Part shown: piece by piece, positions 1 to 64,000 of the stretch | Layout of the letters: each line of letters begins with the position of its first letter | Numbering within the stretch: position 1 is the first letter of the stretch | Program-made: the position numbers and the translations under genes | The notes under the pieces: model-generated | Databases searched by the model: none | Told to the model about the DNA's origin: nothing | What the model saw: the letters and a program-made list of their open reading frames with translations, nothing else | Source: Truepera sp. bin119 | GTDB taxonomy: Bacteria; Deinococcota; Deinococci; Deinococcales; Trueperaceae | Length of the DNA stretch: 64,000 nt | Assembly (NCBI GenBank): GCA_002239005.1 | Contig: MPNL01000010.1 | Coordinates: forward strand, 1-64,000 | Reading direction: 5' to 3'

Positions 1-301
1 GTGCTGGCGGGAGCCGTGAAGCACATTCATGGCCTCACAGAGGAAAGAAAACACATTCTGGGTCTCTTCAGTCGGGAGTGCCGAAGCTATTACCTCTTAC
101 TTTGAAGGGGGGGTGCGGAATGTGGGTCTTGTATCTCCTGGTTTGACCCCATCTTACCGAGTATCTGGCTCAACCTCCTGATGATCAAGAAGGTGCTTAC
201 GCAGGTCGTCGGCTCCCAGGCCGAAAGTCTTTGCCATGCGGACTGACATATTTCTGCAACATTTCATCGCTATCGTGGCACTTCACGAAAGGAGTGAAGC
301 G
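1..301. other. Window edge, no complete gene
   Basis: The + strand is open from base 1 to a TGA at 103-105 (34 codons, ending in RECRSYYLLL), which could be the 3' end of a gene that begins outside the window, but I do not recognise it. The remainder up to the lipoprotein start at 302 shows no convincing gene. A Shine-Dalgarno-like AAAGGAG lies at about 286-292 and belongs to the gene at 302. Confidence 0.3.
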
Positions 302-1261
302 ATGATTCGCAAGAGACTGATCCGTCCTTCAACGAAAAAGTCCCTGGTTGGGTCGATCCTGGGAGTCGTACTCTCGGCACTGATAATCAGCGGCTGTACA
401 GTCGGCTCTGGACTCGGCTACGCCCGGGGAGGTGAAAGCTCTGGGGGTGAACACGGTGCTGGTGGTGAAGGTAGTAATGAAGGTGATGGCAGCGAGACCG
501 GTGAAGCCGCTATGTCGAGCCCCATCATTCCTCTCGGACAGTCGTGGAGCGGTGTTCTCGGTGGGCTAGCCGTCTCTATGCAGTACGATCCAGCGACCCA
601 GTCCGTCTACGGGACGGTACGAAACACGCTCTCACAGAGGCTCTGCTACGTACAGGCCGAACCTCACCTGAAATCAGGAACGAAGACAGTAGGAGAGCTT
701 GGCCCCGAGAAGCTAGGAGACCTGAACCCTGGACAGCAGGTAACGTCAAGGTTGTCAGCCGCCAGTGAACCGAGTCTTGCAGGGGTCTCCTACGATGGAT
801 ACGTGGTCCACATGGAAGTGTTCGACTGCGGCGGTCCTAGCCCTATGGCTCACACGGAGAGCGGCGAAGAAGGTGGCGGTGCCTCCTTAGCACCGGATGA
901 TACCTTCGACACCACCCGCAGCGGTGCCCGGTTGATCTTGAGCTACCACGCTCCCAGCAACTCCTTCAGGGGCACTGTGGAGAACACGACCAACGGTGTC
1001 CTGAGGCGGGTCAGGATTGAAGTGCACCTTTCGAACGGAGCGGAGCTTGGTCCGACGACTCCGACGGACATGGCTCCAGGCAAGGTCATAGTGATCAACC
1101 TACCTGCGACGCAAGCATCGTTCACTGGCTGGACAGCACATGCCGAGGTCGGTAGTGGCGGCGAGGGTGGTGGCGAGGGAGGCGAGTCAGGTGAACACGG
1201 TGCTGGCGGCGAGGGTGGTGGCGAGCACGGTAGTGGTGGCGAGCATCGGGATGGCGACTAG
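302..1261 (+). CDS. Gly/Glu/His-rich lipoprotein with two beta-type repeats
   Basis: Predicted secreted lipoprotein of 319 residues, function unknown. The start at 302 is chosen because an AGGAG motif precedes it; an upstream ATG at 236 lacks one. Residues 1-31 form a positively charged n-region and hydrophobic stretch, followed by the lipobox LIISGC with Cys32. Two related blocks of about 80 residues follow (roughly 75-150 and 205-285), each with a Y-x-G-T-V-x-N-T pattern (VYGTVRNT and FRGTVENT), as in small beta-sandwich domains of the FxLYD type. The linker after the lipobox and the C-terminal tail are low-complexity GGE/GGEHG repeats rich in Gly, Glu and His, which could bind metal. It lies upstream of a two-component system and may be its target or sensory partner; both statements are inference. 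Confidence 0.8.
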   Translation: MIRKRLIRPSTKKSLVGSILGVVLSALIISGCTVGSGLGYARGGESSGGEHGAGGEGSNEGDGSETGEAAMSSPIIPLGQSWSGVLGGLAVSMQYDPATQSVYGTVRNTLSQRLCYVQAEPHLKSGTKTVGELGPEKLGDLNPGQQVTSRLSAASEPSLAGVSYDGYVVHMEVFDCGGPSPMAHTESGEEGGGASLAPDDTFDTTRSGARLILSYHAPSNSFRGTVENTTNGVLRRVRIEVHLSNGAELGPTTPTDMAPGKVIVINLPATQASFTGWTAHAEVGSGGEGGGEGGESGEHGAGGEGGGEHGSGGEHRDGD

Positions 1262-1337
1262 GGCCAATCGGAGTCGACTGAGGGAAGATGTCGAGACTTC
1301 AAGTGAGACAACCTGACCATAGGCATATCCGGTAGAT

Positions 1338-1368
1338 AGACGCGGTGTCTCCATGAGGCATCGCGTCT
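1338..1368 (+). repeat. Hairpin ahead of response regulator
   Basis: AGACGCGGTG (1338-1347) pairs with CATCGCGTCT (1359-1368), 9 of 10 positions, with an 11-nt loop. No T-run follows, so it is not a clear terminator. It lies between the lipoprotein stop and the response regulator start and could be a processing or operator site. Confidence 0.5.
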
Positions 1369-1389
1369 AATATGGCTCGAGGACTAGTG

Positions 1390-2067
1390 ATGAGCAGCAC
1401 CGTATTGATAATCGAAGACGATACGAGGATCGCGAATTGGGTCAAGGTGTATTTCGAGCGCGCCGGATTCTCTGCTGAGGTTACTCATGATGGTGAATCC
1501 GGTCTGGCTCTAGCCCGCAGTCTGACTCCAGACCTGATCATCCTCGATCTAATGCTTCCCCATCTCGATGGCGTGGAGCTGTGTAGAATCCTGCGTCGAG
1601 AGTCAGACGTTCCAATAATCATGCTGACGGCTAGAGAAGCCCACACCGAGCGAATCATTGGACTAGATAGCGGAGCTGACGATTACATCGTCAAGCCCTT
1701 CGACCCAGAGGAAGTCATTGCGCGCGCCGCCGCTGTGCTTCGTCGCGTCAAAGATAGAGTCCAGCAGGTTCTGACACGCGGCAATATCACACTGAATGAG
1801 ACCACCCGGAGCGTAACGGTCAGTGGAGAAACTGTAGTGTTGAGCCAGGCGCAAATTGCTCTGCTATCGACGTTCATGCGTCATCCCAACCAGGTGCTCA
1901 CCCGTGATCAGCTAATCTCGCTGACCTTCGACAACGACTTCGATGGGTTCGACCGTGCCATCGACAGCCAGATCGCTCGCCTGCGAAAGCAGATCAGCCG
2001 AGATGATAGCCGACCTATCCAGACTGTCTACGGTGCCGGCTACAAGTTCGTGGTACAGGACGAATGA
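1390..2067 (+). CDS. OmpR/PhoB-family response regulator
   Basis: DNA-binding response regulator of about 225 residues. The N-terminal receiver domain has the acidic pair EDD near residues 9-11, the phosphoacceptor Asp53 in ILDLMLP, the Thr of MLTAREA and the Lys of IVKPF. The C-terminal winged helix carries the usual RDQLI...GFDRAIDSQIARLRK...VYGAGYKF pattern. The start at 1390 is preferred over an in-frame ATG at 1372 because GAGGA lies about 8 nt upstream. The stop overlaps the kinase start (ATGA), so the two are translationally coupled and form a cognate pair. The signal is unknown; the upstream lipoprotein gene is a plausible target. Confidence 0.93.
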   Translation: MSSTVLIIEDDTRIANWVKVYFERAGFSAEVTHDGESGLALARSLTPDLIILDLMLPHLDGVELCRILRRESDVPIIMLTAREAHTERIIGLDSGADDYIVKPFDPEEVIARAAAVLRRVKDRVQQVLTRGNITLNETTRSVTVSGETVVLSQAQIALLSTFMRHPNQVLTRDQLISLTFDNDFDGFDRAIDSQIARLRKQISRDDSRPIQTVYGAGYKFVVQDE

Positions 2068-3500
2068 TGTCTCTACGCTGGCAAATCATGGGTTCGATCG
2101 TCTTTGTCATCGTTCTTACCGTCTTGATCAACATTGGTGTGGGCTATTACACGACACAGGCCCGCCTGGGTGTGTTCGTAGACCAGATAGGTGATGATGA
2201 GGCGAGCCAGTTAGCCCGGAACCTGAGTCGGGAGTATACCGCTGCCGGTGGCTGGGGAACGGTGGACAGGCCGCTGTCCGAGGCCGGATACATCTACGAT
2301 GGAGTTCCGCAGCGGGAGCGGTCAGAAAAAAGTGAGGGGGAACACTTCGAGTCCTTCCACCAAGACCCGGTACGAGTCGTCATTGCAGACGCCGACGGAC
2401 GTGTGGTGAAGGATAATTTGGCCGAGCTGTTACCTGGAACCACCCCACCCGATCTGGACGGGCATCGCGAGACGGTATTCGATTTAGCTACGAACCAACC
2501 CGTAGGCCACGTCTATGTAGATGTAAACCATGAGTTCCTATCGACCGAGAAGCATGGGTTTCTCAACAGGCTCCTGTACATCACCCTAATTGGGGGAATG
2601 CTGACGGCTGGCGTTGCCATACTGCTGGCTGCTTGGTTGTCCAAACGGATCACGGCGCCTGTGACGGCTCTGACGGAGGCAACCCAGGCAATTGCCCAGG
2701 GGGATACGACCCAGCTACCAGTCACATCCTCGGATGAATTGGGTCGGATGAGTGCGGCTTTCAACCGGATGACCTCCTCTTTGGAATCCCAGCGCGACCT
2801 CCGCAAGCGGCTAATAGACGATGTCTCCCATGAGCTGAATACACCGCTGAGCGTCATACAGCTGGAGGCGAAAGGGCTACGCGACGGACTTCAGACGCCT
2901 GAGAGCGCGTCTGACCACATCATCCAGGAAGTGGACAGGCTGCGCGGTCTCGTAACTGATCTGAACTGGCTTGCGGAGACAGACTATGGTGAGTTGAGGC
3001 TCACGCTCCAAGCAAGTTCAGTTTACGAGTTTCTCACCGCAGAGATGGACCGCTGGCAGCCGCAATCCCAGGCTCGACAGATCGAATTGTCGCTGCAGGT
3101 ACCCGCCGACCTCCCAGACATGAACCTCGACCGGATGCGCATGAGCCAGGCGCTGGGGAACGTCGTGAGCAACGCCATTCATGGCACCGAGTCCGGCGGG
3201 AATATTGTGCTTAGGGCGGGGCTAGCAAGCGACGAGGCGTTGGCTATCTCGATCACCGATGACGGGATCGGCATTCACCCCGCAGACCTTCCTCATGTCT
3301 TCGACCGCTTCTACCGTACTGACCAGTCTCGTAGTCGTGGGATAGGCGGCACAGGTCTGGGACTGGCCATCGCCCGAGCTATCGTCGAAGCACATGGGGG
3401 GACAATTACCGTAGCGAGTGACGGGCTCAGACAGGGTGTCACCGTGATTATTCACCTTCCCTTGAATAAGAGCCTATCCGGAAACCGCCAAGTCGAATAG
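2064..3500 (+). CDS. Membrane sensor histidine kinase
   Basis: Sensor kinase of 478 residues, partner of the regulator just upstream. TM1 is at about residues 8-28, an extracytoplasmic sensor region at 30-165, TM2 at about 168-192, then a HAMP linker (ITAPVTALTEA...DELGRMSAAFN). The HisKA motif DDVSHELNTPL places the phosphorylated His at 256. The ATPase domain shows the N box (NAIHG), G1 (DDGIGI), F box (FDRFYR) and G2 (GGTGLGLAIA). The architecture resembles BaeS-type envelope-stress kinases, but the ligand cannot be read from sequence. It ends the operon; the next stretch holds no gene. Confidence 0.93.
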   Translation: MMSLRWQIMGSIVFVIVLTVLINIGVGYYTTQARLGVFVDQIGDDEASQLARNLSREYTAAGGWGTVDRPLSEAGYIYDGVPQRERSEKSEGEHFESFHQDPVRVVIADADGRVVKDNLAELLPGTTPPDLDGHRETVFDLATNQPVGHVYVDVNHEFLSTEKHGFLNRLLYITLIGGMLTAGVAILLAAWLSKRITAPVTALTEATQAIAQGDTTQLPVTSSDELGRMSAAFNRMTSSLESQRDLRKRLIDDVSHELNTPLSVIQLEAKGLRDGLQTPESASDHIIQEVDRLRGLVTDLNWLAETDYGELRLTLQASSVYEFLTAEMDRWQPQSQARQIELSLQVPADLPDMNLDRMRMSQALGNVVSNAIHGTESGGNIVLRAGLASDEALAISITDDGIGIHPADLPHVFDRFYRTDQSRSRGIGGTGLGLAIARAIVEAHGGTITVASDGLRQGVTVIIHLPLNKSLSGNRQVE

Positions 3501-3765
3501 AATGTGGCTGCAGGCGGGTTGAACAACCGCCAACCAGTTCCCAGCTCTCTTGCTCCACCTAGTTCGAATGCTGCGGCGCTTCGAGGGATTCATGGCGAGG
3601 TCGTTTCATGGGACAACTTGCTGGAGCCGCGCATCCAAGATATAGTGAAAGCGCAAGGCATAATCCTGTGTCTTCCTGCTGTCGACCATAACCACTGCAC
3701 CCAGTTAGACCGAACAGTCGTGCGGTAATTGTGGTACTGTCTACCGTACAGTTGGGCTGGAAAAA

Positions 3766-3808
3766 GTGGGGCCGAGGGGGTTCGAACCCCTGACTCCCTG
3801 AATGCCAT
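3766..3808 (-). pseudogene. tRNA-Ala 3' half fragment (possible att site)
   Basis: Read on the minus strand, the stretch gives an anticodon-loop ATGGCAT, the 3' anticodon-stem strand, a T-arm with GGTTCGAA and a GC-rich 3' acceptor strand. It is very close to the intact tRNA-Ala(GGC) at 20461-20536 but stops within the anticodon arm. There is no 5' half and no encoded CCA. Truncated tRNA 3' ends of this kind are typical of tRNA-targeted integration sites; calling it an att remnant is inference. Confidence 0.65.
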
Positions 3809-3813
3809 ATGAA

Positions 3814-3883
3814 GCACGCAGGTCACCCTGTTTCACGATACCTCGTATTGTCGTGGGCGACACACCTAATCCTTCGGCATCCC
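3814..3883 (-). pseudogene. Excisionase-like helix-turn-helix remnant
   Basis: The minus strand reads WDAEGLGVSPTTIRGIVKQ followed by GDLRAS. This resembles the N-terminal helix-turn-helix of MerR-like excisionases, which run xLGVSxxTVxRxIxxGxLxA. A stop lies one codon before it, the frame has no start, and it runs straight into the tRNA fragment. It is therefore a short remnant of a larger gene, probably from an integrated element. The assignment rests on about 24 residues. Confidence 0.4.
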
Positions 3884-4092
3884 ATCACGTCTCGCAAGGT
3901 CTCGTGTTGATAGGTGTCAGATAAGTGTCAATACGAGCTACTCGTGAACGGCGGATAGTATTCACACGCAACGGGTCCAGAGCGCGATTCCCATGCTAGG
4001 ATAATCGTAAGCCTAAGGTATCGACTCGAGTGATTCGCCGTCCTAGCGCGGCGGGGCACTATACAACAGGTAGGGAGTCTTAAGCCTAGAAC

Positions 4093-5016
4093 ATGTATAA
4101 ATTCGTGTTGCGGCGGATTCTGATCCTCGCCCCCCTGCTGATCATGATCTCGTTTCTGGTCTTCTCGATGATCCAGTTGGTCCCCGGCGACCCCGTCATC
4201 CTGATGTTGGGCGAGTACAGCGTCGCCAATGCGGAGAGCATCCAGGCGCTACGGGAACAACTCGGCTTCGACAAACCCTTCTACCTCCAGTACTGGAACT
4301 ACTTCACGTCCCTGGTGCAGGGGGATCTGGGCATGTCGATCCGCTCGAAGAAGCCGGTGTTGGAGCAGATCGTGCAGCGTCTGCCGAGCACCTTCGAACT
4401 GACCCTGGCGGGACTGGGCTTCGCGGTGGTGCTCGGGATCTTCCTCGGCGTCGTCTCGGCACTATACCATAACCGGTGGCCCGACCGGATGGCGGTCACC
4501 ATCGCCCTGTTGGGGATGTCGATTCCGAGTTTCTGGTTGGGCCTGATGCTGATCCTGATCTTTTCGGTCTACCTGCGCTGGCTCCCGGTGACGGGCACGA
4601 GCCTGAAAAGCTTAGTGCTGCCCGCTTTGACTCTGGGGTTGTGGGCAGCAGGCCCGATCGCCCGGTTCACGCGCTCGGGCCTACTCGAGGTCATGCGCCA
4701 GGACTATATCCGGACGGCACGCTCCAAGGGACTCCGCGAGCGCACCGTGGTGTGGCATCACATGTTGCGCAATGCGCTGATTCCGGTGGTCACCATTCTC
4801 GGCATCCGCTTCGGCCAGATCCTGGCGGGCACCATCATCATCGAGGCGGTGTTCGCCCGGCCCGGCCTCGGCCTGTATCTGCTTAACGCCATCGTGGCCA
4901 AGGACTTCCCGCTAGTCCAGGGGATCATCCTGTTCGTGGCCGCTGCCTACGTCATCGTCAATTCGCTGGTGGAGGTCACCTACGCAGCGATCGACCCGAG
5001 GATCGAGTATGGGTAG
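4093..5016 (+). CDS. Dpp/Opp-type ABC transporter permease (DppB-like)
   Basis: Inner-membrane permease of 307 residues, the usual length for DppB. It starts with a typical MYKFVLRRIL and a first membrane segment, has about six membrane spans, and shows the coupling loop with the EAA motif (RTARSKGLRERTVVWHHMLRN). It would pair with the permease starting 30 nt downstream to import peptides or related solutes, with the binding protein at 6034. No Shine-Dalgarno is obvious. No ATPase gene is found in the operon. Confidence 0.92.
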   Translation: MYKFVLRRILILAPLLIMISFLVFSMIQLVPGDPVILMLGEYSVANAESIQALREQLGFDKPFYLQYWNYFTSLVQGDLGMSIRSKKPVLEQIVQRLPSTFELTLAGLGFAVVLGIFLGVVSALYHNRWPDRMAVTIALLGMSIPSFWLGLMLILIFSVYLRWLPVTGTSLKSLVLPALTLGLWAAGPIARFTRSGLLEVMRQDYIRTARSKGLRERTVVWHHMLRNALIPVVTILGIRFGQILAGTIIIEAVFARPGLGLYLLNAIVAKDFPLVQGIILFVAAAYVIVNSLVEVTYAAIDPRIEYG

Positions 5017-5046
5017 GGTCTCGAGACCACCGCGACGGGTGAGATC

Positions 5047-5934
5047 GTGAGTCTGACACAGCCCCAGCCATCGCGGGGCGGAGAGCCCGCTAGGCCGGTC
5101 GGCCGCTGGCGGCTGCTCCTGCCCCAACTCCGGCGTCAACGCGTCGGTCTCGGCGCCGCCATCTTCCTGCTAGTGGTTGCGGCCAGCGGGATCCTCGCGC
5201 CCCAACTGGCGCCGTATGACCCGTTGCGAATCGACGCTCGCAACACTCTGGCCCCACCGAGCGGCGAACACTGGTTCGGCACCGACGATGTCGGTCGCGA
5301 CGTGTTCAGCCGCGTGATCTGGGGGGCCCGGATCTCCCTGCGGGTGGGGTTTGTCTCCGCCATCATCTCCACTGTGATCGGGGTGGTGCTCGGCCTCGTC
5401 AGCGGCTACTATGAGGGGGCCGTGGGGTTCGTGATTCTCCGGGCGATGGACCTGCTGCTGGCGTTTCCCGGCATCCTGCTGGCGCTGGCAATCGTCTCGA
5501 TCCTCGGATCGAGCATCGAAAACGTTATGATCGCGGTCGGCATCAGCGCCGTACCGACGTTTACCCGGGTCGTTCACGGGTCGGTGCTGTCGGTGAAGCA
5601 GAATGACTATGTCGAGGGGGCCCGTGCCCTCGGCTGCCGCGCTGTGGGCATGTTCCGCCGCCACATCTTTCCCAATGTGCTGGCCCCGGTGATCGTCCTC
5701 TTCACCCTGCAGATCGGTGCCGCCATCTTCTCGGCGTCCTCGCTGAGCTTCATCGGCCTCGGCGCTCAACCCCCCTCCCCAGAGTGGGGGGCGATGGTGA
5801 GCCGCGGCCGCTACGTCTTGAGCAACGCCTTCTGGATGTCGGCCTTCCCCGGCTTGGCCATCGCGCTGGTGGTTATCGCCATCAATGTCCTCGGCGATAG
5901 CCTGCGGGATCTTCTGGATCCCAGGATCCGCTAG
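5047..5934 (+). CDS. Dpp/Opp-type ABC transporter permease (DppC-like)
   Basis: Second permease subunit, 295 residues, GTG start. The N-terminal cytoplasmic arm is followed by a membrane segment, the DppC signature APYDPLRID and HWFGTDDVGRDVFSRVIWGA, then five more spans and the EAA loop EGARALGCRAVGMFRRHIF. It forms a heterodimer with the DppB-like subunit upstream. The C-terminus (DSLRDLLDPRIR) is typical of the family. Confidence 0.93.
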   Translation: MSLTQPQPSRGGEPARPVGRWRLLLPQLRRQRVGLGAAIFLLVVAASGILAPQLAPYDPLRIDARNTLAPPSGEHWFGTDDVGRDVFSRVIWGARISLRVGFVSAIISTVIGVVLGLVSGYYEGAVGFVILRAMDLLLAFPGILLALAIVSILGSSIENVMIAVGISAVPTFTRVVHGSVLSVKQNDYVEGARALGCRAVGMFRRHIFPNVLAPVIVLFTLQIGAAIFSASSLSFIGLGAQPPSPEWGAMVSRGRYVLSNAFWMSAFPGLAIALVVIAINVLGDSLRDLLDPRIR

Positions 5935-6033
5935 AGACGGTAACAGAGACAGCGGGAAAGCGAGGTGAGAGTTAAAACCGAAACATCACCTGTCCGAACC
6001 CGGACAAAAGCTAACGGTTTAGGAGGAGTACAA

Positions 6034-7599
6034 ATGAGGAAAGCGTTAGGCTTGATGCTGGCAATGCTGGTGCTGATGGGCTTCGCCCCGGCACAGGGTG
6101 AACTCACGGTCGCGATCCGGAATATCGACTACGACACCTTCGATCCGAACGTAAGCTCCTTCACCCAGGCAGCGTACGTCTTCCGGAACATCTTCGATCG
6201 CCTCATCTACATCGACGAGAACAGCGACTTAGTCCCCTGGCTGGCCACCTCCTGGGAGGCCAACGAGGACGCAACGGTGTGGACGCTTACGCTGCGCGAG
6301 GGCGTCACCTTCCACGACGGTACGCCCTTCAACGCCGAGGCGGTGGTATACAACTTCGAGCGGATGGTGGACCCGGCGACCCAGTCCCGCCAGGCTGGCC
6401 CGCTGTTGGGACCGTACGACCGGACCGAGATCATTGATGGGAACACGGTGGAGGTGCACTTCACCGAGCCCTACGCGCTGTTCAGCTTCGCCCTCAGCTC
6501 TCCGTTTATGGGGCTGGTCTCACCGGCCGCCGTGGAGGAGGCCGGGGACCGCTTCAATCAGGTCCTGATCGGTTCGGGCCCCTTCAAGTTCGTGAGCGAA
6601 AACCCCCACGTCGAGGTCGTGCTGGAGCAGAACCCCGACTACAACTGGGGACCGGAAGGGCTCCATGAGGGACCGGCCTACCTGGACCGGCTGGTGTTCA
6701 AGTTCATCCTCGAGGATGAGACCCGCCTGGCGACGCTGCTCTCGGGGGAGACCGACATCATCGATGAGATTCCCCCCGCTCAGGTCGACCGCATCCTGCA
6801 AGACCCCACCTTCGAAGTGTTCGGCGCACCCAAGGTTGGCATCGCCCGCAGCGTCTTCTTCAACACCCAAAAACCCCCCGTCGACGACATTCGAGTGCGC
6901 AGGGCCATCCTCCACGCCATCGACCGTGAAGCGATCAATATCGCCATCTTCAAAGGCGTATACCCGCTGGCCTCGGTGGTGCTGACGCCGGGCACCCGCT
7001 TCTACGACGCGACCCTCGAGGAGCTCTACCCGTACGATCCGGAAGGCGCTATCGCCCTGCTCGAGGAGGCTGGCTGGACCGAGATGAATCGGGACGGCTT
7101 CCGCGTCAAGGATGGGGAGGTGCTGCGCATCGACCACACCACCTTCCCGGGCTTCGTGGCCGAAGCGCCGGCCGAGATCATCCAGGCGCAACTCCGCGAT
7201 GTCGGCATCGACATGAGCATCACCGTGGTTCAGGGGGCCGCCTACCTCGACGGCATCATCTCCCCCGACAGCATCTACCACTCCTCCTTGATCGGAACCT
7301 ACAGCCCCGATCCCGGCCTCATCCTCAACCGGACCTTCAACTCCGCTGGGATGGGCACCACCAACTGGGCGCATTACGCCAACCCGGAACTCGACGCCCT
7401 GCTGCAGGAGGGGTTGCAGACCACCGATGAAGCTGCCCGGACCGAGATCTACGCCGCGGCGCAGAAGATCATCATGGAGAATGCCGTGGTCGCGCCCATC
7501 TACGCCAACGTCTCCATCTTCGGCGCCCAGGGCGGCGTGAGCGGCTTCAAGTTCGACCCGTACGCGCAGCCGGAGTTCTTCGACATTCGGGTCGAGTAG
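6034..7599 (+). CDS. Extracellular solute-binding protein, family 5
   Basis: Periplasmic or surface binding protein of 521 residues for a Dpp/Opp transporter. The start at 6034 follows AGGAGGAG at 6021-6028. Residues 1-21 form a signal peptide (RKALGLMLAMLVLMGFAPAQG). The family-5 signature is clear: LATSWE, TLREGVTFHDGTPFNAEAVVYNFERM, GSGPFKF and DIRVRRAILHAIDREAI. The ligand cannot be told from sequence; the neighbouring C-N hydrolases suggest a small amide, cyclic amide or peptide. Two hairpins follow the gene and may stabilise this highly expressed message. Confidence 0.93.
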   Translation: MRKALGLMLAMLVLMGFAPAQGELTVAIRNIDYDTFDPNVSSFTQAAYVFRNIFDRLIYIDENSDLVPWLATSWEANEDATVWTLTLREGVTFHDGTPFNAEAVVYNFERMVDPATQSRQAGPLLGPYDRTEIIDGNTVEVHFTEPYALFSFALSSPFMGLVSPAAVEEAGDRFNQVLIGSGPFKFVSENPHVEVVLEQNPDYNWGPEGLHEGPAYLDRLVFKFILEDETRLATLLSGETDIIDEIPPAQVDRILQDPTFEVFGAPKVGIARSVFFNTQKPPVDDIRVRRAILHAIDREAINIAIFKGVYPLASVVLTPGTRFYDATLEELYPYDPEGAIALLEEAGWTEMNRDGFRVKDGEVLRIDHTTFPGFVAEAPAEIIQAQLRDVGIDMSITVVQGAAYLDGIISPDSIYHSSLIGTYSPDPGLILNRTFNSAGMGTTNWAHYANPELDALLQEGLQTTDEAARTEIYAAAQKIIMENAVVAPIYANVSIFGAQGGVSGFKFDPYAQPEFFDIRVE

Positions 7600-7608
7600 G
7601 TCTTCACT

Positions 7609-7621
7609 GTGGGTCCCCCAC
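7609..7621 (+). repeat. Small hairpin after binding-protein gene
   Basis: GTGGG (7609-7613) and CCCAC (7617-7621) pair around a TCC loop, 10 nt after the binding-protein stop codon. No T-run follows. Confidence 0.45.
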
Positions 7622-7653
7622 GGCGGTGGGCCCAGCGTGAACCGTCGAGCATG

Positions 7654-7686
7654 TGCTAGGGGGGTGCCTGGCACGCCCCCTAGCGC
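7654..7686 (+). repeat. Strong GC hairpin after binding-protein gene
   Basis: CTAGGGGG pairs with CCCCCTAG, extended inward by TGC/GCA with one bulge, around a CTG loop. No T-run follows on either strand, so rather than a classical terminator it may be an mRNA 3'-end stabiliser that separates expression of the binding protein from downstream enzymes. That role is inference. Confidence 0.55.
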
Positions 7687-7767
7687 ACACTAGGACCGGG
7701 CGAGCCGACCCAGCCACCAGTCCCTGGGGCCGGGTTCGCCCGCGGCCCTCCTGCAGGAGGTTACGGA

Positions 7768-8958
7768 GTGAGTGTAAGGTCCGAACTGAGTGTGAGCGAA
7801 TACCGCCACCGCGGCGACCAGATGCGCGCGTACATGGAGGAGCAGGGCCTGGCGGGGCTCTGCATCTTCGGCGCCATGCGCATCTTCTACCTGAGCGGGT
7901 TCCACCACCTGGCCACCGAACGCCCCGTCGTTCTGGTGCTGCCGCTCGAGGGCGACCTCGCCCTGCTGGTGCCGCACCTGGAGGAGGAGAATATTCCCCT
8001 TCGCACCCCCCATATCGAGGAGGTCAGGGTCTACCGGGAGTACCCGGGGACCGAGCACCCGATGCACCACCTGGCGGGGTTGCTCCGCGACAAGGGGCTG
8101 GCGGAGGCGGCGCTGGGGGTCGACGCCGGCGGCTGGGGCGGCGGCTGGGGGTACCGCGGTCCCGAACTGGGCGAGGTGGTCCCGAAGGCGAGGCTCACCA
8201 ACGTACGCGACGTCATCGACGACCGGCGCATGATCAAGAGCCCGGCGGAGGTCGAACTGATCCGGCGGAGCGTGGAGTTCGGCAACGTCGCCCACAGCCT
8301 GCTGCAGGATTACACCGAGCCGGGTCTTTCGGAACTCGCCATCTCGATGCGCGCCGCAGCCGACGCGTCGCTCCACATGACCCGAGTGCTCGGCCCGGAT
8401 TGGGAACCGATGGGTTCGGCGGCGGCGTCGGCCGGCATCACCTCGGGCTTCAAGACGGCGCTGAATCACCGGCGGCCGGGCTCGCGCCGGATCCGCCGGG
8501 GCGACGTGATCCTCACCTACGCCAGCGCCGAGGTGGGAGGGTATGTCAGCGAGCTCGAGCGGATGTTCATCGTCGGGCCACCCAGCGAACGGCAGCGCAC
8601 CTATTTCGACTTGGAAGTCCAGGCGCAGGATGTCGCCCTGGCCAGCATCCGGCCGGGCAGCCCCTGCAGCGAGGTGGAGAGGGCCGTGAACGCGTTTTTG
8701 GAGGAGCATAACCTCCATCCGCTGACCCGCACCCACATCGGGCACGGCATCGGGATCGAAGGTCACGAGGCTCCCTTTCTCGATCTCGGGGATGACACCC
8801 CGATCGAGCCCGGCATGGTGCTCACGGTCGAACCCTGCCTGTTCCTGCCGGGCGAGGCGGGCTTCCGCCACTCCGACACGGTGCTGGTCACCGAGGAGGG
8901 CTGTGAGATGCTCACCTACTACCCCAGGGACATCGACAGCCTGACGGTCGACATCTGA
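7768..8958 (+). CDS. M24-fold hydrolase, creatinase-like (metal ligands lost)
   Basis: Pita-bread-fold protein of 396 residues with a creatinase N-terminal domain (about 1-145) and an M24 C-terminal domain (150-396). GTG start with GCAGGAGG 8 nt upstream. Canonical M24 metallopeptidases carry Asp, Asp, His, Glu, Glu. Here the region of the first Asp reads LTYASAEV, that of the second reads YVSELERMF (Glu), and the last Glu region reads FRHSDTVLV, while the His of HIGHGIGIEGHE and the Glu of LTVEP remain. The GDVILTYASAEVGGYVSELE stretch aligns with creatinase GDILSLNTF...YYTALERTLF. This points to a metal-free C-N hydrolase (creatinase or ectoine-hydrolase type) rather than a prolidase; the substrate is unknown. 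Confidence 0.8.
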   Translation: MSVRSELSVSEYRHRGDQMRAYMEEQGLAGLCIFGAMRIFYLSGFHHLATERPVVLVLPLEGDLALLVPHLEEENIPLRTPHIEEVRVYREYPGTEHPMHHLAGLLRDKGLAEAALGVDAGGWGGGWGYRGPELGEVVPKARLTNVRDVIDDRRMIKSPAEVELIRRSVEFGNVAHSLLQDYTEPGLSELAISMRAAADASLHMTRVLGPDWEPMGSAAASAGITSGFKTALNHRRPGSRRIRRGDVILTYASAEVGGYVSELERMFIVGPPSERQRTYFDLEVQAQDVALASIRPGSPCSEVERAVNAFLEEHNLHPLTRTHIGHGIGIEGHEAPFLDLGDDTPIEPGMVLTVEPCLFLPGEAGFRHSDTVLVTEEGCEMLTYYPRDIDSLTVDI

Positions 8959-9012
8959 TGAGCCGGGTGTTCGTCCGCACGGGTAAGCGCGTGCGGGAAG
9001 TGGGGGCCAGCG

Positions 9013-10023
9013 ATGAATGAGACCCTGTTCCAGCGCTCGATGACGCTCCCCGATGAGCTTCTCGAGGGTGCGATCGACATTCACGTCCACGCCGGCCCCC
9101 ACCTCAGGTCCAGTCCGCGGCGGGTCGACCCCTTCGAGGCCGCCCGCCAAGCGCGCGAGGCGGGGATGCGGGCGCTGGTGTTCATGGACGTGTTCAAGGA
9201 GAGTGCCGGTACCGCCTGGTTGGTGCAGCGGCAGGTTCCCGGTATCGAAGTGTTCGGCGGTATCATCCTCAGCACCAACCACGGAGGGATAAACCCGCGC
9301 GCGGTCAAGACCGCCCTCAACTACGGCGCGGGGGCCAAATTCGTGAGCTTCGGGGCGCACTCCACCCACTTCAAGGTCAGTACCGAGGGCCGCCTCGTCG
9401 ACGGAAAGCCGGTCCTCTTTCAGGATCTCTACCCCAAGTATGCCGCGCAGGAACTGGACCGCTCGATCCGCATCCCGCTCGAGGACCCCATCCCCGAGGA
9501 GCTGAGTGCCGTTCTCGAGCTCATCGCCGCTCACCCTCACATCTACCTCAACACCGGTCACGTGTCCGGCGAGGAGGCGCTGCGGCTGGTGGAACTGGCG
9601 GCCCGCTACGGCATCGAGCGGGTGCTCATCGCCGGGCTGGCGGTCGAGGAGCTGTCGCTCGAACAGCAGCGGGCCGCTGCGGCCGGGGGCGCTCATCTGG
9701 AGCGGTCGCTCGGGCAGTATATCGGCACCGAGGGCATCCCCAAGACCCACTACTATGTCGAGCCGGAGTATATGGACGAACTCATCTACGATCCTGCCGT
9801 CCGCAAGGGCAAGCACGGTGGCCTGCTGGGCCTAAAGGAGCAGATCCGCACCGTAGGTCCCGAGCACATCGTGCTCAGCACCGATTACGGGGTGCGTTCG
9901 CTTCCGCCCCCCGTCGAGGGCATGCGGCAGCTGCTCGCCTGCCTGTTAGACATGGAGCTGAGCAACGAGGAGATACGACTGATGACCGCTCACAATCCCG
10001 CCCGTCTCCTGGGATTACGCTGA
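9013..10023 (+). CDS. DUF6282 family putative metal hydrolase (copy 1)
   Basis: Protein of 336 residues resembling the amidohydrolase-like DUF6282 family. It has an N-terminal HxH motif (GAIDIHVHAGPH), a later conserved His (YLNTGHVSGEEA) and a C-terminal Asp (VLSTDYG), the ligand set expected of a metal-dependent TIM-barrel hydrolase. No reaction is established for the family as far as I know. The stop TGA overlaps the ATG of the next gene (10023). A paralogue lies at 11219-12250, so the two copies flank the amidohydrolase; they may be subunits of one enzyme or act on related substrates. Confidence 0.85.
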   Translation: MNETLFQRSMTLPDELLEGAIDIHVHAGPHLRSSPRRVDPFEAARQAREAGMRALVFMDVFKESAGTAWLVQRQVPGIEVFGGIILSTNHGGINPRAVKTALNYGAGAKFVSFGAHSTHFKVSTEGRLVDGKPVLFQDLYPKYAAQELDRSIRIPLEDPIPEELSAVLELIAAHPHIYLNTGHVSGEEALRLVELAARYGIERVLIAGLAVEELSLEQQRAAAAGGAHLERSLGQYIGTEGIPKTHYYVEPEYMDELIYDPAVRKGKHGGLLGLKEQIRTVGPEHIVLSTDYGVRSLPPPVEGMRQLLACLLDMELSNEEIRLMTAHNPARLLGLR

Positions 10024-11222
10024 TGGGCACCACCCTCATCACCAACGGGCAGCTCATCGACGGCACTGGAGCGCCGCCGCGCCCCTTTGCCGGGGTGCTG
10101 ATCCGCGACGCCACCATCGACGGGATCTACCCGCAGCTGCCCCCAGGAGGTGTTCAGACCGACGCCACCATCGACCTCGGCGGGGCTACCCTGCTGCCTG
10201 GGCTATGGGACGCTCACGCTCACCTGGGGATGGTCTTTCCCCAGCCTGCGCTCCACAAGACTCCGCACCACGAACTCCCGGCCGACCGCACCGTGCGCTG
10301 CGGCCGGGCGGCCATGGAAACCCTCGACCACGGCGTCACCAGCATCCGGGTGGTCGGTGAGGCCGACTACGTCGACGTGGCCTGGAAGAGAGCATTCGAG
10401 GCAGGGCTCTTTACCGGCCCGCGGCTGTTCGTGTGCGGTCGCCCCCTGATCGCTACCGGCGGCCACGGCTGGCAGAGCGGTGCCGGCGTCGAGGTCGACG
10501 GTCCGGCGGAGGTCCGCAAGGCCGCCCGGGAGCAACTCAGGCGGGGAGCGGACCAGATCAAGCTCATGATCACCGGTGGGGTGGCGTCGCCGACCGAGAC
10601 CATGTTCGAGTCGCAGATGACGATGGATGAGATCGAAGCGGCGGTGGAGATCGCTGGCCTCAAAGGGCGCAAGGTCGCCGCCCACGTGGGGGGGCCCCTG
10701 GGTGCCAAGATGGCTGTCAGGGCCGGGGTGGCCAGCATCGAGCACGGATATCACCTCGACGACGAAGCCATCGAGTTGATGGTCGAGCACGGCACCACCT
10801 ACGTCCCCACCCTGGCGGTGACGCAGGACACCGAGTTCGTGATGAACAACAATGCCCCCTTCGCCATCGCCAAGATCCAGGCGGCGGCCGAGCGACACCT
10901 AGCGAGCTTCCAGAAGGCGCTCGCCGCCGGTGTCACCATCGCCACCGGGGAGGACATGCCGGTGCCATTTGCCGAGCGGATCATCCCGGAGATCGAGACG
11001 ATGGTGGCCTGCGGGATGGAGCCCATGGCGGCGATCGTCGCCTCGACCAAGAACGCCGCGGAACTCTGCGACGTTGCCGACCGCCTCGGCACCGCCGAAG
11101 TGGGCAAGGTCGCCGACCTGATCGCGGTGAGGGGAGATCCCAGCGAGAACATTTCTCGGCTGAACGACCTGCTGCTGGTCTTCAAGGCGGGAGAGTTGGT
11201 GGTAGACAGGAGGGAGTCATGA
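10023..11222 (+). CDS. Amidohydrolase family protein (imidazolonepropionase-like)
   Basis: Metal-dependent hydrolase of 399 residues. The composite beta domain starts the chain (TTLITNGQLIDGTG). The HxH site is GLWDAHAHLG, a Lys of the barrel lies in QIKLMITGG, further His residues are in KVAAHVGG and SIEHGYHL, and the last Asp is probably in ATGEDMPVP. The family cleaves cyclic or linear amides, including Xaa-Pro dipeptides. It overlaps the preceding gene by one base and the following gene by four (ATGA), so all three are translated as a coupled unit. Confidence 0.88.
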   Translation: MGTTLITNGQLIDGTGAPPRPFAGVLIRDATIDGIYPQLPPGGVQTDATIDLGGATLLPGLWDAHAHLGMVFPQPALHKTPHHELPADRTVRCGRAAMETLDHGVTSIRVVGEADYVDVAWKRAFEAGLFTGPRLFVCGRPLIATGGHGWQSGAGVEVDGPAEVRKAAREQLRRGADQIKLMITGGVASPTETMFESQMTMDEIEAAVEIAGLKGRKVAAHVGGPLGAKMAVRAGVASIEHGYHLDDEAIELMVEHGTTYVPTLAVTQDTEFVMNNNAPFAIAKIQAAAERHLASFQKALAAGVTIATGEDMPVPFAERIIPEIETMVACGMEPMAAIVASTKNAAELCDVADRLGTAEVGKVADLIAVRGDPSENISRLNDLLLVFKAGELVVDRRES

Positions 11223-12250
11223 TTCTGCCGGCGGGCCGCTCGTTCGAACTGACCCGGGAGCTGTTGCGAGGCGCGATCGACATCCACGTCCACGCCGGGC
11301 CTCACCTTTTCAGCAGCCCGCGCCGGGTGGATCCCTTCGAAGCCGCGACCGAGGCTCGCGATGCGGGCATGCGCGCCATCGTGTTCATGGACGTCTTCGA
11401 GATGAGCAACGGTACCGCCTGGCTGGTCAGCCGCGCCGTGCCCGACATGATCACCTTCGGTGGGCTCATCCTCAACACCGTGTACGGGGGGATGAATCCT
11501 CGAGCGGTCAAGACCGCCATCCACTACGGGGCGGGCGCCAAGTTCGTGAGTTTCGGGGCGCACTCGACCTACTTCCAGGCCTCGCGCGAGGGCCGGGTGG
11601 TGGACGGAAAGTTCGTGCCCCTCAGCGAACTCTACCCCGAGTTCAAACGTGAGGAGTTGGATCGCTGCATCCGCATCCCGGAAGGCGATCCCACCCCGGA
11701 GTTGGCTGAGATCCTCAGGCTGCTCGCCGACAACCCACATATGTACCTCAACACCGGCCATGTCTCGGTCGAGGAGGCGACGCGGCTAGTCGAGCTGGCG
11801 GAGCACTACGGCATCGCCAAGGTGCTGGTCGCCAGTTCGGTGAGCAAGATCGCCACCCTCGAACAGCTCGAGGTGATGGCCGAGCGGGGGGCTTTCATCG
11901 AGTTCACCCTCGCCGCCTACACCCACACCACGCCGATCCCCAAGACCCACTACTACGTCGAGCGGGAGTACGTCTCGATCGACGAGGGCATGGAGGACGC
12001 GCCCAAAGGGGGGGTGAAGCTGGTCGCCGAGCAGATCCGGGCGCTGGGGGCGGAGCGCTGCATCATCGCCACCGATCTCGGCGTGTACACGCTGCCCACC
12101 CCGGTAGAGGGGTTGCGGGAATTCATCGCCTGTCTGTTGGACCTGGGCATCCCCGCGGAGGACATCCGCACCCTGACCAAGACCAACCCCGAGAGGCTGT
12201 TGGGTCTGCCACCCGAGGCCGCTACTCCAGATCCGGCACCCACGAACTAA
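11219..12250 (+). CDS. DUF6282 family putative metal hydrolase (copy 2)
   Basis: Paralogue of the gene at 9013, 343 residues, with the same HxH (AIDIHVHAGPH), His (YLNTGHVSVEEA) and Asp (IIATDLG). The two are similar along the whole length (for example INPRAVKTALNYGAGAKFVS against MNPRAVKTAIHYGAGAKFVS). The start codon overlaps the amidohydrolase stop. GGAGGG lies just upstream. The tail after residue 330 (AATPDPAPTN) is divergent. Duplication followed by retention of both copies around one amidohydrolase suggests a heteromeric enzyme or two steps of a pathway. Confidence 0.85.
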   Translation: MILPAGRSFELTRELLRGAIDIHVHAGPHLFSSPRRVDPFEAATEARDAGMRAIVFMDVFEMSNGTAWLVSRAVPDMITFGGLILNTVYGGMNPRAVKTAIHYGAGAKFVSFGAHSTYFQASREGRVVDGKFVPLSELYPEFKREELDRCIRIPEGDPTPELAEILRLLADNPHMYLNTGHVSVEEATRLVELAEHYGIAKVLVASSVSKIATLEQLEVMAERGAFIEFTLAAYTHTTPIPKTHYYVEREYVSIDEGMEDAPKGGVKLVAEQIRALGAERCIIATDLGVYTLPTPVEGLREFIACLLDLGIPAEDIRTLTKTNPERLLGLPPEAATPDPAPTN

Positions 12251-12251
12251 C

Positions 12252-13667
12252 GTGGCCCCGTCGCGGCTGAGCATCTGGCAAGCCCACGTCGGAATCGGGG
12301 ACCCGCACGTGTCCAGCGACGACAAGAGCCGGCTCAGCATCCTGGCGTCGCTGGTCGAGCCGCTGGTGCGGCGCGCGCCGGGGGGCTGGTACGCCCCCTG
12401 CCTGGCCGCCAACTGGAGCTTGAGCGAAGATGCCCGCAGCTGGACCTTTGCCCTGCGCGAGGGCGTGACCTTTCACGACGGCACTGGGCTCGAGGCCGGC
12501 GACGTAGCGGCCAGCCTGGCACGGGTACGCGACGAGGAGATCGGGGGAGAACTGGGGACCCAAGGGGTGTACCAGAGCTACCTCGCGGGCAGCGTCATCG
12601 AGGCGCTGGACGCGACCACCGTGCGGCTGGCGACGCCGGAGCCGGTGGCCGATCTGCTCGATCTGCTGGTCGAACTGCCGATCCTGCCCCGAGGCGGCCC
12701 GGCGGGAGGACTCGTCGGCACCGGGCCCTACCGGCTGCTCGAGGCGGATGCATCGGGGGTGGTGACCGAAGCCCACGACGGGTACTGGGGTCGAAGGCCG
12801 ATCGCCCAGCGGCTGCACTGGCGCGGGCAGGCCGACCCTGCCGAGCGCGTCCGCGCCCTGTTGGCTGGCGAGGCCGACCTCATCAGCGGGGTCCCCGTCG
12901 AGCTCCACCGAGAGGTCGAGGAGGCCAGCGAGGTAGAACTCGTCAGCACCGCTAGCAGCGTCTGCAGCACCTTCATGTGCAACCTGACCGCTGGACCCTG
13001 CACGGACCGGCGCCTGCGGCAGGCGTTGAACTACGCCCTGGACGTCCCCGCCCTCATCGAGGAGGTGATGGCGGGGAGCGCCGAACTGCTGACCGGACCC
13101 TTCACCTCACTCCACCTCGGTTTCGACCCGGCGGTACCCGCCTATCCCTTCGATCCGCAACGGGCCCGCGCCTTGCTCGCCGACGCCGGGTACCGGGACG
13201 GGCTCGCGCTCACCTTCGACATCCCCCGCGTGCTCCCCGACGAGGCTCCCCGGTTGGCCGCCCTCATGAAGGCGCAGTACGCCGAAGTGGGGATCGACCT
13301 CGAGGTGATCGAACATGGGAACCGACCCGCCTACGCAGAGATGGTCCGCCATAGAGAGATGCACGATGCCTGCTGTTTCGACTCGAGCCCGCTCAGCACC
13401 TACCGCTTGCTGCGGGAGAAGTTCCACAGCGGTGTCCAAGGGCCCTGGTGGCTGGGGTATCGCAACGCCGCGGTGGACGATCTCATCGACCGAGCCCAGG
13501 CGACCGCCGAGAGCGAGGAGCGGCAGCGCCTCTACCGCCGCGTTCACCACCTGGTGCGGAACGATGCCCCCTGGGTGTTCCTGTATAGCCCGAGGCTTTA
13601 CTGGGGGCGCGGCGCGCGGGCTGGAGACTGGCAGCCCCAGGTGGACGGGTTGATCGGTTTTGCCTGA
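12252..13667 (+). CDS. Family-5 solute-binding protein lacking a signal peptide
   Basis: Protein of 471 residues with the family-5 fold: VEPLVRR, LAANWSLSEDARSWTFALRE, GVTFHDGT, VGTGPYRLLE and DRRLRQALNYALDVPALIEE. GTG start two bases after the preceding stop. It has no hydrophobic N-terminus; the chain starts at APSRLSIWQAHVGIGD, near where mature binding proteins usually start. It may be a cytoplasmic ligand sensor or chaperone comparable to the C-terminal domain of SgrR, or may have lost its signal peptide. Its place among the catabolic enzymes rather than next to the permeases favours an intracellular role, but this is inference. Confidence 0.85.
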   Translation: MAPSRLSIWQAHVGIGDPHVSSDDKSRLSILASLVEPLVRRAPGGWYAPCLAANWSLSEDARSWTFALREGVTFHDGTGLEAGDVAASLARVRDEEIGGELGTQGVYQSYLAGSVIEALDATTVRLATPEPVADLLDLLVELPILPRGGPAGGLVGTGPYRLLEADASGVVTEAHDGYWGRRPIAQRLHWRGQADPAERVRALLAGEADLISGVPVELHREVEEASEVELVSTASSVCSTFMCNLTAGPCTDRRLRQALNYALDVPALIEEVMAGSAELLTGPFTSLHLGFDPAVPAYPFDPQRARALLADAGYRDGLALTFDIPRVLPDEAPRLAALMKAQYAEVGIDLEVIEHGNRPAYAEMVRHREMHDACCFDSSPLSTYRLLREKFHSGVQGPWWLGYRNAAVDDLIDRAQATAESEERQRLYRRVHHLVRNDAPWVFLYSPRLYWGRGARAGDWQPQVDGLIGFA

Positions 13668-13703
13668 CCCGGGGTGTGGCTCACGGAAGGAGGAACCCAC
13701 AGC

Positions 13704-15074
13704 GTGACGATCTATGACCTAGTGGTAACCGGGGGGATGCTGGTCCTCCCCGGCGGCCCGGTTCGAGCGGACCTCGCGGTGAATGACGGACGCATCGTCG
13801 CCCTCGGGAGTGGGTTCAGGGGGACAGAAACGGTGAGGGCGGACCACCTGCTAGTGCTTCCCGGACTGGTCGACCCTCACGTCCACCCGATCCACGCCGA
13901 GAGCTACCGTTCCGCTTCCGAGGCGGCGATCCACGGCGGAGTCACCACCACCCTGCACCACCTCTACGTTCCCCCCGACCAGGACCCGGTCGCGTTCTTC
14001 GAAACGGCGGTGCCGGAGGCGGAGGCGCTGTCGCTTACCGATTTCGCCTTCCACGTGCGGCTCAACGACCTCCACCGCACCCAGCACGCCATCGCCGAAC
14101 TGGTTCGGCGTGGTAGCCCCACCTTCAAGCTGTTTCTGGCGTACGGGGCCCGCGGCATCATGGTCCAGGATGACGAGGCGCTGCTCGCCATGCAGGCGGC
14201 GGTGGCGGCGGGGGGAACCCTGCTGTTTCACGCCGAGAACGGCCCGCTGACGGAACTGCTCGAGGGGCAGGCTCGCGAACAGGGGCTGACGTCGCTACTC
14301 GATTACTTCGCCACCCGGCCAGCCGAGCTCGAGGCGGAGGCGGTGCAGCGGCTCCTCACCATGGTCGGGCTCAGTGGTTGCCCCAGCTACTTCGTGCACC
14401 TGACCTGTCGGGCGTCCGTCCGGCTGGTGGCCGACGCCAAGCTCGAGGGCTTGCCGATCCATGCCGAAACCTGTCCCCACTACCTGTTGCTGACCGCGGC
14501 CGAGGCTGCGGGGCTCGGGCCGCGGGCCAAGATGGCGCCGCCCCTGCGGGAGGAGGCCGATCGTGAGGCGTTGTGGCGAGCGCTCGCTGCCGGCCTCATC
14601 GATGCGGTCGGCAGCGACCACAGCGCCTTTTCGCCCGAAGAGAAGGAGGGCCTCGCCAGCGTCTTCGATGCCGGCTACGGTGTCCCCGGCATCGCCACCA
14701 TGTTCCCGCTGCTGTACGATCGCGGCGTGAGGCGGGATCGGGTAACGCTTGCGCGGCTCGTCGATGCCACCGCCGCCCGCCCCGCTGAAATCCTCGGACT
14801 GGCGGACCGCAAGGGCCGCTTGGCGGTGGGTACCGATGCGGACTTCGTACTGTTCGATCCTGAGGAGGATTTCGTCATCGATGACACGTCGGAGCGGGGC
14901 AATGCCTATTACAGCCTCTACTCGGGGTGGAGCGGGAAGGGCGTGGTTCGATCGGTCTACCTCAGGGGGGAGCCGAGGCTCGTCGAGGGGGAGTTGCTAG
15001 ACGCTCCCCAGAAGGGGCGCTTCGTCCGGCGTGGGCCTGCCGGCACCGCCATCGACCCGCGACCGGACCGCTGA
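13704..15074 (+). CDS. Dihydropyrimidinase/hydantoinase-type cyclic amidohydrolase
   Basis: Hydrolase of 456 residues of the dihydroorotase/dihydropyrimidinase family, opening cyclic amides such as hydantoins or dihydropyrimidines. The start GTG at 13704 follows GGAAGGAGG. Ligands are all present: HxH in LVDPHVHPIH, the carboxylated Lys in GSPTFKLFLAYG, His in LLFHAENG and PIHAETCPHYL, and Asp in AVGSDHSAF. It could also be an allantoinase or a dihydroorotase-like enzyme; the hydrolase neighbours favour amide or hydantoin catabolism. Confidence 0.87.
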   Translation: MTIYDLVVTGGMLVLPGGPVRADLAVNDGRIVALGSGFRGTETVRADHLLVLPGLVDPHVHPIHAESYRSASEAAIHGGVTTTLHHLYVPPDQDPVAFFETAVPEAEALSLTDFAFHVRLNDLHRTQHAIAELVRRGSPTFKLFLAYGARGIMVQDDEALLAMQAAVAAGGTLLFHAENGPLTELLEGQAREQGLTSLLDYFATRPAELEAEAVQRLLTMVGLSGCPSYFVHLTCRASVRLVADAKLEGLPIHAETCPHYLLLTAAEAAGLGPRAKMAPPLREEADREALWRALAAGLIDAVGSDHSAFSPEEKEGLASVFDAGYGVPGIATMFPLLYDRGVRRDRVTLARLVDATAARPAEILGLADRKGRLAVGTDADFVLFDPEEDFVIDDTSERGNAYYSLYSGWSGKGVVRSVYLRGEPRLVEGELLDAPQKGRFVRRGPAGTAIDPRPDR

Positions 15075-15077
15075 GCC

Positions 15078-16085
15078 ATGGGGTTCTGCCTACTAGTCCA
15101 GCCGATCCACGAGGTCGGTTCCCAAGTGCTGGCAGAGGCGGGGATCGAGACGCGCCTCGCAAGCGCCAGCGACATGTCCACGGTCGCCCAGGAGATCCCG
15201 GGGGCGGTGGCGGTGATCACCCGCAACGCCGGCCTGTCACGGGAGGCCATCGCGGCTGCTGAGGATCTGCGGGTGATCGGCAACCACGGCACCGGCTACG
15301 ATCCGATCGATGTCCCCTTCGCCACCGAGCGGGGCGTGCCCGTAGTCAGCACCCCCGAAGCGAATGTCCAGTCGGTAGCGGAGCTCGCCATCAGTCTGAT
15401 GCTGGCAGTGGCCAAACGCCTGCTGCCGGCAGATGAGGCAACCCGCAAGGGCCTGTTTACCTTCAAGTACCATCACCCCACCGGCGAGATTGCCGGCAAG
15501 ACGGTGGGGATCGTCGGGTACGGCAGGATCGGGCGCCGCACCGCTGCGATCCTAAGAGATGCCTTCGGAATGCGGGTCCTAGCTTACTCGCCGTCGGCGG
15601 ACGCGGAGGAACTCCGCGCCCACGGCGTCACCAAGATCGATCGCCTCCACGATCTCTTGCGCGCCAGCGATGTCGTGTCGCTGCACCTCCCCCTCACCGA
15701 GAAGAGCGAGGGGCTCATCGGCGCAGCGGAACTCGCCTGCCTGAAACCGTCGGCGCTCCTGATCAATACCTCGCGCGGCCCGGTGATCGACGAGCCAGCA
15801 CTGGTCCAAGCGCTGCAGCGGCACCAACTGGCGGGGGCCGGACTCGACGTCTACGTCTCCGAGGCGATGGACGAGGACGATCCCCTGTTGGCGCTCGAAA
15901 ACACCGTTCTCACACCGCACATCGGCGGCTCCTCCCAGGAGGCGCTCGAGCGCACCGCCGTTCAGGTTGCCGAGCAGGTCATCGCAGTGTTGCGTGACGA
16001 GCACCCCACTAACCTGGTGAACCCCGAGGTGTGGTCCCGGAGGCGACGTGTAGCGCAGTCAGGGTCGTCGCTGAACCCCGGATGA
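15078..16085 (+). CDS. D-2-hydroxyacid dehydrogenase, NAD-dependent
   Basis: Oxidoreductase of 335 residues of the D-isomer-specific 2-hydroxyacid dehydrogenase family (phosphoglycerate or hydroxypyruvate reductase type). It shows GNHGTGYDPIDV, the nucleotide-binding VGIVGYGRIGRR at about residue 140, catalytic Arg in NTSRGPVIDE, a Glu in the DEDDPL region and catalytic His in LTPHIGGSS. It starts 3 nt after the hydrolase stop, so it belongs to the same operon and probably reduces an oxoacid released by the pathway. A terminator lies about 500 nt downstream. Confidence 0.9.
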   Translation: MGFCLLVQPIHEVGSQVLAEAGIETRLASASDMSTVAQEIPGAVAVITRNAGLSREAIAAAEDLRVIGNHGTGYDPIDVPFATERGVPVVSTPEANVQSVAELAISLMLAVAKRLLPADEATRKGLFTFKYHHPTGEIAGKTVGIVGYGRIGRRTAAILRDAFGMRVLAYSPSADAEELRAHGVTKIDRLHDLLRASDVVSLHLPLTEKSEGLIGAAELACLKPSALLINTSRGPVIDEPALVQALQRHQLAGAGLDVYVSEAMDEDDPLLALENTVLTPHIGGSSQEALERTAVQVAEQVIAVLRDEHPTNLVNPEVWSRRRRVAQSGSSLNPG

Positions 16086-16237
16086 TCCTTGCCCTGGAGT
16101 GCGGTGTGGCAGCGGGTTGGGCAGGCTTGGCCTAACATTATCCACCGCTAGACCTCCACCTGTCCCTCCGCCATGGAGAAGGTCGACAGCTCGAGCGTGG
16201 GCGATATTCTCACCCCGGACGTGGACTGGGATCCGGG

Positions 16238-16478
16238 GAGAAGGACGGCTGGACCGTACCTGGTCGAGCCAGATCGATGGGCAGCGAAGACACCAATACC
16301 TGCTGCCGCTTCCCAACGGACCCCCGCACCTTCATCGAGAGCTGGAGCCTTGCCGGTTCCACCCACCACTTCGCCCTGGGTGGGGCACATCGCGCACCAG
16401 ATTGAGCTGGTGACCTAGTGCTGGGGGATCGAGTACGTCACCGACCCGATGTACCGGCGGCCTCCGCACATCAGGTGA
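16238..16478 (+). pseudogene. Remnant of L-fucose/L-arabinose isomerase-type C-terminus
   Basis: In one frame the stretch reads TNTCCRFPTDPRTFIESWS and LAGSTHHFALG. After a frameshift near 16388 it continues VGHIAHQIELVT, a stop codon, then CWGIEYVT. The joined reading matches the C-terminal pattern of the fucose/arabinose isomerase family (W-x-x-A-G-x-x-HHFALGVGHVA...GIE). There is no N-terminal part. It is therefore a truncated, frameshifted relic of a sugar-isomerase gene, possibly once linked to the xylulokinase-type sugar genes elsewhere. The family assignment rests on about 60 residues. Confidence 0.6.
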
Positions 16479-16583
16479 CCCGAAACCGACATCGGTTAGG
16501 CACGGCTGGCGGGGAAGTCCTTACGGAAGTGGAAGCTGGCAGGGGCCGGATTGAGTCCTGTGCCTTCATCTGCCGTTCCAAGC

Positions 16584-16616
16584 GGAACCCCCGGAATGAA
16601 TCCGGGGGTTCCTTTT
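16584..16616 (+). terminator. Intrinsic terminator
   Basis: A perfect 12-bp stem, GGAACCCCCGGA with TCCGGGGGTTCC, around an ATGAA loop, followed by TTTT. It would end the long catabolic operon read from the left. The opposite strand lacks an equal T-run. Confidence 0.88.
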
Positions 16617-16863
16617 GCGTCACCGACGCTTTTCCTTGTGGCGGGCCAAAGCGTACTGTACTGCGAACTTTTCGGTGAGAGGTCCAGATATAGGAGCCGG
16701 TACAACGGCCCTGAAAAGCCCCACATAAGCCTCCAGTCTGCCAGTGTTGGGGGCTCTGTCATCGACATCTCGGCGGCCATCCCGTTCCTCGCTGACGAAC
16801 GGGATGGCTACTCACCCAACGAACATACGGACACCGGGGCCGAATACCAATCCAAACAGAGCG

Positions 16864-18525
16864 CTATCCTCTCTGCCTTATGTCTCGTCGCTGAAACAAC
16901 ACAAACGACAGGCCGACCAGCGCGAAGGCCAACACGGCTAATGCCACGGCGTCTCCCCAGTCCATGCCGTTCATGAGCGGGTCGCTGCCCAAGTAGTAGT
17001 GGAACGGCGACACCCACTCCAAGGCCGATACAGCACCTGTGATGTTCGCGAAAGAGGTCAGCAGGTGGAAGACGAGCGCGGCCCCTGCCGTGCCGCATAC
17101 CGCGACTCCCGTGCGCCCCGTACCCGCACTGAGCGCCAGAGCCAGGGCGCCGAACACCAGCCCCACCAGTACCTGCAGCGTCGCTGTGGCAGCGATGTTG
17201 CCAACAGACATCCCCAGGTCGCCCAGCACCGAACCGAGCGCGACGCCCGCAAACGTCGCAACCCCGACGGCTATGCCGAACAGCACCATCGTCACGGCCT
17301 TCTCCAGCACAATCCTGGATCTTGGTATTGGGTTGGACAGCAGCAGCGCCATCGTCCGGCGCGACTCCTCCCCTGCCAGCGCTCCCGCGCCCATGACCGC
17401 CGTCACGAGGATGACCGACAGCGGCGCCATCAATCCGAAGGTCTCCAGCGTGTACCAAGCCTCCGGCGTACTCAAGCTGCCACCCCCGAAGAGCGCGATC
17501 ACCTCCTCCGGGAAGGCATCGAACGCTGCAAGTGTTTCCTCCGGCAACGATGCATAGATTGGCCCCAACATGACGCCCATGACGAGGAACATCGCCGCCG
17601 ACGTGATCAGCAGCAGCGTCTGGTAGTCCGAGACAGTCTTGACCCATATGGACGCAACCCTGGCCGATCCGGCAAGCCGCCCTATAAGCCTGTTGAGTAG
17701 AGAGTTGCCCCGAATCCTGTCCAGCAGGGTGATCCCCACGGATTGGCCTTTCAGATCCCGGCGGTTGAACCCGACCATGGCCACAACCAGCAGGGCTGCC
17801 GACGCAACAAGAAGCACCAGAAGGTGGCCCCAAGCGATACCATTGTAGACGGGCTCGCTCCCGTCGAAGTAGTACCAGGGAAACGCCTTCCGCAAGTCCT
17901 CCATCCCTTGGACAAGTGGCAGGAGCCCCACCGCGAAGAACGACAGCACCAGGATGCCCGTCGTCGCGCCTGTAGCCGTGTCACGGTTGCCGGTAACGGC
18001 GCCGATGGCCAGCGCCAGCGTCCCGTAGAACACCGCGTTGACGTACAGGTGAAGGGCTAGAGCCTCGACGTACAGGCCACCAATCTCCACGCCCAGCATG
18101 GCGGCTATCGGATGGATCGGCACCCACATAACAAAGACCGTGGCGCCCGTGAGCAGCACCAGGACGACGGCCTTTGACAGCAGGACGTGCGTACGGCTCT
18201 TGGGGTTGGCCAGCAGAATGCCCATCGTGCCGTTCCGCTCCTCCCCGGCGATGGTCGCCGAGCCCATAACCAGCGCCATCGCGGCCACCACAAGGGCGCC
18301 AAACGACCCGAAGACGTAGCCTATCGCCAGGCCGCCAACGTCGACGTCCTCGCCAATGCCAAGCAGCGACCTGAACGCCGCGGGCAGTTCGGTGTAGACG
18401 GTGAGGTCGATTTCCCGGTAGAGAGACATCCCGAACAGCAGCAGCAGCGTGAGACTCGCGGCCGAGATCGCCCAACCCAGCCACCTGTCTCTCAACGTCT
18501 TGATGAAAATGTTGGCAAACGCCAT
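16864..18525 (-). CDS. ABC-2 type exporter permease (two-repeat)
   Basis: Membrane protein of 553 residues made of two similar halves, each with about six membrane segments and the ABC-2 signature (ATIAGEERNGTMGILLANP in the first, GALAGEESRRTMALLLSNP in the second). Such double-length permeases pair with one ATPase in drug or antibiotic exporters. It starts 2 nt after the ATPase stop at 18528 on the same strand, so the pair is an operon. The frameshifted MarR-family gene upstream probably controlled it. Substrate unknown. Confidence 0.9.
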   Translation of the reverse strand: MAFANIFIKTLRDRWLGWAISAASLTLLLLFGMSLYREIDLTVYTELPAAFRSLLGIGEDVDVGGLAIGYVFGSFGALVVAAMALVMGSATIAGEERNGTMGILLANPKSRTHVLLSKAVVLVLLTGATVFVMWVPIHPIAAMLGVEIGGLYVEALALHLYVNAVFYGTLALAIGAVTGNRDTATGATTGILVLSFFAVGLLPLVQGMEDLRKAFPWYYFDGSEPVYNGIAWGHLLVLLVASAALLVVAMVGFNRRDLKGQSVGITLLDRIRGNSLLNRLIGRLAGSARVASIWVKTVSDYQTLLLITSAAMFLVMGVMLGPIYASLPEETLAAFDAFPEEVIALFGGGSLSTPEAWYTLETFGLMAPLSVILVTAVMGAGALAGEESRRTMALLLSNPIPRSRIVLEKAVTMVLFGIAVGVATFAGVALGSVLGDLGMSVGNIAATATLQVLVGLVFGALALALSAGTGRTGVAVCGTAGAALVFHLLTSFANITGAVSALEWVSPFHYYLGSDPLMNGMDWGDAVALAVLAFALVGLSFVLFQRRDIRQRG

Positions 18526-18527
18526 CG

Positions 18528-19451
18528 CTACTTCCCCTCGTCACCGTGGTAGTACGTGAGGAAGATCTCCTCCAGGTCCACCTCGCTCGTCCTGATGTCC
18601 GCAACCCCATACCGGTCCGTCGCCGCCTTTAGGAGCGCGCCCATGTCCCCGTCGAAGGACATCTCGACGTGATTGTCGCGTACAACGACGTTGCGGACTC
18701 CCGGGACCCCTTCGAAAACCGAGGCTTCTGCCGGCGAATCGAGCACAAACTCCACCTGGCGCATCGCCTTCGACTGCAGGTCCGTAACCGACTCCACAGT
18801 GATGAGAAAGCCGTCGCGGATGATGCCGACCCGGTCGGCGACGTGCTGCACCACGGACAGGATGTGGCTGGAGAGGAAGACCGTGCGTCCCTCGGCCGTG
18901 ACCTCGCGCAGCATCGTCTGGAACTCGCTCTGCACCAGCGGGTCGAGGCCGGAAGTTGGCTCGTCCATGATCAGCAGGGCCGGCCGGTTCATGAACGCTT
19001 GTATAGCGCCGACCTTCTGCCGGTTGCCCGTCGAAAGGTCGCCCACCTTCCTCGATAGATCGGCGTCAAGGCGATCAGCCAGCTTGTCGACATAGCTCCA
19101 GTCGACGCCACCGCGCAAGTTCGCGAAGTACGTCAGCGTGTCCCGGCCCGTGAGGTTTGGGTATAGCGCCAGGTCCCCTGGGATGTACCCTACATGCCGC
19201 CGTATGGCGACAACATCCTTGTGCGTGTCAAGGCCGAGGATCGTTGCGGCACCGGACGTCGGCCGGATTTCGTCCAGTAGCGTCCTGATGGTCGTGGACT
19301 TCCCCGCGCCGTTCGGTCCGAGGAACCCAAAGACCTCCCCCACTCGGATGTCCAGATTGACGGCCTCGATCCCGCGTTTCTTGCCATAGTACTTGGTCAA
19401 CCCTTCCGTGTGAATGGCTGCCCTCGCCGCGCCTTCGGCCGTTGTTGCCAT
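18528..19451 (-). CDS. ABC exporter ATP-binding protein
   Basis: ATPase subunit of 307 residues. The start at 19451 follows GGAGG with good spacing; a longer frame upstream lacks one. It has Walker A (GPNGAGKSTT), signature LSTGNRQK, Walker B with LLIMDEPTSGLDP and the H-loop in LSSHIL. The C-terminal part after residue 220 is the usual DrrA-like extension. It powers the double permease just downstream, probably for efflux of a lipophilic compound. Confidence 0.93.
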   Translation of the reverse strand: MATTAEGAARAAIHTEGLTKYYGKKRGIEAVNLDIRVGEVFGFLGPNGAGKSTTIRTLLDEIRPTSGAATILGLDTHKDVVAIRRHVGYIPGDLALYPNLTGRDTLTYFANLRGGVDWSYVDKLADRLDADLSRKVGDLSTGNRQKVGAIQAFMNRPALLIMDEPTSGLDPLVQSEFQTMLREVTAEGRTVFLSSHILSVVQHVADRVGIIRDGFLITVESVTDLQSKAMRQVEFVLDSPAEASVFEGVPGVRNVVVRDNHVEMSFDGDMGALLKAATDRYGVADIRTSEVDLEEIFLTYYHGDEGK

Positions 19452-19506
19452 GTGTCTGCCTCCTGCAGGGGGATAGTTCTGACGCTCCAATTCAACAGCG
19501 TTCTAC

Positions 19507-19985
19507 TCAGTCATCAGCAGCCCGGACAGCGACGTCATCTTTGCTGGCCGCCTCCAAGCGTTTCACACCCTGATCAAGTATCTCCAACGCACGAGCGACC
19601 ACTTTGAGCTCGTCAATCGGCAGGAACGCCGTAATCTTCTCAACGACTACATACTCGCTGCGAGTGACTCCCTCAACAGCATCTCGCCCCTTATTGGTCA
19701 GACAGGCCAGAGCGACTCGTCTGTCGTTGGGATAGGGAACCCGCTCCACCAGACCCTTCCTGACCAAGCGTTCTACCTGCTTGAGGCGTTGGCACGGGCC
19801 ATCCCCTGGGCCCGCGAAATGTCTGTGATCCTCGCTGGACCAGAAGCGAGCATGTACAGGATCCTGATCTGTGGGAGAGTCAGGTCAGTCTCCATGGCAA
19901 AGTCCCTGGGGGCCGTCTGGCTCGTGGCTGCTATTGACTCCACCAATTCGGCGATCCTGGCAACCAGTTCCCTCCTTGCTGTCAT
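19507..19985 (-). pseudogene. MarR-family regulator with frameshift
   Basis: The N-terminal part (from 19985) reads a typical MarR start with LTLPQIRILYML and DISRAQGMARANAS, then stops at about 19774. The C-terminal part continues in another frame with VERLVRKGLVERVPYPNDRR (the wing) and ALACLTNKG. A single missing base near 19780 joins them into one normal MarR of about 155 residues. Either the gene is recently inactivated, leaving the exporter without control, or the assembly has lost a base. It lies 55 nt upstream of the exporter ATPase gene on the same strand. Confidence 0.8.
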
Positions 19986-20013
19986 GAGCTTCTCTCGCTA
20001 CTAGAGCTTATTG

Positions 20014-20061
20014 TTATCATAACTATTATGTCTACAATGATTTTCATTATCAAGATGATAA
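20014..20061. promoter_or_regulatory. AT-rich palindromic operator region of the MarR/exporter operon
   Basis: An unusually AT-rich stretch directly upstream of the MarR start. It contains a perfect 5-3-5 palindrome AATGATTTTCATT (20036-20048) inside a wider inverted repeat TTATCAT (20014-20020) and ATGATAA (20055-20061). This is the layout expected for a MarR autoregulatory operator and promoter; binding is inference. Confidence 0.5.
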
Positions 20062-20460
20062 GTTGGGCGGGCATATCCAGCCTGCAGCACCTTGGCAAAT
20101 GCCGAGATCAGTAGAGGGCCACCCGTTAGGTCGACTTCGCTGTCCCGGTCGGTGGGGCCTATGAACTTAGCCTGCAATGGTCTGAATCGCTGGAACAGGC
20201 TATAGAGCAGCGGGAGCGCGGCCGGTACAGACAGACTGGCTCAACAACCGCTTCGGCGTCTCCCGGCCGATTGCGCTGGCGATGACTGACGGCTTCGACA
20301 TCCGGGATCGAATCTGCTGGATACCACCTGTGAGCTTGTGGAACGCCTATATCCATGATCCCCATGTGAAATGGGGATCATGGATAGGATAAGGGATTCC
20401 GTCCCGCCCAAGGTGTCCGTATCGGAAGAGTTCGAGTCCCCTATGGTCTTAGGAACAAAC
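20062..20460. other. Intergenic stretch with long perfect hairpin
   Basis: No gene is supported. The main feature is the inverted repeat at 20351-20385. A short + frame around 20240-20390 (RFGVSRPIALAMTDGF) may be a gene relic, but I do not recognise it. Confidence 0.45.
20351..20385. repeat. Perfect 15-bp inverted repeat
   Basis: ATCCATGATCCCCAT and ATGGGGATCATGGAT form a perfect 15-bp stem around GTGAA. No T-run follows on either side, so a terminator is unlikely. It could be a repetitive extragenic palindrome or the trace of a small mobile element. Confidence 0.7.
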
Positions 20461-20536
20461 TGGTGGAGCCGAGGGGATTCGAACCCCTGACCTCCTGAAT
20501 GCCATTCAGGCGCGCTCCCAACTGCGCCACGGCCCC
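20461..20536 (-). tRNA. tRNA-Ala(GGC)
   Basis: 76 nt on the minus strand with an encoded CCA. The acceptor stem GGGGCCG/CGGCTCC contains a G3-U70 pair, the identity element of alanine tRNA. The anticodon arm is CCTGA-ATGGCAT-TCAGG with anticodon GGC, and the T-loop has GGTTCGAA. The D-arm has the expected GTTGGGAGC pattern. Confidence 0.96.
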
Positions 20537-20607
20537 TTGCTCTCACACACCCTACAGAGTAGGGTACCTCACCAATCTAAGCCTCCCCTCGAACCGCTGT
20601 CAAGAAA

Positions 20608-21090
20608 CTATCCCTCGGCAACCCCTCCTCCGCCCTCCTCGTCGGCAGACCCAGGGCCCAGCGAACTCGTAGTGTCAGCGCCATTCCCAGCACGGGCGGC
20701 ACGGGCGGCAGCACGATCCGATTCCTGGCGAGCGACATCGGTACGGAGCCGGGCCCTCTTACCGCGCAACTGCCGAAGGTAGTAGAGCTTCGCCTGCCTC
20801 GAGCGGCCGCGACGCACCACTACGATCTTGTCGATCAGCGGGGAGTGGAGTGGAAAGATTCGTTCGACGCCCTCGCCGAAGGAGATCTTACGAACAGTGA
20901 TGGTCGCGCCGGCACCCTTGCCATTCTTGCGGGCGATGACGGTCCCTTCGAAGGCCTGGACGCGACTGCGGCTTCCCTCGACAACCTTATAATCGACACG
21001 GATGGTATCGCCGGAGTCGAACTGAGGAATGTCATGCCGCAACTGCGGCTGTTCGATCGAGCGCATGATAGCGCCTTTGTTGTATCTCAT
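20608..21090 (-). CDS. rplS: 50S ribosomal protein L19
   Basis: Ribosomal protein L19 of 160 residues, which binds at the 30S-50S interface. The core is unmistakable: [52 protein letters not shown] and [20 protein letters not shown]. The N-terminus [13 protein letters not shown] aligns with Thermus MNRGALIKLVE, supporting the start at 21090, although ATG 21066 remains possible. The extended C-terminal tail, rich in Arg, Ala, then Gly and Glu, also resembles Thermus L19. It has its own promoter and a structured leader. Confidence 0.96.
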
Positions 21091-21104
21091 GATTGGTCCC
21101 CCGT

Positions 21105-21151
21105 GTTACTCAAAGAAACGCGCTCGAGGGAGCACCCTGCGAGCGAGTAAC
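21105..21151 (-). promoter_or_regulatory. Structured leader RNA of rplS
   Basis: The L19 transcript leader folds into a two-part hairpin: outer stem of 7 bp between 21145-21151 and 21105-21111 (GTTACTC with GAGTAAC), an internal loop, then an inner stem of 5+4 bp (21122-21130 with 21135-21144, one bulged base) closed by a 4-nt loop. It lies 15 nt before the start codon. L19 leaders that bind their own protein are known in other bacteria; an autoregulatory role here is inference. Confidence 0.55.
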
Positions 21152-21157
21152 CCTATA

Positions 21158-21186
21158 ATCTTAGCGCACAGACCTCCACATTGCAA
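21158..21186 (-). promoter_or_regulatory. rplS promoter
   Basis: Minus-strand -35 TTGCAA (21181-21186) and -10 TAAGAT (21158-21163) separated by exactly 17 nt. The start point would fall near 21151, at the foot of the leader hairpin. Confidence 0.6.
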
Positions 21187-21439
21187 GACGATAGGGAACA
21201 TGGCACCGCTGCGCGAGCGGGTTGCCCCGGGACACCGCAGATCCGTTGTCCAGGGAATGAAGTGGCTTCTCACCACGAACACTGCTGACAACTGGCCAGT
21301 CAACACAATAATGCCTGAAAGAAGCTCAGCAGTACCTGCTTCGGTTCCTCCACCGGTTGCACGGGGAGGTTGCCTCGTGGAGAGGCCGCATCCTACGGCC
21401 CCAACTCCTACTGTAGAAGACGGGAGGCGACGGGGAACA

Positions 21440-21715
21440 ATGCACGACCAAGTGGACGTTTGTTTGGTGACGATGCCACTCGCGAGCGCCGAGCGACCAT
21501 CGCTTGGGCTTGGCCTGCTCAAAGGGGCCCCAGAACAAACATCACCGGTGACCACCTGCCTGTACCCGAACTTGACTTTCGCCGAGCAAATTGGTGTGGA
21601 AAACTATAATCGCCCCCCTATTGATAAAGCCTGAAGACTTGGCTAGCAAGTGGATGTTCGACGACGTACCGTTCGGGCCCAATCTGTACAGTGACGGTAA
21701 TCACCTGACAGTTCC
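21440..21715 (+). pseudogene. N-terminal fragment of a B12-binding radical SAM protein
   Basis: The reading from 21440 gives DVCLVTMPLASAERPSLGLG, CLYPNLTFAEQIGVENYNR, then a stop at 21634. In another frame it continues LIKPEDLASKWMFDDVPFG. This matches the start of the RiPP-maturation radical SAM protein 1 family (cobalamin-binding C-methyltransferase-like), which begins D-V-L-L-V-x-M-P-F-A...RPSLALGLLK and then Y-x-N-L-x-F-A-E-x-I-G...Y and E-W-x-F. The radical SAM domain itself is absent, so this is a truncated and frameshifted relic. The family assignment is from memory. Confidence 0.5.
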
Positions 21716-21779
21716 CCTGTCAGGGAGGGTCAGTCAACAGCCTTCTTGCTCCCTCCTTTGGCATTCTTGGGCAGCCGGG

Positions 21780-22505
21780 TCACGGTGCCCGTATCGCGTG
21801 TTCCGCAAGCCTTGCATAGAGGGGGCGAGCCTCTTCGAGGAGGGGGAGGAGTTCGTCCGGGAAGGGAGTCTCCTTAGGCCGGTAGGGGGCGAAGCCGGTA
21901 GAGCGGTGGGCGTTAGCGTACCAGTACCGGGCCCACACGCCGTCCTCGGGCTTGGGGCCTGCGGGCCAGGCCAACATCGTCTCGGCAAAAGGGATACCGA
22001 GTCGGCGGCAAGCCTCGGTGAGCACAGACCGCGGGTCCCTGAGGATCTCCTTTGCCTCAAGGACGATTGGGGAGCGGCCCCTATTCAGTTCGCGTTCGAG
22101 CAACTGTACCTGCTCCGGTAGCCCAGTGTCGGCCAGACTCGGATCGGTGATGTGACCGGCGAGCGAGGGCAGCATCTCGGCCGGGTCGCGTGTGAGTAGG
22201 ACGGAGCGCAGATCGTCGAGGAAGTCCCACTCGAGCCCGCGCAGGTGATGCGCCATGTTCTTGAAGAACAGCACCGGCCGCTCGCAGGGGCCTAGCAGGA
22301 TGTCCCGCACGACCCGTTCACCATCTCTATCCATGGCAGCGAGCACCTCGTTGCGACCGGGGTGTCTCGCACCGGAGTGGCGCAGGTAGTAGCCGTAGAG
22401 GGGCTCGTCGAAGACGCGGGTGTCAGACCGCTGGCGGAAGCTGTACATCAGCGCGGTGGAGACGTTGCGGGGGCCCGACCAGACTGACAGGCGCAGGCAG
22501 TTCAT
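21780..22505 (-). CDS. Sulfotransferase-like P-loop protein
   Basis: Protein of 241 residues. The N-terminus LSVWSGPRNVSTALMYSF is a sulfotransferase-type PAPS-binding loop, followed by DEPLYGYYL and a mid-chain Arg-containing RSVLLTRDPAEML, the usual 3'-phosphate site. The start overlaps the stop of the class IV aminotransferase (ATGA, 22502-22505). I recall plant branched-chain aminotransferase-like proteins in which the same two domains are fused, so the pair probably acts on one substrate. Whether it transfers sulfate or serves another function is open. Confidence 0.75.
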   Translation of the reverse strand: MNCLRLSVWSGPRNVSTALMYSFRQRSDTRVFDEPLYGYYLRHSGARHPGRNEVLAAMDRDGERVVRDILLGPCERPVLFFKNMAHHLRGLEWDFLDDLRSVLLTRDPAEMLPSLAGHITDPSLADTGLPEQVQLLERELNRGRSPIVLEAKEILRDPRSVLTEACRRLGIPFAETMLAWPAGPKPEDGVWARYWYANAHRSTGFAPYRPKETPFPDELLPLLEEARPLYARLAEHAIRAP

Positions 22506-23419
22506 CCGACACCCTCGATGCTGCGCTCAATCGCCTCCCGGTAGAGGGCGGAGAGGCGCTCGGTAACCGGTCGGTCGCCCGATCCGATGTCGCGGCCGTC
22601 GACCTGGATGACCGGGGTGAGCCCACCGAAGGTTCCGGTCACGAAAGCCTCATCGGCGTCATACACATCGGTGAGGGTGAACGGCTTCTCCCGCGCCGGG
22701 ATGGCGGCGGTGCGGGCTAGCTCGAGCACCAGCCTACGGGTGATGCCGTTGAGACAGTACTGTCCGGTCGAGGTCCACACCTCACCGGAGCGGACGACAA
22801 AGAAGTTGGTGGCGTTGCAGGTTGCCACCGCGCCGGTTGGATCGAGCATCAGCGCCTCGTCAGCACCGGCCTGGAGCGCCTGGATGAGCGCGACGACCTC
22901 GTGCAGCTTGCTGTGGCAGTTGAGCTTGGGATCGAGCGTGTCGGGCGGGGGGCGCCGCACGGTCGAGGTGAAGAGCCGGACGCCAGCGCGCGCCACCCCG
23001 GGGTCGGCCCGCTTGTGCTCAGCAATGATCACCACCGTGGGTCCAGCCACGGTAAGACGGGGATCCTGCGATGGGGTCTTCTTTATCCCACGGGTCACCA
23101 TCAGCCGCACGTGAACTCCGTCGCTCATATCGTTGCGGCGCACCGTCTCGAATAGAGCCTCGGTCAGTTCGGAGCGGGTCATGCCGACATCGAGTCCGAT
23201 GGCGGCCGCCCCCTGGAACAGGCGGTCGAGGTGAAGTTCCAAAAAGGCGAAGCGGCCTCCGTGCAGCCGGAGGCCCTCCCAGACCCCGTCGCCCACCAGA
23301 AAACCGCTGTCGAACACCGACACCTTGGCCTCTTCACGGGGGTAGAAGTCCCCGTTGATGTAGATCAGGACATCCCGATTCCGCTCGTCGGGCAGGGCCT
23401 CGTGAGTTCCGCGCGCCAT
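22502..23419 (-). CDS. Class IV aminotransferase (BCAT/DAAT/ADC-lyase fold)
   Basis: PLP enzyme of 305 residues. The start at 23419 follows GGAGG with 8-nt spacing. Motifs include VSVFDSGFLVGDGVWEGLR, RLMVTRG, the PLP Lys in NCHSKLHEVV, and the glycine-rich TSTGQYCLNGITRR. The usual E-x-x-x-S-N-x-F reads DPTGAVATCNATNFFVV here. Branched-chain or D-amino acid transamination and aminodeoxychorismate lyase are all possible. It is translationally coupled to the sulfotransferase-like gene. Confidence 0.9.
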   Translation of the reverse strand: MARGTHEALPDERNRDVLIYINGDFYPREEAKVSVFDSGFLVGDGVWEGLRLHGGRFAFLELHLDRLFQGAAAIGLDVGMTRSELTEALFETVRRNDMSDGVHVRLMVTRGIKKTPSQDPRLTVAGPTVVIIAEHKRADPGVARAGVRLFTSTVRRPPPDTLDPKLNCHSKLHEVVALIQALQAGADEALMLDPTGAVATCNATNFFVVRSGEVWTSTGQYCLNGITRRLVLELARTAAIPAREKPFTLTDVYDADEAFVTGTFGGLTPVIQVDGRDIGSGDRPVTERLSALYREAIERSIEGVG

Positions 23420-23525
23420 GGCAGGACACCTCCATAACTCCAGGGGTCGCCGCCCAGCATGACACGAACGGGGTTGCGGCGGTACCCGCCACGCTCTGGT
23501 ACTCAAGCCTGTACCCTGAGACATC

Positions 23526-24155
23526 ATGGAGTTCGATCCTGCTCGCCTGGAGCCCCGGACCATCTACAGCCTCATGACCGGCACTGTGGTGCCGCGCCCG
23601 ATCGGTTGGATCTCAACCCTGTCCGCCGAGGGCATCGCCAATCTCGCACCCTACTCCTACTTCAACGCGGTCGGAACCGAGCCCCCCACTATTATGTTCT
23701 CGGGCGGCCTCCGCGGTGGCGAGATCAAGGATACCGTCCAGAACATTCTCGATACCGGCGAGTTCGTCTTCAATATGGTGACTGCGGAACTGGTGGAGGC
23801 GATGAACGCCACGGCGGCCGACGCCCCTGGCAACGTAAGCGAGTTCGAACTCACGGACCTGATCGCAGTGCCCTCGGTCCGAGTGAAACCCCCACGCGTC
23901 GCAGAGAGCCCCGTGCACTTCGAGTGTGTCCTCGACCACATCCATGCGGTGGGTCCGAACCGGGTCGTGTTCGGGAGGGTGGTCCACCTGCATGTCGCGG
24001 ATGAGGCCCTGCAGGGCGGTCATCGGGTCGACACTGCGAAGTTGAAGCCCGTCGGCCGCCTGAACGGTCCGTACTACGCGTACGTGCGAGAGCTGTTCGC
24101 ACTTGAACGGCCGACCCAGAAGGGCCGGGAGCAAGGTGTCATTAGCAAGGAATAG
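23526..24155 (+). CDS. Flavin reductase-like (FMN-binding split barrel) protein
   Basis: Protein of 209 residues of the flavoredoxin/flavin reductase-like family. It has PRTIYSLMTGTVVPRPIGWI, NLAPYSYFN and KDTVQNILDTGEFVFNMVT, the FMN-binding core. Such proteins bind FMN and pass electrons to partner enzymes. No Shine-Dalgarno is seen; TACCCT sits 8 nt before the ATG, compatible with a leaderless message. It is divergent from the aminotransferase gene. Confidence 0.9.
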   Translation: MEFDPARLEPRTIYSLMTGTVVPRPIGWISTLSAEGIANLAPYSYFNAVGTEPPTIMFSGGLRGGEIKDTVQNILDTGEFVFNMVTAELVEAMNATAADAPGNVSEFELTDLIAVPSVRVKPPRVAESPVHFECVLDHIHAVGPNRVVFGRVVHLHVADEALQGGHRVDTAKLKPVGRLNGPYYAYVRELFALERPTQKGREQGVISKE

Positions 24156-24582
24156 CCCTGTCTCACCAACCCACCCGTGAGCGCACCACCCCCTGTTTTG
24201 CCGCCCGCAAGTCACGACACGCCACCGTGAACCCGCCACCCGGGCCACACCTCCTGAGGATGAGGAAACGTGGAACCGCAGCCCTATCGGACTCACGGGC
24301 TCGACAAGACACGAAGGGAGGCGACGCTTCGGTGGAAGGCCCACACCCGGCACCACCTGGGGAATGGGTTTCAGCCCAAGGCCGATCTTTTAGGCTATGG
24401 AACCAGAGCTGCTTCAGCAAGTGTGGTTTCCAGAGACCGACCTCACGCAAGACCCTCGAACATCCGGCAAGCCCACCACAGCTAACGCTTTCACCACAAA
24501 GCGCGCCTCGAACGCCCTAGATGCAGTCCGCTCAAGCCGCACTTTGCGCCGAACGCGCAGTCGGCGGTGTCGGTACCCAAGC
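24156..24582. other. Intergenic stretch without recognised features
   Basis: About 430 nt between two convergent genes. Open frames on both strands show no codon bias and no motif that I recognise, and no terminator-like hairpin stands out. Confidence 0.5.
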
Positions 24583-25725
24583 TCAAAGCAGCTCGATCAC
24601 GGCGTCGGCAACCTCCTCGACCTCCGCATCGCTCAGGTAGGGGTGGCAGGGCAGGGCCAGCAGCTCGTCGCAGAAGGTCTCGGTCACGGGCAGACTACCG
24701 CGGCGGTAACCGAGGTCGCGGTAGCAGACATCGAGGTGGTCGGCGGGCACGTAGGCAAGCGATGACTCGATGCCGCGCTCGAACAGGCCGGCGTGGACGC
24801 GGTCGCGCTCGGAGATCCGCACCGTAAAGACTCGCCACACGGCCTTGCTGTCGGCTGGAGGACGCTGGATCCGCACCCCGGCTCGCTCGAAACGTCGGGC
24901 ATAATTGGCGGCGTGCTCACGGCGCCTGGCCAGTTGCTCGTCTAAGTAGGGTAGGCGGAGCCTCAACACTGCGGCGTCGATGGTGTCGATCCGCTCGTTG
25001 TAGCCGATCTCGATCGTATCCGAGGGCCACTTGGGGCGGGTCGCAGGCCGGTCGCGGTAGGGCGGTTGCTCGCGGCCATAGTGCCGCAGTGTGTTGAGTC
25101 GGTCGTAGAGTGAGCGGTCGTCGGTCGTGATCAGGCCGCCGCTGCCGACGCCGCCGAAGATCTTCCCAGGTGCTGTACTGAAGGCGGTAAGGGTCGAGAG
25201 TGAACCGATGCGGCGGCCGTGGTAGTGGGCCCCAGTCGCTAGCGCGGCGTCCTCCATCACGGCGATCCCATGGTGCTGCCCGATCTCCAGGATCGGCGCC
25301 ATCTCGGCTGGGACACCATGCAGGTGGACAGGGAGGATGGCCTTGGTCCTAGGGGTGATCGCCGCCTCGACAAGATCGGGATCCATGTTGCACCCTTCGG
25401 GCTCGATATCGATCCAGACCACCTGCGCGCCGGTCAGGGTGACTGCGTGACTAGTGGGAATGTCGGAGTTGGCGACGGTGATGACCTCATCCCCAGGGCC
25501 AATACCGAGCGCCCGCAAAGCCAGCAGCAGTGCCGAGGTTCCCGAGGTGACGCCGACGGCGTAGCCAGCCCCGCAGTAGGCAGCAAACTCCTCCTCGAGG
25601 GCTCGCACGGCCGGGCCCATCACCAGTTCTCCAGAGTCGAGCACGCCTAGCACCGCAGCGTCTATGGCTTCCCGGTCGCTCCGGTAGCTAGCGGCATTAT
25701 CGTACATCCGGACCCGCAACTCCAT
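24583..25725 (-). CDS. DegT/DnrJ/EryC1 family aminotransferase
   Basis: PLP-dependent sugar aminotransferase-type protein of 380 residues. Motifs: GAGYAVGVTSGTSALLLALR, DEVITVANSDIPTSHAV, PVHLHGVPAEM, ALATGAHYHGRRIGSLST and the PLP Lys in FSTAPGKIFGGVGSGG. It probably aminates a keto-sugar nucleotide, although no other sugar-nucleotide genes lie next to it. The start at 25725 is preceded by TATAAT six bases upstream and no Shine-Dalgarno, so the message may be leaderless. Confidence 0.9.
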   Translation of the reverse strand: MELRVRMYDNAASYRSDREAIDAAVLGVLDSGELVMGPAVRALEEEFAAYCGAGYAVGVTSGTSALLLALRALGIGPGDEVITVANSDIPTSHAVTLTGAQVVWIDIEPEGCNMDPDLVEAAITPRTKAILPVHLHGVPAEMAPILEIGQHHGIAVMEDAALATGAHYHGRRIGSLSTLTAFSTAPGKIFGGVGSGGLITTDDRSLYDRLNTLRHYGREQPPYRDRPATRPKWPSDTIEIGYNERIDTIDAAVLRLRLPYLDEQLARRREHAANYARRFERAGVRIQRPPADSKAVWRVFTVRISERDRVHAGLFERGIESSLAYVPADHLDVCYRDLGYRRGSLPVTETFCDELLALPCHPYLSDAEVEEVADAVIELL

Positions 25726-25731
25726 GGGCGC

Positions 25732-25737
25732 ATTATA
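25732..25737 (-). promoter_or_regulatory. -10 box of a leaderless aminotransferase message
   Basis: Minus-strand TATAAT (ATTATA on +) placed 6 nt before the ATG at 25725, so transcription would begin at or next to the start codon. No clear -35 is seen. Confidence 0.5.
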
Positions 25738-25803
25738 CATAATATAGTAGTGTCGACAGTTGACAGCAGCAGGGTATCCTGTCGAGTGTCTGGGAGGGGC
25801 GGT

Positions 25804-27264
25804 ATGAAGACCAAGATAAGTGGACGCTATGTTGTCGGCTTCGACGACACCCGGCAGGAGCATGTCATCTACCGGAACGGTGAGGTGGTATTCGAGGGCG
25901 ACACCATCCTCTATGTGGGTAAGAGCTACGAGGGTGCGGTCGACAGGGTCATCGACGCCTCCCGTTGTCTGATCTCACCGGGACTGATCAACATGCACGC
26001 CCTCATGGACGTCGGCATCCATCCGCCGCTACTCGACATCGGGAAGCGGAGCGGGATGTACCGCCCTCGGAACTGGGTGGTGGCCGAGGGGGAGCCGCCG
26101 GTATTCACCCCCGAAGAGGTGCGAGCGGGAGCCGAGCACACCTTCCTGTCGATGCTCCGCTCAGGCGTGACCACCTTCTGCGGCATTAACGCGATGGTCT
26201 TCAAGCGATTCGACGACCCCGTCTGGGAGCCCGAGATCTATGTGGAGACTGCGGTGCGTTACGGCCTGCGAGCTTACCTGTCGCACCACTTCCGCGCCGG
26301 TGCCCAATATGTTCAGGAGGACGGCTCCCCCGGCTGGGTGTGGGACGAGGAGCGCGGTTTCAGGGGCCTCGAGCGCAACATCGCCTTCATCAAGAAACAC
26401 CATGGCGGCTACGGGGGCCGGATCTACGGGCTGCTCTTCCCCTACACCACCGACCAAGTCACCCCGGAGCTACTCAGAGCGACCCGGGAGGCCGCCACAG
26501 AACTTGGGGTAGGTATCCGGATGCACTTCGCTCAGTCCGACTATGAGCTGCAACTCATCGCCGAGCGCCATGGTGGTAAGACTCCAGTGGAGTACCTGGA
26601 GAGTCTCGGTTTCCTCGGCTCCGATGTGATGCTGACTCACGCCCTCCTGGGCCGCGGAACCGACGGTGAGATGAGCGACGGGGAGTTGGCCACGTTGGCC
26701 GAACATGGTGTCACCGTCACCAACTGCCCTTGGATCTACTCGATGCGGGGCAGCTACCTGCGCTCGATCTCCCGCTACCTCGACGCAGGCATCAACGTCT
26801 GCCTCGGCACCGACACCCAACCCGACGATATCCTCAGGGAGATGCGCTTCGGTGCCATCATGGGCAAGGTGGCACATACCAGCGCCCAGCAAGCGACCGC
26901 CCGGGATGTCTATAACGCTGTCACCGTCAACGCTGCGAAGTACCTGAGGCGCGACGACCTCGGCCGACTGGCGTCCGGCTCGAAGGCCGACATCACCGTC
27001 GTCGACCTCGACAGACCCTCCCTGAGCGCCCAGGATGACCCTATCCGCAGCCTCGTCTACTTCGCGTCGATGGCCGACGTCAAGCAGGTTTTTAGCGGCG
27101 GTCGCCTGGTAGTAGACGACTTCCGCTGCCCGCTCGTCGACGAGGCCGAGGTGAGCCGGGCGTCGCAGGAGGTGGCGGTGAAGGTTCGGGAGACACTCGC
27201 GGGCTGGGACCGGAGCAGCACCACCGTGGAGGCATTCTTCCCTCCATCGTTCGAGATGCACTAG
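25804..27264 (+). CDS. Amidohydrolase family protein with degenerate HxH
   Basis: Protein of 486 residues of the chlorohydrolase/cytosine-deaminase-like amidohydrolases. The start at 25804 follows GGGAGGGG. The composite domain is followed by SPGLINMHALMDVGIH, where the usual NxHxH is reduced to a single His (H-A-L). Other ligands remain: His in IRMHFAQSD, His in MLTHALLG and Asp in CLGTDTQPDD. The C-terminus DLGRLASGSKADITVVDLD is standard. It may use a different metal geometry or an altered reaction. It is divergent from the DegT gene and followed by an MFS transporter, which may import its substrate. Confidence 0.88.
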   Translation: MKTKISGRYVVGFDDTRQEHVIYRNGEVVFEGDTILYVGKSYEGAVDRVIDASRCLISPGLINMHALMDVGIHPPLLDIGKRSGMYRPRNWVVAEGEPPVFTPEEVRAGAEHTFLSMLRSGVTTFCGINAMVFKRFDDPVWEPEIYVETAVRYGLRAYLSHHFRAGAQYVQEDGSPGWVWDEERGFRGLERNIAFIKKHHGGYGGRIYGLLFPYTTDQVTPELLRATREAATELGVGIRMHFAQSDYELQLIAERHGGKTPVEYLESLGFLGSDVMLTHALLGRGTDGEMSDGELATLAEHGVTVTNCPWIYSMRGSYLRSISRYLDAGINVCLGTDTQPDDILREMRFGAIMGKVAHTSAQQATARDVYNAVTVNAAKYLRRDDLGRLASGSKADITVVDLDRPSLSAQDDPIRSLVYFASMADVKQVFSGGRLVVDDFRCPLVDEAEVSRASQEVAVKVRETLAGWDRSSTTVEAFFPPSFEMH

Positions 27265-27297
27265 TTAAGCTGCAAAGCGATCGCAGGATTGGAACCG

Positions 27298-28560
27298 ATG
27301 TCCACCTTCACTGCGGTCCGGCGCCGGCTGCGAGGGACCTTCTATGGCTGGTGGCTGGTGACCGGCGCGATCGGCATCCAGATCCTCCAATCCGGGCTGA
27401 TGCTACAGGCCTTCGGCATCTACGTGCCGATCTGGCGGGAGGAGTTCGGCTGGAGCAAGACCGCTCTCGCCACGGTGTTCTCGCTCCAGCGACTCGAGAG
27501 TGGGCTTCTCGGACCGCTGCAGGGCTGGCTGCTGCGCCACTTCGGCGCCCGCACGATCATGCAGGTCGGGCTGGTGGTATTCGGGCTCGGCCTGTTGGCC
27601 CTGAGCCAGGTCGAATCGCTGGTGACCTTCACACTGGCCTATCTGATACTGGCGGCTGGCGCCACCCTCGGCGGATTCCTCTCGCTGATGACCGTCATCG
27701 TAAACTGGTTCGAGCGGAAGCGGTCGATCGCGCTGGCGCTCATGCAGGTTGGGGGCTCCATCGGCGGGCTGCTCATCCCGCTTCTGGCTTGGTCGCTCAT
27801 CACCCACGGCTGGCGTACCACCGCTGCCATCTCTGGACTCATCGTCCTGCTGGCGGGGCTCCCGCTCAGCCTGCTGATGCGAAACCGTCCAGAGGACTAC
27901 GGACAACTCCCCGACGGTCGACAGAAACCGTCTGGCCGGGCGACAGATGCGGCGGAGCCACTCGATAGCAGCCAGGACTTCAGCACCGGCCAGGCACTGC
28001 GCACACCAGCCTTCTGGCTGCTATCGCTGGGTCACGCTCTGGCAGTGACTCTGGTCTCCGCTGTCACCGTGCACCTAGTGATCCACTTGGATGAGGCGCT
28101 CACCTTTTCCCTGCAACGCTCGGCCTTCGTCATCGCCTTCCTGACATCTATCACCCTAGTGGGTCAACTCCTCGGGGGCTTCCTCGGCGACAGGCTGGAC
28201 AAGCGGATCATCGCTTCGATGGCGATGCTCGGCCACGCTGGTGGGATTCTGGTGCTCGCCTGGGCTGGAAGTCTAGTCACGGTCCTGCTGTTCGCCGCTC
28301 TGCACGGGCTGGCTTGGGGGGTGCGCGGCCCCCTCATGGGCGCGTTGCGGGCGGATTACTTCGGTCGCACCTCATTCGCCACCATCATGGGCTTCTCTGG
28401 AATCATCATCATGACAGGGTCGATGAGTGGACCGATCCTGGCCGGCTACCTGGCCGACCATTTCGGAAGCTACCGACCCGCCTTCACCCTGCTGGCGGCG
28501 CTAGCGGGGCTCGGTGCGATCATCTTCCTGCTCGTGCGGAGGCCGAAGCTCCGGCCATGA
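27298..28560 (+). CDS. MFS transporter
   Basis: Major facilitator of 420 residues with 12 predicted membrane segments. The start ATG at 27298 follows AGGA. The N-half has GLLGPLQGWLLRHFGAR (motif A-like), the central loop lies near residue 205 (RPEDYGQLPDGR), and the C-half has GGFLGDRLDKR. It resembles monocarboxylate/oxalate-formate type MFS carriers. It lies 33 nt after the amidohydrolase, probably in the same operon. Confidence 0.9.
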   Translation: MSTFTAVRRRLRGTFYGWWLVTGAIGIQILQSGLMLQAFGIYVPIWREEFGWSKTALATVFSLQRLESGLLGPLQGWLLRHFGARTIMQVGLVVFGLGLLALSQVESLVTFTLAYLILAAGATLGGFLSLMTVIVNWFERKRSIALALMQVGGSIGGLLIPLLAWSLITHGWRTTAAISGLIVLLAGLPLSLLMRNRPEDYGQLPDGRQKPSGRATDAAEPLDSSQDFSTGQALRTPAFWLLSLGHALAVTLVSAVTVHLVIHLDEALTFSLQRSAFVIAFLTSITLVGQLLGGFLGDRLDKRIIASMAMLGHAGGILVLAWAGSLVTVLLFAALHGLAWGVRGPLMGALRADYFGRTSFATIMGFSGIIIMTGSMSGPILAGYLADHFGSYRPAFTLLAALAGLGAIIFLLVRRPKLRP

Positions 28561-28573
28561 TACCCATTGCGAC

Positions 28574-28903
28574 TTAGACCCTGACGAAATCTTCGACATC
28601 TAGGGTGAAGATGATGGCTCCTCCCAGGGTAACCTCGGTAGCCTGGGCAGCGTAGACCCCTTCCAGGTCCGCCATAGCGGCGCCAGGGACGAGCAGGTCG
28701 GTCCGCTCGCCGCAATTGGTGGTGATGATCTCCTTAACCACCCGAACTTCTTCACCCTCGACACCGATCAGGAAGGTGGTGTTGCCCTGACGCAGGAAGC
28801 CACCGGTGGACGAGAGTTTGGTCACCCCAAAGCCGCGCTCGGTCAACGCCTTTTGGAGCTTGCCTGCATCGGTATCCTGGACAATAGTCAGGAGCAGCTT
28901 CAT
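28574..28903 (-). CDS. PII-like cyclic-di-AMP receptor (DarA/YaaQ family)
   Basis: Protein of 109 residues with the DUF970 PII-like fold that binds cyclic di-AMP. Motifs: KLLLTIVQDTDAGKLQKAL, GFGVTKLSSTGGFLRQGNTT and FLIGVEGEEV. Full length for the family. In other bacteria it senses c-di-AMP in cell-wall or osmotic homeostasis. It converges with the MFS gene. A TACTAT lies 9 nt before the start, with a weak GGGA. Confidence 0.93.
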   Translation of the reverse strand: MKLLLTIVQDTDAGKLQKALTERGFGVTKLSSTGGFLRQGNTTFLIGVEGEEVRVVKEIITTNCGERTDLLVPGAAMADLEGVYAAQATEVTLGGAIIFTLDVEDFVRV

Positions 28904-29061
28904 TCCCTGTACATAGTAGCAGAGACGAGTCAGAGTTCAGATGAGTAACCGTGTCCGCAATGTTCTTGTAGGGAGCTTGTGACCTCCCGCGACCGCGTAG
29001 TGCATCCCGGTGTGTCAGTGCACACTTACGGCCCGACGAGTACTCGATCCCAAAACCATGC

Positions 29062-30888
29062 CTATTCCACGGTTACACTCTTGGCCAGATTCCTGGGCCG
29101 GTCCACATCGAGACCGAGCCGATTGGCAGTCTCGTACGCTAGAAGTTGCAACGCCACGACGTTGACTAAGGGAGAGACCAGTTCGTGCGTCTCGGGAACC
29201 GGGATCACGACATCTGCATGAGCCCCGACCATGTCATCCCCGGGATGCGCCAGTGCGATCAGGATCCCATTGCGTGCCCTGACCTCCCGTAGGTTCGAGA
29301 GGGTCTTCAGATAGAGTTCGCCCTGTGTCGCTACGGCAACGACGGGCATGTCGTCATCGATCAGGGCGATCGGTCCGTGCTTCATCTCCCCCGCCGCATA
29401 TGCCTCAGCGTGAATGTAGCTGATCTCCTTGAGCTTCAGAGCCCCCTCCAGAGCGGTAGGGAAGTTGATTCCGCGACCGAGGAAGAGGTAATGGTCCTTG
29501 TCCTTGAAAGTCTCGGCAACCTCCGCGATACAGGGGCGGTGTGTGAGGGTATCCTCGATGAGTCTTGGAACGCTCCGAAGTGCACGGACGATCTCGCGGG
29601 CCCCGTCATCCCCCAGCGTTCCCCGGGCGCGGCCGAGCCAGAGGGCGAGCAGTTCGAACGCCACCAGCATGCCCAGGTAGGCCTTGCTGCTGGCCACGCC
29701 GATCTCGGGGCCGGCCTGGAGGTACAAGATGTCATCCACCTCCCGGCTGATGGAGGAGCCCTTCACATTGAGGATCGCGAGGCTGCGGGCCCCACGTCCC
29801 CGAGCCTCCCGCAGGGCCTCGAGGCTATCGATGGTCTCCCCCGATTGCGAGACGACTATGCACAGGGTCCTCTCGTCGACCACAGGATCACGGTAACGGA
29901 ACTCACTAGCGATCTCGACCTCGACGGGTAAGCGCGCCAGCTTCTCAATCAGGTACTCTCCGACAAGACCAGCGTAGAAGGCGGTCCCAGCAGCGGTCAC
30001 TATGGCGCGATCGATCGAGTGCGGGTCGAGGGCAAGGTCAAGGTTCACATCGGTCTCCCCTACCAGGCGACCGCCGAGCGTGTTATACACCACAGCCGGT
30101 TGCTCGAAGATCTCCTTCAGCATGTAGTGGGGGTATCCGTCCTTTTCGGCGGACTCCGCATCCCAGTCAATCTCCGAGATGTCGCGGGCCAGCGGGGCCC
30201 CGTGGAGATCGGTCAGAGTCACCCCATCAGAGCCGACAAGGGCCATATCGCCATCGTGAAGGAAGATGACGCGCCGGGTGTAGGCAAGCAGCGCTGGCAC
30301 GTCGCTTGCGACGAAGTTCTCACCCTCGCCGAGACCGATCACCATGGGGCTCGTCGCCCTCGCAACGACGATCACCTCATGATCGGCGCGCGCCACCGCG
30401 AGCGCGTAGCTACCGGTAACCTGGGCGAGTGCCTCCCGGACGGCGGCAGCCAAATCGCCCCGATAGTGCTCTTCGATGAGGTGCACCATCACCTCGGTAT
30501 CTGTCTCCGAGAGGAAGACGTGACCGGCCGCGCTGAGCCGCTCCTTCAACTCGCCATAGTTCTCGATGATCCCGTTGTGGATCACTGCCAGTTGTCCATC
30601 CTCGGAGAGGTGTGGATGGGCGTTGATGTCGCTGGGCTCACCGTGCGTGGCCCAGCGGGTGTGGCCGAGGCCGATAGTGCCCTCAAGCATTCTCCCCTCG
30701 AGCGCGATTTTCAGAACCTCCAACTTGCCGGCTCTCTTCACGATCTCGATGCGGGCGGGGGCCCCATCTGCAACATGGCCCACAGCAATGCCCGCGGAGT
30801 CGTAGCCGCGGTATTCGAGGCGCTCAAGTCCGTCGATAACGACACCGACCGCCCGGCGGTGGCCGACGTACCCTACTATGCCACACAT
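29062..30888 (-). CDS. glmS: Glutamine-fructose-6-phosphate aminotransferase
   Basis: Makes glucosamine-6-phosphate from fructose-6-phosphate and glutamine, the first step to UDP-GlcNAc. Protein of 608 residues. The start at 30888 gives MCGIVGYVG with the nucleophile Cys2. The glutaminase domain (1-240) has GHTRWATHG; two SIS domains follow (TAAGTAFYAG..., SQSGETIDS, and the second at 450-600 with GRGINFP, AYAAGEMKHGP), ending at the catalytic C-terminal NLAKSVTVE. AAGGGG precedes the start. The upstream region is too short for, and lacks, a glmS ribozyme. Confidence 0.97.
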   Translation of the reverse strand: MCGIVGYVGHRRAVGVVIDGLERLEYRGYDSAGIAVGHVADGAPARIEIVKRAGKLEVLKIALEGRMLEGTIGLGHTRWATHGEPSDINAHPHLSEDGQLAVIHNGIIENYGELKERLSAAGHVFLSETDTEVMVHLIEEHYRGDLAAAVREALAQVTGSYALAVARADHEVIVVARATSPMVIGLGEGENFVASDVPALLAYTRRVIFLHDGDMALVGSDGVTLTDLHGAPLARDISEIDWDAESAEKDGYPHYMLKEIFEQPAVVYNTLGGRLVGETDVNLDLALDPHSIDRAIVTAAGTAFYAGLVGEYLIEKLARLPVEVEIASEFRYRDPVVDERTLCIVVSQSGETIDSLEALREARGRGARSLAILNVKGSSISREVDDILYLQAGPEIGVASSKAYLGMLVAFELLALWLGRARGTLGDDGAREIVRALRSVPRLIEDTLTHRPCIAEVAETFKDKDHYLFLGRGINFPTALEGALKLKEISYIHAEAYAAGEMKHGPIALIDDDMPVVAVATQGELYLKTLSNLREVRARNGILIALAHPGDDMVGAHADVVIPVPETHELVSPLVNVVALQLLAYETANRLGLDVDRPRNLAKSVTVE

Positions 30889-31346
30889 AAAACCCCTTCC
30901 GAACAATTGGAGGGGCGTGTCTAGCGGGGGGACAACAGGTATGCTACCACCCCGCACCGCCCCACACCCAGGCCGACGTGCGGTCGGCAACTGGACAGCT
31001 ATAACGCCTTAACCTCTGTGCGGTCGTGTTGTGGGTGGGTCAATCCACCTTCCGGCCCGGAACGGTTGCGAGTGAGGAGCCGTGGTCTCAGGAGGGGCCC
31101 GCAGACTTTCATACCCTGGGGTACGGATCGCGTTTTCGGCGCCTCGCGCCTATCCCCCGGAGTCCACTCAGGGTCCGGGGGCCCTCCACCTCGTCACCAA
31201 GCGACACGTCGCCTGGGCTTGCGCTTCCTCGCGTTCCCAACGATTCTGACCCTCATCCACCCCCTTCCCAAGGCGCCCCGTCCGCGCTGTGGAAGCCCTG
31301 AAGGATCCCTCTTTCATCCGGGCCGACATGGCTCACCCAGGAGCGG
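30889..31346. other. Intergenic stretch with GC hairpin
   Basis: No gene is supported. CCCCCGGA (31154-31161) and TCCGGGGG (31174-31181) form a perfect 8-bp stem with a 12-nt loop, without a T-run. Confidence 0.5.
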
Positions 31347-31753
31347 TTACAGCAGGGCCAAGCTAGCCAGCTGTGATGACGATTCCGCCTTGCCAATAGG
31401 TCGGAGCCTGAGCGGATAGGTGCTCTGATCGAGCGAGTTCCACTCGCTAGGTAGCGCCGTAGCCATGGCGAGGACGACACTAAGGCCGAGGGCAAAACCC
31501 CTAAGAAGGGGGAAGGTGTTGCGGCGTCGCTGCGGGTCGGGGGCGGTAAGGGCCGACCCAGCACGTTGAGGTCCAACCCCGCGACCGGTGCGAGACAGAG
31601 CGCCACGAACGGGCTGCCTAGGCTCAGGATCGGCAAAGGCCTCAGTAACAGGACACCCCCTACCCCGACGCAAAAGCCAGCCAAGCGACGCTCGCCACCG
31701 AGGGCGAAGGAGCCCGCTACGAGTAACATAGGCAGGAGACCAAACCGACTCAC
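31347..31753 (-). pseudogene. Small membrane protein, frameshifted in a C-tract
   Basis: From GTG 31753, which overlaps the pheT stop (GTGA), the frame gives FGLLPMLLVAGSFALGG and GVGGVLLLRPLPILSL, two or three membrane segments. After about residue 72 the sense reading moves to another frame: NTFPLLRGFALGLSVVLAMA, ending at 31347. Adding one C to the run at 31539-31543 (CCCCC on the minus strand) joins both parts into a membrane protein of about 135 residues. Either a sequencing slip or a real homopolymer mutation explains it. Function unknown; coupled to pheT. Confidence 0.6.
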
Positions 31754-34089
31754 TCGCGGATATCATAGCCAGCCCCCCTCACCGCCGAGATGATATTCCC
31801 CATATAGCCGTCCACCTCCTCATCCGTGAGCGAGCGGTCCGACCTTCGGAATCTCAGGCGTAGTGCGAGGCTTTTGTGGCCTGCAGGAACCTGGCTCCCC
31901 CGGTACAGATCGAAGGGCTCAAGGTTCTCAAGGTGGGTCCCGGCGGAATCCGCGACGAGGCGACGGAGGGTGGCGAAGGGCAAAGCCGACGGCACGACCA
32001 CGGCAAGGTCCCGCTCCACATGGGGCTGACGGCTGAACGCCTTAAAGGCGAGCCGTTTCGACTCCAGCGGGAGAAGCAGTTCGGCTACGAAGGTCACATC
32101 AAGGCCGTAGGCGGAGGCGACTTCTGGATGCAGTCGACCGACGGTCCCTACTTCACGGCCGTTCCAGCATACGGAAGCAGCTACGCCGGGGTGCAGGTGC
32201 TCGGTCGTGGCTGTCACGAGTTCGATGTCCGCGTTAGCGAAAGACGCGAGCCGCTCCAGCAGGCCCTTGACAAGGAAGAAGTCGAGGGGCTGGGCGGGCC
32301 GCCAACCCGCCTCCTGCCAGTCGCCTGAGAGGAGCAGGGCAAGATGCTCCTCTTCCTCGGCACCGAACACCCTACCAATCTCGAACAGCGCCAGCGAGGA
32401 GGTCCCACGATTGACCTCAGCAGCAGCCAGCAGGCCGGGGTAGAGGGCGGTACGGAGAACGCTCCGCTCCACACCCTGAGGATTTAAGAGTTCCACCCGA
32501 GCAGCCGGGGCGCGGGAGCGGGCGATCTCTTCAGATCCGGTGAAGGAGTAGCTCAGCGTCTCCTGGAATCCGCTGCTCGCAAGGATAGTCCGCAAAGTCC
32601 TATGGGTAGGATCCCCAGGTTGGGGGACGAAATGCATGATCGGGATCGTCTCGCCAATCTTATCGTATCCGTGGAGGCGGGCGACCTCCTCGACGATGTC
32701 CTCCTCGATGGCGAGATCGAAGCGCCAGGTCGGTGCCGTCACGGTCCAGGCGTCTGCGCTGCGCTCCGCCACGGTGCAACCTAGAGCCTCAAGGTGGCAC
32801 CGCTGCTCCGGAAGGGGCACTTTGAAATCGATCAGGAAGTGGACCCTAGATGGGCGGAACTCGATGTTTACCGGGTCCCTATCTCCTCCAAACTCCGAGA
32901 GACCGGGGTGGACCCTGCCACCAGCGATCTCGGCGATGAGCTGCGACGCCCTCGCCGAGGCGACCGGAGGGAGATTGGGATCGACCCCCCTCTCGAAGCG
33001 GTAGTGCGCATCGGTGGCGAGATCGTGTCTGCGTGCGGTCTTCCTGACGGTGACGGGGTCGAAGTGTGCCACCTCTAGGGCAAGCTGACTGGTAGAATCG
33101 CGCACGCTGTCATCGAGCCCGCCGATCACGCCGGCCACCCCGATCACCCGGGTATCGCCCCGGTCCGGTGTGGCGATGACGAGATCTTCATCGGTGAAGA
33201 CGAGTTCCTGTTCGTTGAGGGCTGTGATCCGCTCCCCTGCCCGGGCCCTTCGCACCACCAGAGTTTCATCGCCAAGGACCTCCCGGTCGTAGGCATGGGA
33301 GGGTTGGCCCAGTTCGAATGTCACGAAGTTGGTCACGTCCACAATGCTATTCCGGGGCCGGAGACCCAAGGCGGCCAGACGACGCTGAAGCCAAAGCGGG
33401 CTCGGCCGCACCTCGACATCGTCGATCCGCTGGAGCGTGAACCGAGGGCACCCACGGGCGTCCTCAATCCGCAGCTCCAGACCGTCATCGATCTCTGGTT
33501 CGGAGCGTTGCACCGCAACGGCCGGATAGATGAACGGTCGACCCAGCTTGGCTGAGAGGTCCCTGGCCACACCGAGCAGACTGCAGGCGTCGCCCCGATT
33601 CGGGGTCAACTCCAACTCAATCACCTGCTCTGCTGACCACAGGTCTGCGAGTTCGGCCCCGACCGCAACGTCGGCCCCGAATTCGATCAGGCCGGCGGCG
33701 TAGTCGAACAGCCCAAGTTCTCGGGGACTGCACAGCACACCGTCACTCCGCTGGCCAAGTACCTCGCGAAGGCCGACCTCCAATCCCCCCTCAGAGAGGG
33801 ATGCCCCTGGCAAGGCAAGTGCGGTCCGGAGGCCAGGACGAGCGTTAGGAGCTCCGCAAACGACCGATCTACCTCCGGCCCCGTCGTCGACCGAGGCCAC
33901 CACCAACTGATCGCTCCCCGCAACCGGGCGAACCGAGACGATATCGGCCACGACTACCCGGTCGGGCGGCCCCGGGAGTTCGTGGACCGCCTCCACCTCA
34001 AGCCCGAGCCCGACAAGTACCTCGACAAGACGGTCCAAGGGGGGAAGCTCGTCGAAGAAGCTGCGCAACCAGTCTACGGGTACCCTCAT
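31750..34089 (-). CDS. pheT: Phenylalanyl-tRNA synthetase beta subunit
   Basis: Beta chain of 779 residues of the tetrameric enzyme that charges tRNA-Phe. Domains in order: tRNA-binding EMAP-like domain (about 40-150, VADIVSVRPVAGSDQLVVA), B3/B4 editing domain (about 215-380, NSIVDVTNFV, LGQPSHAYD), B5 (about 395-470), the catalytic-like core (HGYDKIGETIP) and the C-terminal anticodon-binding FDX-ACB domain (about 690-779, RDLAVVVPSALPFATL). Starts with ATGA overlap on pheS. Confidence 0.97.
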   Translation of the reverse strand: MRVPVDWLRSFFDELPPLDRLVEVLVGLGLEVEAVHELPGPPDRVVVADIVSVRPVAGSDQLVVASVDDGAGGRSVVCGAPNARPGLRTALALPGASLSEGGLEVGLREVLGQRSDGVLCSPRELGLFDYAAGLIEFGADVAVGAELADLWSAEQVIELELTPNRGDACSLLGVARDLSAKLGRPFIYPAVAVQRSEPEIDDGLELRIEDARGCPRFTLQRIDDVEVRPSPLWLQRRLAALGLRPRNSIVDVTNFVTFELGQPSHAYDREVLGDETLVVRRARAGERITALNEQELVFTDEDLVIATPDRGDTRVIGVAGVIGGLDDSVRDSTSQLALEVAHFDPVTVRKTARRHDLATDAHYRFERGVDPNLPPVASARASQLIAEIAGGRVHPGLSEFGGDRDPVNIEFRPSRVHFLIDFKVPLPEQRCHLEALGCTVAERSADAWTVTAPTWRFDLAIEEDIVEEVARLHGYDKIGETIPIMHFVPQPGDPTHRTLRTILASSGFQETLSYSFTGSEEIARSRAPAARVELLNPQGVERSVLRTALYPGLLAAAEVNRGTSSLALFEIGRVFGAEEEEHLALLLSGDWQEAGWRPAQPLDFFLVKGLLERLASFANADIELVTATTEHLHPGVAASVCWNGREVGTVGRLHPEVASAYGLDVTFVAELLLPLESKRLAFKAFSRQPHVERDLAVVVPSALPFATLRRLVADSAGTHLENLEPFDLYRGSQVPAGHKSLALRLRFRRSDRSLTDEEVDGYMGNIISAVRGAGYDIRE

Positions 34090-35072
34090 ACCGCCCCCCT
34101 GAATTGGTTAAGGACCCTCAGATCGCTCTGATAGAAGTGCCTGATATCGGGGATGCCGAACGGGATGAGTGCTAGCCGCTCGATCCCGAAACCGAACGCG
34201 AAGCCGGTCACGCCCTCGTACCCCACAGCCCTGAACACGTTGGGATGAACCATTCCACAGCCCCCGAGCTCGAGCCACTGCTGCTCTCCCGTGCGAGGGT
34301 TCGTCCACCAGATCGCGAACTCGGCCCCGGGCTCGACGAAGGGGAAGTAGGCAGGCTGCAGCCGAGTCCGAGTATCCCTCCCGAAGAGCGCCGTCGCCAT
34401 TTCGGTGATCGCACCCTTCAGGTCGGCCATGGTAATTCGCTCGCCAACGACCAACGCCTCCAGCTGATGAAACTGTGCCTCGTGGGTCACGTCCACGGCC
34501 TCATTACGGTACGCCCGGCCGGGCACGATCAGACGGAACGGTGGGCGATGGCTCTCCATGTAACGGACCTGCATCGGGCTGGTATGGGTTCGCATGACCC
34601 TGCCATCGGTCGTGAAGAAGGTGTCCTGAGTATCGCGGGCGGGATGTTCTTGAGGGAAGTTGAGCGCCGTGAAGTTGTAGTAGTCGGTCTCTAGTTCGGG
34701 CCCGACGGCAACTTCATATCCGAGGGAGACAAAGATCTCAATGAGACGGTGGGTGACCAGGGTCATCAGATGGAGCCCCCCCTGTTTCAGCCTCGCACCG
34801 GGCAAGGTCACGTCGACCGACTCACTCTCGAGCTGTCGCCGAACGGCCTCTCGCTCCAGCGCCTCGCGGCGCTCGTGAATGGCCTCCTCAAGGACGGACT
34901 TTAAGCGGTTGATCCGCTGTCCCGCCTCACGGCGCTCGTCTGGACGGAGGGCACCGAGCCTCTTGAGTTCTTGCGTGACCATCCCTCTCTTCCCCAGGTA
35001 CCGCACACGGATGTCTTGCAGCTGTTGGGGATCGGGAGCAGCCTCGATCTCTCTAAGAGCCTGTTCAAGCAT
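34086..35072 (-). CDS. pheS: Phenylalanyl-tRNA synthetase alpha subunit
   Basis: Catalytic alpha chain of 328 residues. N-terminal coiled-coil (1-85, RYLGKRGMVTQELKRLG), motif 2 near HTSPMQVRYM and RNEAVDVTHEAQFHQLE, then ELGGCGMVHPNVF and motif 3 GFAFGFGIERLALIPFGIPD. The start at 35072 follows GGAGG by 10 nt; upstream lies an intrinsic terminator that suggests attenuation. It overlaps pheT by four bases. Confidence 0.97.
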   Translation of the reverse strand: MLEQALREIEAAPDPQQLQDIRVRYLGKRGMVTQELKRLGALRPDERREAGQRINRLKSVLEEAIHERREALEREAVRRQLESESVDVTLPGARLKQGGLHLMTLVTHRLIEIFVSLGYEVAVGPELETDYYNFTALNFPQEHPARDTQDTFFTTDGRVMRTHTSPMQVRYMESHRPPFRLIVPGRAYRNEAVDVTHEAQFHQLEALVVGERITMADLKGAITEMATALFGRDTRTRLQPAYFPFVEPGAEFAIWWTNPRTGEQQWLELGGCGMVHPNVFRAVGYEGVTGFAFGFGIERLALIPFGIPDIRHFYQSDLRVLNQFRGAV

Positions 35073-35087
35073 GGCGTGTTCGCCTCC

Positions 35088-35114
35088 AAAAAAAGACCGC
35101 CCAGTGCGGGCAGT
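35088..35114 (-). terminator. Attenuator-type terminator in pheST leader
   Basis: Minus strand ACTGCCC and GGGCGGT pair (7 bp, one G-U) around GCACT, then a C and seven T (35094-35088), immediately before the pheS Shine-Dalgarno GGAGG. A terminator inside the leader implies conditional read-through into pheST. Confidence 0.7.
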
Positions 35115-35142
35115 GTCGTTCGCGCGCAAGGGGGCCCTGCGC

Positions 35143-35178
35143 CTACCGGATAAAGGGCGAAGCCAAGCGGCTTCCCAT
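35143..35178 (-). CDS. Candidate pheST leader peptide
   Basis: Minus-strand ATG at 35178, about 8 nt after the -10 box, opens a frame of 11 codons reading MGSRLASPFIR and a stop. It sits between promoter and terminator, as the PheM leader peptide does in E. coli pheST, but holds a single Phe codon, so the case is weak. It would be translated as a leaderless message. Confidence 0.25.
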   Translation of the reverse strand: MGSRLASPFIR

Positions 35179-35186
35179 ACACAAAA

Positions 35187-35215
35187 AGTTTAGCCGCAGT
35201 CGTCAGCTACGTCAA
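35187..35215 (-). promoter_or_regulatory. pheST promoter
   Basis: Minus-strand -35 TTGACG (35210-35215) and -10 TAAACT (35187-35192) with 17-nt spacing, 115 nt upstream of pheS. Best promoter match in the window. Confidence 0.72.
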
Positions 35216-35373
35216 CAGCTAGGCTCTGTCTGGCCGGTCATGACGGTCCGACCGATGCAGACTCCGGCTAGGGAATCTAGAGTGCTAAATCGTTAAGCAA
35301 GATCGCTATTGAGTGATACGGAATGAACAGTTACAGACTTAGCATTTGAGGCCACCCATGCCATAATCAGGGT

Positions 35374-36234
35374 ATGAACATCCTCTCCCTGATGCAGAGA
35401 TTCCCCGACCAGCACGCCTGTATCGAGCAGCTGGAGCGGGTCCGTTTCGATGAGGAGCCCTACTGCCCGCTGTGCGGTAACCTGCACGTCGCCCGCAAGC
35501 GTCAGAACAACGTTGTGGGCCGCTGGAATTGCCACGGCTGCAGTCGAGCTTCAATGTCCTCTCCGGTACCGTGATGCAGAAGACCAAGATCCCCCTAGTC
35601 AAGTGGTTCGCCGCCATCGCCCTGATCGTCAATGCCAAGAAATCGCTGTCGAGCCACCTGATACCTGATGCAGCGGGTGCGGGCTGCGATGGCCGCCGAC
35701 CAGGGGGCGCTCCTGCGGGGCATCATCGAAGCGGATGAGACCTTCATAGGCGGGCAACCCCGCAAGCGCAACCGACGCAAGGGCTGCAAGCCCGCTAAGC
35801 GCGGTCGCGGTACCTCCAAAACGGCTGTCATCGGGGCCGTAGAGCGCGGTGGTGACGTGAAGGCTATGGTGGCGGATGATCTCACGGGCCGGGGCATCTT
35901 GCAGTTCATCCAGGGCGCGGTAGACCCTGACGGTTCTGTGCTGATCTCGGATGAGTACGCCGCCTATGAAGCAGTGAACCCGTTCATGCCCCACCTAGCT
36001 GTGAACCATAGCGAGCGCTACCCCGACTGCTCAGGCGGCCACACGAACACGATAGAGGGCTTCTGGTCTCTCCTCAAGCGAGCCTGGTACGGCCAGCACC
36101 ATCACTACCACCGTCAGTACAGCCCCCAAAAACGGACTCTATGGGTCTACGTGGCTGAGGCAACCTGGAAGTACAACCACCGCCAGGATGTCAACGGCTT
36201 CGGATCGTTCATGCGCGGGGTGTTTGCTACCTAA
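35374..36234 (+). pseudogene. IS1595-family transposase, multiply disrupted
   Basis: Three frames carry the pieces. The first has the zinc ribbon (YCPLCGN...GRWNCHGCS) and ends at 35574. The second reads FNVLSGTVMQKTKIPLVKWF and AIALIVNAKKSLSSH. The third, from about 35668, reads MQRVRAAMAADQ and the catalytic core with Asp in EADETFIGG, Asp in ISDEYAAY, then HTNTIEGFWSLLKR and KYNHR. Between pieces 2 and 3 the stretch that normally reads QL...TAWYM is missing, so the loss includes a real deletion, not only frameshifts. It cannot transpose on its own. Confidence 0.85.
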
Positions 36235-36243
36235 GGCGGGCCC

Positions 36244-36609
36244 TCACTTCGTTCGGATAACCCCCTGAGCCCATAGTTTCGCTATCAATTCCTCCTGTGT
36301 GCCGGTTCCCTTCGTCGAGTTGCAAGCCCCGCAAAGCAACTGGAGATTGCCGATATGGTCGCTGCCACCCTTGGTCTGGGGGATGATGTGATCGACCGTC
36401 ACCTCCCGAAACGGGAACAGCGTAAGGTAGCCGTTACAGAGGCCCTCTTGCCGTCCATAGAGGGTGTGCTTGTGGGTGCGGTAGTTGGGCAACTCGCCCA
36501 AGTCGGTACGGTGGATGATATCGGCGAACATACCCGACTCACGCTCCAGGCGCACCCTTACCAACTGGGCAACCTTCGGGACAGGTCGATACCGGCCCAC
36601 TGACGGCAT
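36244..36609 (-). CDS. HNH endonuclease inside the insertion sequence
   Basis: Intact protein of 121 residues with the HNH fold: VTVDHIIPQTKGGSDHIGNL, LLCGACNSTKG. The first His, central Asn and the CxxC-type zinc site are present. It converges with the transposase and lies within the inverted repeats, so it is a passenger of the element. It may nick or cut DNA to assist spread; the role is unproven. Confidence 0.85.
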   Translation of the reverse strand: MPSVGRYRPVPKVAQLVRVRLERESGMFADIIHRTDLGELPNYRTHKHTLYGRQEGLCNGYLTLFPFREVTVDHIIPQTKGGSDHIGNLQLLCGACNSTKGTGTQEELIAKLWAQGVIRTK

Positions 36610-36640
36610 CAGGTATCAAGTCTGTAACTGTTCGTTCCGA

Positions 36641-37018
36641 AGTGATAAGGAGGTCTTTAAATTGGGTTGGTGCTGTGCAACCCCAGATCCGTGTCTGTTG
36701 AGGGTGCTGGGGCAGCCTTTCCTGGAAGGAGGTTACTTCCCTAGGCAGTAGCGGGGGGTCGACACCAGTTCACTGTATACCCCGTACGTCTCTGCGATAC
36801 CTCTAGTGTATAGGTGACAGCGCCTCACGATGGGACGGACCCGCCTTGGCATGTTGCAACATCACTCCGCAACCTGTCAGTCGACCGCATGAAGTCGTCT
36901 AAGGTCGACCCCCTAGCGTTCAACGCGGCGCCGAACCCCTTCGGAATAGCCGGTGATCTCAACGACCTGACCACACCGCAGGCCGTCCTGTCTCGCAAGA
37001 GGCGAATGAGGCCTCGCT
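36641..37018. other. Intergenic stretch right of the insertion sequence
   Basis: No gene or RNA recognised between the element and the aminotransferase stop. The direct repeat AGTGATA (36641-36647) belongs to the element boundary. Confidence 0.5.
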
Positions 37019-38164
37019 TCAGGCGACAGCGACGGCCTGGTCAAAGGCCTCAGGCAACTGAGCCGCTTCCAGGATAGTGGCGAGCGCGGTCATCAGGCGC
37101 TGGTAGTGCTCAATGCGAGCCGCCTCACCCATCAGCCCGAGCCGCCAGATCCGGCCCTCGGTCGGGCCGAGCCCACCCGTTACCGAGATGCCATGGTCGA
37201 ACCGCAAATCGTAGCGCACGCGGGCATCGTCAAAACCCTCGGGAATCGTTAGGGCGAGAACCGTAGGGAGACGGTGCTCTGCGGGAACGAACGGCTTAAA
37301 TCCGATCGTGGAAAGGGCCTGCAAGCAGGCCTCGGCTACGGCCCGGACTCTCCAGGTCCTCGCCACAACGCCCTCATCGAGGGCTGCCCGCACTGCCTCA
37401 CCCGTGGCCCAGTGAAGCTGCACCGGGACGGTGTGGTGGTAGCGCCTATCGTCGGACGGCTGCCAGTAGGCGCGCATACCTTCAACATCCCCGTACCAAC
37501 TCGCGACCGGCACCTTCCGCTCCGCTACAGCGGCCAAGGCCTCCGGTCCAAAGACTGCAGGGGCCAGCCCAACCGGCCCCGAAAGGCACTTCTGCGAACC
37601 CGTGTAGGCATAGTCCACACCCCAGCCCCGCATCTCAAAATCGAGCATTCCCACAGTCGTCACGGCGTCGACGGAGAACAGGGCACCAAACTCTTTGGCT
37701 ACGGCCCCCAGATCCGCAACAGGGTTAAGGACACCGGTACTGGTCTCACCGTGGACGGCTGCCAGAAGTTTCGGACGGACGCGACCGACAACCTCCCGCA
37801 CCACTTCGGGGAAGGCCGGGACTCCAGGGGGAAACCGGACCGGGGTAACAGCGGCGCCGAGCCGGGAGGCCATATCGATCATGCGCTCTCCGAACACACC
37901 ATTCGACACGATCACCACAGACTCGCCGGGCTCGAGCAGGTTGGCGAATCCGACCTCCATTCCAAACGAACCTGTTCCCGAAAGGAGACAGGCAAACGCA
38001 TCTCCAGCGGAGCCGTAGAGTACCTCAAGATCCCGCATGACCCTGTCGTTGAAGGCCACCACCTCGGGGTCCATGTGTCCGCGCACGGGCCACGAGAGGG
38101 CGGCCTTGGCCCTCGGGTGGATAGGGGTCGGTCCCGGTGTGAGCAGAAGCACCTCGTCGCGCAT
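37019..38164 (-). CDS. Class V aminotransferase (alanine-glyoxylate / serine-pyruvate type)
   Basis: PLP enzyme of 381 residues. The start ATG at 38164 has GAAGGGCG upstream. It opens with LLLTPGPTPIHPRAK, typical of this family, followed by FACLLSGTGSFGMEVGFAN, SVDAVTTVG and the PLP Lys in YAYTGSQKCLSGPVGLAP. It interconverts amino acids and oxoacids such as alanine and glyoxylate, or serine and hydroxypyruvate. Neighbours give no pathway. Confidence 0.9.
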   Translation of the reverse strand: MRDEVLLLTPGPTPIHPRAKAALSWPVRGHMDPEVVAFNDRVMRDLEVLYGSAGDAFACLLSGTGSFGMEVGFANLLEPGESVVIVSNGVFGERMIDMASRLGAAVTPVRFPPGVPAFPEVVREVVGRVRPKLLAAVHGETSTGVLNPVADLGAVAKEFGALFSVDAVTTVGMLDFEMRGWGVDYAYTGSQKCLSGPVGLAPAVFGPEALAAVAERKVPVASWYGDVEGMRAYWQPSDDRRYHHTVPVQLHWATGEAVRAALDEGVVARTWRVRAVAEACLQALSTIGFKPFVPAEHRLPTVLALTIPEGFDDARVRYDLRFDHGISVTGGLGPTEGRIWRLGLMGEAARIEHYQRLMTALATILEAAQLPEAFDQAVAVA

Positions 38165-38401
38165 ATCGGTTCGCCCTTCGCCCGGCGTTAAGACTACTAT
38201 CACAAGGAAATGACGACCGCACCCCGCAGTGGGTCATCGGCGACGCGAAGCAGCCGACCTAGAGACCAAGGTCGCACCGCTAATGGATAGTTCACGCCGA
38301 ATGCATTACGGCGAAGTCTACACACCTTACACACAATTGTAAAGTCCCGGATTTCACACTCTCCCTCGCCGAGGGGTCCGGAACGGTGGGTGTCCCTGCG
38401 C

Positions 38402-38430
38402 TTGTACGAACCCCTTAAGCGGAGTATACT
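38402..38430 (+). promoter_or_regulatory. rimP-nusA-infB promoter
   Basis: -35 TTGTAC (38402-38407) and -10 TATACT (38425-38430) with 17-nt spacing. Transcription would begin near 38437, giving a leader of about 78 nt that contains a terminator. Confidence 0.62.
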
Positions 38431-38464
38431 CCCCTTGGACAACCGTCCCGACTACCTCTAACAG

Positions 38465-38491
38465 GGTGGGTTCGTCAAGGCCCACCTTTTT
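38465..38491 (+). terminator. Leader terminator before rimP
   Basis: GGTGGG and CCCACC form a 6-bp stem around a 10-nt loop, followed by six T (38487-38492). It lies between the promoter and rimP. The 3' arm CCCACCT can alternatively pair with AGGTGGG (38508-38514), which contains the rimP Shine-Dalgarno, and GTCCCG (38445-38450) can pair with CGGGAC (38499-38504). This suggests mutually exclusive structures controlling the operon. Confidence 0.6.
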
Positions 38492-38514
38492 TGATGGGCG
38501 GGACCGGAGGTGGG

Positions 38515-38958
38515 ATGAATCTAACGGAGATGGCTAATGAGGTGCTTGAGCCCCTAGGCTTCGAAGTGCTCAAGGTGAGCGTGAGTGGCCGAGGAGCGAA
38601 AAGGCGGGTGCACCTGCGGATCGATCGACTCGATGAGAAGGCGGTATCTGTCGACGATGTCTCCAGGGCCAGCGAAGTGTTCGGGCTCGAACTAGACAGG
38701 CTCGACCCCTTCGCAGAGGCCTACCACCTAGTGGTGGAATCGCCCGGGCCGGAGCGGCCACTATTCCGACCACGCCACTTCGAACGGTTCTCCGACCTCG
38801 CCGCCAGGATTCGCACCTCTGGGGAAACCTTTCGCGGCACCGTCCGTAACGTCGACGGTCGTCGCATCACCTTCGATGTTGCCGGGCAAACCAGGAGCTT
38901 CGACTTAGACGACATCATCAGCGCCTGCCTCGACGAGTGGCCGGAGCGGCCCCGCTGA
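38515..38958 (+). CDS. rimP: Ribosome maturation factor RimP
   Basis: 30S assembly factor of 147 residues. The start at 38515 follows GGAGGTGGG directly. Motifs: ANEVLEPLGFEVLKVSVSG, RRVHLRIDR, VSVDDVSRASEVFGLELD, and YHLVVESPGPERPL, typical of the family. The C-terminal SH3-like domain ends with SFDLDDIISACLD. First gene of the rimP-nusA-ylxR-infB operon. Confidence 0.95.
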   Translation: MNLTEMANEVLEPLGFEVLKVSVSGRGAKRRVHLRIDRLDEKAVSVDDVSRASEVFGLELDRLDPFAEAYHLVVESPGPERPLFRPRHFERFSDLAARIRTSGETFRGTVRNVDGRRITFDVAGQTRSFDLDDIISACLDEWPERPR

Positions 38959-38984
38959 ACCACAACCGAATAGGAGTGTGGCTA

Positions 38985-40247
38985 GTGAACAGAGAATTCA
39001 TCGACGCCCTCAATCTGCTGGCGGCAGAGCGCAACCTCGACAAGGATCAGCTCCTTACGAGCTTCGAAGAGGCGTTGGAACAGGCTTTCGAGAGGAATGT
39101 CGAACCCGGCAAGGAGATCGAGGTTGCCCTCGACCCAGAGAGCGGCGAGATGGAGGTTCTGGTCATCATGAGGGTGGTCGAGGAGGTCGAAGATCCCGAC
39201 AAGGAGATCTCGTTCCAGGAGGCGCTAGACCTCGATGAGACCGTCGAGGTGGGAATGGAGATGGAATTCCCCGTCGATCCCGAACGCTTCACGCGTATCG
39301 CCGTGCAGACCACAAAACAGGTGATTACTCAAAAGATTCGCGAGGCCGAGCGCGCCATCGTGTTCGAGGAGTACAAGGACCGGGCCGGCGATGTCCTCAC
39401 AGCAGTCATATCCCGCACGGATAACAAACGCAACGTGTTCGTCGATCTCGGGTCCGGCGAGGCAATTATGCCCCCCAAGGAACAGATTCAGGGCGAGCGC
39501 TATCTGGTCGGGATGCGAGTCAAGGTGTATGTGGTCAAGGTGGAGTTGTCGAGCCGGGGGCCGAGCATCCTGGTCTCCCGGGCCGCGCCGGAACTCCTCG
39601 CATATCTCATGAGACAGGAGATCCCCGAGGTGGCCGACGGAACCGTCGAAATCAGGGCTGTGGCGCGCGAGGCCGGGCAGCGCTCCAAGGTCGCCGTTAC
39701 CAGTACCAACCCCAATGTAGACCCCATCGGGGCCTGCATCGGCCACAGGGGGAGCCGCATCCAAGCTGTGACGGGGGAACTCCAGCGAGAACGAGTCGAC
39801 ATCATTATGTGGGATCCCAACCCCAGGGAGTTCATCCGCAACGCCCTGTCCCCAGCCAAAGTAGGCACCATCGAGGTGGACCTCGACGAGCACGAGGTCA
39901 GGGTGATGGTGGCGAGCGATCAGCTGTCGCTGGCGATCGGCAAGGGTGGACAGAATGTCCGGCTAGCAGCGAAACTCACCGGCTTCAAGATCGATCTGGT
40001 CGGCTCCAAAACCGTCAGCGACCTCGATGCCGCGGTGCAGGCCGCCGCAGCCAGGACCGACCATATTGTGGCCAGTGAAACCTCCAGAGCAGCCTTCGAT
40101 GCGCTGTTCGCTGACGCCAGCAGCGAGGAGGCTCCTACTCCAGAGGTGGACGCCGGAGTGGAGAGAGTGGTAAAGACCGAGGCCGAGGCCGCCGACCGAG
40201 AGGAAGGACCTGAGAGCCGGAAGATATCGGAGGAGGCGACCTCCTAG
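38985..40247 (+). CDS. nusA: Transcription termination/antitermination factor NusA
   Basis: RNA polymerase-binding factor of 420 residues. GTG start at 38985 with AGGAG 8 nt upstream. N-terminal domain (NREFIDALNLLAAERNLDK), S1 domain (about 130-200, GDVLTAVISRTDNKRNVFVD), KH1 and KH2 (about 205-350, PIGACIGHRGSRIQAVTGEL, LAIGKGGQNVRLAAKLTG). The acidic C-terminal tail of about 70 residues replaces longer repeats found in some species. In other bacteria NusA controls its own operon; the leader terminator fits that. Confidence 0.96.
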   Translation: MNREFIDALNLLAAERNLDKDQLLTSFEEALEQAFERNVEPGKEIEVALDPESGEMEVLVIMRVVEEVEDPDKEISFQEALDLDETVEVGMEMEFPVDPERFTRIAVQTTKQVITQKIREAERAIVFEEYKDRAGDVLTAVISRTDNKRNVFVDLGSGEAIMPPKEQIQGERYLVGMRVKVYVVKVELSSRGPSILVSRAAPELLAYLMRQEIPEVADGTVEIRAVAREAGQRSKVAVTSTNPNVDPIGACIGHRGSRIQAVTGELQRERVDIIMWDPNPREFIRNALSPAKVGTIEVDLDEHEVRVMVASDQLSLAIGKGGQNVRLAAKLTGFKIDLVGSKTVSDLDAAVQAAAARTDHIVASETSRAAFDALFADASSEEAPTPEVDAGVERVVKTEAEAADREEGPESRKISEEATS

Positions 40248-40248
40248 T

Positions 40249-40542
40249 ATGGCGCGAACGCCACATGCTCCCCAGCGAAGTTGCGTCATCTGTCGAGAGC
40301 GGCGGCCTCAGCAGGAGCTACACCGCTTCCACCGGGATGCAACAGGTCAGTGGCAGCCCGACCCTAGCCGGAAAGCAGGTGGTCGGGGTGCCTGGCTATG
40401 CGAGACCTGCAGGCACCAGGCAACGGGCAGGGAGCTTAGACGATTCTTCAGAAACCAAGCCTCTCGCATCGAGAGGTTGCTCCGCAGTCAGGGCTGTTGG
40501 GTCAGCCCGGATACCGAGGTCGCGGGAGGGATAAATGGCTGA
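40249..40542 (+). CDS. ylxR: YlxR/RnpM family RNA-binding protein
   Basis: Protein of 97 residues, DUF448 family, always found between nusA and infB. Motifs: QRSCVICRERRPQQELHRFH, GRGAWLCETC. In B. subtilis the homologue binds RNase P RNA. Starts 1 nt after the nusA stop and overlaps infB by 8 nt. Confidence 0.93.
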   Translation: MARTPHAPQRSCVICRERRPQQELHRFHRDATGQWQPDPSRKAGGRGAWLCETCRHQATGRELRRFFRNQASRIERLLRSQGCWVSPDTEVAGGING

Positions 40543-42343
40543 AAAGGTGCGCATCTATCAGCTCGTGAAAGAGCTGGAAATCGACACCAAGGAGATGCTA
40601 AGCATCCTCGATTCCATCGGGGTCGAGTACAAGTCACACGCGAGCACCTTGGATGCGGAGACGGCCGAGGCCGTCCGTCAACTCGTCATCCAGGAGCGCT
40701 CGGAAGCCGCCGCGGCGGAGACTGGCGCCGAACCTGAGTCGGCCGAGACGTTCACCGACCATGATGGAGACGATCTGGAAGGGGGGGACGAGACAGAGCC
40801 CTCCACACCAACAACGCCCCAAGCGGAGACCGACGCCCCTCCGCGCTCACCAGTCGTCACGGTCATGGGGCATGTCGACCACGGCAAGACCAGCCTGCTC
40901 GACTATATTCGACAGGCCGCAGTCGCCGCGAAGGAGACTGGCGGGATAACCCAGCACATCGGGGCCTACCAAGCGGAGACCGACCACGGCACCATCACCT
41001 TCCTCGACACCCCGGGCCACGAGGCGTTCACCTCGATCCGGCAGCGCGGTGCCAACGCCACCGACATCGCTGTGATCGTGGTCGCAGCCGACGACAGCAT
41101 CATGCCCCAGACCCGAGAGGCCATCGCCCACGCCCGCGCCGCCGAGGTTCCGATCATCGTGGCGATCAACAAGATCGACCTCCCGCAGGCCGACCCGGAG
41201 AGGGTCAGGCAGGACCTGATGCAGATCGGACTGGTACCGGAGGCCTACGGCGGCGACACCATCACTCTGGAGATCAGTGCCTTGACAGGCGACGGTGTGA
41301 CCGGCTTGCTCGAGATGATCTCGCTCGTCGCTGAGGTCGAGGAACTCCGCGCCGATCCAGAAGCTGAGGCCTTCGGGGTCGTGGTCGAGTCGATCCTGGA
41401 TAAGCGCGCCGGTATACTCGCTACCGTCCTGGTTCAGCGAGGAACACTGAGGGTCTCGGACACCATCGTCTCGGGTGAGGCCTGGGCTCGCATCCGCCGC
41501 CTGACCGACCACAGCGGCGCGGTGGTCTCCGAGGCCGGGCCCTCGGTTCCGGTCCAAGTCCTCGGCTTTAGCACCCAGCCCCAAGCGGGCGACACCGTGA
41601 CCTGGGTCGAGAACGAACAGATCGCCAAGTCCCTGACCAGCGACCGCAAGCGGGAGCGCGAGGAGGCTGAGCGGGAGTCCATCGGACGCACAGGCGTGAC
41701 CTTGGCCGACCTGTTCGGCCAGTCTAACGTGAAGACCATAAACATAATCCTCCGCGCCGACACCCAAGGGTCGCTCGAGGCCCTCAAGGCGGTACTTCAA
41801 CGGGAGTCGGAGACCACGGAGGAGGTCGACCTCGCAATCATGATTGCTGAGGTCGGCGCCCCTACCGAGGCCGACCTTCTGTTGGCGTCTACGGCCGAGG
41901 CTCAGGTGATTGCGTTCGGTGTCAACCCACCCGGATCGGTCAAGAAGTCGGCCGAACGCCAGGGAGTGACCCTCAAAACCTACAGGGTCATCTATGACCT
42001 GATCGCGGATGTGCAGCACCTGATCCACGACCAGATCGAGCCCGAATTCGAGGAGCAAGTCATCGGTCGCGCCGAGGTGCGCGCCGTCATCCGGGTGCCG
42101 CGCAGCGGCAACATCGCCGGCTCGTACGTCATCGACGGGGTCGTGCGCCGGGGGGCAAGGGCCAGAGTTGCCCGCAGCACCCGCGAGGTGTATAAGGGCA
42201 CAGTCTCCCAGCTCAGGAGGTTCAAAGACGATGTCCGCGAGGTCACCCAGGGCTTCGAGTGTGGAATCAATCTGCAGAACTACGACAACATTCAGGAGGG
42301 TGACATCATCGAGGTCTACGAGATGGTGGAGGTCCCAGTCTGA
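40535..42343 (+). CDS. infB: Translation initiation factor IF-2
   Basis: GTPase of 602 residues that brings initiator tRNA to the ribosome. A short N-terminal IF2_N domain ([17 protein letters not shown]) and an acidic linker precede the G domain: G1 [11 protein letters not shown]3 [11 protein letters not shown]4 NKIDL. Domains II-IV follow ([33 protein letters not shown]). It lacks the long N-terminal arm of proteobacterial IF2, as in Thermus and Deinococcus. The stop is 49 nt before the small frame that leads to secDF. Confidence 0.96.
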
Positions 42344-42392
42344 GGTCTCCGAGGGGCCTCAAGACCGGAAGTCGAACGGTGCCGGGAGCGGA
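42344..42392. other. infB-secDF spacer
   Basis: The interval of 342 nt between infB and secDF (42344-42685) holds a candidate small ORF (42393-42689) and an 11-bp inverted repeat, described separately. No terminator with a T-run is seen, so read-through from infB into secDF is possible. Confidence 0.45.
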
Positions 42393-42478
42393 GTGTCGTC
42401 ACATAAGCTTGTGTCGATCACGACCAGGAACGGGGGACTCCTCCCCCTCCTAGCCGCCCCGTCGCTGTCCGCTCCCGG
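42382..42478 (+). repeat. Inverted repeat in secDF leader
   Basis: CCGGGAGCGGA (42382-42392) and TCCGCTCCCGG (42468-42478) are perfectly complementary, separated by 75 nt that contain a second hairpin (GGGGGA with TCCCCC, CTCC loop). The left arm contains the putative ribosome-binding site of the small ORF starting at GTG 42393, so pairing would hide it. Confidence 0.5.
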
Positions 42479-42689
42479 TCCTGCCGGCCTCAGCGGTATC
42501 CATCAACTCCTGACCGAGCAGGTACCAACGCCGTTCACAAATGCGTCGGTGAACAGCATCCAGAGACCCTCCCATGCCTCGGGCCCGCCCCCCCGTGGAG
42601 CGCGCACCCCGGACCGATCGAGGGCAGGTAAAGCCCGACCCGACTTCCTATCGACCGTCGGACCCATAACCCTCAAGGAGCAACTATGA
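42393..42689 (+). CDS. Candidate small ORF overlapping secDF start, signal-peptide-like
   Basis: GTG at 42393 with GGGAGCGGA directly upstream opens 98 codons ending in TGA that overlaps the secDF ATG (ATGA). Residues 5-30 resemble a signal peptide: Lys5 and Arg12 followed by GGLLPLLAAPSLSAPGPAG. The rest is Pro/Arg-rich (PPPRGARTPDRSRAGKARPD). Position, hydrophobic start and coupling recall secretion monitors such as VemP, or ApdA/ApdP upstream of secDF. I see no RAPP/RAPG motif in this frame. The reading is also compatible with chance in GC-rich DNA. Confidence 0.3.
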   Translation: MSSHKLVSITTRNGGLLPLLAAPSLSAPGPAGLSGIHQLLTEQVPTPFTNASVNSIQRPSHASGPPPRGARTPDRSRAGKARPDFLSTVGPITLKEQL

Positions 42690-44878
42690 ACATCAACAGA
42701 AGAACGGTGACCGGCCTGCTGGTGCTCGCTGCCCTGCTAGCCGCGATCCTCTACCTCTGGCAGCCCTGGGACCCAAGCGGCACCTCCTCACTCAAGCTCG
42801 GACTCGACCTCCAAGGGGGGCTCAGGGTGGTCCTCCAATCCGAGGCAGACGACCCGCTACGGGAGGATCTTAACGCGGCCCGCAACATCATCGAGAACCG
42901 CATCAATGAGTTCGGCGTGGCCGAACCCCTCATCCAGACCAGCGGCAGCAACCGGATTATCGTGGAACTGCCCGGGCTGACCTCCGAGGACCAGGCCCGC
43001 GCCCTCGACCTAATCGGTCAGCAGGCGATCCTCGAGTTCCGCCTCGTACGGACCGATGCGCAAGGGCTCCCCCGCAGCCAACTCACCCTCGACGACCTGG
43101 AGGAGACGGCCTTCACGGGCGAGATCATCCGCAGTGCCCGGGCCGACTTCGCCCCTCCGGGAACCGGCCAGATCGGCCCTCTCGTGCTGTTCGATATCAA
43201 GCAGGAGTTCGTCCGCGAGTTTGGTGACTTCACCGGACGCAACATCCAGCGGAACATGGCCATCGTGCTCGACGGGGTCATCCAGTCTGCCCCCATCCTC
43301 CAGAGCCGTATCAGCGACTCGGGGCAGATCTCCGGCATCGCCACAATCGAGGAGGCCAGTGATATCGCCCTAGTGTTGCGCACCGGCAGCCTCCCCATCA
43401 ATCTGCGGGTAGAGGAGATCCGTGCCATCGGCCCAACCCTTGGCCAGGACTCGATCAATGCCGGCAGGCGCGCCGCTCTCATCGGCGGCACCGCTGTCAT
43501 CGCAGCCATCTTGCTCTACTATGGGCCTCTGTTCGGCGGGGTGCTCACCCTGGGCCTCAGCCTCGTCATGCTCCTCATCTTCGGCACCCTGGCTGGCCTG
43601 GGTGCCGTGTTAACCCTTCCCGGGCTCGCGGGGCTGGTACTCACGATCGGTGCCGCCGTGGACGGCAACGTCATCAGTTTCGAACGCATCAAGGAGGAAC
43701 TGCGCAGCGGGAAGAGCCTGCGCCTCGCGATGAGAGCGGGGTTCGGCAACTCCCTGTCAGCCATCATCGACGCCAATGTCACGACACTGCTGGCCGCAGC
43801 CTCACTATACCAGTACACCTCAGGCCCGGTTCGCGGCTTCGCTATCACCCTGGCAATCGGGCTCGCCTCCGCAGTGTTCATCAACACTATCGCGGTCCCC
43901 TTTATCCTCGACGTGCTCACCCTTCGCATCCGGAAACCCATGCTGCCAGGCGGCTTCTACACCGACCGTCTCCGCTTCGTGGGCAAGGCCCCGATCGTCA
44001 TGACCATCTCAGGCCTTCTCGCGGCCGGGGCGATCACCCTAGTGCTCGCAACCGGACTCCGGCTCTCTACAGACTTCACCGGAGGCATCACGGCTCTCTA
44101 CAGGGTACCCGACGGGACAGCTGTCATCGATGTCCGGTCTACCATCGGGGGACTGGGTATCGAGGGCCTGACGGCTGACGGTGCAAGCATTATCGAGGTT
44201 CAGGACAACACGATCGACGGCGAACTGATCTCGGTTCGCGTCGGGCTCACCGAGGCTATGGCTGGCAGCGAGCAGTTCCCGAATGAGCTCGCTTCGGCCC
44301 TAGGAGCGGACCTCCTCTCAGCCGATTTCGTGGGTCCTGCAGTCGGCGCAGACCTCCGACAGGGGGCTATCTATGCTGTGTTGGTCGCCCTAGGTCTAAT
44401 CCTGCTCTACGTCAGCTGGCGCTTCTGGCCCACCTGGATCGTAGCGATAGCCGCCATCCTCGCCGTGATCCATGACGTAGGGGTCACCTTGGGCGTCCTC
44501 GAACTCATCAACGCCGAATTCGGGATCCCGGTCCTCGCCGCCCTCCTGTTCGTTGTAGGGTACTCGCTTAACGACTCGATCATTATCGCCGATCGGATCC
44601 GGGAGAACCTTCGCAAGGTCAGAGGGAAGTCCTACCAGGAACTCGTGGACCTCTCTGTGAGCCAGACGCTGGCCCGGACCATGATGACCTCCGGCACCAC
44701 CCTGCTACCGGTGTTGGCCCTGCTCTTCTTCGGTGGTAGCGTCCTTCGCGATTTCAGCGTGACCCTCCTTATCGGCATCGCAGTGGGGACCTACTCGAGT
44801 ATCTTCATTCTGGCCCCAATGGTCGTCTGGTTCCGGAGCCGATGGAGTATGGCACGGATCTCAAGGCGCACAGCCTGA
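42686..44878 (+). CDS. secDF: Fused protein-export subunits SecD-SecF
   Basis: Membrane protein of 730 residues that uses the proton gradient to complete Sec export. SecD half: TM1 (about 9-27), LGLDLQGGLRVVLQ, periplasmic P1 domain, GRNIQRNMAIVLDGV, and five membrane segments with GAAVDGNVISFERIKEE. SecF half from about 420: LSTDFTGGI, GYSLNDSIIIADRIREN, with six segments. Fusion is known in Bacillus and Deinococcus. It starts inside the stop codon of the candidate small ORF. Confidence 0.96.
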   Translation: MNINRRTVTGLLVLAALLAAILYLWQPWDPSGTSSLKLGLDLQGGLRVVLQSEADDPLREDLNAARNIIENRINEFGVAEPLIQTSGSNRIIVELPGLTSEDQARALDLIGQQAILEFRLVRTDAQGLPRSQLTLDDLEETAFTGEIIRSARADFAPPGTGQIGPLVLFDIKQEFVREFGDFTGRNIQRNMAIVLDGVIQSAPILQSRISDSGQISGIATIEEASDIALVLRTGSLPINLRVEEIRAIGPTLGQDSINAGRRAALIGGTAVIAAILLYYGPLFGGVLTLGLSLVMLLIFGTLAGLGAVLTLPGLAGLVLTIGAAVDGNVISFERIKEELRSGKSLRLAMRAGFGNSLSAIIDANVTTLLAAASLYQYTSGPVRGFAITLAIGLASAVFINTIAVPFILDVLTLRIRKPMLPGGFYTDRLRFVGKAPIVMTISGLLAAGAITLVLATGLRLSTDFTGGITALYRVPDGTAVIDVRSTIGGLGIEGLTADGASIIEVQDNTIDGELISVRVGLTEAMAGSEQFPNELASALGADLLSADFVGPAVGADLRQGAIYAVLVALGLILLYVSWRFWPTWIVAIAAILAVIHDVGVTLGVLELINAEFGIPVLAALLFVVGYSLNDSIIIADRIRENLRKVRGKSYQELVDLSVSQTLARTMMTSGTTLLPVLALLFFGGSVLRDFSVTLLIGIAVGTYSSIFILAPMVVWFRSRWSMARISRRTA

Positions 44879-44917
44879 ACGGCTCGCTGCCCCGGCGCGT
44901 CGCTGGAGGAGGTGGGC

Positions 44918-45136
44918 CTATACCGAGGTGATACATTCGGCCTCGGCCCTACCACGTCTCGTCAATGGAGCCTTTCCGCTAGCTGAAGACACCGCAGCAG
45001 ACCGTCGATCTGATCTCAAGGGGTCCCGACGGGATCGGATCAACAGCAGGACCAGCAAAGCAAGCGAGCAACGCCAGTCCCGGAACCCCATCGACATCAC
45101 GAGCAGGACGAGGAGGGGCAGCTCGAACGGCGTCAC
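44918..45136 (-). CDS. Possible small membrane protein
   Basis: A GTG-started frame of 72 codons just downstream of the xylulokinase gene on the same strand. Two hydrophobic segments (FELPLLVLLVMSMGF and CSLALLVLLLI) are followed by an Arg/Ser-rich tail. A weak AGCAGG precedes the start. No family is recognised; it could be spurious. Confidence 0.3.
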   Translation of the reverse strand: MTPFELPLLVLLVMSMGFRDWRCSLALLVLLLIRSRRDPLRSDRRSAAVSSASGKAPLTRRGRAEAECITSV

Positions 45137-45159
45137 GAAAAGCCTGCTAGGGGATCAGA

Positions 45160-46602
45160 TTACACACCCCGAGTCTTGAACCTTCTGATCGGTTCCCGGT
45201 ATCCGCTACCGGCGCGAGGTTCGAAGCGGGCACCGATCTCGGTTCGGGCCGCGCCCGCAGCCCTCTCGACCAAGCCCACCCCCTGCAGTGCCAGCAGCGC
45301 CGCCCCGTAGGCCGCTCCCTGGTCGGAGTCGGTCCGCGCAAGAGGTAGCTCGAGGACATCCGAGAGGAGCTGTAACCAGAGATCCGAGCGAGCCCCACCG
45401 CCGGTCGCTAGGGCGCGCTCGAGCGGTGCCAGCGGGGTCATCACACCGAGCGCATCGCGCAGGCTGAAGGCCACCCCCTCAAGGACCGCCCGGACCACAT
45501 CGGCCCCGTCGGTGGCGAGGCTGAGGCCCGTGAACGAGCCCCGCAAGTCGGGGTCCATGTGGGGGGTTCGCTCACCCGCGAGATAGGGTCGGAAGGTCAC
45601 ACCGTTGGCTCCGATCGGGCTTGTGGCAGCAGCCTCAGTCAACTCAGCGTAGTCGCTGGCCGGCGCGAAGGTGTCACGATACCAGCGGAGGCTTCCCGCT
45701 GCCGCCAGGGTCACTCCGAGCAGGTGGTATCCGCCGTCGGCGTGGCAGAACAGGTGGACTCGGTCTTCGGGAGTGGAGGGGGGAGCAGCAAGTGGGATGA
45801 AGATCACCCCCGAACTCCCTAGGCTCACGCTACCCAGTCTAGGCTCAGCGCTCGACAAGCCGAGCCCAATAGCCGCAGCCGCGTTATCGCCTGCGCCAGC
45901 CACTACCGGGATCCCTTCGGCCAGCCCTGTCGCACGGGCCACCTCCGCAGTCAGCCGACCCGTAACCTCGTGCGAGGCAACGATCTCGGGAAACAGGTCC
46001 GGGTCCAGACCCACGGCGCCAAGAACGTCCGCGTCCCAGCACTTCGTACTCAGATTGAAGGCGTTGCTCCCCGAGGCGTCGCTCGGCTCGGTCGCCATAA
46101 CCCCAGTAAGGATGTAGCCGAGGTAGTCCTTAGGCAATAGGCTGTGGCGGGTTCGCGCGAACGCCTCAGGCTCTTCGGTGCGGAGCCACAGCAGCTTGGG
46201 CAGGTGGAAGCCGGTAATCGCAGGGTTTCCGGTGCGCACAACCAGCTCCTCACGAGGAATTTCCCGTTCCAACTCTGCGACTGCCTCGCCGGTGCGCTGG
46301 TCATTCCATAAGATGGCCGGACGCACCACCTCCCCCACACCATCGAGAGGCACCATGCCGTGCATCTGACCAGAGAGACCTAGGGCCGCCACCTCACGCA
46401 CCCTGAACTGGCTGGCCACGTCCCGAAGCACCTCCATCGCGGCCCGACGCCAGTCGTCAGGGTCCTGCTCGGTCCAACCAGGTCGCGGAGTCAGCAGCGG
46501 ATAATCGCGGTTCGCCTCGGCTATGACCTCCCCCTTGGGCGTCACCCCCACCACGCGCGCACCACTTGTTCCCAAATCCAGACCGAGAGCCAACTGGCTC
46601 AT
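45160..46602 (-). CDS. xylB: Xylulokinase (FGGY family)
   Basis: Carbohydrate kinase of 480 residues that phosphorylates D-xylulose. N-terminal ATPase domain with [35 protein letters not shown] and [14 protein letters not shown]-terminal domain with [32 protein letters not shown] and [17 protein letters not shown]. The QMHG motif favours xylulose. Strong GGAGG before ATG 46602. No xylose isomerase nearby. Confidence 0.93.
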
Positions 46603-47301
46603 TCGCTACCTCCCCGAGACCCACCTCTCCGCCACAAAGAAGGGGCAATCGGCCTCCACCAATACCACATCCAGTCCACAATTCTCGGGGCCCTCTTCAT
46701 CATCAACGGTTTCCCCCAGATGCCCTCCCGGCGCACGCCCTGAGGCGCTTAGGGAATCTTGCAGAGCAAAGCACAGGTAGTGGACCTTAAGTGTGAACGT
46801 GCCCCAGCCGGACTCGTCTGATCGACCTCAAGGATCTTGCGGTCATACCCTCCAAAGGGTTGGCGGCGAATCCGATCCCCAGGCGAGCTACCGTGGCCGG
46901 AGGGCGCTCTCCTTGCACTGGAAAGTGGTGTGGAGGAGCTAGATGACGGCTAGCACCGCCAATGCATGGGGAAAGTTCCGGCCGACGCCCAGATCGGTCT
47001 AGGAGCCCACCCCGTCCCCAAGAACCTCAGCGTGCATCAAAAGTAAGCGGCTGAGTCCACACTGAAGCGACGGGGGGCTAGATATACGGCTAGCGGAACG
47101 AACACGAACTAGGCACATAATGTTATGCTCCAGCCACAATATGTAGTAGCAGATCGGGCTGTGCGTAAGTTACGTGGGCATGGGTCCGCTAGAGGACCCA
47201 GGGTTCGGTGCTGCCTCGTTGCACCCTATCTTCACTCTGCACGCCGCAGACCACATGCCGGGGCGATTACCATTCCCACCCAGGGAGATTGGGGCCGCGC
47301 G
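46603..47301. other. Divergent intergenic region xylB-hyuB
   Basis: About 700 nt between two divergent genes. No intact gene. TATGCT near 47122-47127 is a possible -10 for the rightward operon, without a convincing -35. Confidence 0.45.
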
Positions 47302-49032
47302 TTGCGAATCGCTACAACTGACATCGTCGACCTTGAAATCCGCTGGCAACGGCTGATCAGCATCATGGACGAGGTCGACAACGCCACCGTCAAGACCTCA
47401 TTCTCTACCATCGTCGGTGAAAGCCGCGACTTCGCCTGCATCCTGCTCGATGAACGAGGCGCATCACTATGCCAGTCGAACTTCAGCCCACCCGACTTCT
47501 GCGTTTCGATCACCCGGACCTCACGCGAACTGCTCGAGCGCTTTCCGCTAGACACGCTTGAAGAGGGAGACGTGCTGGTCACCAACGACCCCTGGATCGG
47601 AGACGGACACCTGCCCGATTACTTCGTGCTGACGCCAGTATGGTTTCGCGGTCGCATCGTCGCCATCCTCGGCACCGTGGCGCACCTCGCTGATGTCGGC
47701 GGGCACCCCGGCGACATCGAGGCCGACGACGTGTTCACCGAAGGGGTGCGCATCCCCCCCGCCAAGCTCCACCAAGCCGGGCAGGAGAACGGACTGCTGT
47801 TCGACATTGTCGGCGGCAACTGCCGCGTCCCGGAGCTGGTGCTCGGCGACCTACGTGCCATCGTCGGCACCCACCGCGTCGGCGCGAGACGCCTCCGCGA
47901 ATTCCTCGACGACTACCGACTTGACGACCTCCGGGCCATCTCAGCCGATATCCATGGGCGCTCGGAGACACTGCTGCGCGAGCGGATCGCGGCGCTGCCC
48001 GACGGCCGCTACGAGTTCGGGCTCGACATCGACGGCTACATCGACATCGTCCACCTGCACGCCACCGTCGAGATCCGCAGCAGCGACATCTACGTCGACT
48101 ACACCGGTACCAGCCCCCAGGCTAAACATGCCGCCATCAACTGCACCTACAACACCACCAGATCGTCATCAATGTACCCCTTCAAGTGTGCGCTGGCAGC
48201 GGCTATTCCGAACAACGAGGGACTGTTTCGACCGATCCACGTATCGGCACCGGAAGGCTGCATTCTGAACACCACCTTTCCGCACCCAGTGCAGGCACGT
48301 GCCAAGACCACCAACAACATCAACCAGGTGCTGTTCGGCGCCATCTGGCCTATCCTTGGCGAGCATGCCCAAGCCGGCACTGGCAGCATCTGGCCGATCA
48401 GCGTCCACGGCGACACCGCCAGCCACGGTCGCTTCAGCGTCCACATCCTTCCTCACGGCGGTCGTGGTGCCACGCGCGACACAGATGGCCAAGTACCGAT
48501 CGCCTACCCACATAACAGCAGCGTCACTCCGGTGGAGATCTTCGAGGTCCAGGCACCTGTGCAGATCACCCAAAAGGTGCTCCGTCCCGACTCCGCCGGA
48601 CCCGGTCGCAGCCGCGGCGGCGTCGGACAGATCATGACCTTCGTCAACGCTGGCAACGAAACCATCAAGGCGCGGGTGCGCCCCGATAAGATTGTCTGCG
48701 CGCCGCCCGGTATCGATCGAGGTGGTGACGGCCGCACCGGTGAGGTGTGGTTCAACGGCCGCCAGATCCGCCGCTTCCCGATCCTCGATTTCGCACCTGG
48801 GGACATCCTTGAGATGCGTATGCCGGGTGGCGCGGGCTTCGGCCCCGTCAACCAGCGACCCCGGGCCGCCATTGCCCAAGACCTCGCCCTCGGCTACATC
48901 AGCGCCGAGGGAGCGCGGCGCGACTACGGTTACCTGCCCACCGAAGTGACCCAGAACCCGTCGGCTTCCGATGAAACACCCTCCTCCACTGAGGCATCCC
49001 GAGATGTCCTCGGATCAAAAGGGCGACCATGA
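47302..49032 (+). CDS. Hydantoinase B/oxoprolinase family protein
   Basis: Large protein of about 576 residues of the HyuB family, which normally works with HyuA to open hydantoins, 5-oxoproline or acetone-type substrates with ATP. Motifs: TTDIVDLEIRWQRLISIMDE, GESRDFACILLDERG, TNDPWIGDGHLPDYFV, HLADVGGHPGDIE, GPGRSRGGVGQIM and LEMRMPGGAGFGPV. The start is uncertain: TTG 47302 is chosen because similarity begins there, but the frame is open upstream to 47125. No hyuA gene is adjacent, which is unusual. Confidence 0.85.
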   Translation: MRIATTDIVDLEIRWQRLISIMDEVDNATVKTSFSTIVGESRDFACILLDERGASLCQSNFSPPDFCVSITRTSRELLERFPLDTLEEGDVLVTNDPWIGDGHLPDYFVLTPVWFRGRIVAILGTVAHLADVGGHPGDIEADDVFTEGVRIPPAKLHQAGQENGLLFDIVGGNCRVPELVLGDLRAIVGTHRVGARRLREFLDDYRLDDLRAISADIHGRSETLLRERIAALPDGRYEFGLDIDGYIDIVHLHATVEIRSSDIYVDYTGTSPQAKHAAINCTYNTTRSSSMYPFKCALAAAIPNNEGLFRPIHVSAPEGCILNTTFPHPVQARAKTTNNINQVLFGAIWPILGEHAQAGTGSIWPISVHGDTASHGRFSVHILPHGGRGATRDTDGQVPIAYPHNSSVTPVEIFEVQAPVQITQKVLRPDSAGPGRSRGGVGQIMTFVNAGNETIKARVRPDKIVCAPPGIDRGGDGRTGEVWFNGRQIRRFPILDFAPGDILEMRMPGGAGFGPVNQRPRAAIAQDLALGYISAEGARRDYGYLPTEVTQNPSASDETPSSTEASRDVLGSKGRP

Positions 49033-49256
49033 AGAAGATTATCAGGCTGCACGCCCGCACCATCGAGATCCCTCGCAAGAGCACCCTCACCATTTCGTAC
49101 GGCAGCGAGGATGCGGCCGTCGCCACCCTAGCCGAACCGTATCAACATGAAATGAACCCCACCCCACCGAAGCCCGGTCTTGGGGTCGAACTTGATCGGG
49201 ATGGAGGTCGCTCGCCACGCTGTCGACGGCTAAATGCCCCCCGGTCGAGATCCTGA
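49029..49256 (+). pseudogene. Truncated enolase-superfamily-like N-terminus
   Basis: ATG overlaps the hyuB stop (ATGA). The first 35 residues (IIRLHARTIEIPRKSTLTI, SYGSEDAAV) resemble the capping-domain start of muconate-cycloisomerase or dipeptide-epimerase proteins (T-x-I-P-x-K-x-P-F-x-I-S-Y-G). After about residue 40 the similarity ends, and the frame closes at 49256. It is probably the stub of a gene lost by deletion. Low certainty. Confidence 0.35.
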
Positions 49257-49448
49257 ATCCGGTCCGGTGCTGTGAAGCGCCACCTACGCTCGTAGCGCAT
49301 AATATGGATCAGGAGGTGAAACATCGAGCGAAGCGATTGAGACGGCAGGTCGCGCCACGGCCAGCGTAGTGAGGCGCAGATGTGGCGCCCTGCACAGGCA
49401 CCTATCCGAGCACCTAGTTCGATCATAAGCCCTTAGGAGGTCTAACCT
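49257..49448. other. Spacer before second transporter operon
   Basis: No gene recognised. Ends in TTAGGAGG, the ribosome-binding site of the binding-protein gene. Confidence 0.4.
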
Positions 49449-51002
49449 GTGAAAATCTTACTTCGCCCCCTCCTCGTAGCAGCGCTCGCCCTGCTTATCT
49501 GCGCACCCGCACTGGCCCAGCGGCAAATCGTCGTGGCACAGGGCGAGGGCGTTGAGAACTGGGATCCCCCGGTGGGTTGGGACAGCGCATCCGAGTGGAT
49601 CGAGATGAACGTCTACGACTGCCTCACCTTTCCCGACCGGGAAACCGGGGAGATGGTCGGCTGGCTGGCTGAGTCGTGGGAGAACCTCGATGACACCACC
49701 TGGCGACTGAGCCTGCGGCAAGGGGTAACGTTCCACAATGGCACACCGTTCACTGCTGAAGATGTCAAGTTCTCGATCGACCGCATCATCAACGGGTCGC
49801 GTGAGCAGTTCATCGTCTTCAACCAGTGGGCGTTCGTCGATACTGTCACCATCATCGACGATTACACCATCGAGATCACTACCGATTACCCCGACCCGGC
49901 GTTCCTTTCGGAAATCTCCGGCACCGGCTGCGGTGTGGTGTCAAAGGCGTACGTAGAAGAGGTCGGTGACAACGGACTCGCCAACTTCGGCATGGGGACC
50001 GGGCCATTCAAGCTCGTCGACTACGACCGCGACCAGCACGTGATCCTCGAAGCGAACGAGGATTACTGGGGCGGAAAGCCGGAAATCGACCGACTGGTGT
50101 TCCGCGTCATCCCCGAACCCTCGACCCGCATCGCCGAACTGCTAACCGGTGGCGTCGACATCGCTCCCGGTATCCTGCCCCAAGACCTGCCGCGCATCGA
50201 AGCCGACCCGCGCCTCCAGGTTGTCCAGTACCTGACCGACCGCGTCTACGGCCTCACCATCGCCCACGCCCCGCCGCCCGGCGTCGATGCCGTCGCCACC
50301 TCGATCCCGGAGATCCGGGAAGCCATCGACTACGCCATCGACCGCGACGAGCTGATCGCACTCGCTGGCGGCGGCGTGCCGACACTGACCCGCCTCACCC
50401 CGCCGCTCCCTTGCTGGGACACTGTCGACCCCCCACTCTATAACGTCAATCCGTACGATCCCGAACGGGCCCGGCAGATCCTCGAGGAGATCGGCTACCC
50501 CGATGTCCCCGGCGGTCCGGTCATCACTCTACACGGCACCTTCGGGCAGTACATTGCACAGCGCGAGATCGCCGAGACTATCGCAACGATGCTCGAGGAT
50601 GTCGGCTTCGAGGTCGATCTCGACATTCGCGAGTTCTCGACCTTCCGTGAGACCGTCTACCGCGGCAGCAATGAAGAGTTGATGTTGCAAAGCCTCGGCA
50701 ACATCATCACCGACCCATGGATCTATATCCTCAACTATGACTCGAGGTTCGGCAACCGGATCCCGGTGCGCGGTCGCTTCTCCAACCCCGAACTCGACAC
50801 CCTGGCGGCGGCGGCGAACGTTGCGATGGATCCCGCTGAACGGTGCCGAATCCTCAATGAGTACGCCCATAAGGTGGTCAACTTCCGGCCGACTATCGAA
50901 CTGTTCCGGATGGCCGACTCGATAGCGATGCCTGTGAACGTGTCGTGGACTCCTCCACCTGACGGCAACCTGCAGTTTGTCAACCTAACCTTCAACGACT
51001 AA
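49449..51002 (+). CDS. Extracellular solute-binding protein, family 5 (second system)
   Basis: Binding protein of 517 residues. GTG start with TTAGGAGG upstream. Signal peptide at 1-23 (LLRPLLVAALALLICAPALA). Signature: AESWENLDDTTWRLSLRQGV, TFHNGTPFTAEDVKFSIDRI, GTGPFKLVDYDRD, EIREAIDYAIDRDELI. It resembles the protein at 6034 but is clearly distinct. With the two permeases and the M55 peptidase downstream it probably imports peptides. Confidence 0.93.
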   Translation: MKILLRPLLVAALALLICAPALAQRQIVVAQGEGVENWDPPVGWDSASEWIEMNVYDCLTFPDRETGEMVGWLAESWENLDDTTWRLSLRQGVTFHNGTPFTAEDVKFSIDRIINGSREQFIVFNQWAFVDTVTIIDDYTIEITTDYPDPAFLSEISGTGCGVVSKAYVEEVGDNGLANFGMGTGPFKLVDYDRDQHVILEANEDYWGGKPEIDRLVFRVIPEPSTRIAELLTGGVDIAPGILPQDLPRIEADPRLQVVQYLTDRVYGLTIAHAPPPGVDAVATSIPEIREAIDYAIDRDELIALAGGGVPTLTRLTPPLPCWDTVDPPLYNVNPYDPERARQILEEIGYPDVPGGPVITLHGTFGQYIAQREIAETIATMLEDVGFEVDLDIREFSTFRETVYRGSNEELMLQSLGNIITDPWIYILNYDSRFGNRIPVRGRFSNPELDTLAAAANVAMDPAERCRILNEYAHKVVNFRPTIELFRMADSIAMPVNVSWTPPPDGNLQFVNLTFND

Positions 51003-51052
51003 GCCGATCCCCCGGCGACGGGTCGCAGTTGCGACCCGTCGCTACGGAATCT

Positions 51053-51988
51053 ATGACCATCTATATCTTTCGTCGGCTGCTGCAGGTGATCCCGGTGCTG
51101 TTCGGGGTGACGCTGATCGTGTTTCTGATGATCCGCCTCAAGGGAGATCCGGTCCAGCAACTCGTCCCAGACTGGTACTCGGAAGCGCAGGTAGCCGAGG
51201 TGCGTGCTGCGTACGGTTTCGATCGACCGATCTACGTCCAGTACTTCGAATTCATCTCGCGCGCGGTACGTGGCGACTTCGGCTTGTCGTTCCACAACCG
51301 GGTACCAGCTTGGGAGCTGGTGAGAGAAGCGCTCCCCTGGACCGCGCGGCTAGCCCTCACCGCCTTCGCGATCGCGGTGGTGGTGGCGTTGCCGCTCGGC
51401 ATCCTGTCGGCGCTGAACCGTAATACGCCGCTCGACCTTGTGGTCACCGGTCTGTCGGTGTGGGGGCGGTCGCTGCCGAACTTCTGGCTCGGCATCATGT
51501 TCATCCTGCTGTTTGCGGTGGCGCTGCGCTGGTTCCCGGTGTCGGGAACCGGGACATTCTCGGGTCTGCCGCTCTGGAAGCACCTGTTCCTGCCAGCATT
51601 GACGCTGTCGATGGGACTCGTCACCACCCTGACCCGGCTGATCCGCTCGTCGATGCTCGAGGTGATGCGCGAGGAGCATGTCACCACCGCCTACGCCAAG
51701 GGGCTGCGGCACTTCACGGTGATCGGCCGGCACGTGCTGCGCAACGCCCTCATCCCGGTCGTGACCGTGCTCGGTCTGCAACTCGCCTGGCTGCTCGGCG
51801 GCGCGGTAATCATCGAACAGGTATTCGCCTGGCCGGGCATGGGGAGGCTGATGCTACAGGCGATCTACGCGCGCGACAACTCGGTGGTGCAGGCAGCGCT
51901 ACTGGTATCGTCGCTGGTCATCGTCTTCTCCAATCTCATCGTCGATCTCCTCTATTCGGTCCTCGATCCTCGCATCCGCTACTCGTGA
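51053..51988 (+). CDS. Dpp-type ABC permease (DppB-like, second system)
   Basis: Permease of 311 residues, about six membrane spans, typical start TIYIFRRLLQVIPVLFGVTL, EAA loop TTAYAKGLRHFTVIGRHVLR and C-terminal LLYSVLDPRIRYS. The start at 51053 is chosen from family length; the ribosome-binding site is weak. Confidence 0.92.
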   Translation: MTIYIFRRLLQVIPVLFGVTLIVFLMIRLKGDPVQQLVPDWYSEAQVAEVRAAYGFDRPIYVQYFEFISRAVRGDFGLSFHNRVPAWELVREALPWTARLALTAFAIAVVVALPLGILSALNRNTPLDLVVTGLSVWGRSLPNFWLGIMFILLFAVALRWFPVSGTGTFSGLPLWKHLFLPALTLSMGLVTTLTRLIRSSMLEVMREEHVTTAYAKGLRHFTVIGRHVLRNALIPVVTVLGLQLAWLLGGAVIIEQVFAWPGMGRLMLQAIYARDNSVVQAALLVSSLVIVFSNLIVDLLYSVLDPRIRYS

Positions 51989-52030
51989 TCGCTCCCGATC
52001 CGATCCCCTTCGCAGGCTACTAGGAGCGCA

Positions 52031-52939
52031 ATGGACGATCTCACAACCGACGAACCGATCGGCGGTGGACCGCCACCAACGAAGCGCGGTCAAGCGACCG
52101 AACGGACACGTAGGCTGTTTCGCCAGTGGCGCAGCAGCCCGGTCGGCATGGTCGGCTCGGTGATGGTCATAACCGTTGTTCTGGTCGCGTTGTTGGCACC
52201 GGCCCTAGCTCCACACGACCCTACCCAGCACCACCGTGACATGCGCTTCCTGCCTCCGGGCACAGCCAGGTTCCCACTCGGCACCGACCAGCTCGGCCGC
52301 GACCTACTGAGCCGTCTCCTCTATGGCGCTCGCATCTCGGTGCTGGTCGGCGTCTCAGCGGCGCTGGTCGGCGGCAGCGCCGGCGCCATAATTGGCCTGG
52401 CAGCTGGCTTCTACGGCGGGACGCTCGACGCCCTGATCAGCCGCGCCATCGACACCTTCCTGTCAATTCCGTTCATCATCCTGGTACTTGCCGTAGTCGG
52501 CATCTTAGGGCCGAGCCTGCTGACCCTGATCCTGGTGCTTGGCCTCACCGGCTGGGCCAGTTACGCTCGGGTCGCACGTGGCGAGACGATGTCGGTGCGC
52601 GAACGCGAGTTCGTCAGCGCTGCTTACGCCCTCGGCGGATCGGGGATCCGCATCTCACTGCGCCACATCCTGCCGAACACGATGGCGTCCCTGATCGTAC
52701 TGGCCACCCTCGATGTCGCCGCCACCATACTCGCCGAGTCGGGCCTGAGCTTCTTGGGGCTCGGTGTGCAACCGCCGACCGTCACCTGGGGACTAATGAT
52801 CGCCGATGGCAAGGACTACATAGCCACCGCCTGGTGGCTAGCGCTATTCCCAGGGCTGGCGATCTCGTTCACCGTCCTCGGCGTGATCTTCCTCGGCGAC
52901 TGGCTCCGTGACGTCCTCGACCCGAAGTTGAAGGTGTAA
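52031..52939 (+). CDS. Dpp-type ABC permease (DppC-like, second system)
   Basis: Permease of 302 residues. AGGAG precedes ATG 52031. DppC signature APHDPTQHHRDM, FPLGTDQLGRDLLSRLLYGA, EAA loop SAAYALGGSGIRISLRHIL, and C-terminal LRDVLDPKLKV. Partner of the subunit upstream. No ATPase gene follows; the next gene is a peptidase. Confidence 0.93.
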   Translation: MDDLTTDEPIGGGPPPTKRGQATERTRRLFRQWRSSPVGMVGSVMVITVVLVALLAPALAPHDPTQHHRDMRFLPPGTARFPLGTDQLGRDLLSRLLYGARISVLVGVSAALVGGSAGAIIGLAAGFYGGTLDALISRAIDTFLSIPFIILVLAVVGILGPSLLTLILVLGLTGWASYARVARGETMSVREREFVSAAYALGGSGIRISLRHILPNTMASLIVLATLDVAATILAESGLSFLGLGVQPPTVTWGLMIADGKDYIATAWWLALFPGLAISFTVLGVIFLGDWLRDVLDPKLKV

Positions 52940-52960
52940 CCCCACGGAAAGGAGTACTTG

Positions 52961-53797
52961 ATGAAGATCTACATCAGCGCCGACATGGAAGGTGTCAGCG
53001 GCGTCGTCCACCCCGAACACACCGGCTGGAGCGGCCGCCGGCATCACGAGGCACGACTGCTCATGACCGGTGACATCAACGCCGCTATTGATGGGGCCTT
53101 CGCCGCCGGCGCCAGCGAGGTGGTCGTCTGCGACAGCCACAGCAATGGCCGCAACGTCGTCCTAGAGGAACTCGACCCGCGTGCCCGGCTGGCATGGGGA
53201 CGTCAGAACCGCAGCCTCGGTCAGGTCCACGGCATCGACAATTCATATGCAGCACTGGTCATGGTCGGCTTCCACGCTCGCGCCGGGACACCCGGTGTAC
53301 TCAACCACACCATTAACAGCGGCGTCGTCCACCAGTTCCGGCTCAACGGTGAGGCCTACGGCGAGGTGGATATCAATGCCGCATTGGCTGGGGTGTTCGG
53401 GGTGCCGATCGCGTTCGTCTCTGGCGACGATCGGGTGGTAGCCCAATCGAAGTCGCGCTTCCCAGCCATCGAGACCGTCACTACTATGGAGTCGATCGGC
53501 ACCTACTCGGCGCTGCTGCACGCCCCCAAGGCGGCGCGGGTGCTGGTAAGAGATGGGGTCGAACGCGCTCTCGGGCGGCTCGCCGACATGACCGTCCTGC
53601 AACTCGACGGGCCCTACACGCTCGAGATCGACTTCAAAGACACCGCCATGGCCGAGACCGCGTCACTGGTCCCCGGCGTCGAAAAGGTCGGCGGCCTGAC
53701 CGGGCGCTTCACACACCACGATCTGCTCGAGGTGTTCCGGGCAGCGCTGGTGATGATCACGCTCGGTGCCACCGAACGGTGGGAGACGACGGTCTGA
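52961..53797 (+). CDS. M55 D-aminopeptidase (DppA-like)
   Basis: Zinc aminopeptidase of 278 residues related to B. subtilis DppA. Starts KIYISADMEGVSGV with the ligand pair D-x-E, then VVCDSHSNGRNV with His, MVGFHARAGTPGVLNHTIN with further His residues, and a Glu in NGEAYGEVDIN. In B. subtilis it lies in the dpp transporter operon and cleaves D-Ala-containing dipeptides. The link to the transporter here suggests uptake and cleavage of D-amino acid or cell-wall peptides. AAAGGAG precedes the ATG at 52961; a TTG one codon earlier is less likely. Confidence 0.92.
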   Translation: MKIYISADMEGVSGVVHPEHTGWSGRRHHEARLLMTGDINAAIDGAFAAGASEVVVCDSHSNGRNVVLEELDPRARLAWGRQNRSLGQVHGIDNSYAALVMVGFHARAGTPGVLNHTINSGVVHQFRLNGEAYGEVDINAALAGVFGVPIAFVSGDDRVVAQSKSRFPAIETVTTMESIGTYSALLHAPKAARVLVRDGVERALGRLADMTVLQLDGPYTLEIDFKDTAMAETASLVPGVEKVGGLTGRFTHHDLLEVFRAALVMITLGATERWETTV

Positions 53798-53874
53798 GCA
53801 CGCAGCCGACTTCAACCTGCAGCACCCAGGGCTCTCAGGTAGCACACAACGAGCAATCCTCTACCTCTCCCTGC

Positions 53875-54543
53875 CTACCGGCTTGCCCACAACAGCCCCC
53901 GCCTCACGATCTCTTGCACCGCCGGCACATCGAAATCCTTCCGCACATGACCCACCGAGGCGTAGAACACCCTCCCCTTCCCGTATCGCCTCTTCCAGAC
54001 CACCGGCATCACCGTCCCCGCAATCCACGGCGCGTTTCCATGCTCACCCGAAAAGGTCGTAGTTGCCAGCACCTCATTGCCAGGGTCGACGTGCATATAG
54101 TACTGCTCGGACTCCATATCGAAATCGTCCAAGCCGGCGACGATGGGATCATCGGGGCGGACTATGTTCACCCGGTAGCGGATAATGTCGCCCGGATGCT
54201 TTACCCACTGGCCCCCGACCATCCACTGATAGTCGGTATTCTCTCGGAACGAATCGGCCATACCACCATGCCAGCCGCCGAGGCCGACGCCGACCTGGAC
54301 GGCCTTAAGTAGGCCCTGTTCCTGCTCCCGAGTGATGGTGCTCATAGTCCACACAGGGACAACCAGGCTCAACGACGCCATGTAGTCTGAGTCGCGGTAG
54401 ACCTCAAGGTCGGAGACGAGATCGACCTCAAAACCATCCTCACGGAGCAGGTCGGCGAACAGGGTGGCACAGGCTTCGGGCTCGTGGCCCTCCCAGCCGC
54501 CCCAGTCGACGAGTGCACGTTTCACGACTTCTGCTCCAGCCAT
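53875..54543 (-). CDS. ThuA-domain protein
   Basis: Protein of 222 residues of the ThuA (trehalose utilization) family with a glutamine-amidotransferase-like fold. Motifs: [46 protein letters not shown] and [19 protein letters not shown]. The role of the family in sugar metabolism is poorly known. The start overlaps the aldo/keto reductase stop by 22 nt, with GAGGAG upstream, so the two are coupled. Confidence 0.88.
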
Positions 54544-55481
54544 TCCAACTCCTCGGGGGTGAGATTGAGATCCATGGCTTCGGTGCCGGCCTCAAACTCC
54601 TGCGGTGTGCAGCAGCCTACCAGCGCAAAGATGTTGAGCGGTTGGTTCAGCACGTAGGCCAAGGCGACCTGCGTTACGCTCACCCCCTTGGCCTGTGCCA
54701 ACTCCCCGACCCGGTCCAGACGCCGGAAGTTCTCCTCATAGCAGTAAGATGTGACGCACAGCCTGTCCCGGTCTTCACTGAAGCTATCCAAGTTATCGCG
54801 CCTGAAGCGACCTGAGAAGAACCCACCCGCCAAGCTCGACCAACTGAAAAGCGGCATGCCACACTCACGGTAGAAGGCCCGGGCAGCCTCACCTCCACTG
54901 GCACTGATACTGATGCACCCTTCCCAGGGGACCTGGACCTGCTCGGCGAGGCTAAAGTTGGGGCTGCTCGCCACGAACGGAGTGAGACCTTGCGCCTCCG
55001 CGTAGGCGTTCGCCTCGGCGATCCTCTGGTGCGACCAGTTCGAGCCGCCGAATGCGCGGATTCGCCCCGTCTCCCGGTGCTCATTGAGCACCTCCACAAT
55101 GGGGTAGACCGGGACTGAAGGGTCGTCGCGGTGGACCAGGTAGAGATCGATGTAATCGATCTGGAAACGGGCCAGCGAATCGTGGATGTCGGCGCTGATA
55201 TCAAACGGTGTGACTCGACGGCGATCCTGGTTATGGTGCGCACCCTTACCGATGATAACAACCTCGTCACGGTTACCGCGTGCGGCCAGCCAGCGCCCCA
55301 TCACCCGCTCGTTGGCGCCGCCACCGTAGTTGTGGGCCGTATCGAAAGTGTTACATCCCATCTCGAAGACGGCGTCGAGGAGAGCAAATTCCCTGGCCTC
55401 GTCGGTGCCGTTCACCATGACGGTGCCCTGCACCAGGCGCGAGACGGGTTTGTCGACACCAGGAACCGAACCGTACTTCAT
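54522..55481 (-). CDS. Aldo/keto reductase
   Basis: NADPH-dependent oxidoreductase of 319 residues, TIM barrel. The catalytic tetrad is visible: Asp in [12 protein letters not shown], Tyr in the same segment, Lys in [10 protein letters not shown] and His in YLVHRDD. The NADP-binding Ser/Thr region is close to [21 protein letters not shown] precedes ATG 55481. The substrate is probably a sugar or related carbonyl, given the ThuA partner. Confidence 0.92.
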
Positions 55482-55557
55482 ATCTCCTCCAAAGGCCAGA
55501 AAAACCCGAGCGAACGCACCACTCTATCCCAGGCCTTAGGTAAGATGCCCACCGATC

Positions 55558-56607
55558 ATGAACACTTTCTCCCCCACCGAACATCCCCACCGACGCCGCA
55601 ACCCGCTCACCGGCGAGTGGGTCCTAGTGAGCCCCCACCGAATGAAGCGCCCCTGGCAGGGCAAGGTCGAGCCGGTTGCCGACGAGGATAGGCCCCGCTA
55701 CGACCCGGATTGCTACCTCTGCCCCGGCAACGATCGCGCGGCGGGTACCACCAACCCCGACTACACCGACACCTTCGTATTCACCAACGACTTCGCAGCC
55801 CTCCTCCCTGTGACCCTGAAGACCTCGGATACCGGCCATCCGCTACTTGCCACCGAGCCGGTGCGGGGCACCTGCCGGGTAATCTGCTTCTCCCCTCGCC
55901 ACGACCTGACCCTAGCGGAGCTTCCACCTGCCGACATCCGCCGGGTGGTGGACCTCTGGGCGCAGCAGACGGAGGAGCTAGGACACGACTACCGCTGGGT
56001 ACAGGTGTTCGAGAACAGAGGCGACCTGATGGGTGCATCGAACCCGCATCCGCACGGGCAGGTCTGGGCTCTCGATGTGTTGCCCGACGAGGCAGCTAAG
56101 GAAGATCGGCAGCAGCGAGCCTACTTCGGTGAGCACGGAGCCCCGCTGCTGCTCGACTATGCCCAATTCGAACTAGAGCAGGGCGAGCGGGTGGTGGTCG
56201 CAAACGACGACTGGCTGACCCTGGTGCCTCATTGGGCGGTGTGGCCCTTTGAAACTCTGATCGTGCCCCACCGACGACCGATCGCACGGATGAACGAGTT
56301 GAGCGGTGCGGAGCGCATCGGGCTCGCGGCGCTGCTAGGGTCGCTGCTCACGCGCTACGACAACCTGTTCGAGACCCACTTCGCCTACACGCTCGGCTGG
56401 CACGGTGCCCCCTTCGACGGTACCGATACCCGACCCTGGCAGCTTCATGGCCATGTCTATCCCCCCCTCTTGAGGAGCGCATCGGTCCGCAAGTTCATAG
56501 CCGGCTTTGAACTCCTCGCCGAGCCGCAGCGCGACCTCACCGCAGAGCAGGCCGCTGCAAGGCTTCGCGAACTGTCCGAGATCCACTATCGGGAGCGTCG
56601 CCGATGA
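55558..56607 (+). CDS. galT: Galactose-1-phosphate uridylyltransferase
   Basis: Leloir-pathway enzyme of 349 residues transferring UMP from UDP-glucose to galactose-1-phosphate. Motifs: [31 protein letters not shown], and the active-site NPHPHGQVW with the nucleophile His. Zinc ligands are likely in CYLCPGN and the later HPH region. No Shine-Dalgarno; a TAAGAT lies 11 nt upstream. Overlaps galK by four bases. No galE in the window. Confidence 0.95.
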
Positions 56608-57746
56608 CCCCTGAAGAGACCGTCCGTGAAGGCTTTGTTGCCCGCTTCGGGACCGAACCGAGGGCGCTCGTCCGCGCACCGGGCCGGGTCAACCTGATCG
56701 GCGAGCACACAGACTATAACGGTGGTTTCGTGCTGCCGATGGCGATCGACCGCTCGACCTGGATCGCACTCCGCCCCCGGGACGACCTCAGAGTAATAGT
56801 CCACACGCTTGACCTAGAGGCGAGTGGCGAGTTCGTGCTCGAACACCTCGAGCGGGGGGAGGGTTGGCTCGAATACCTTAAGGGCGTCGCCTGGGCCCTG
56901 CAGGAGGCCGGGCTGGAGGTCGGCGGTTGGGAAGGGGTCGTCTCGAGCAACGTGCCCATCGCGGCGGGACTCTCCTCATCGGCGGCTCTGGAACTGGCGA
57001 CTGCCCGCGCTTTCCACGCCGCCTCCGATTTCGCCTGGAACCCTGTCGAGATGGCCTTAGTCGGCCAGCGGGCGGAGAATCGCTGGGTCGGAGTTTCAAC
57101 GGGCATCATGGACCAGCTTGTCTCCGCAACCGGGCGGGCAGGACACGCGGTGCTGATCGACTGTCGTAGCCTCGAACTCGACGCGGTCTCCCTGCCAACG
57201 GGTACCGCCATAGTGGTGCTCGACACAGGTACCCGCCGAGGTCTAGTCGACTCCGCCTACAACGAGCGGCGCGAGCAGTGCAAAGCGGCAGCCCACCACC
57301 TCGGGGCCGACGCCCTCCGTGATGTCGACCCGGAGCGCCTCGCGACCGATTTCAAGGGCCTCGACTCAACCACCCTCCTACGCGCCCGTCATGTCGTGAC
57401 GGAGAACGCCCGCACCCTGGCCGCAGCGGAGGCGATGAGGCGGGACGACGCTCCGGCGCTCGGCCAACTCATGAACGAGAGTCACGAAAGCCTCAAGAGC
57501 GACTTCGAGGTCTCTTCAGATGCCCTCGACGCGATGGTCGCTTGCGCTCAGACTCTACCCGGCTGCCTCGGTGCCCGCATGACCGGTGCTGGCTTCGGCG
57601 GCGCGGCGATAGCACTCGTTAAAGACGAAAAGGTAGAGGAGTTCACGCGGAGTGTTGAACGGTGCTATCGGGCAAGCACGAGGAATGAGCCCGAGATCTA
57701 CCTGTGCAGGGCGAGTGAGGGGGCTTCCAAAGCTTCTCCAAGCTGA
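56604..57746 (+). CDS. galK: Galactokinase
   Basis: GHMP kinase of 380 residues making galactose-1-phosphate. The galactose-binding start [19 protein letters not shown], the ATP loop [14 protein letters not shown] and the third motif [19 protein letters not shown] are all present. Coupled to galT by ATGA. Together they feed galactose into the Leloir pathway; the GH4 glycosidase gene at the window edge could supply the sugar. Confidence 0.96.
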
Positions 57747-58173
57747 GTGCGTGAGTGCTAGGCACTACCCTCAGCAACCCCAGAGCCAGACGCAGCCCTC
57801 CACTCCGCTACCGAACCTCGGTCTGTGGCACCGTTCGATCAGACTCAAGGGTAGGCGAACTCATCTGCATGGTCATTCCGCAGAAACGGTAGTGAGCTAG
57901 AGGCGCCGCACTCCCGCACTGTTCAAGTGTCCTCAACAGTAATGAACAACCCTACTGTGCAGACGGAGATGGCCCCCTTCTGCTGATCTCGACGAGAGAG
58001 ACAATGAACGAGACAACGTTAGCTATTAGGGGCAGGCGAGGTGTCCAGGCGGTGGACGAACGAAACTCTACCTTGCTACAGAGCGCCTTCACACGCAGGG
58101 AAGGGGCCACACCAGGGTCTCTGGTGTCGCTAGGTCAACTCTCCCTGGACAGGCCTGAAGGGGCTGGCAAAGT
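57747..58173. other. Intergenic stretch without recognised features
   Basis: About 430 nt between convergent genes. Open frames lack recognisable motifs. No clear terminator. Confidence 0.5.
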
Positions 58174-59322
58174 TCATGATAGGTTTCCCCCCGCCAGGTA
58201 CCGCTCCGGCCTGAACAGGCTCCTGTCGTGCGAGGTCGTCCCGTTCACGGCTAGGTCGGCCATTATCTCACCTACGACGCTGCAGAACTTGAAGCCGTGT
58301 CCCGAGAATCCCGCAGCGAAGTTCACCTGCGGATGGTCGGGATGAGTGCCGATAATGAAGTGTTCATCAGGGCTATTGGTGAACATGCAGGTCTTGAGCG
58401 CCATGGTAGGGCCGTTGGCCTCAGGGAAGTAGCGCTCCACACATGAGCGCAAGATGGCCTCGTCGGCGGGGTGGACCGAGTGGTCGATCTCATCGGGATC
58501 GACCGCCTCCCTGAGATGATGGTAGCACCCGATTTTGAACCCAGGAATGCCGTAGACTGGATAGCCGTAGAACTGTCTCTCGTCTACCTTCAGGATGAAC
58601 ACGGGGAAGCGCTCGGGAGCGAAGAGATCGGGCCTTGAGGGCTGAAACCAACCGAGGACCTGCCGCTCTGCCTGGAGGACACTGCCTCCTAGTCCGGGGA
58701 CTAGCGAGGAGGCCCACGGCCCGGCCGTGATCACCAGGGAGCCCGCCTCGTAGCGGCCCCTCTCTGTCTGGACCATCACGCCGGCGGCAGTCTCCCACCA
58801 GTCGATAACCCTCTCCCTAAACCGCACCTCCGCGCCGAGGGACTGGGCCATCACCACCTGATCGACGATACACTGCTCGGAGAGCAGGAAGCCGCCCTCC
58901 CCCTGGAAGAGGGCGTAGTGGCCCTTCGGGAGTCGGTACCCGGGGAACCGCATAGCTAGTTCTTTGTGATCGAGCACCTCGTGTTGGAGGCCGTGCTCCA
59001 GGCACGATCGATACGATCCCTGGAACACCCCACTCTGTTCAGGACCGGCGTCGACCGACCCGGTGATATGCAGAATCTGCCGCCCGGTCTCCCGCTGCAA
59101 CTCGCGCCACAATTCGTAGGCTCGCCTCAACAGCGGCACGTAGGCTGGATCCTCGAAGTAGGCCAGACGGATGATGCGGTTCACCCCGTGCGAGGAGCCT
59201 CGATCATGGGTGATATCGAAGCGCTCAAGACCTAGTACCCGCTTACCCCTCCTTGCAAGCTGGTGGACTGTGGAACTACCCATCCCACCGACACCAATAA
59301 CGATGACATCGTATGCCCTCAT
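58174..59322 (-). CDS. Monomeric sarcosine/N-methyl amino acid oxidase
   Basis: FAD-dependent oxidase of 382 residues of the MSOX/MTOX family, oxidising N-methyl amino acids such as sarcosine or N-methyltryptophan. Dinucleotide fold at the start (DVIVIGVGGMGSSTVHQLA), then ERFDITHDRGSSHGVNRIIR, the covalent-FAD Cys region LKTCMFTNSPDEHFIIG, and the C-terminal AAGFSGHGFKF. Its start overlaps a small frame (ATGA). Sarcosine is a product of creatine degradation, so it could complement the creatinase-like gene at 7768, though the two are 50 kb apart. Confidence 0.9.
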   Translation of the reverse strand: MRAYDVIVIGVGGMGSSTVHQLARRGKRVLGLERFDITHDRGSSHGVNRIIRLAYFEDPAYVPLLRRAYELWRELQRETGRQILHITGSVDAGPEQSGVFQGSYRSCLEHGLQHEVLDHKELAMRFPGYRLPKGHYALFQGEGGFLLSEQCIVDQVVMAQSLGAEVRFRERVIDWWETAAGVMVQTERGRYEAGSLVITAGPWASSLVPGLGGSVLQAERQVLGWFQPSRPDLFAPERFPVFILKVDERQFYGYPVYGIPGFKIGCYHHLREAVDPDEIDHSVHPADEAILRSCVERYFPEANGPTMALKTCMFTNSPDEHFIIGTHPDHPQVNFAAGFSGHGFKFCSVVGEIMADLAVNGTTSHDRSLFRPERYLAGGNLS

Positions 59323-59528
59323 GTGCCAACTCCCCCAGTGCCAAGCCGGTGGATCTGCCCTAGCAGTGCGAACTCATCATAGGCGGTATATTCGCGCACG
59401 ATCCTCCTCCACTCGACCTCGTGATGACCGATGTCCCACAGAGCAATCAGCCTCCCAGTGAGCAGGGCGCGGCGACCGGACTCGAGGTCGATGCTGTGCA
59501 GGCACCGCTCGGGAACTTCGCTCCCCAC
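59319..59528 (-). CDS. Small hypothetical protein coupled to the oxidase
   Basis: GTG-started frame of 69 codons whose stop overlaps the oxidase start (ATGA), with AGGGGTGG before it. It reads SEVPERCLHSIDLESGRRAL, LTGRLIALWDIGHHEVEW and YDEFALLGQIHRLG. A segment just upstream in another frame (QLILIWSDYLRGGE) looks like its continuation, so the gene may be frameshifted near 59530. No family recognised. Confidence 0.4.
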   Translation of the reverse strand: MGSEVPERCLHSIDLESGRRALLTGRLIALWDIGHHEVEWRRIVREYTAYDEFALLGQIHRLGTGGVGT

Positions 59529-59776
59529 CCCTCAGGTAGTCCGACCAGATCAGGATAAGCTGACCAGCAGGACCAGCACGTGGGCTCGGCAGTCGCCGAG
59601 CCCATGGGTCGTTCGGGCGAGATCCGGCAGTATAGCTGTGGGCAGAACGCCTCGTCAATGAGACCGAGTATCCGGCAATCCCACACCTCGCAGAGGACCC
59701 GCCGTACTGCGGACATGGCAGAAGCTCGGGACCGGAAATATCGCCGCTGGCCCGATGCTAAGCTACACTACAGCCC
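59529..59776. other. Divergent intergenic region with hairpin
   Basis: Contains a perfect 10-bp stem, TGGGCTCGGC (59581-59590) with GCCGAGCCCA (59595-59604), loop AGTC, no T-run. Also holds the possible upstream part of the small frame at 59319. Confidence 0.5.
59764..59769 (+). promoter_or_regulatory. -10 box of a leaderless MFS message
   Basis: TACACT lies 7 nt before the ATG at 59777, with no Shine-Dalgarno between. No good -35 is seen. Confidence 0.4.
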
Positions 59777-60973
59777 ATGCCGCGCCGGACCGTTGTGTTC
59801 CTCGCCTTCCTGGGCGCCTACTTCCTGTCATACTTCTTCCGGTCCACCAACGCCGTGATCGCGGGCGATCTGAGCCGAGATATGGAACTGAGTGCCTCCC
59901 AACTCGGCTTCATGACCAGCCTCTTCTTCCTCATCTTTGCCCTAGCGCAACTGCCGATCGGGGCCGCGCTAGACCGCTTCGGGGCGCGGCGCACAACCTC
60001 GACCTTGATGCTGGCTGGCGTGGCCGGTAACCTACTGTTCTCGGTGGCCCCCTCATTCCCGCTGCTGGCCCTAGGGCGGGCGCTCATAGGGCTCGGCATG
60101 GCCGGCGTACTTATGGGAGCACTCAAGGCGTTCAGTACCCTCTTCGCAGCTGAGCGCTTCGCTCAGGTCTCGAGCGTCTTCGTCGGACTAGGTTCGCTTG
60201 GGGCACTTGCCGCTGCCACCCCACTGACTCTGCTTAATAGTGCCTTCGGCTGGCGCACAGTGTTCGCAGGAGGCGCCGCAGTGATCCTGGCCAGCGCCCT
60301 ACTTATAGCGCGATTCGGGCACAGCCCAGCCATCACCACTGCGAAAGCAAAGGACAAGGGGGGGTTCAGCGCACTCTTCCACCGGCTCGACTTCTGGCGA
60401 ATCGCCCTGCTCAACTTCGCCGTGGGCGGTACCATGTTCGCCTACCAGGCACTGTGGGCCGGACCGTTCCTCAGCGACGTCCGTGGGCTCGACGAGGTCG
60501 CTGTCGGTAATCTTCTGCTACTCATGGGGCTGGGCGTGATGGCGGGATACTTCCTGATGGGCAGGCTGTCCGGCAGGGTGGGCGTCCCCGTCACGCTGGT
60601 CTTGGGGGCGACGGTACTGACGCTGGTGCAGGTGGCGCTGGCACTGACCAGTCCAACCTGGCCGCACCTAGTCCTAGCCATACTGTTCGTCTTCTTTGGC
60701 GTCGCCGGTGCGTTCAATGTCCTCACCTTCGCCCACGTCCGCTTCATCTTCCCCCTAAGCATGACCGGCAGGGCAATCACCGCAATGAACATCTTCGGCA
60801 TCGGCGGCAGTGCCCTGCTCCAGTGGGGCCTGGGTGTCGTGATCGGCCTATACCCGCTGGTGGACGGTGGTAGACACCCACCCGAGGCCTACCGGATTTC
60901 GTTCCTGCTTACGGCGGGGCTGACAGCGCTAGCCTGCACCCTCTACCTCCCGCTCGTGCGTAGGCCCCAATGA
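59777..60973 (+). CDS. MFS transporter
   Basis: Major facilitator of 398 residues with 12 membrane segments. Starts PRRTVVFLAFLGAYFLSYFF, motif A-like LPIGAALDRFGARR, central loop near residue 190 (AKAKDKGGFSALFHRLDFW), and GYFLMGRLSGRVG in the C-half. The substrate is unknown. Probably leaderless. Confidence 0.9.
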   Translation: MPRRTVVFLAFLGAYFLSYFFRSTNAVIAGDLSRDMELSASQLGFMTSLFFLIFALAQLPIGAALDRFGARRTTSTLMLAGVAGNLLFSVAPSFPLLALGRALIGLGMAGVLMGALKAFSTLFAAERFAQVSSVFVGLGSLGALAAATPLTLLNSAFGWRTVFAGGAAVILASALLIARFGHSPAITTAKAKDKGGFSALFHRLDFWRIALLNFAVGGTMFAYQALWAGPFLSDVRGLDEVAVGNLLLLMGLGVMAGYFLMGRLSGRVGVPVTLVLGATVLTLVQVALALTSPTWPHLVLAILFVFFGVAGAFNVLTFAHVRFIFPLSMTGRAITAMNIFGIGGSALLQWGLGVVIGLYPLVDGGRHPPEAYRISFLLTAGLTALACTLYLPLVRRPQ

Positions 60974-61151
60974 ACCCACGCCGGCCCCCTACATTTGGGA
61001 GGAGCACATCCTGGGCCGGTGCTGCCCTTTCCTGAATGATGCGTACGCCACGTTGTGGAAGCGGAAGGGTGACGACCCCCGCGTCGGAGCGCCCCTTGGT
61101 GCTCTGGATCCTAATGGCCTTGTCGACACGGTCCGAGCGGAACGGATAGAC
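60974..61151. other. Convergent spacer
   Basis: CCGGCCC and GGGCCGG near the MFS stop could pair around a 26-nt loop, but no T-run is present. No gene seen. Confidence 0.35.
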
Positions 61152-62717
61152 CTACAGAGGGATATTCCCATGCTTCTTGAAGGGGCGGGGCTCCTCCTTG
61201 TTCTCGAGCATGCGCAGGTGCCGAATAAGATGCCTCCGGGTGTCCTTGGGATCGATCACGTCGTCGATGTAGCCGCGCCCCGCCGCCCAGTAGGGGTTGT
61301 CAAACTTACGGCGGTAGTCCTCAATCCGGCTGTTACGGGTGACCTCGGGGGTCCGGGAAGCCTGAATCTCGCGCCGGTAGACGATGTCGGTCGCCCCCTC
61401 TGCACCCAGGACTGCAACCGCTGAGGTAGGCCAAGCCAGAACTACGTCCGCACCCATGTCGACCGAGTTCATAGCGAGGTAAGCCCCTCCGTAGCTCTTG
61501 CGAATGATCAGTGTGATCTTGGGTACTGTCGCTTCAGCGTAGGCGTAAAGCATCTTGGCCCCATGGCGGATGATGCCGGCATGCTCCTGGGCCACGCCGG
61601 GCAGGAAGCCCGTGACGTCGACGAGGGTCACGATCGGCAAGTTGAAGCTGTCGCAGGTTCGGATGAAGCGGGCTGCCTTGTCTGAGGCATCGATATTCAG
61701 GGTGCCAGCCAAATGGCGAGGATTGTTGGCCACCACCCCAACGGGCTGCCCGCCCAACCTGGCGAACCCGACGAGGATATTCCTGGCAAAATCGGGGTGA
61801 ATCTCGAAGAACTCCGCATTGTCCACTAGGATTCTGATGACATCAACCATGGGATAGGGTCGGCGCTGGTCGGGATGGACGATAGAGAGAAGCTCCGGTG
61901 TCTCCCGCGCCTCTGGATCGTCGGTCGGTCGCAGCGGGGGCTTCTCGCGCGCCGACTGAGGCAGGTACGAGAGGAGACGCCGAATCAGCCTGAGCACCCC
62001 GGCATCATCTTCGGCCTCGAAGTGGGCCACACCGGACAGACGGGTGTGTACCTCAGACCCACCCAACTCCTCAAACGTCACCTCCTCCTTGGTTACAGAT
62101 CGAATCACCTCGGGACCAGTGATAAACATGTAGGACGATCCCTGCGCCATCACGACGAAATCGGTGAGGGCAGGACTGTAGACCGCGCCACCGGCGCAGG
62201 GACCTAGGATGGCGCTGATCTGCGGCACCACCCCCGAGTAGATGGCATTGCGGTAGAACACTTCGCCGTAGCCCGACAGAGCATCGACCCCCTCCTGGAT
62301 GCGGGCACCTGCGGAATCGTTGAGCCCGATGATCGGGGCGCCGGTCCGGACCGCCGCATCCATTACCTTGGTGATCTTCTGGGCATGCATCTTGCCAAGA
62401 CTACCGCCGAGGATCGTGAAATCCTGGCTGAACACGAACACGGTGCGACCGTCAATCTTGCCGTAGCCGGTGACCACTCCCTCGCCCGGAGCGTCCACGT
62501 CACGCATCATCTCCACCCCAAGGTGCTCGACGAACACGCCCAACTCAACAAAGGTATCCTGGTCGAGGAGCGCGCAGATGCGCTCCCTCGCCGTCATCTT
62601 GCCCAACTTGTGCTGCTTCCGGACGCGAGCCTCACCACCGCCGCGCTCGACACGCTTGCGCCGCTCCTCCATCTCAGCGGTCAGTTCGTTCATCCAAGAC
62701 AGGGTGTCGTCGGGCAC
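61152..62717 (-). CDS. Acyl-CoA carboxylase carboxyltransferase (beta) subunit
   Basis: Carboxyltransferase of 521 residues of the propionyl/methylmalonyl-CoA type, which moves CO2 from biotin to an acyl-CoA. Motifs: QHKLGKMTARERICALLDQ, VFSQDFTILGGSLGKMHAQK, GLNDSAGARIQEGVDALSGY, LGPCAGGAVYSPALTDFV, RKSYGGAYLAMNS, and the C-terminal ending PRPFKKHGNIPL. GTG start with GGGAGG. No biotin carboxylase or biotin carrier gene is adjacent. Confidence 0.94.
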   Translation of the reverse strand: MPDDTLSWMNELTAEMEERRKRVERGGGEARVRKQHKLGKMTARERICALLDQDTFVELGVFVEHLGVEMMRDVDAPGEGVVTGYGKIDGRTVFVFSQDFTILGGSLGKMHAQKITKVMDAAVRTGAPIIGLNDSAGARIQEGVDALSGYGEVFYRNAIYSGVVPQISAILGPCAGGAVYSPALTDFVVMAQGSSYMFITGPEVIRSVTKEEVTFEELGGSEVHTRLSGVAHFEAEDDAGVLRLIRRLLSYLPQSAREKPPLRPTDDPEARETPELLSIVHPDQRRPYPMVDVIRILVDNAEFFEIHPDFARNILVGFARLGGQPVGVVANNPRHLAGTLNIDASDKAARFIRTCDSFNLPIVTLVDVTGFLPGVAQEHAGIIRHGAKMLYAYAEATVPKITLIIRKSYGGAYLAMNSVDMGADVVLAWPTSAVAVLGAEGATDIVYRREIQASRTPEVTRNSRIEDYRRKFDNPYWAAGRGYIDDVIDPKDTRRHLIRHLRMLENKEEPRPFKKHGNIPL

Positions 62718-62801
62718 TAACGCCTCCCGAGGTTGCGTCTGGGACCAGAGTAACCCGTGACTGGGCCGGGACTGGTCATTACGCCCTTGCGGATTTTCAC
62801 C

Positions 62802-63149
62802 TCAGCGATTGTTGGGATAGGTTACCACTCGGGTCTCATTGGGGAAGATGTAGCCTAAGCTGCGGGCCAACTGCTCGCGGTAGAGGGGATCATCGCCATG
62901 CTCTACGACCACCCTCAGGGTCTCGTGCTCACGTTCCAGCGCGTCCACCCTACCCTCGAGCTGCCTCACAGTCTCCCGAGTACGGTAGGCGCGGTAACCC
63001 TCAATACCGATCATGATCAGGACATGGAAGATGCCTATCACTGCCAGTATTGCAAGCACCACAGAGATCCCCCTGCCGTGGCTCAGACTCTCCTGGCGCT
63101 TGACCCCGCGAGCCCGCGTCTCTGTCCGGGGAGGCACACGCACCGTCAC
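62802..63149 (-). CDS. FtsB/DivIC-like septum formation protein
   Basis: Protein of 115 residues with one membrane segment (ISVVLAILAVIGIFHVLIMI) followed by a coiled coil (TRETVRQLEGRVDALEREHE) and YREQLARSLGYIFPNETRVV, as in FtsB/DivIC. Its start GTG at 63149 overlaps the stop of the upstream gene (GTGA) and is preceded by AGGGGGTG. Acts at the division site in other bacteria. Confidence 0.78.
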   Translation of the reverse strand: MTVRVPPRTETRARGVKRQESLSHGRGISVVLAILAVIGIFHVLIMIGIEGYRAYRTRETVRQLEGRVDALEREHETLRVVVEHGDDPLYREQLARSLGYIFPNETRVVTYPNNR

Positions 63150-63634
63150 AGCACCACCCCCTGGAGCGCCACTGTCGCCCCCGAGAAGCGGGGAGTGCTC
63201 TCCGGAGTGGTCAGGCCAACGTAGAACTCGTTGTCCCAGCTGAAGCCCGCTCGCCGGGTGAGACGCGGCAGGGGTGAGAGGTGGCCGCAGGAAATGACGT
63301 CGAGCCGCCACTGGGCATCCCCATGCCCGACGACTACTTCCTGGTAGCCAGACGCCTTAGGTTCGAGCAGGGCCGAGGGGTGATGAGTGACACGCATGTA
63401 CCGGTCGAAGTCGTCGACCACAGAGGTGCTTGACCTCACGATCTCGGGCGAGCAGCGCTTGTCGCCAAGCGAAAGTCCCGAACTCTCCAGCTTCGGCGGG
63501 AAACTATCGAAATCGGGCTTCTCGGGACCGCGTTCGAGAGAGATCAGGGGCCAGACAGAGCCGAAGGTACCCTTGCGGAAGCTAGGCATCCGGGGCAAGT
63601 TTACCAACTCGCTGGACAGCCAGAGCGTGAGCAA
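63146..63634 (-). CDS. Conserved-looking hypothetical protein
   Basis: Protein of 162 residues coupled to the FtsB-like gene. The start is uncertain: TTG at 63634 has AGGA upstream and gives LTLWLSSELVNLPRMPSFRK; GTG at 63700 would add 22 residues but lacks a ribosome-binding site. Features: GTFGSVWPLISLERGPEKPD, SSTSVVDDFDRYMRVTHHP, WRLDVISCGHLSPLPR. No membrane segment and no family recognised; the GC-typical codon use and tight coupling support coding. Confidence 0.65.
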   Translation of the reverse strand: MLTLWLSSELVNLPRMPSFRKGTFGSVWPLISLERGPEKPDFDSFPPKLESSGLSLGDKRCSPEIVRSSTSVVDDFDRYMRVTHHPSALLEPKASGYQEVVVGHGDAQWRLDVISCGHLSPLPRLTRRAGFSWDNEFYVGLTTPESTPRFSGATVALQGVVL

Positions 63635-63810
63635 CTTAATCCTAGTCCCTCGGGTTACCCCAGTCAGCGCGGAGACGGTGGTGCCGACTCTCCCTCCCAC
63701 GACCGAAAAACATGGTGTAGAAGCTGCCTAGGGGCTAGGCTTCACCTTCAACCATAGCTATGTCATACCCCCCTAGGTACCACGGAGATAGTACGCTGCG
63801 GGGAGGATGT

Positions 63811-64000
63811 CTAGGAGGCGAACTGGGGTGGCAAATACCCCTCGTTGACAGCGAAAAGTTCGTTCACCATCTCCCCGATCTCCGCCAGAGACAGCACGGC
63901 GGCTGACAGCGGCGAGTAGGCAACCGCATGGTAGATCAGGCGCCGGTTGCCAGTCAGCGCCGCTTCGACGGCCATCTCCTCAATTTGGGAATAGAGATTG
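63811..64000 (-). CDS. GH4 glycosidase, C-terminal part (partial)
   Basis: The last 63 codons of a minus-strand gene that begins beyond the window. It reads [40 protein letters not shown] and [14 protein letters not shown], the C-terminus of family 4 NAD- and metal-dependent alpha-glucosidases or alpha-galactosidases. The catalytic part lies outside, so the substrate cannot be decided. Confidence 0.82.

What the first reader, a model, noticed from the sequence alone, without database searches (positions are those of the whole stretch)
4093..16085. Dedicated amide/cyclic-amide uptake and degradation operon with creatinase-like and DUF6282 enzymes
Seen: twelve kilobases on one strand with overlaps or short gaps join two Dpp permeases, a binding protein, a creatinase-like M24 protein, DUF6282-amidohydrolase-DUF6282, a signal-less binding protein, a hydantoinase-type hydrolase and a 2-hydroxyacid dehydrogenase. 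Known: each family cleaves C-N bonds or handles oxoacids. Inference: a pathway that imports a small cyclic or N-substituted amide, opens it stepwise and reduces an oxoacid product. I know of no described pathway with this gene set.
Basis: partly seen in the sequence, partly recalled or inferred. Interest (0 to 1): 0.75.

Follow-up and report, generated by a model that had tools for sequence, protein, structure and literature searches.

The report
Mobile ring-amide uptake and breakdown operon
A ten-gene bacterial operon, probably acquired on a mobile island, looks built to import a small ring-shaped nitrogen compound (most likely hydantoin-like) and hydrolyse it; versions of it occur in several unrelated phyla and carry an unusual binding protein that stays inside the cell.

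Summary
The gene run is real: ten co-directional genes (4093-16085) with short gaps or overlaps, no internal terminator above chance, and a strong hairpin terminator at 16584. The genome is a Trueperaceae (Deinococcota) relative. The core gene set recurs with DUF6282 in other phyla. A second Trueperaceae genus has nearly the same operon. Caldilineae have the transporter, M24 and binding-protein genes at 50-66% identity, a few kb from DUF6282 + hydantoinase + N-carbamoylase. Rhodothermia have DUF6282, signal-less binding protein, AroM (racemase fold), a hydantoinase nearest ErtD, and an aldolase-like gene. Hydantoinase genes lie near 16 of 47 long-type DUF6282 loci and 0 of 33 control loci. A ring-opening catabolic pathway of hydantoin-utilisation type is the best reading; the substrate is unproven. 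Not supported: oxoacid reduction (the dehydrogenase is unique to this copy), a complete dedicated importer (no ATPase genes), and C-N cleavage by DUF6282 (amidohydrolase fold, mononuclear-type site; decarboxylation equally open). New here: the second family-5 binding protein lacks a signal peptide in all 16 copies examined, so a cytoplasmic carrier or sensor is conserved. The M24 enzyme has lost three of five metal ligands, suggesting creatinase-type chemistry. The operon lies between a tRNA-Ala gene and a partial copy of its 3' end.

The parts
4093..5016 (+). DppB/OppB-type ABC permease
   Evidence: PF00528 2e-42, just passes NCBIfam Opp2B cut-off 351/350; 62% identical in other Trueperaceae, 64-65% in Caldilineae
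5047..5934 (+). DppC/OppC-type ABC permease
   Evidence: PF00528 + OppC_N; 63-66% in Trueperaceae/Caldilineae operons
5965..7599 (+). secreted family-5 solute-binding protein (SBP1), with a Sec-type leader from MRKALGLMLAMLVLMGFAPAQG
   Evidence: PF00496 4e-87; hydrophobic N-terminus, max KD15 2.04
7644..7696 (+). strong RNA hairpin in the 168-nt gap between SBP1 and M24, no T-tract; role unknown (stabiliser or attenuator)
   Evidence: z -2.86 for the whole gap
7768..8958 (+). M24 creatinase/prolidase-fold protein lacking three of five metal ligands (D to Y, D to E, E to S)
   Evidence: PF00557 + PF01321; pairwise alignment with prolidases; E262 and the FRHSD motif invariant in 7 relatives, and none of them restores the missing Asp
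9013..10023 (+). DUF6282 protein a, diverged paralogue
   Evidence: PF19799 2e-45; 60% to copy b; branches outside the clade that holds b
10023..11222 (+). amidohydrolase (Amidohydro_1), prolidase / Cc2672 / ochratoxinase-like N-acyl-amino-acid hydrolase group
   Evidence: PF01979 1.5e-42; nearest solved: Xaa-Pro dipeptidase 2qs8, Cc2672 3mtw, ochratoxinase 4c5y; 64% in G094
11219..12250 (+). DUF6282 protein b, the widely conserved long form; amidohydrolase-superfamily barrel
   Evidence: PF19799 7e-45; up to 79% identity in Bacteroidota and 77% in Bathyarchaeota; AF2 pLDDT 87.2, pTM 0.89; fold search
12252..13667 (+). family-5 solute-binding protein without signal peptide (slSBP2), predicted cytoplasmic
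   Evidence: PF00496 2.6e-62; no leader in 16 of 16 copies; AF2 pLDDT 87.5, TM 0.87 to 5u4o
13674..15074 (+). hydantoinase/dihydropyrimidinase-family cyclic amidohydrolase, catalytic HxH, K, H, H, D kept
   Evidence: best NCBIfam TIGR02033 298 bits, below cut-off 393; aligned to D-hydantoinase 1nfg
15078..16085 (+). D-2-hydroxyacid dehydrogenase, lineage-specific addition
   Evidence: PF02826 3.6e-57; no counterpart at 47 related loci
16584..16612 (+). intrinsic-terminator-like hairpin, 12 pairs then TTTT; likely end of the unit
3766..3808 (.). partial copy of the tRNA-Ala 3' end (43 bp, 91%), likely att remnant and left edge of the island
20461..20536 (-). intact tRNA-Ala(GGC), right edge of the island

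Best explanation
A horizontally acquired catabolic operon for a small cyclic ureide or cyclic amide, most likely a 5-substituted hydantoin or a dihydropyrimidine-like ring, working like a hydantoin-utilisation cluster. SBP1 and the two Dpp-type permeases import the compound, powered by ATPases encoded elsewhere (inferred). The hydantoinase-type enzyme opens the ring to an N-carbamoyl or N-acyl product (inferred from family and intact metal site). The metal-less M24 enzyme and the prolidase/Cc2672-like amidohydrolase remove the remaining C-N-linked group, in place of the N-carbamoylase that some relatives encode (inferred). The DUF6282 pair catalyses a further metal-dependent step on the same carbon skeleton, hydrolytic or decarboxylating (fold predicted, reaction unknown). 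slSBP2 binds a substrate or intermediate inside the cell as a carrier or sensor (lack of export signal shown, role inferred). The dehydrogenase is a local add-on.
For: Operon anatomy. Near-complete synteny in a second Trueperaceae genus: DppBC, SBP1, M24, amidohydrolase, DUF6282, slSBP2, then AroM, hydantoinase, aldolase-like, P450, GntR, M20. Caldilineae: DppC-SBP1-M24-slSBP2-DppB at 50-66% identity, in the same region as DUF6282 and hydantoinase + M20 carbamoylase, which passes TIGR01879 375/204 and is nearest ErtE. Rhodothermia: DUF6282, slSBP2, AroM, hydantoinase and a DHDPS-family gene in a row, the hydantoinase nearest ErtD, hydantoin-5-propionate amidohydrolase, 473 bits but below cut-off 650. 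Hydantoin racemase (PF01177-type) with a hydantoinase near DUF6282 in Syntrophaceae and Fermentithermobacillaceae. Hydantoinase near 16/47 long-type versus 0/33 remote-type DUF6282 loci, p=9e-5; AroM/racemase 12/47 versus 0/33; slSBP2 14/47 versus 0/33 (loci are not independent, but hydantoinase hits span several phyla). AroM and hydantoin racemase genes and Dpp-type transporters are reported enriched in non-CDPS cyclodipeptide-oxidase clusters (PMC11055893).
Against: The window's own hydantoinase is only 34% identical to the G094 one and falls below every NCBIfam equivalog cut-off. The window genome has no AroM, and its run holds no N-carbamoylase. Long-type DUF6282 also occurs without any of these neighbours in several Bathyarchaeota and in Acidimicrobiia. 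No substrate evidence exists. The ATPase assignment is inference.
Confidence: 0.5

Rival explanations
1. Scavenging of modified or cyclic di/tripeptides or N-acyl amino acids: Dpp uptake, then M24 and the prolidase-like amidohydrolase as dipeptidases, with the hydantoinase-family enzyme opening diketopiperazine rings.
For: Dpp-type transporter and SBP5; M24 nearest solved structures are prolidases; amidohydrolase nearest is Xaa-Pro dipeptidase / Cc2672; AroM/racemase/Dpp genes occur in cyclodipeptide-oxidase-like clusters (PMC11055893).
Against: M24 has lost three of five prolidase metal ligands, and none of its relatives restores them; relatives carry an ErtD-like hydantoinase and a carbamoylase; no cyclodipeptide-oxidase gene was recognised among the annotated neighbours (not searched for specifically).
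Confidence: 0.25
2. DUF6282 is an independent enzyme with its own widely useful reaction; its place in this run is opportunistic and it takes no part in a ring-opening pathway.
For: Up to 77-79% identity across phyla and domains, higher than its operon partners at about 40-66%; solitary in several Bathyarchaeota and in Acidimicrobiia.
Against: Overlapping reading frames and paired copies in the window; direct DUF6282-slSBP2 adjacency in Deinococcota, Bacteroidota and Nitrospinota.
Confidence: 0.15
3. A composite island: two or three unrelated catabolic units assembled next to a tRNA-Ala integration site, without one pathway.
For: tRNA-Ala partial repeat at 3766-3808; gene content varies strongly among relatives; dehydrogenase and P450 each in a single locus.
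Against: Gaps of -4 to 54 nt except one; the transporter-M24-slSBP2-DUF6282 core recurs in two phyla.
Confidence: 0.1

Closest known systems
Bacterial hydantoin-utilisation (hyu) clusters: hydantoinase, N-carbamoylase, often hydantoin racemase and a transporter (PMC3546935)
   Same: Hydantoinase-family enzyme beside transporter genes; relatives add AroM/hydantoin racemase and an N-carbamoylase
   Different: The window lacks racemase and carbamoylase in the run; adds a DUF6282 pair, metal-less M24, prolidase-like amidohydrolase and a signal-less binding protein; uses a Dpp-type importer without its own ATPases
Ergothioneine-utilisation enzymes ErtD/ErtE (NCBIfam NF058538/9, NF058540)
   Same: Best NCBIfam match of the hydantoinase in Rhodothermia and G094 is ErtD and of the Caldilineae carbamoylase is ErtE
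   Different: All below curated cut-offs; no ErtA-C-like gene was recognised next to DUF6282 (not searched for specifically); the window's hydantoinase scores better with D-hydantoinase
Non-CDPS cyclodipeptide-oxidase-like clusters rich in AroM, hydantoin racemase, DUF917 and Dpp transporters (PMC11055893)
   Same: AroM/racemase, Dpp transporters and peptidase genes in related DUF6282 operons
   Different: No cyclodipeptide oxidase or DUF917 recognised here; DUF6282 is not mentioned in the paper library at all
AmiC-type cytoplasmic amide sensors (Peripla_BP_6 fold) of amidase operons (own knowledge)
   Same: A binding-protein fold kept in the cytoplasm beside amide-hydrolysing enzymes; Rhodothermia operons even carry a signal-less Peripla_BP_6 protein
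   Different: slSBP2 is a family-5 (Dpp/Opp) fold, not Peripla_BP_6; no AmiR-like partner seen

Membership tests
hydantoin-utilisation cluster | hydantoinase/dihydropyrimidinase-family enzyme with intact metal site | tested here: met
   Window HYD keeps HxH, K, H, H, D against 1nfg; family assignment broad only
hydantoin-utilisation cluster | N-carbamoyl-amino-acid hydrolase in the cluster | tested here: not met
   None in the run; present in Caldilineae relatives
hydantoin-utilisation cluster | hydantoin racemase or AroM | tested here: not met
   No PF01177 or AroM in the run, no AroM in the genome; PF01177 elsewhere in the genome not searched; present in relatives
hydantoin-utilisation cluster | growth on or turnover of hydantoins | not testable with these tools
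   needs enzyme assays
D-hydantoinase TIGR02033 / ErtD NF058539 equivalogs | score over the curated cut-off | tested here: not met
   298/393 and 234/650 for the window protein; G094 466/650 for ErtD
M24 metallopeptidase (prolidase/aminopeptidase P) | five metal ligands D, D, H, E, E | tested here: not met
   D to Y, D to E, H kept, E kept, E to S, read from the prolidase alignments; none of the seven aligned proteins has the missing ligands
creatinase / ectoine hydrolase (non-metal M24) | creatinase-type fold without metal site; activity on creatine or ectoine | tested here: inconclusive
   Fold and loss of metal ligands fit; matches 1chm and DoeA but less than prolidases; DoeA models 75-87 bits against cut-offs of 575-613
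Dpp/Opp ABC importer | two permeases plus family-5 binding protein | tested here: met
Dpp/Opp ABC importer | cognate DppD/DppF ATPases in the operon | tested here: not met
   none in the run; eight oligo_HPY domains on four other contigs
DUF6282 (PF19799) | score over gathering cut-off | tested here: met
   155 and 154 bits against 26.8
amidohydrolase superfamily (DUF6282) | TIM barrel with HxH on strand 1, His after strand 5, Asp on strand 8 | tested here: met
   H23, H25, H181, D286 invariant in 44 of 44; K108 is R in 11 of 44, so no conserved bridging lysine; Foldseek hits PTE, renal dipeptidase, Amidohydro_2 enzymes, TM about 0.5; model only
family-5 extracellular solute-binding protein (slSBP2) | fold | tested here: met
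   PF00496; TM 0.87 to 5u4o
family-5 extracellular solute-binding protein (slSBP2) | export signal | tested here: not met
   0 of 16 copies; several have fewer than 10 open residues upstream

The most novel reading that the evidence does not exclude
A mobile catabolic module, found in several bacterial phyla, in which a cytoplasmic family-5 solute-binding protein carries or senses a hydantoin-class metabolite and passes it to DUF6282, a new metal-dependent enzyme that replaces or extends the N-carbamoylase step; DUF6282 itself reaches into Bathyarchaeota.
Probability: 0.2. Interest if true: 0.7.

Novelty: new variant of a known kind. Interest (0 to 1): 0.5.

Why it matters
The natural role of hydantoinases is described as unclear (PMC3546935), and DUF6282 has no published function in the library searched. 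A compact operon that pairs both with a dedicated importer and a binding protein gives a defined set of purified proteins and ligands with which to find a physiological substrate. The signal-less family-5 binding protein is unusual: this fold is normally exported, and a conserved intracellular lineage tied to catabolic genes would be a new use of it.

Tried and rejected
Riboswitch or known RNA upstream: nothing credible in Rfam (the tmRNA hit at 3764-3828 is the tRNA fragment, 11.7 bits against 47). Internal promoter/terminator splitting the run: only chance-level sites. Recent tandem duplication of DUF6282: rejected, copy a branches outside the clade that holds copy b (96 SH-aLRT), although a has a long branch and sits with a very long Kribbella branch. 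Bridging carboxylated lysine in DUF6282: rejected, R in 11 of 44. PDB sequence relatives of DUF6282: none. Empty-site comparison for the island: the left-flank sensor kinase has no close relative in 38 other family genomes, so no clean empty site was obtained. Integrase inside the island: none found on this contig. Ergothioneine pathway membership: best-hit resemblance only, cut-offs missed. Literature on signal-less family-5 binding proteins: two searches gave nothing direct.
Full report
OBSERVATION. The window holds ten co-directional genes at 4093-16085. Pfam and NCBIfam give: two Dpp/Opp-type permeases, a family-5 binding protein, an M24 creatinase/prolidase-fold protein, DUF6282, an Amidohydro_1 protein, DUF6282 again, a second family-5 binding protein, a hydantoinase/dihydropyrimidinase-family protein and a D-2-hydroxyacid dehydrogenase. 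Gaps are 30, 30, 168, 54, -1, -4, 1, 6 and 3 nt. Promoter- and terminator-like sites are at the shuffled rate; the one strong terminator-like hairpin lies after the run at 16584-16612. The 168-nt gap before M24 folds unusually well (z -2.9) but has no T-tract.

SETTING. The window is contig 59 of a 3.2-Mb genome in 91 contigs. A relative of the same family (G094) has its locus on a 176279-base contig, matching CALMXZ010000016.1, titled uncultured Trueperaceae, so the window is from Trueperaceae, Deinococcota (inference from this match). Only the window genome and G094 of 39 genomes searched in the family hold this type of DUF6282; three others hold a different, higher-scoring type.

MOBILE CONTEXT. 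A 43-bp, 91% copy of the 3' end of the tRNA-Ala(GGC) gene at 20461-20536 lies at 3766-3808 in the same orientation. The same stretch of the tRNA 3' end occurs as isolated partial copies in other genomes of the family (e.g. G091, G092, G093, G095, G098), as expected of an integration hotspot. The operon and a two-gene ABC exporter lie between the two copies. G+C is 0.567 left of the repeat, 0.663 in the operon and 0.628 right of the tRNA. No integrase was found on this contig. An acquired island is therefore likely but not proven; the 91% identity suggests an old or foreign att copy.

CONSERVATION. A scan of 84,980 species genomes with the DUF6282 alignment gave 47 loci of a long-type subfamily (mostly 58-79% identity, Kribbella 50%) in Bacteroidota/Rhodothermia, Bathyarchaeota, Chloroflexota, Acidimicrobiia, Bipolaricaulota, Spirochaetes, Clostridia, Thermodesulfobacteriota, Nitrospinota, Sumerlaeota and others, and 33 remote loci at about 28-34%. 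Neighbour genes were compared by tblastn and clustering. G094: DppB, DppC, SBP1, M24, amidohydrolase, DUF6282, slSBP2, AroM, hydantoinase, DHDPS-family, P450, GntR, M20. Caldilineae (four genomes): DppC-SBP1-M24-slSBP2-DppB with 50-66% identity to the window; in the loci long enough to show it, DUF6282 and hydantoinase + M20 carbamoylase lie a few kb further on. Rhodothermia: SBP, DppB, DppC, a signal-less Peripla_BP_6 protein, an AstE/AspA-like protein, DUF6282, slSBP2, AroM, hydantoinase, DHDPS-family, with ABC-ATPase genes divergently placed. Bathyarchaeota (three loci): DUF6282 a few genes from an M20 and an M24 (about 40% to the window's). Counts, long type versus remote type: hydantoinase 16/47 v 0/33 (Fisher p=9e-5), AroM/racemase 12 v 0, slSBP2 14 v 0, Dpp permeases 14 v 0, M24 8 v 0; the 2-hydroxyacid dehydrogenase 0 v 0. 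These loci are related by descent (nine are close Bacteroidota), so the p-values overstate independence; but the hydantoinase link recurs in Deinococcota, Bacteroidota, Chloroflexota, Thermomicrobiota, Thermodesulfobacteriota and Bacillota.

ENZYMES. The window hydantoinase keeps the metal-site residues of D-hydantoinase in alignment with 1nfg, but is below all equivalog cut-offs and only 34% identical to the G094 enzyme. The G094 and Rhodothermia enzymes match ErtD, hydantoin-5-propionate amidohydrolase, best (466 and 473 bits, cut-off 650), and the Caldilineae M20 protein matches ErtE best (414, cut-off 520) and passes TIGR01879 (375/204). [quoted passage not shown] M24: against prolidases the two metal Asp are Y and E and the last Glu is S, while His and one Glu remain; none of the seven aligned proteins from three phyla has the missing ligands. 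I take this as creatinase-type, metal-free chemistry (inference; ligand identities from general knowledge of M24). The amidohydrolase is nearest Xaa-Pro dipeptidase, Cc2672 and ochratoxinase. DUF6282b has no PDB sequence relative; its model (pLDDT 87.2, pTM 0.89) matches phosphotriesterase, renal-dipeptidase-like proteins and Amidohydro_2 decarboxylases/lactonases at TM about 0.5. H23, H25, H115, H181, E228 and D286 are invariant in 44 sequences while K108 is R in 11. That pattern suggests a mononuclear site, compatible with hydrolysis or decarboxylation (inference).

THE INTRACELLULAR BINDING PROTEIN. slSBP2 has a full family-5 fold (pLDDT 87.5; TM 0.87 to 5u4o). None of 16 copies has a hydrophobic leader; in several the open frame upstream is under 10 residues, so one is impossible; SBP1 controls show clear leaders. 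Fourteen copies share conserved DPH, CFDSSPxST, EKFHSG and GPWW motifs (one of them is a partial sequence). A more distant standalone copy (33%) in another genome of the same class as the Caldilineae is also leaderless.

MECHANISM. Shown: gene order, families, conservation, loss of the leader, loss of M24 metal ligands. Inferred: import by SBP1/DppBC with ATPases from elsewhere (eight oligo_HPY domains on four other contigs); ring opening by the hydantoinase; further C-N cleavage by M24 and the amidohydrolase; a DUF6282 step; ligand carriage or sensing by slSBP2. The dehydrogenase is best seen as a local addition.

VERDICT. It is wrong or unproven on the oxoacid step, on the self-contained importer and on DUF6282 as a C-N hydrolase. 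I file it as a new variant of the hydantoin-utilisation kind in how it probably works, not as a proven member, because carbamoylase and racemase are missing from the window copy and no activity is known.

Noticed in passing
window 3766-3808 and 20461-20536: Partial tRNA-Ala 3' copy and intact tRNA-Ala bracket a 16.7-kb segment; similar partial copies in other genomes of the family point to an integration hotspot at this tRNA.
   Followed up: partly
window 12252-13667; L023, L024-L034, L065, L068, L123, L165, L166: A lineage of family-5 solute-binding proteins without signal peptides, with conserved CFDSSPxST and EKFHSG motifs.
   Followed up: yes
L024, L028 (7902-8972) and other Rhodothermia loci: A Peripla_BP_6 protein without signal peptide in the same operons, recalling AmiC-type cytoplasmic amide sensors.
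   Followed up: partly
L029 2584-3840, L031 7873-9192: An S-adenosylhomocysteine-hydrolase-like gene sits inside the Rhodothermia version of the operon, after slSBP2.
   Followed up: no
L048, L061: Genes that look like indolepyruvate oxidoreductase subunits near a hydantoin racemase and DUF6282 suggest amino-acid fermentation downstream in anaerobes.
   Followed up: no
L053 9283-11264: A Bathyarchaeota contig also carries two tandem DUF6282 genes, separate from the window's pair in the tree.
   Followed up: no
window 16100-16480: Sequence between the operon and its terminator looks like a decayed gene fragment (reading suggests a sugar-isomerase C-terminus, not tested).
   Followed up: no
window 25750-27264: Another Amidohydro_1 protein, outside the island.
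   Followed up: no
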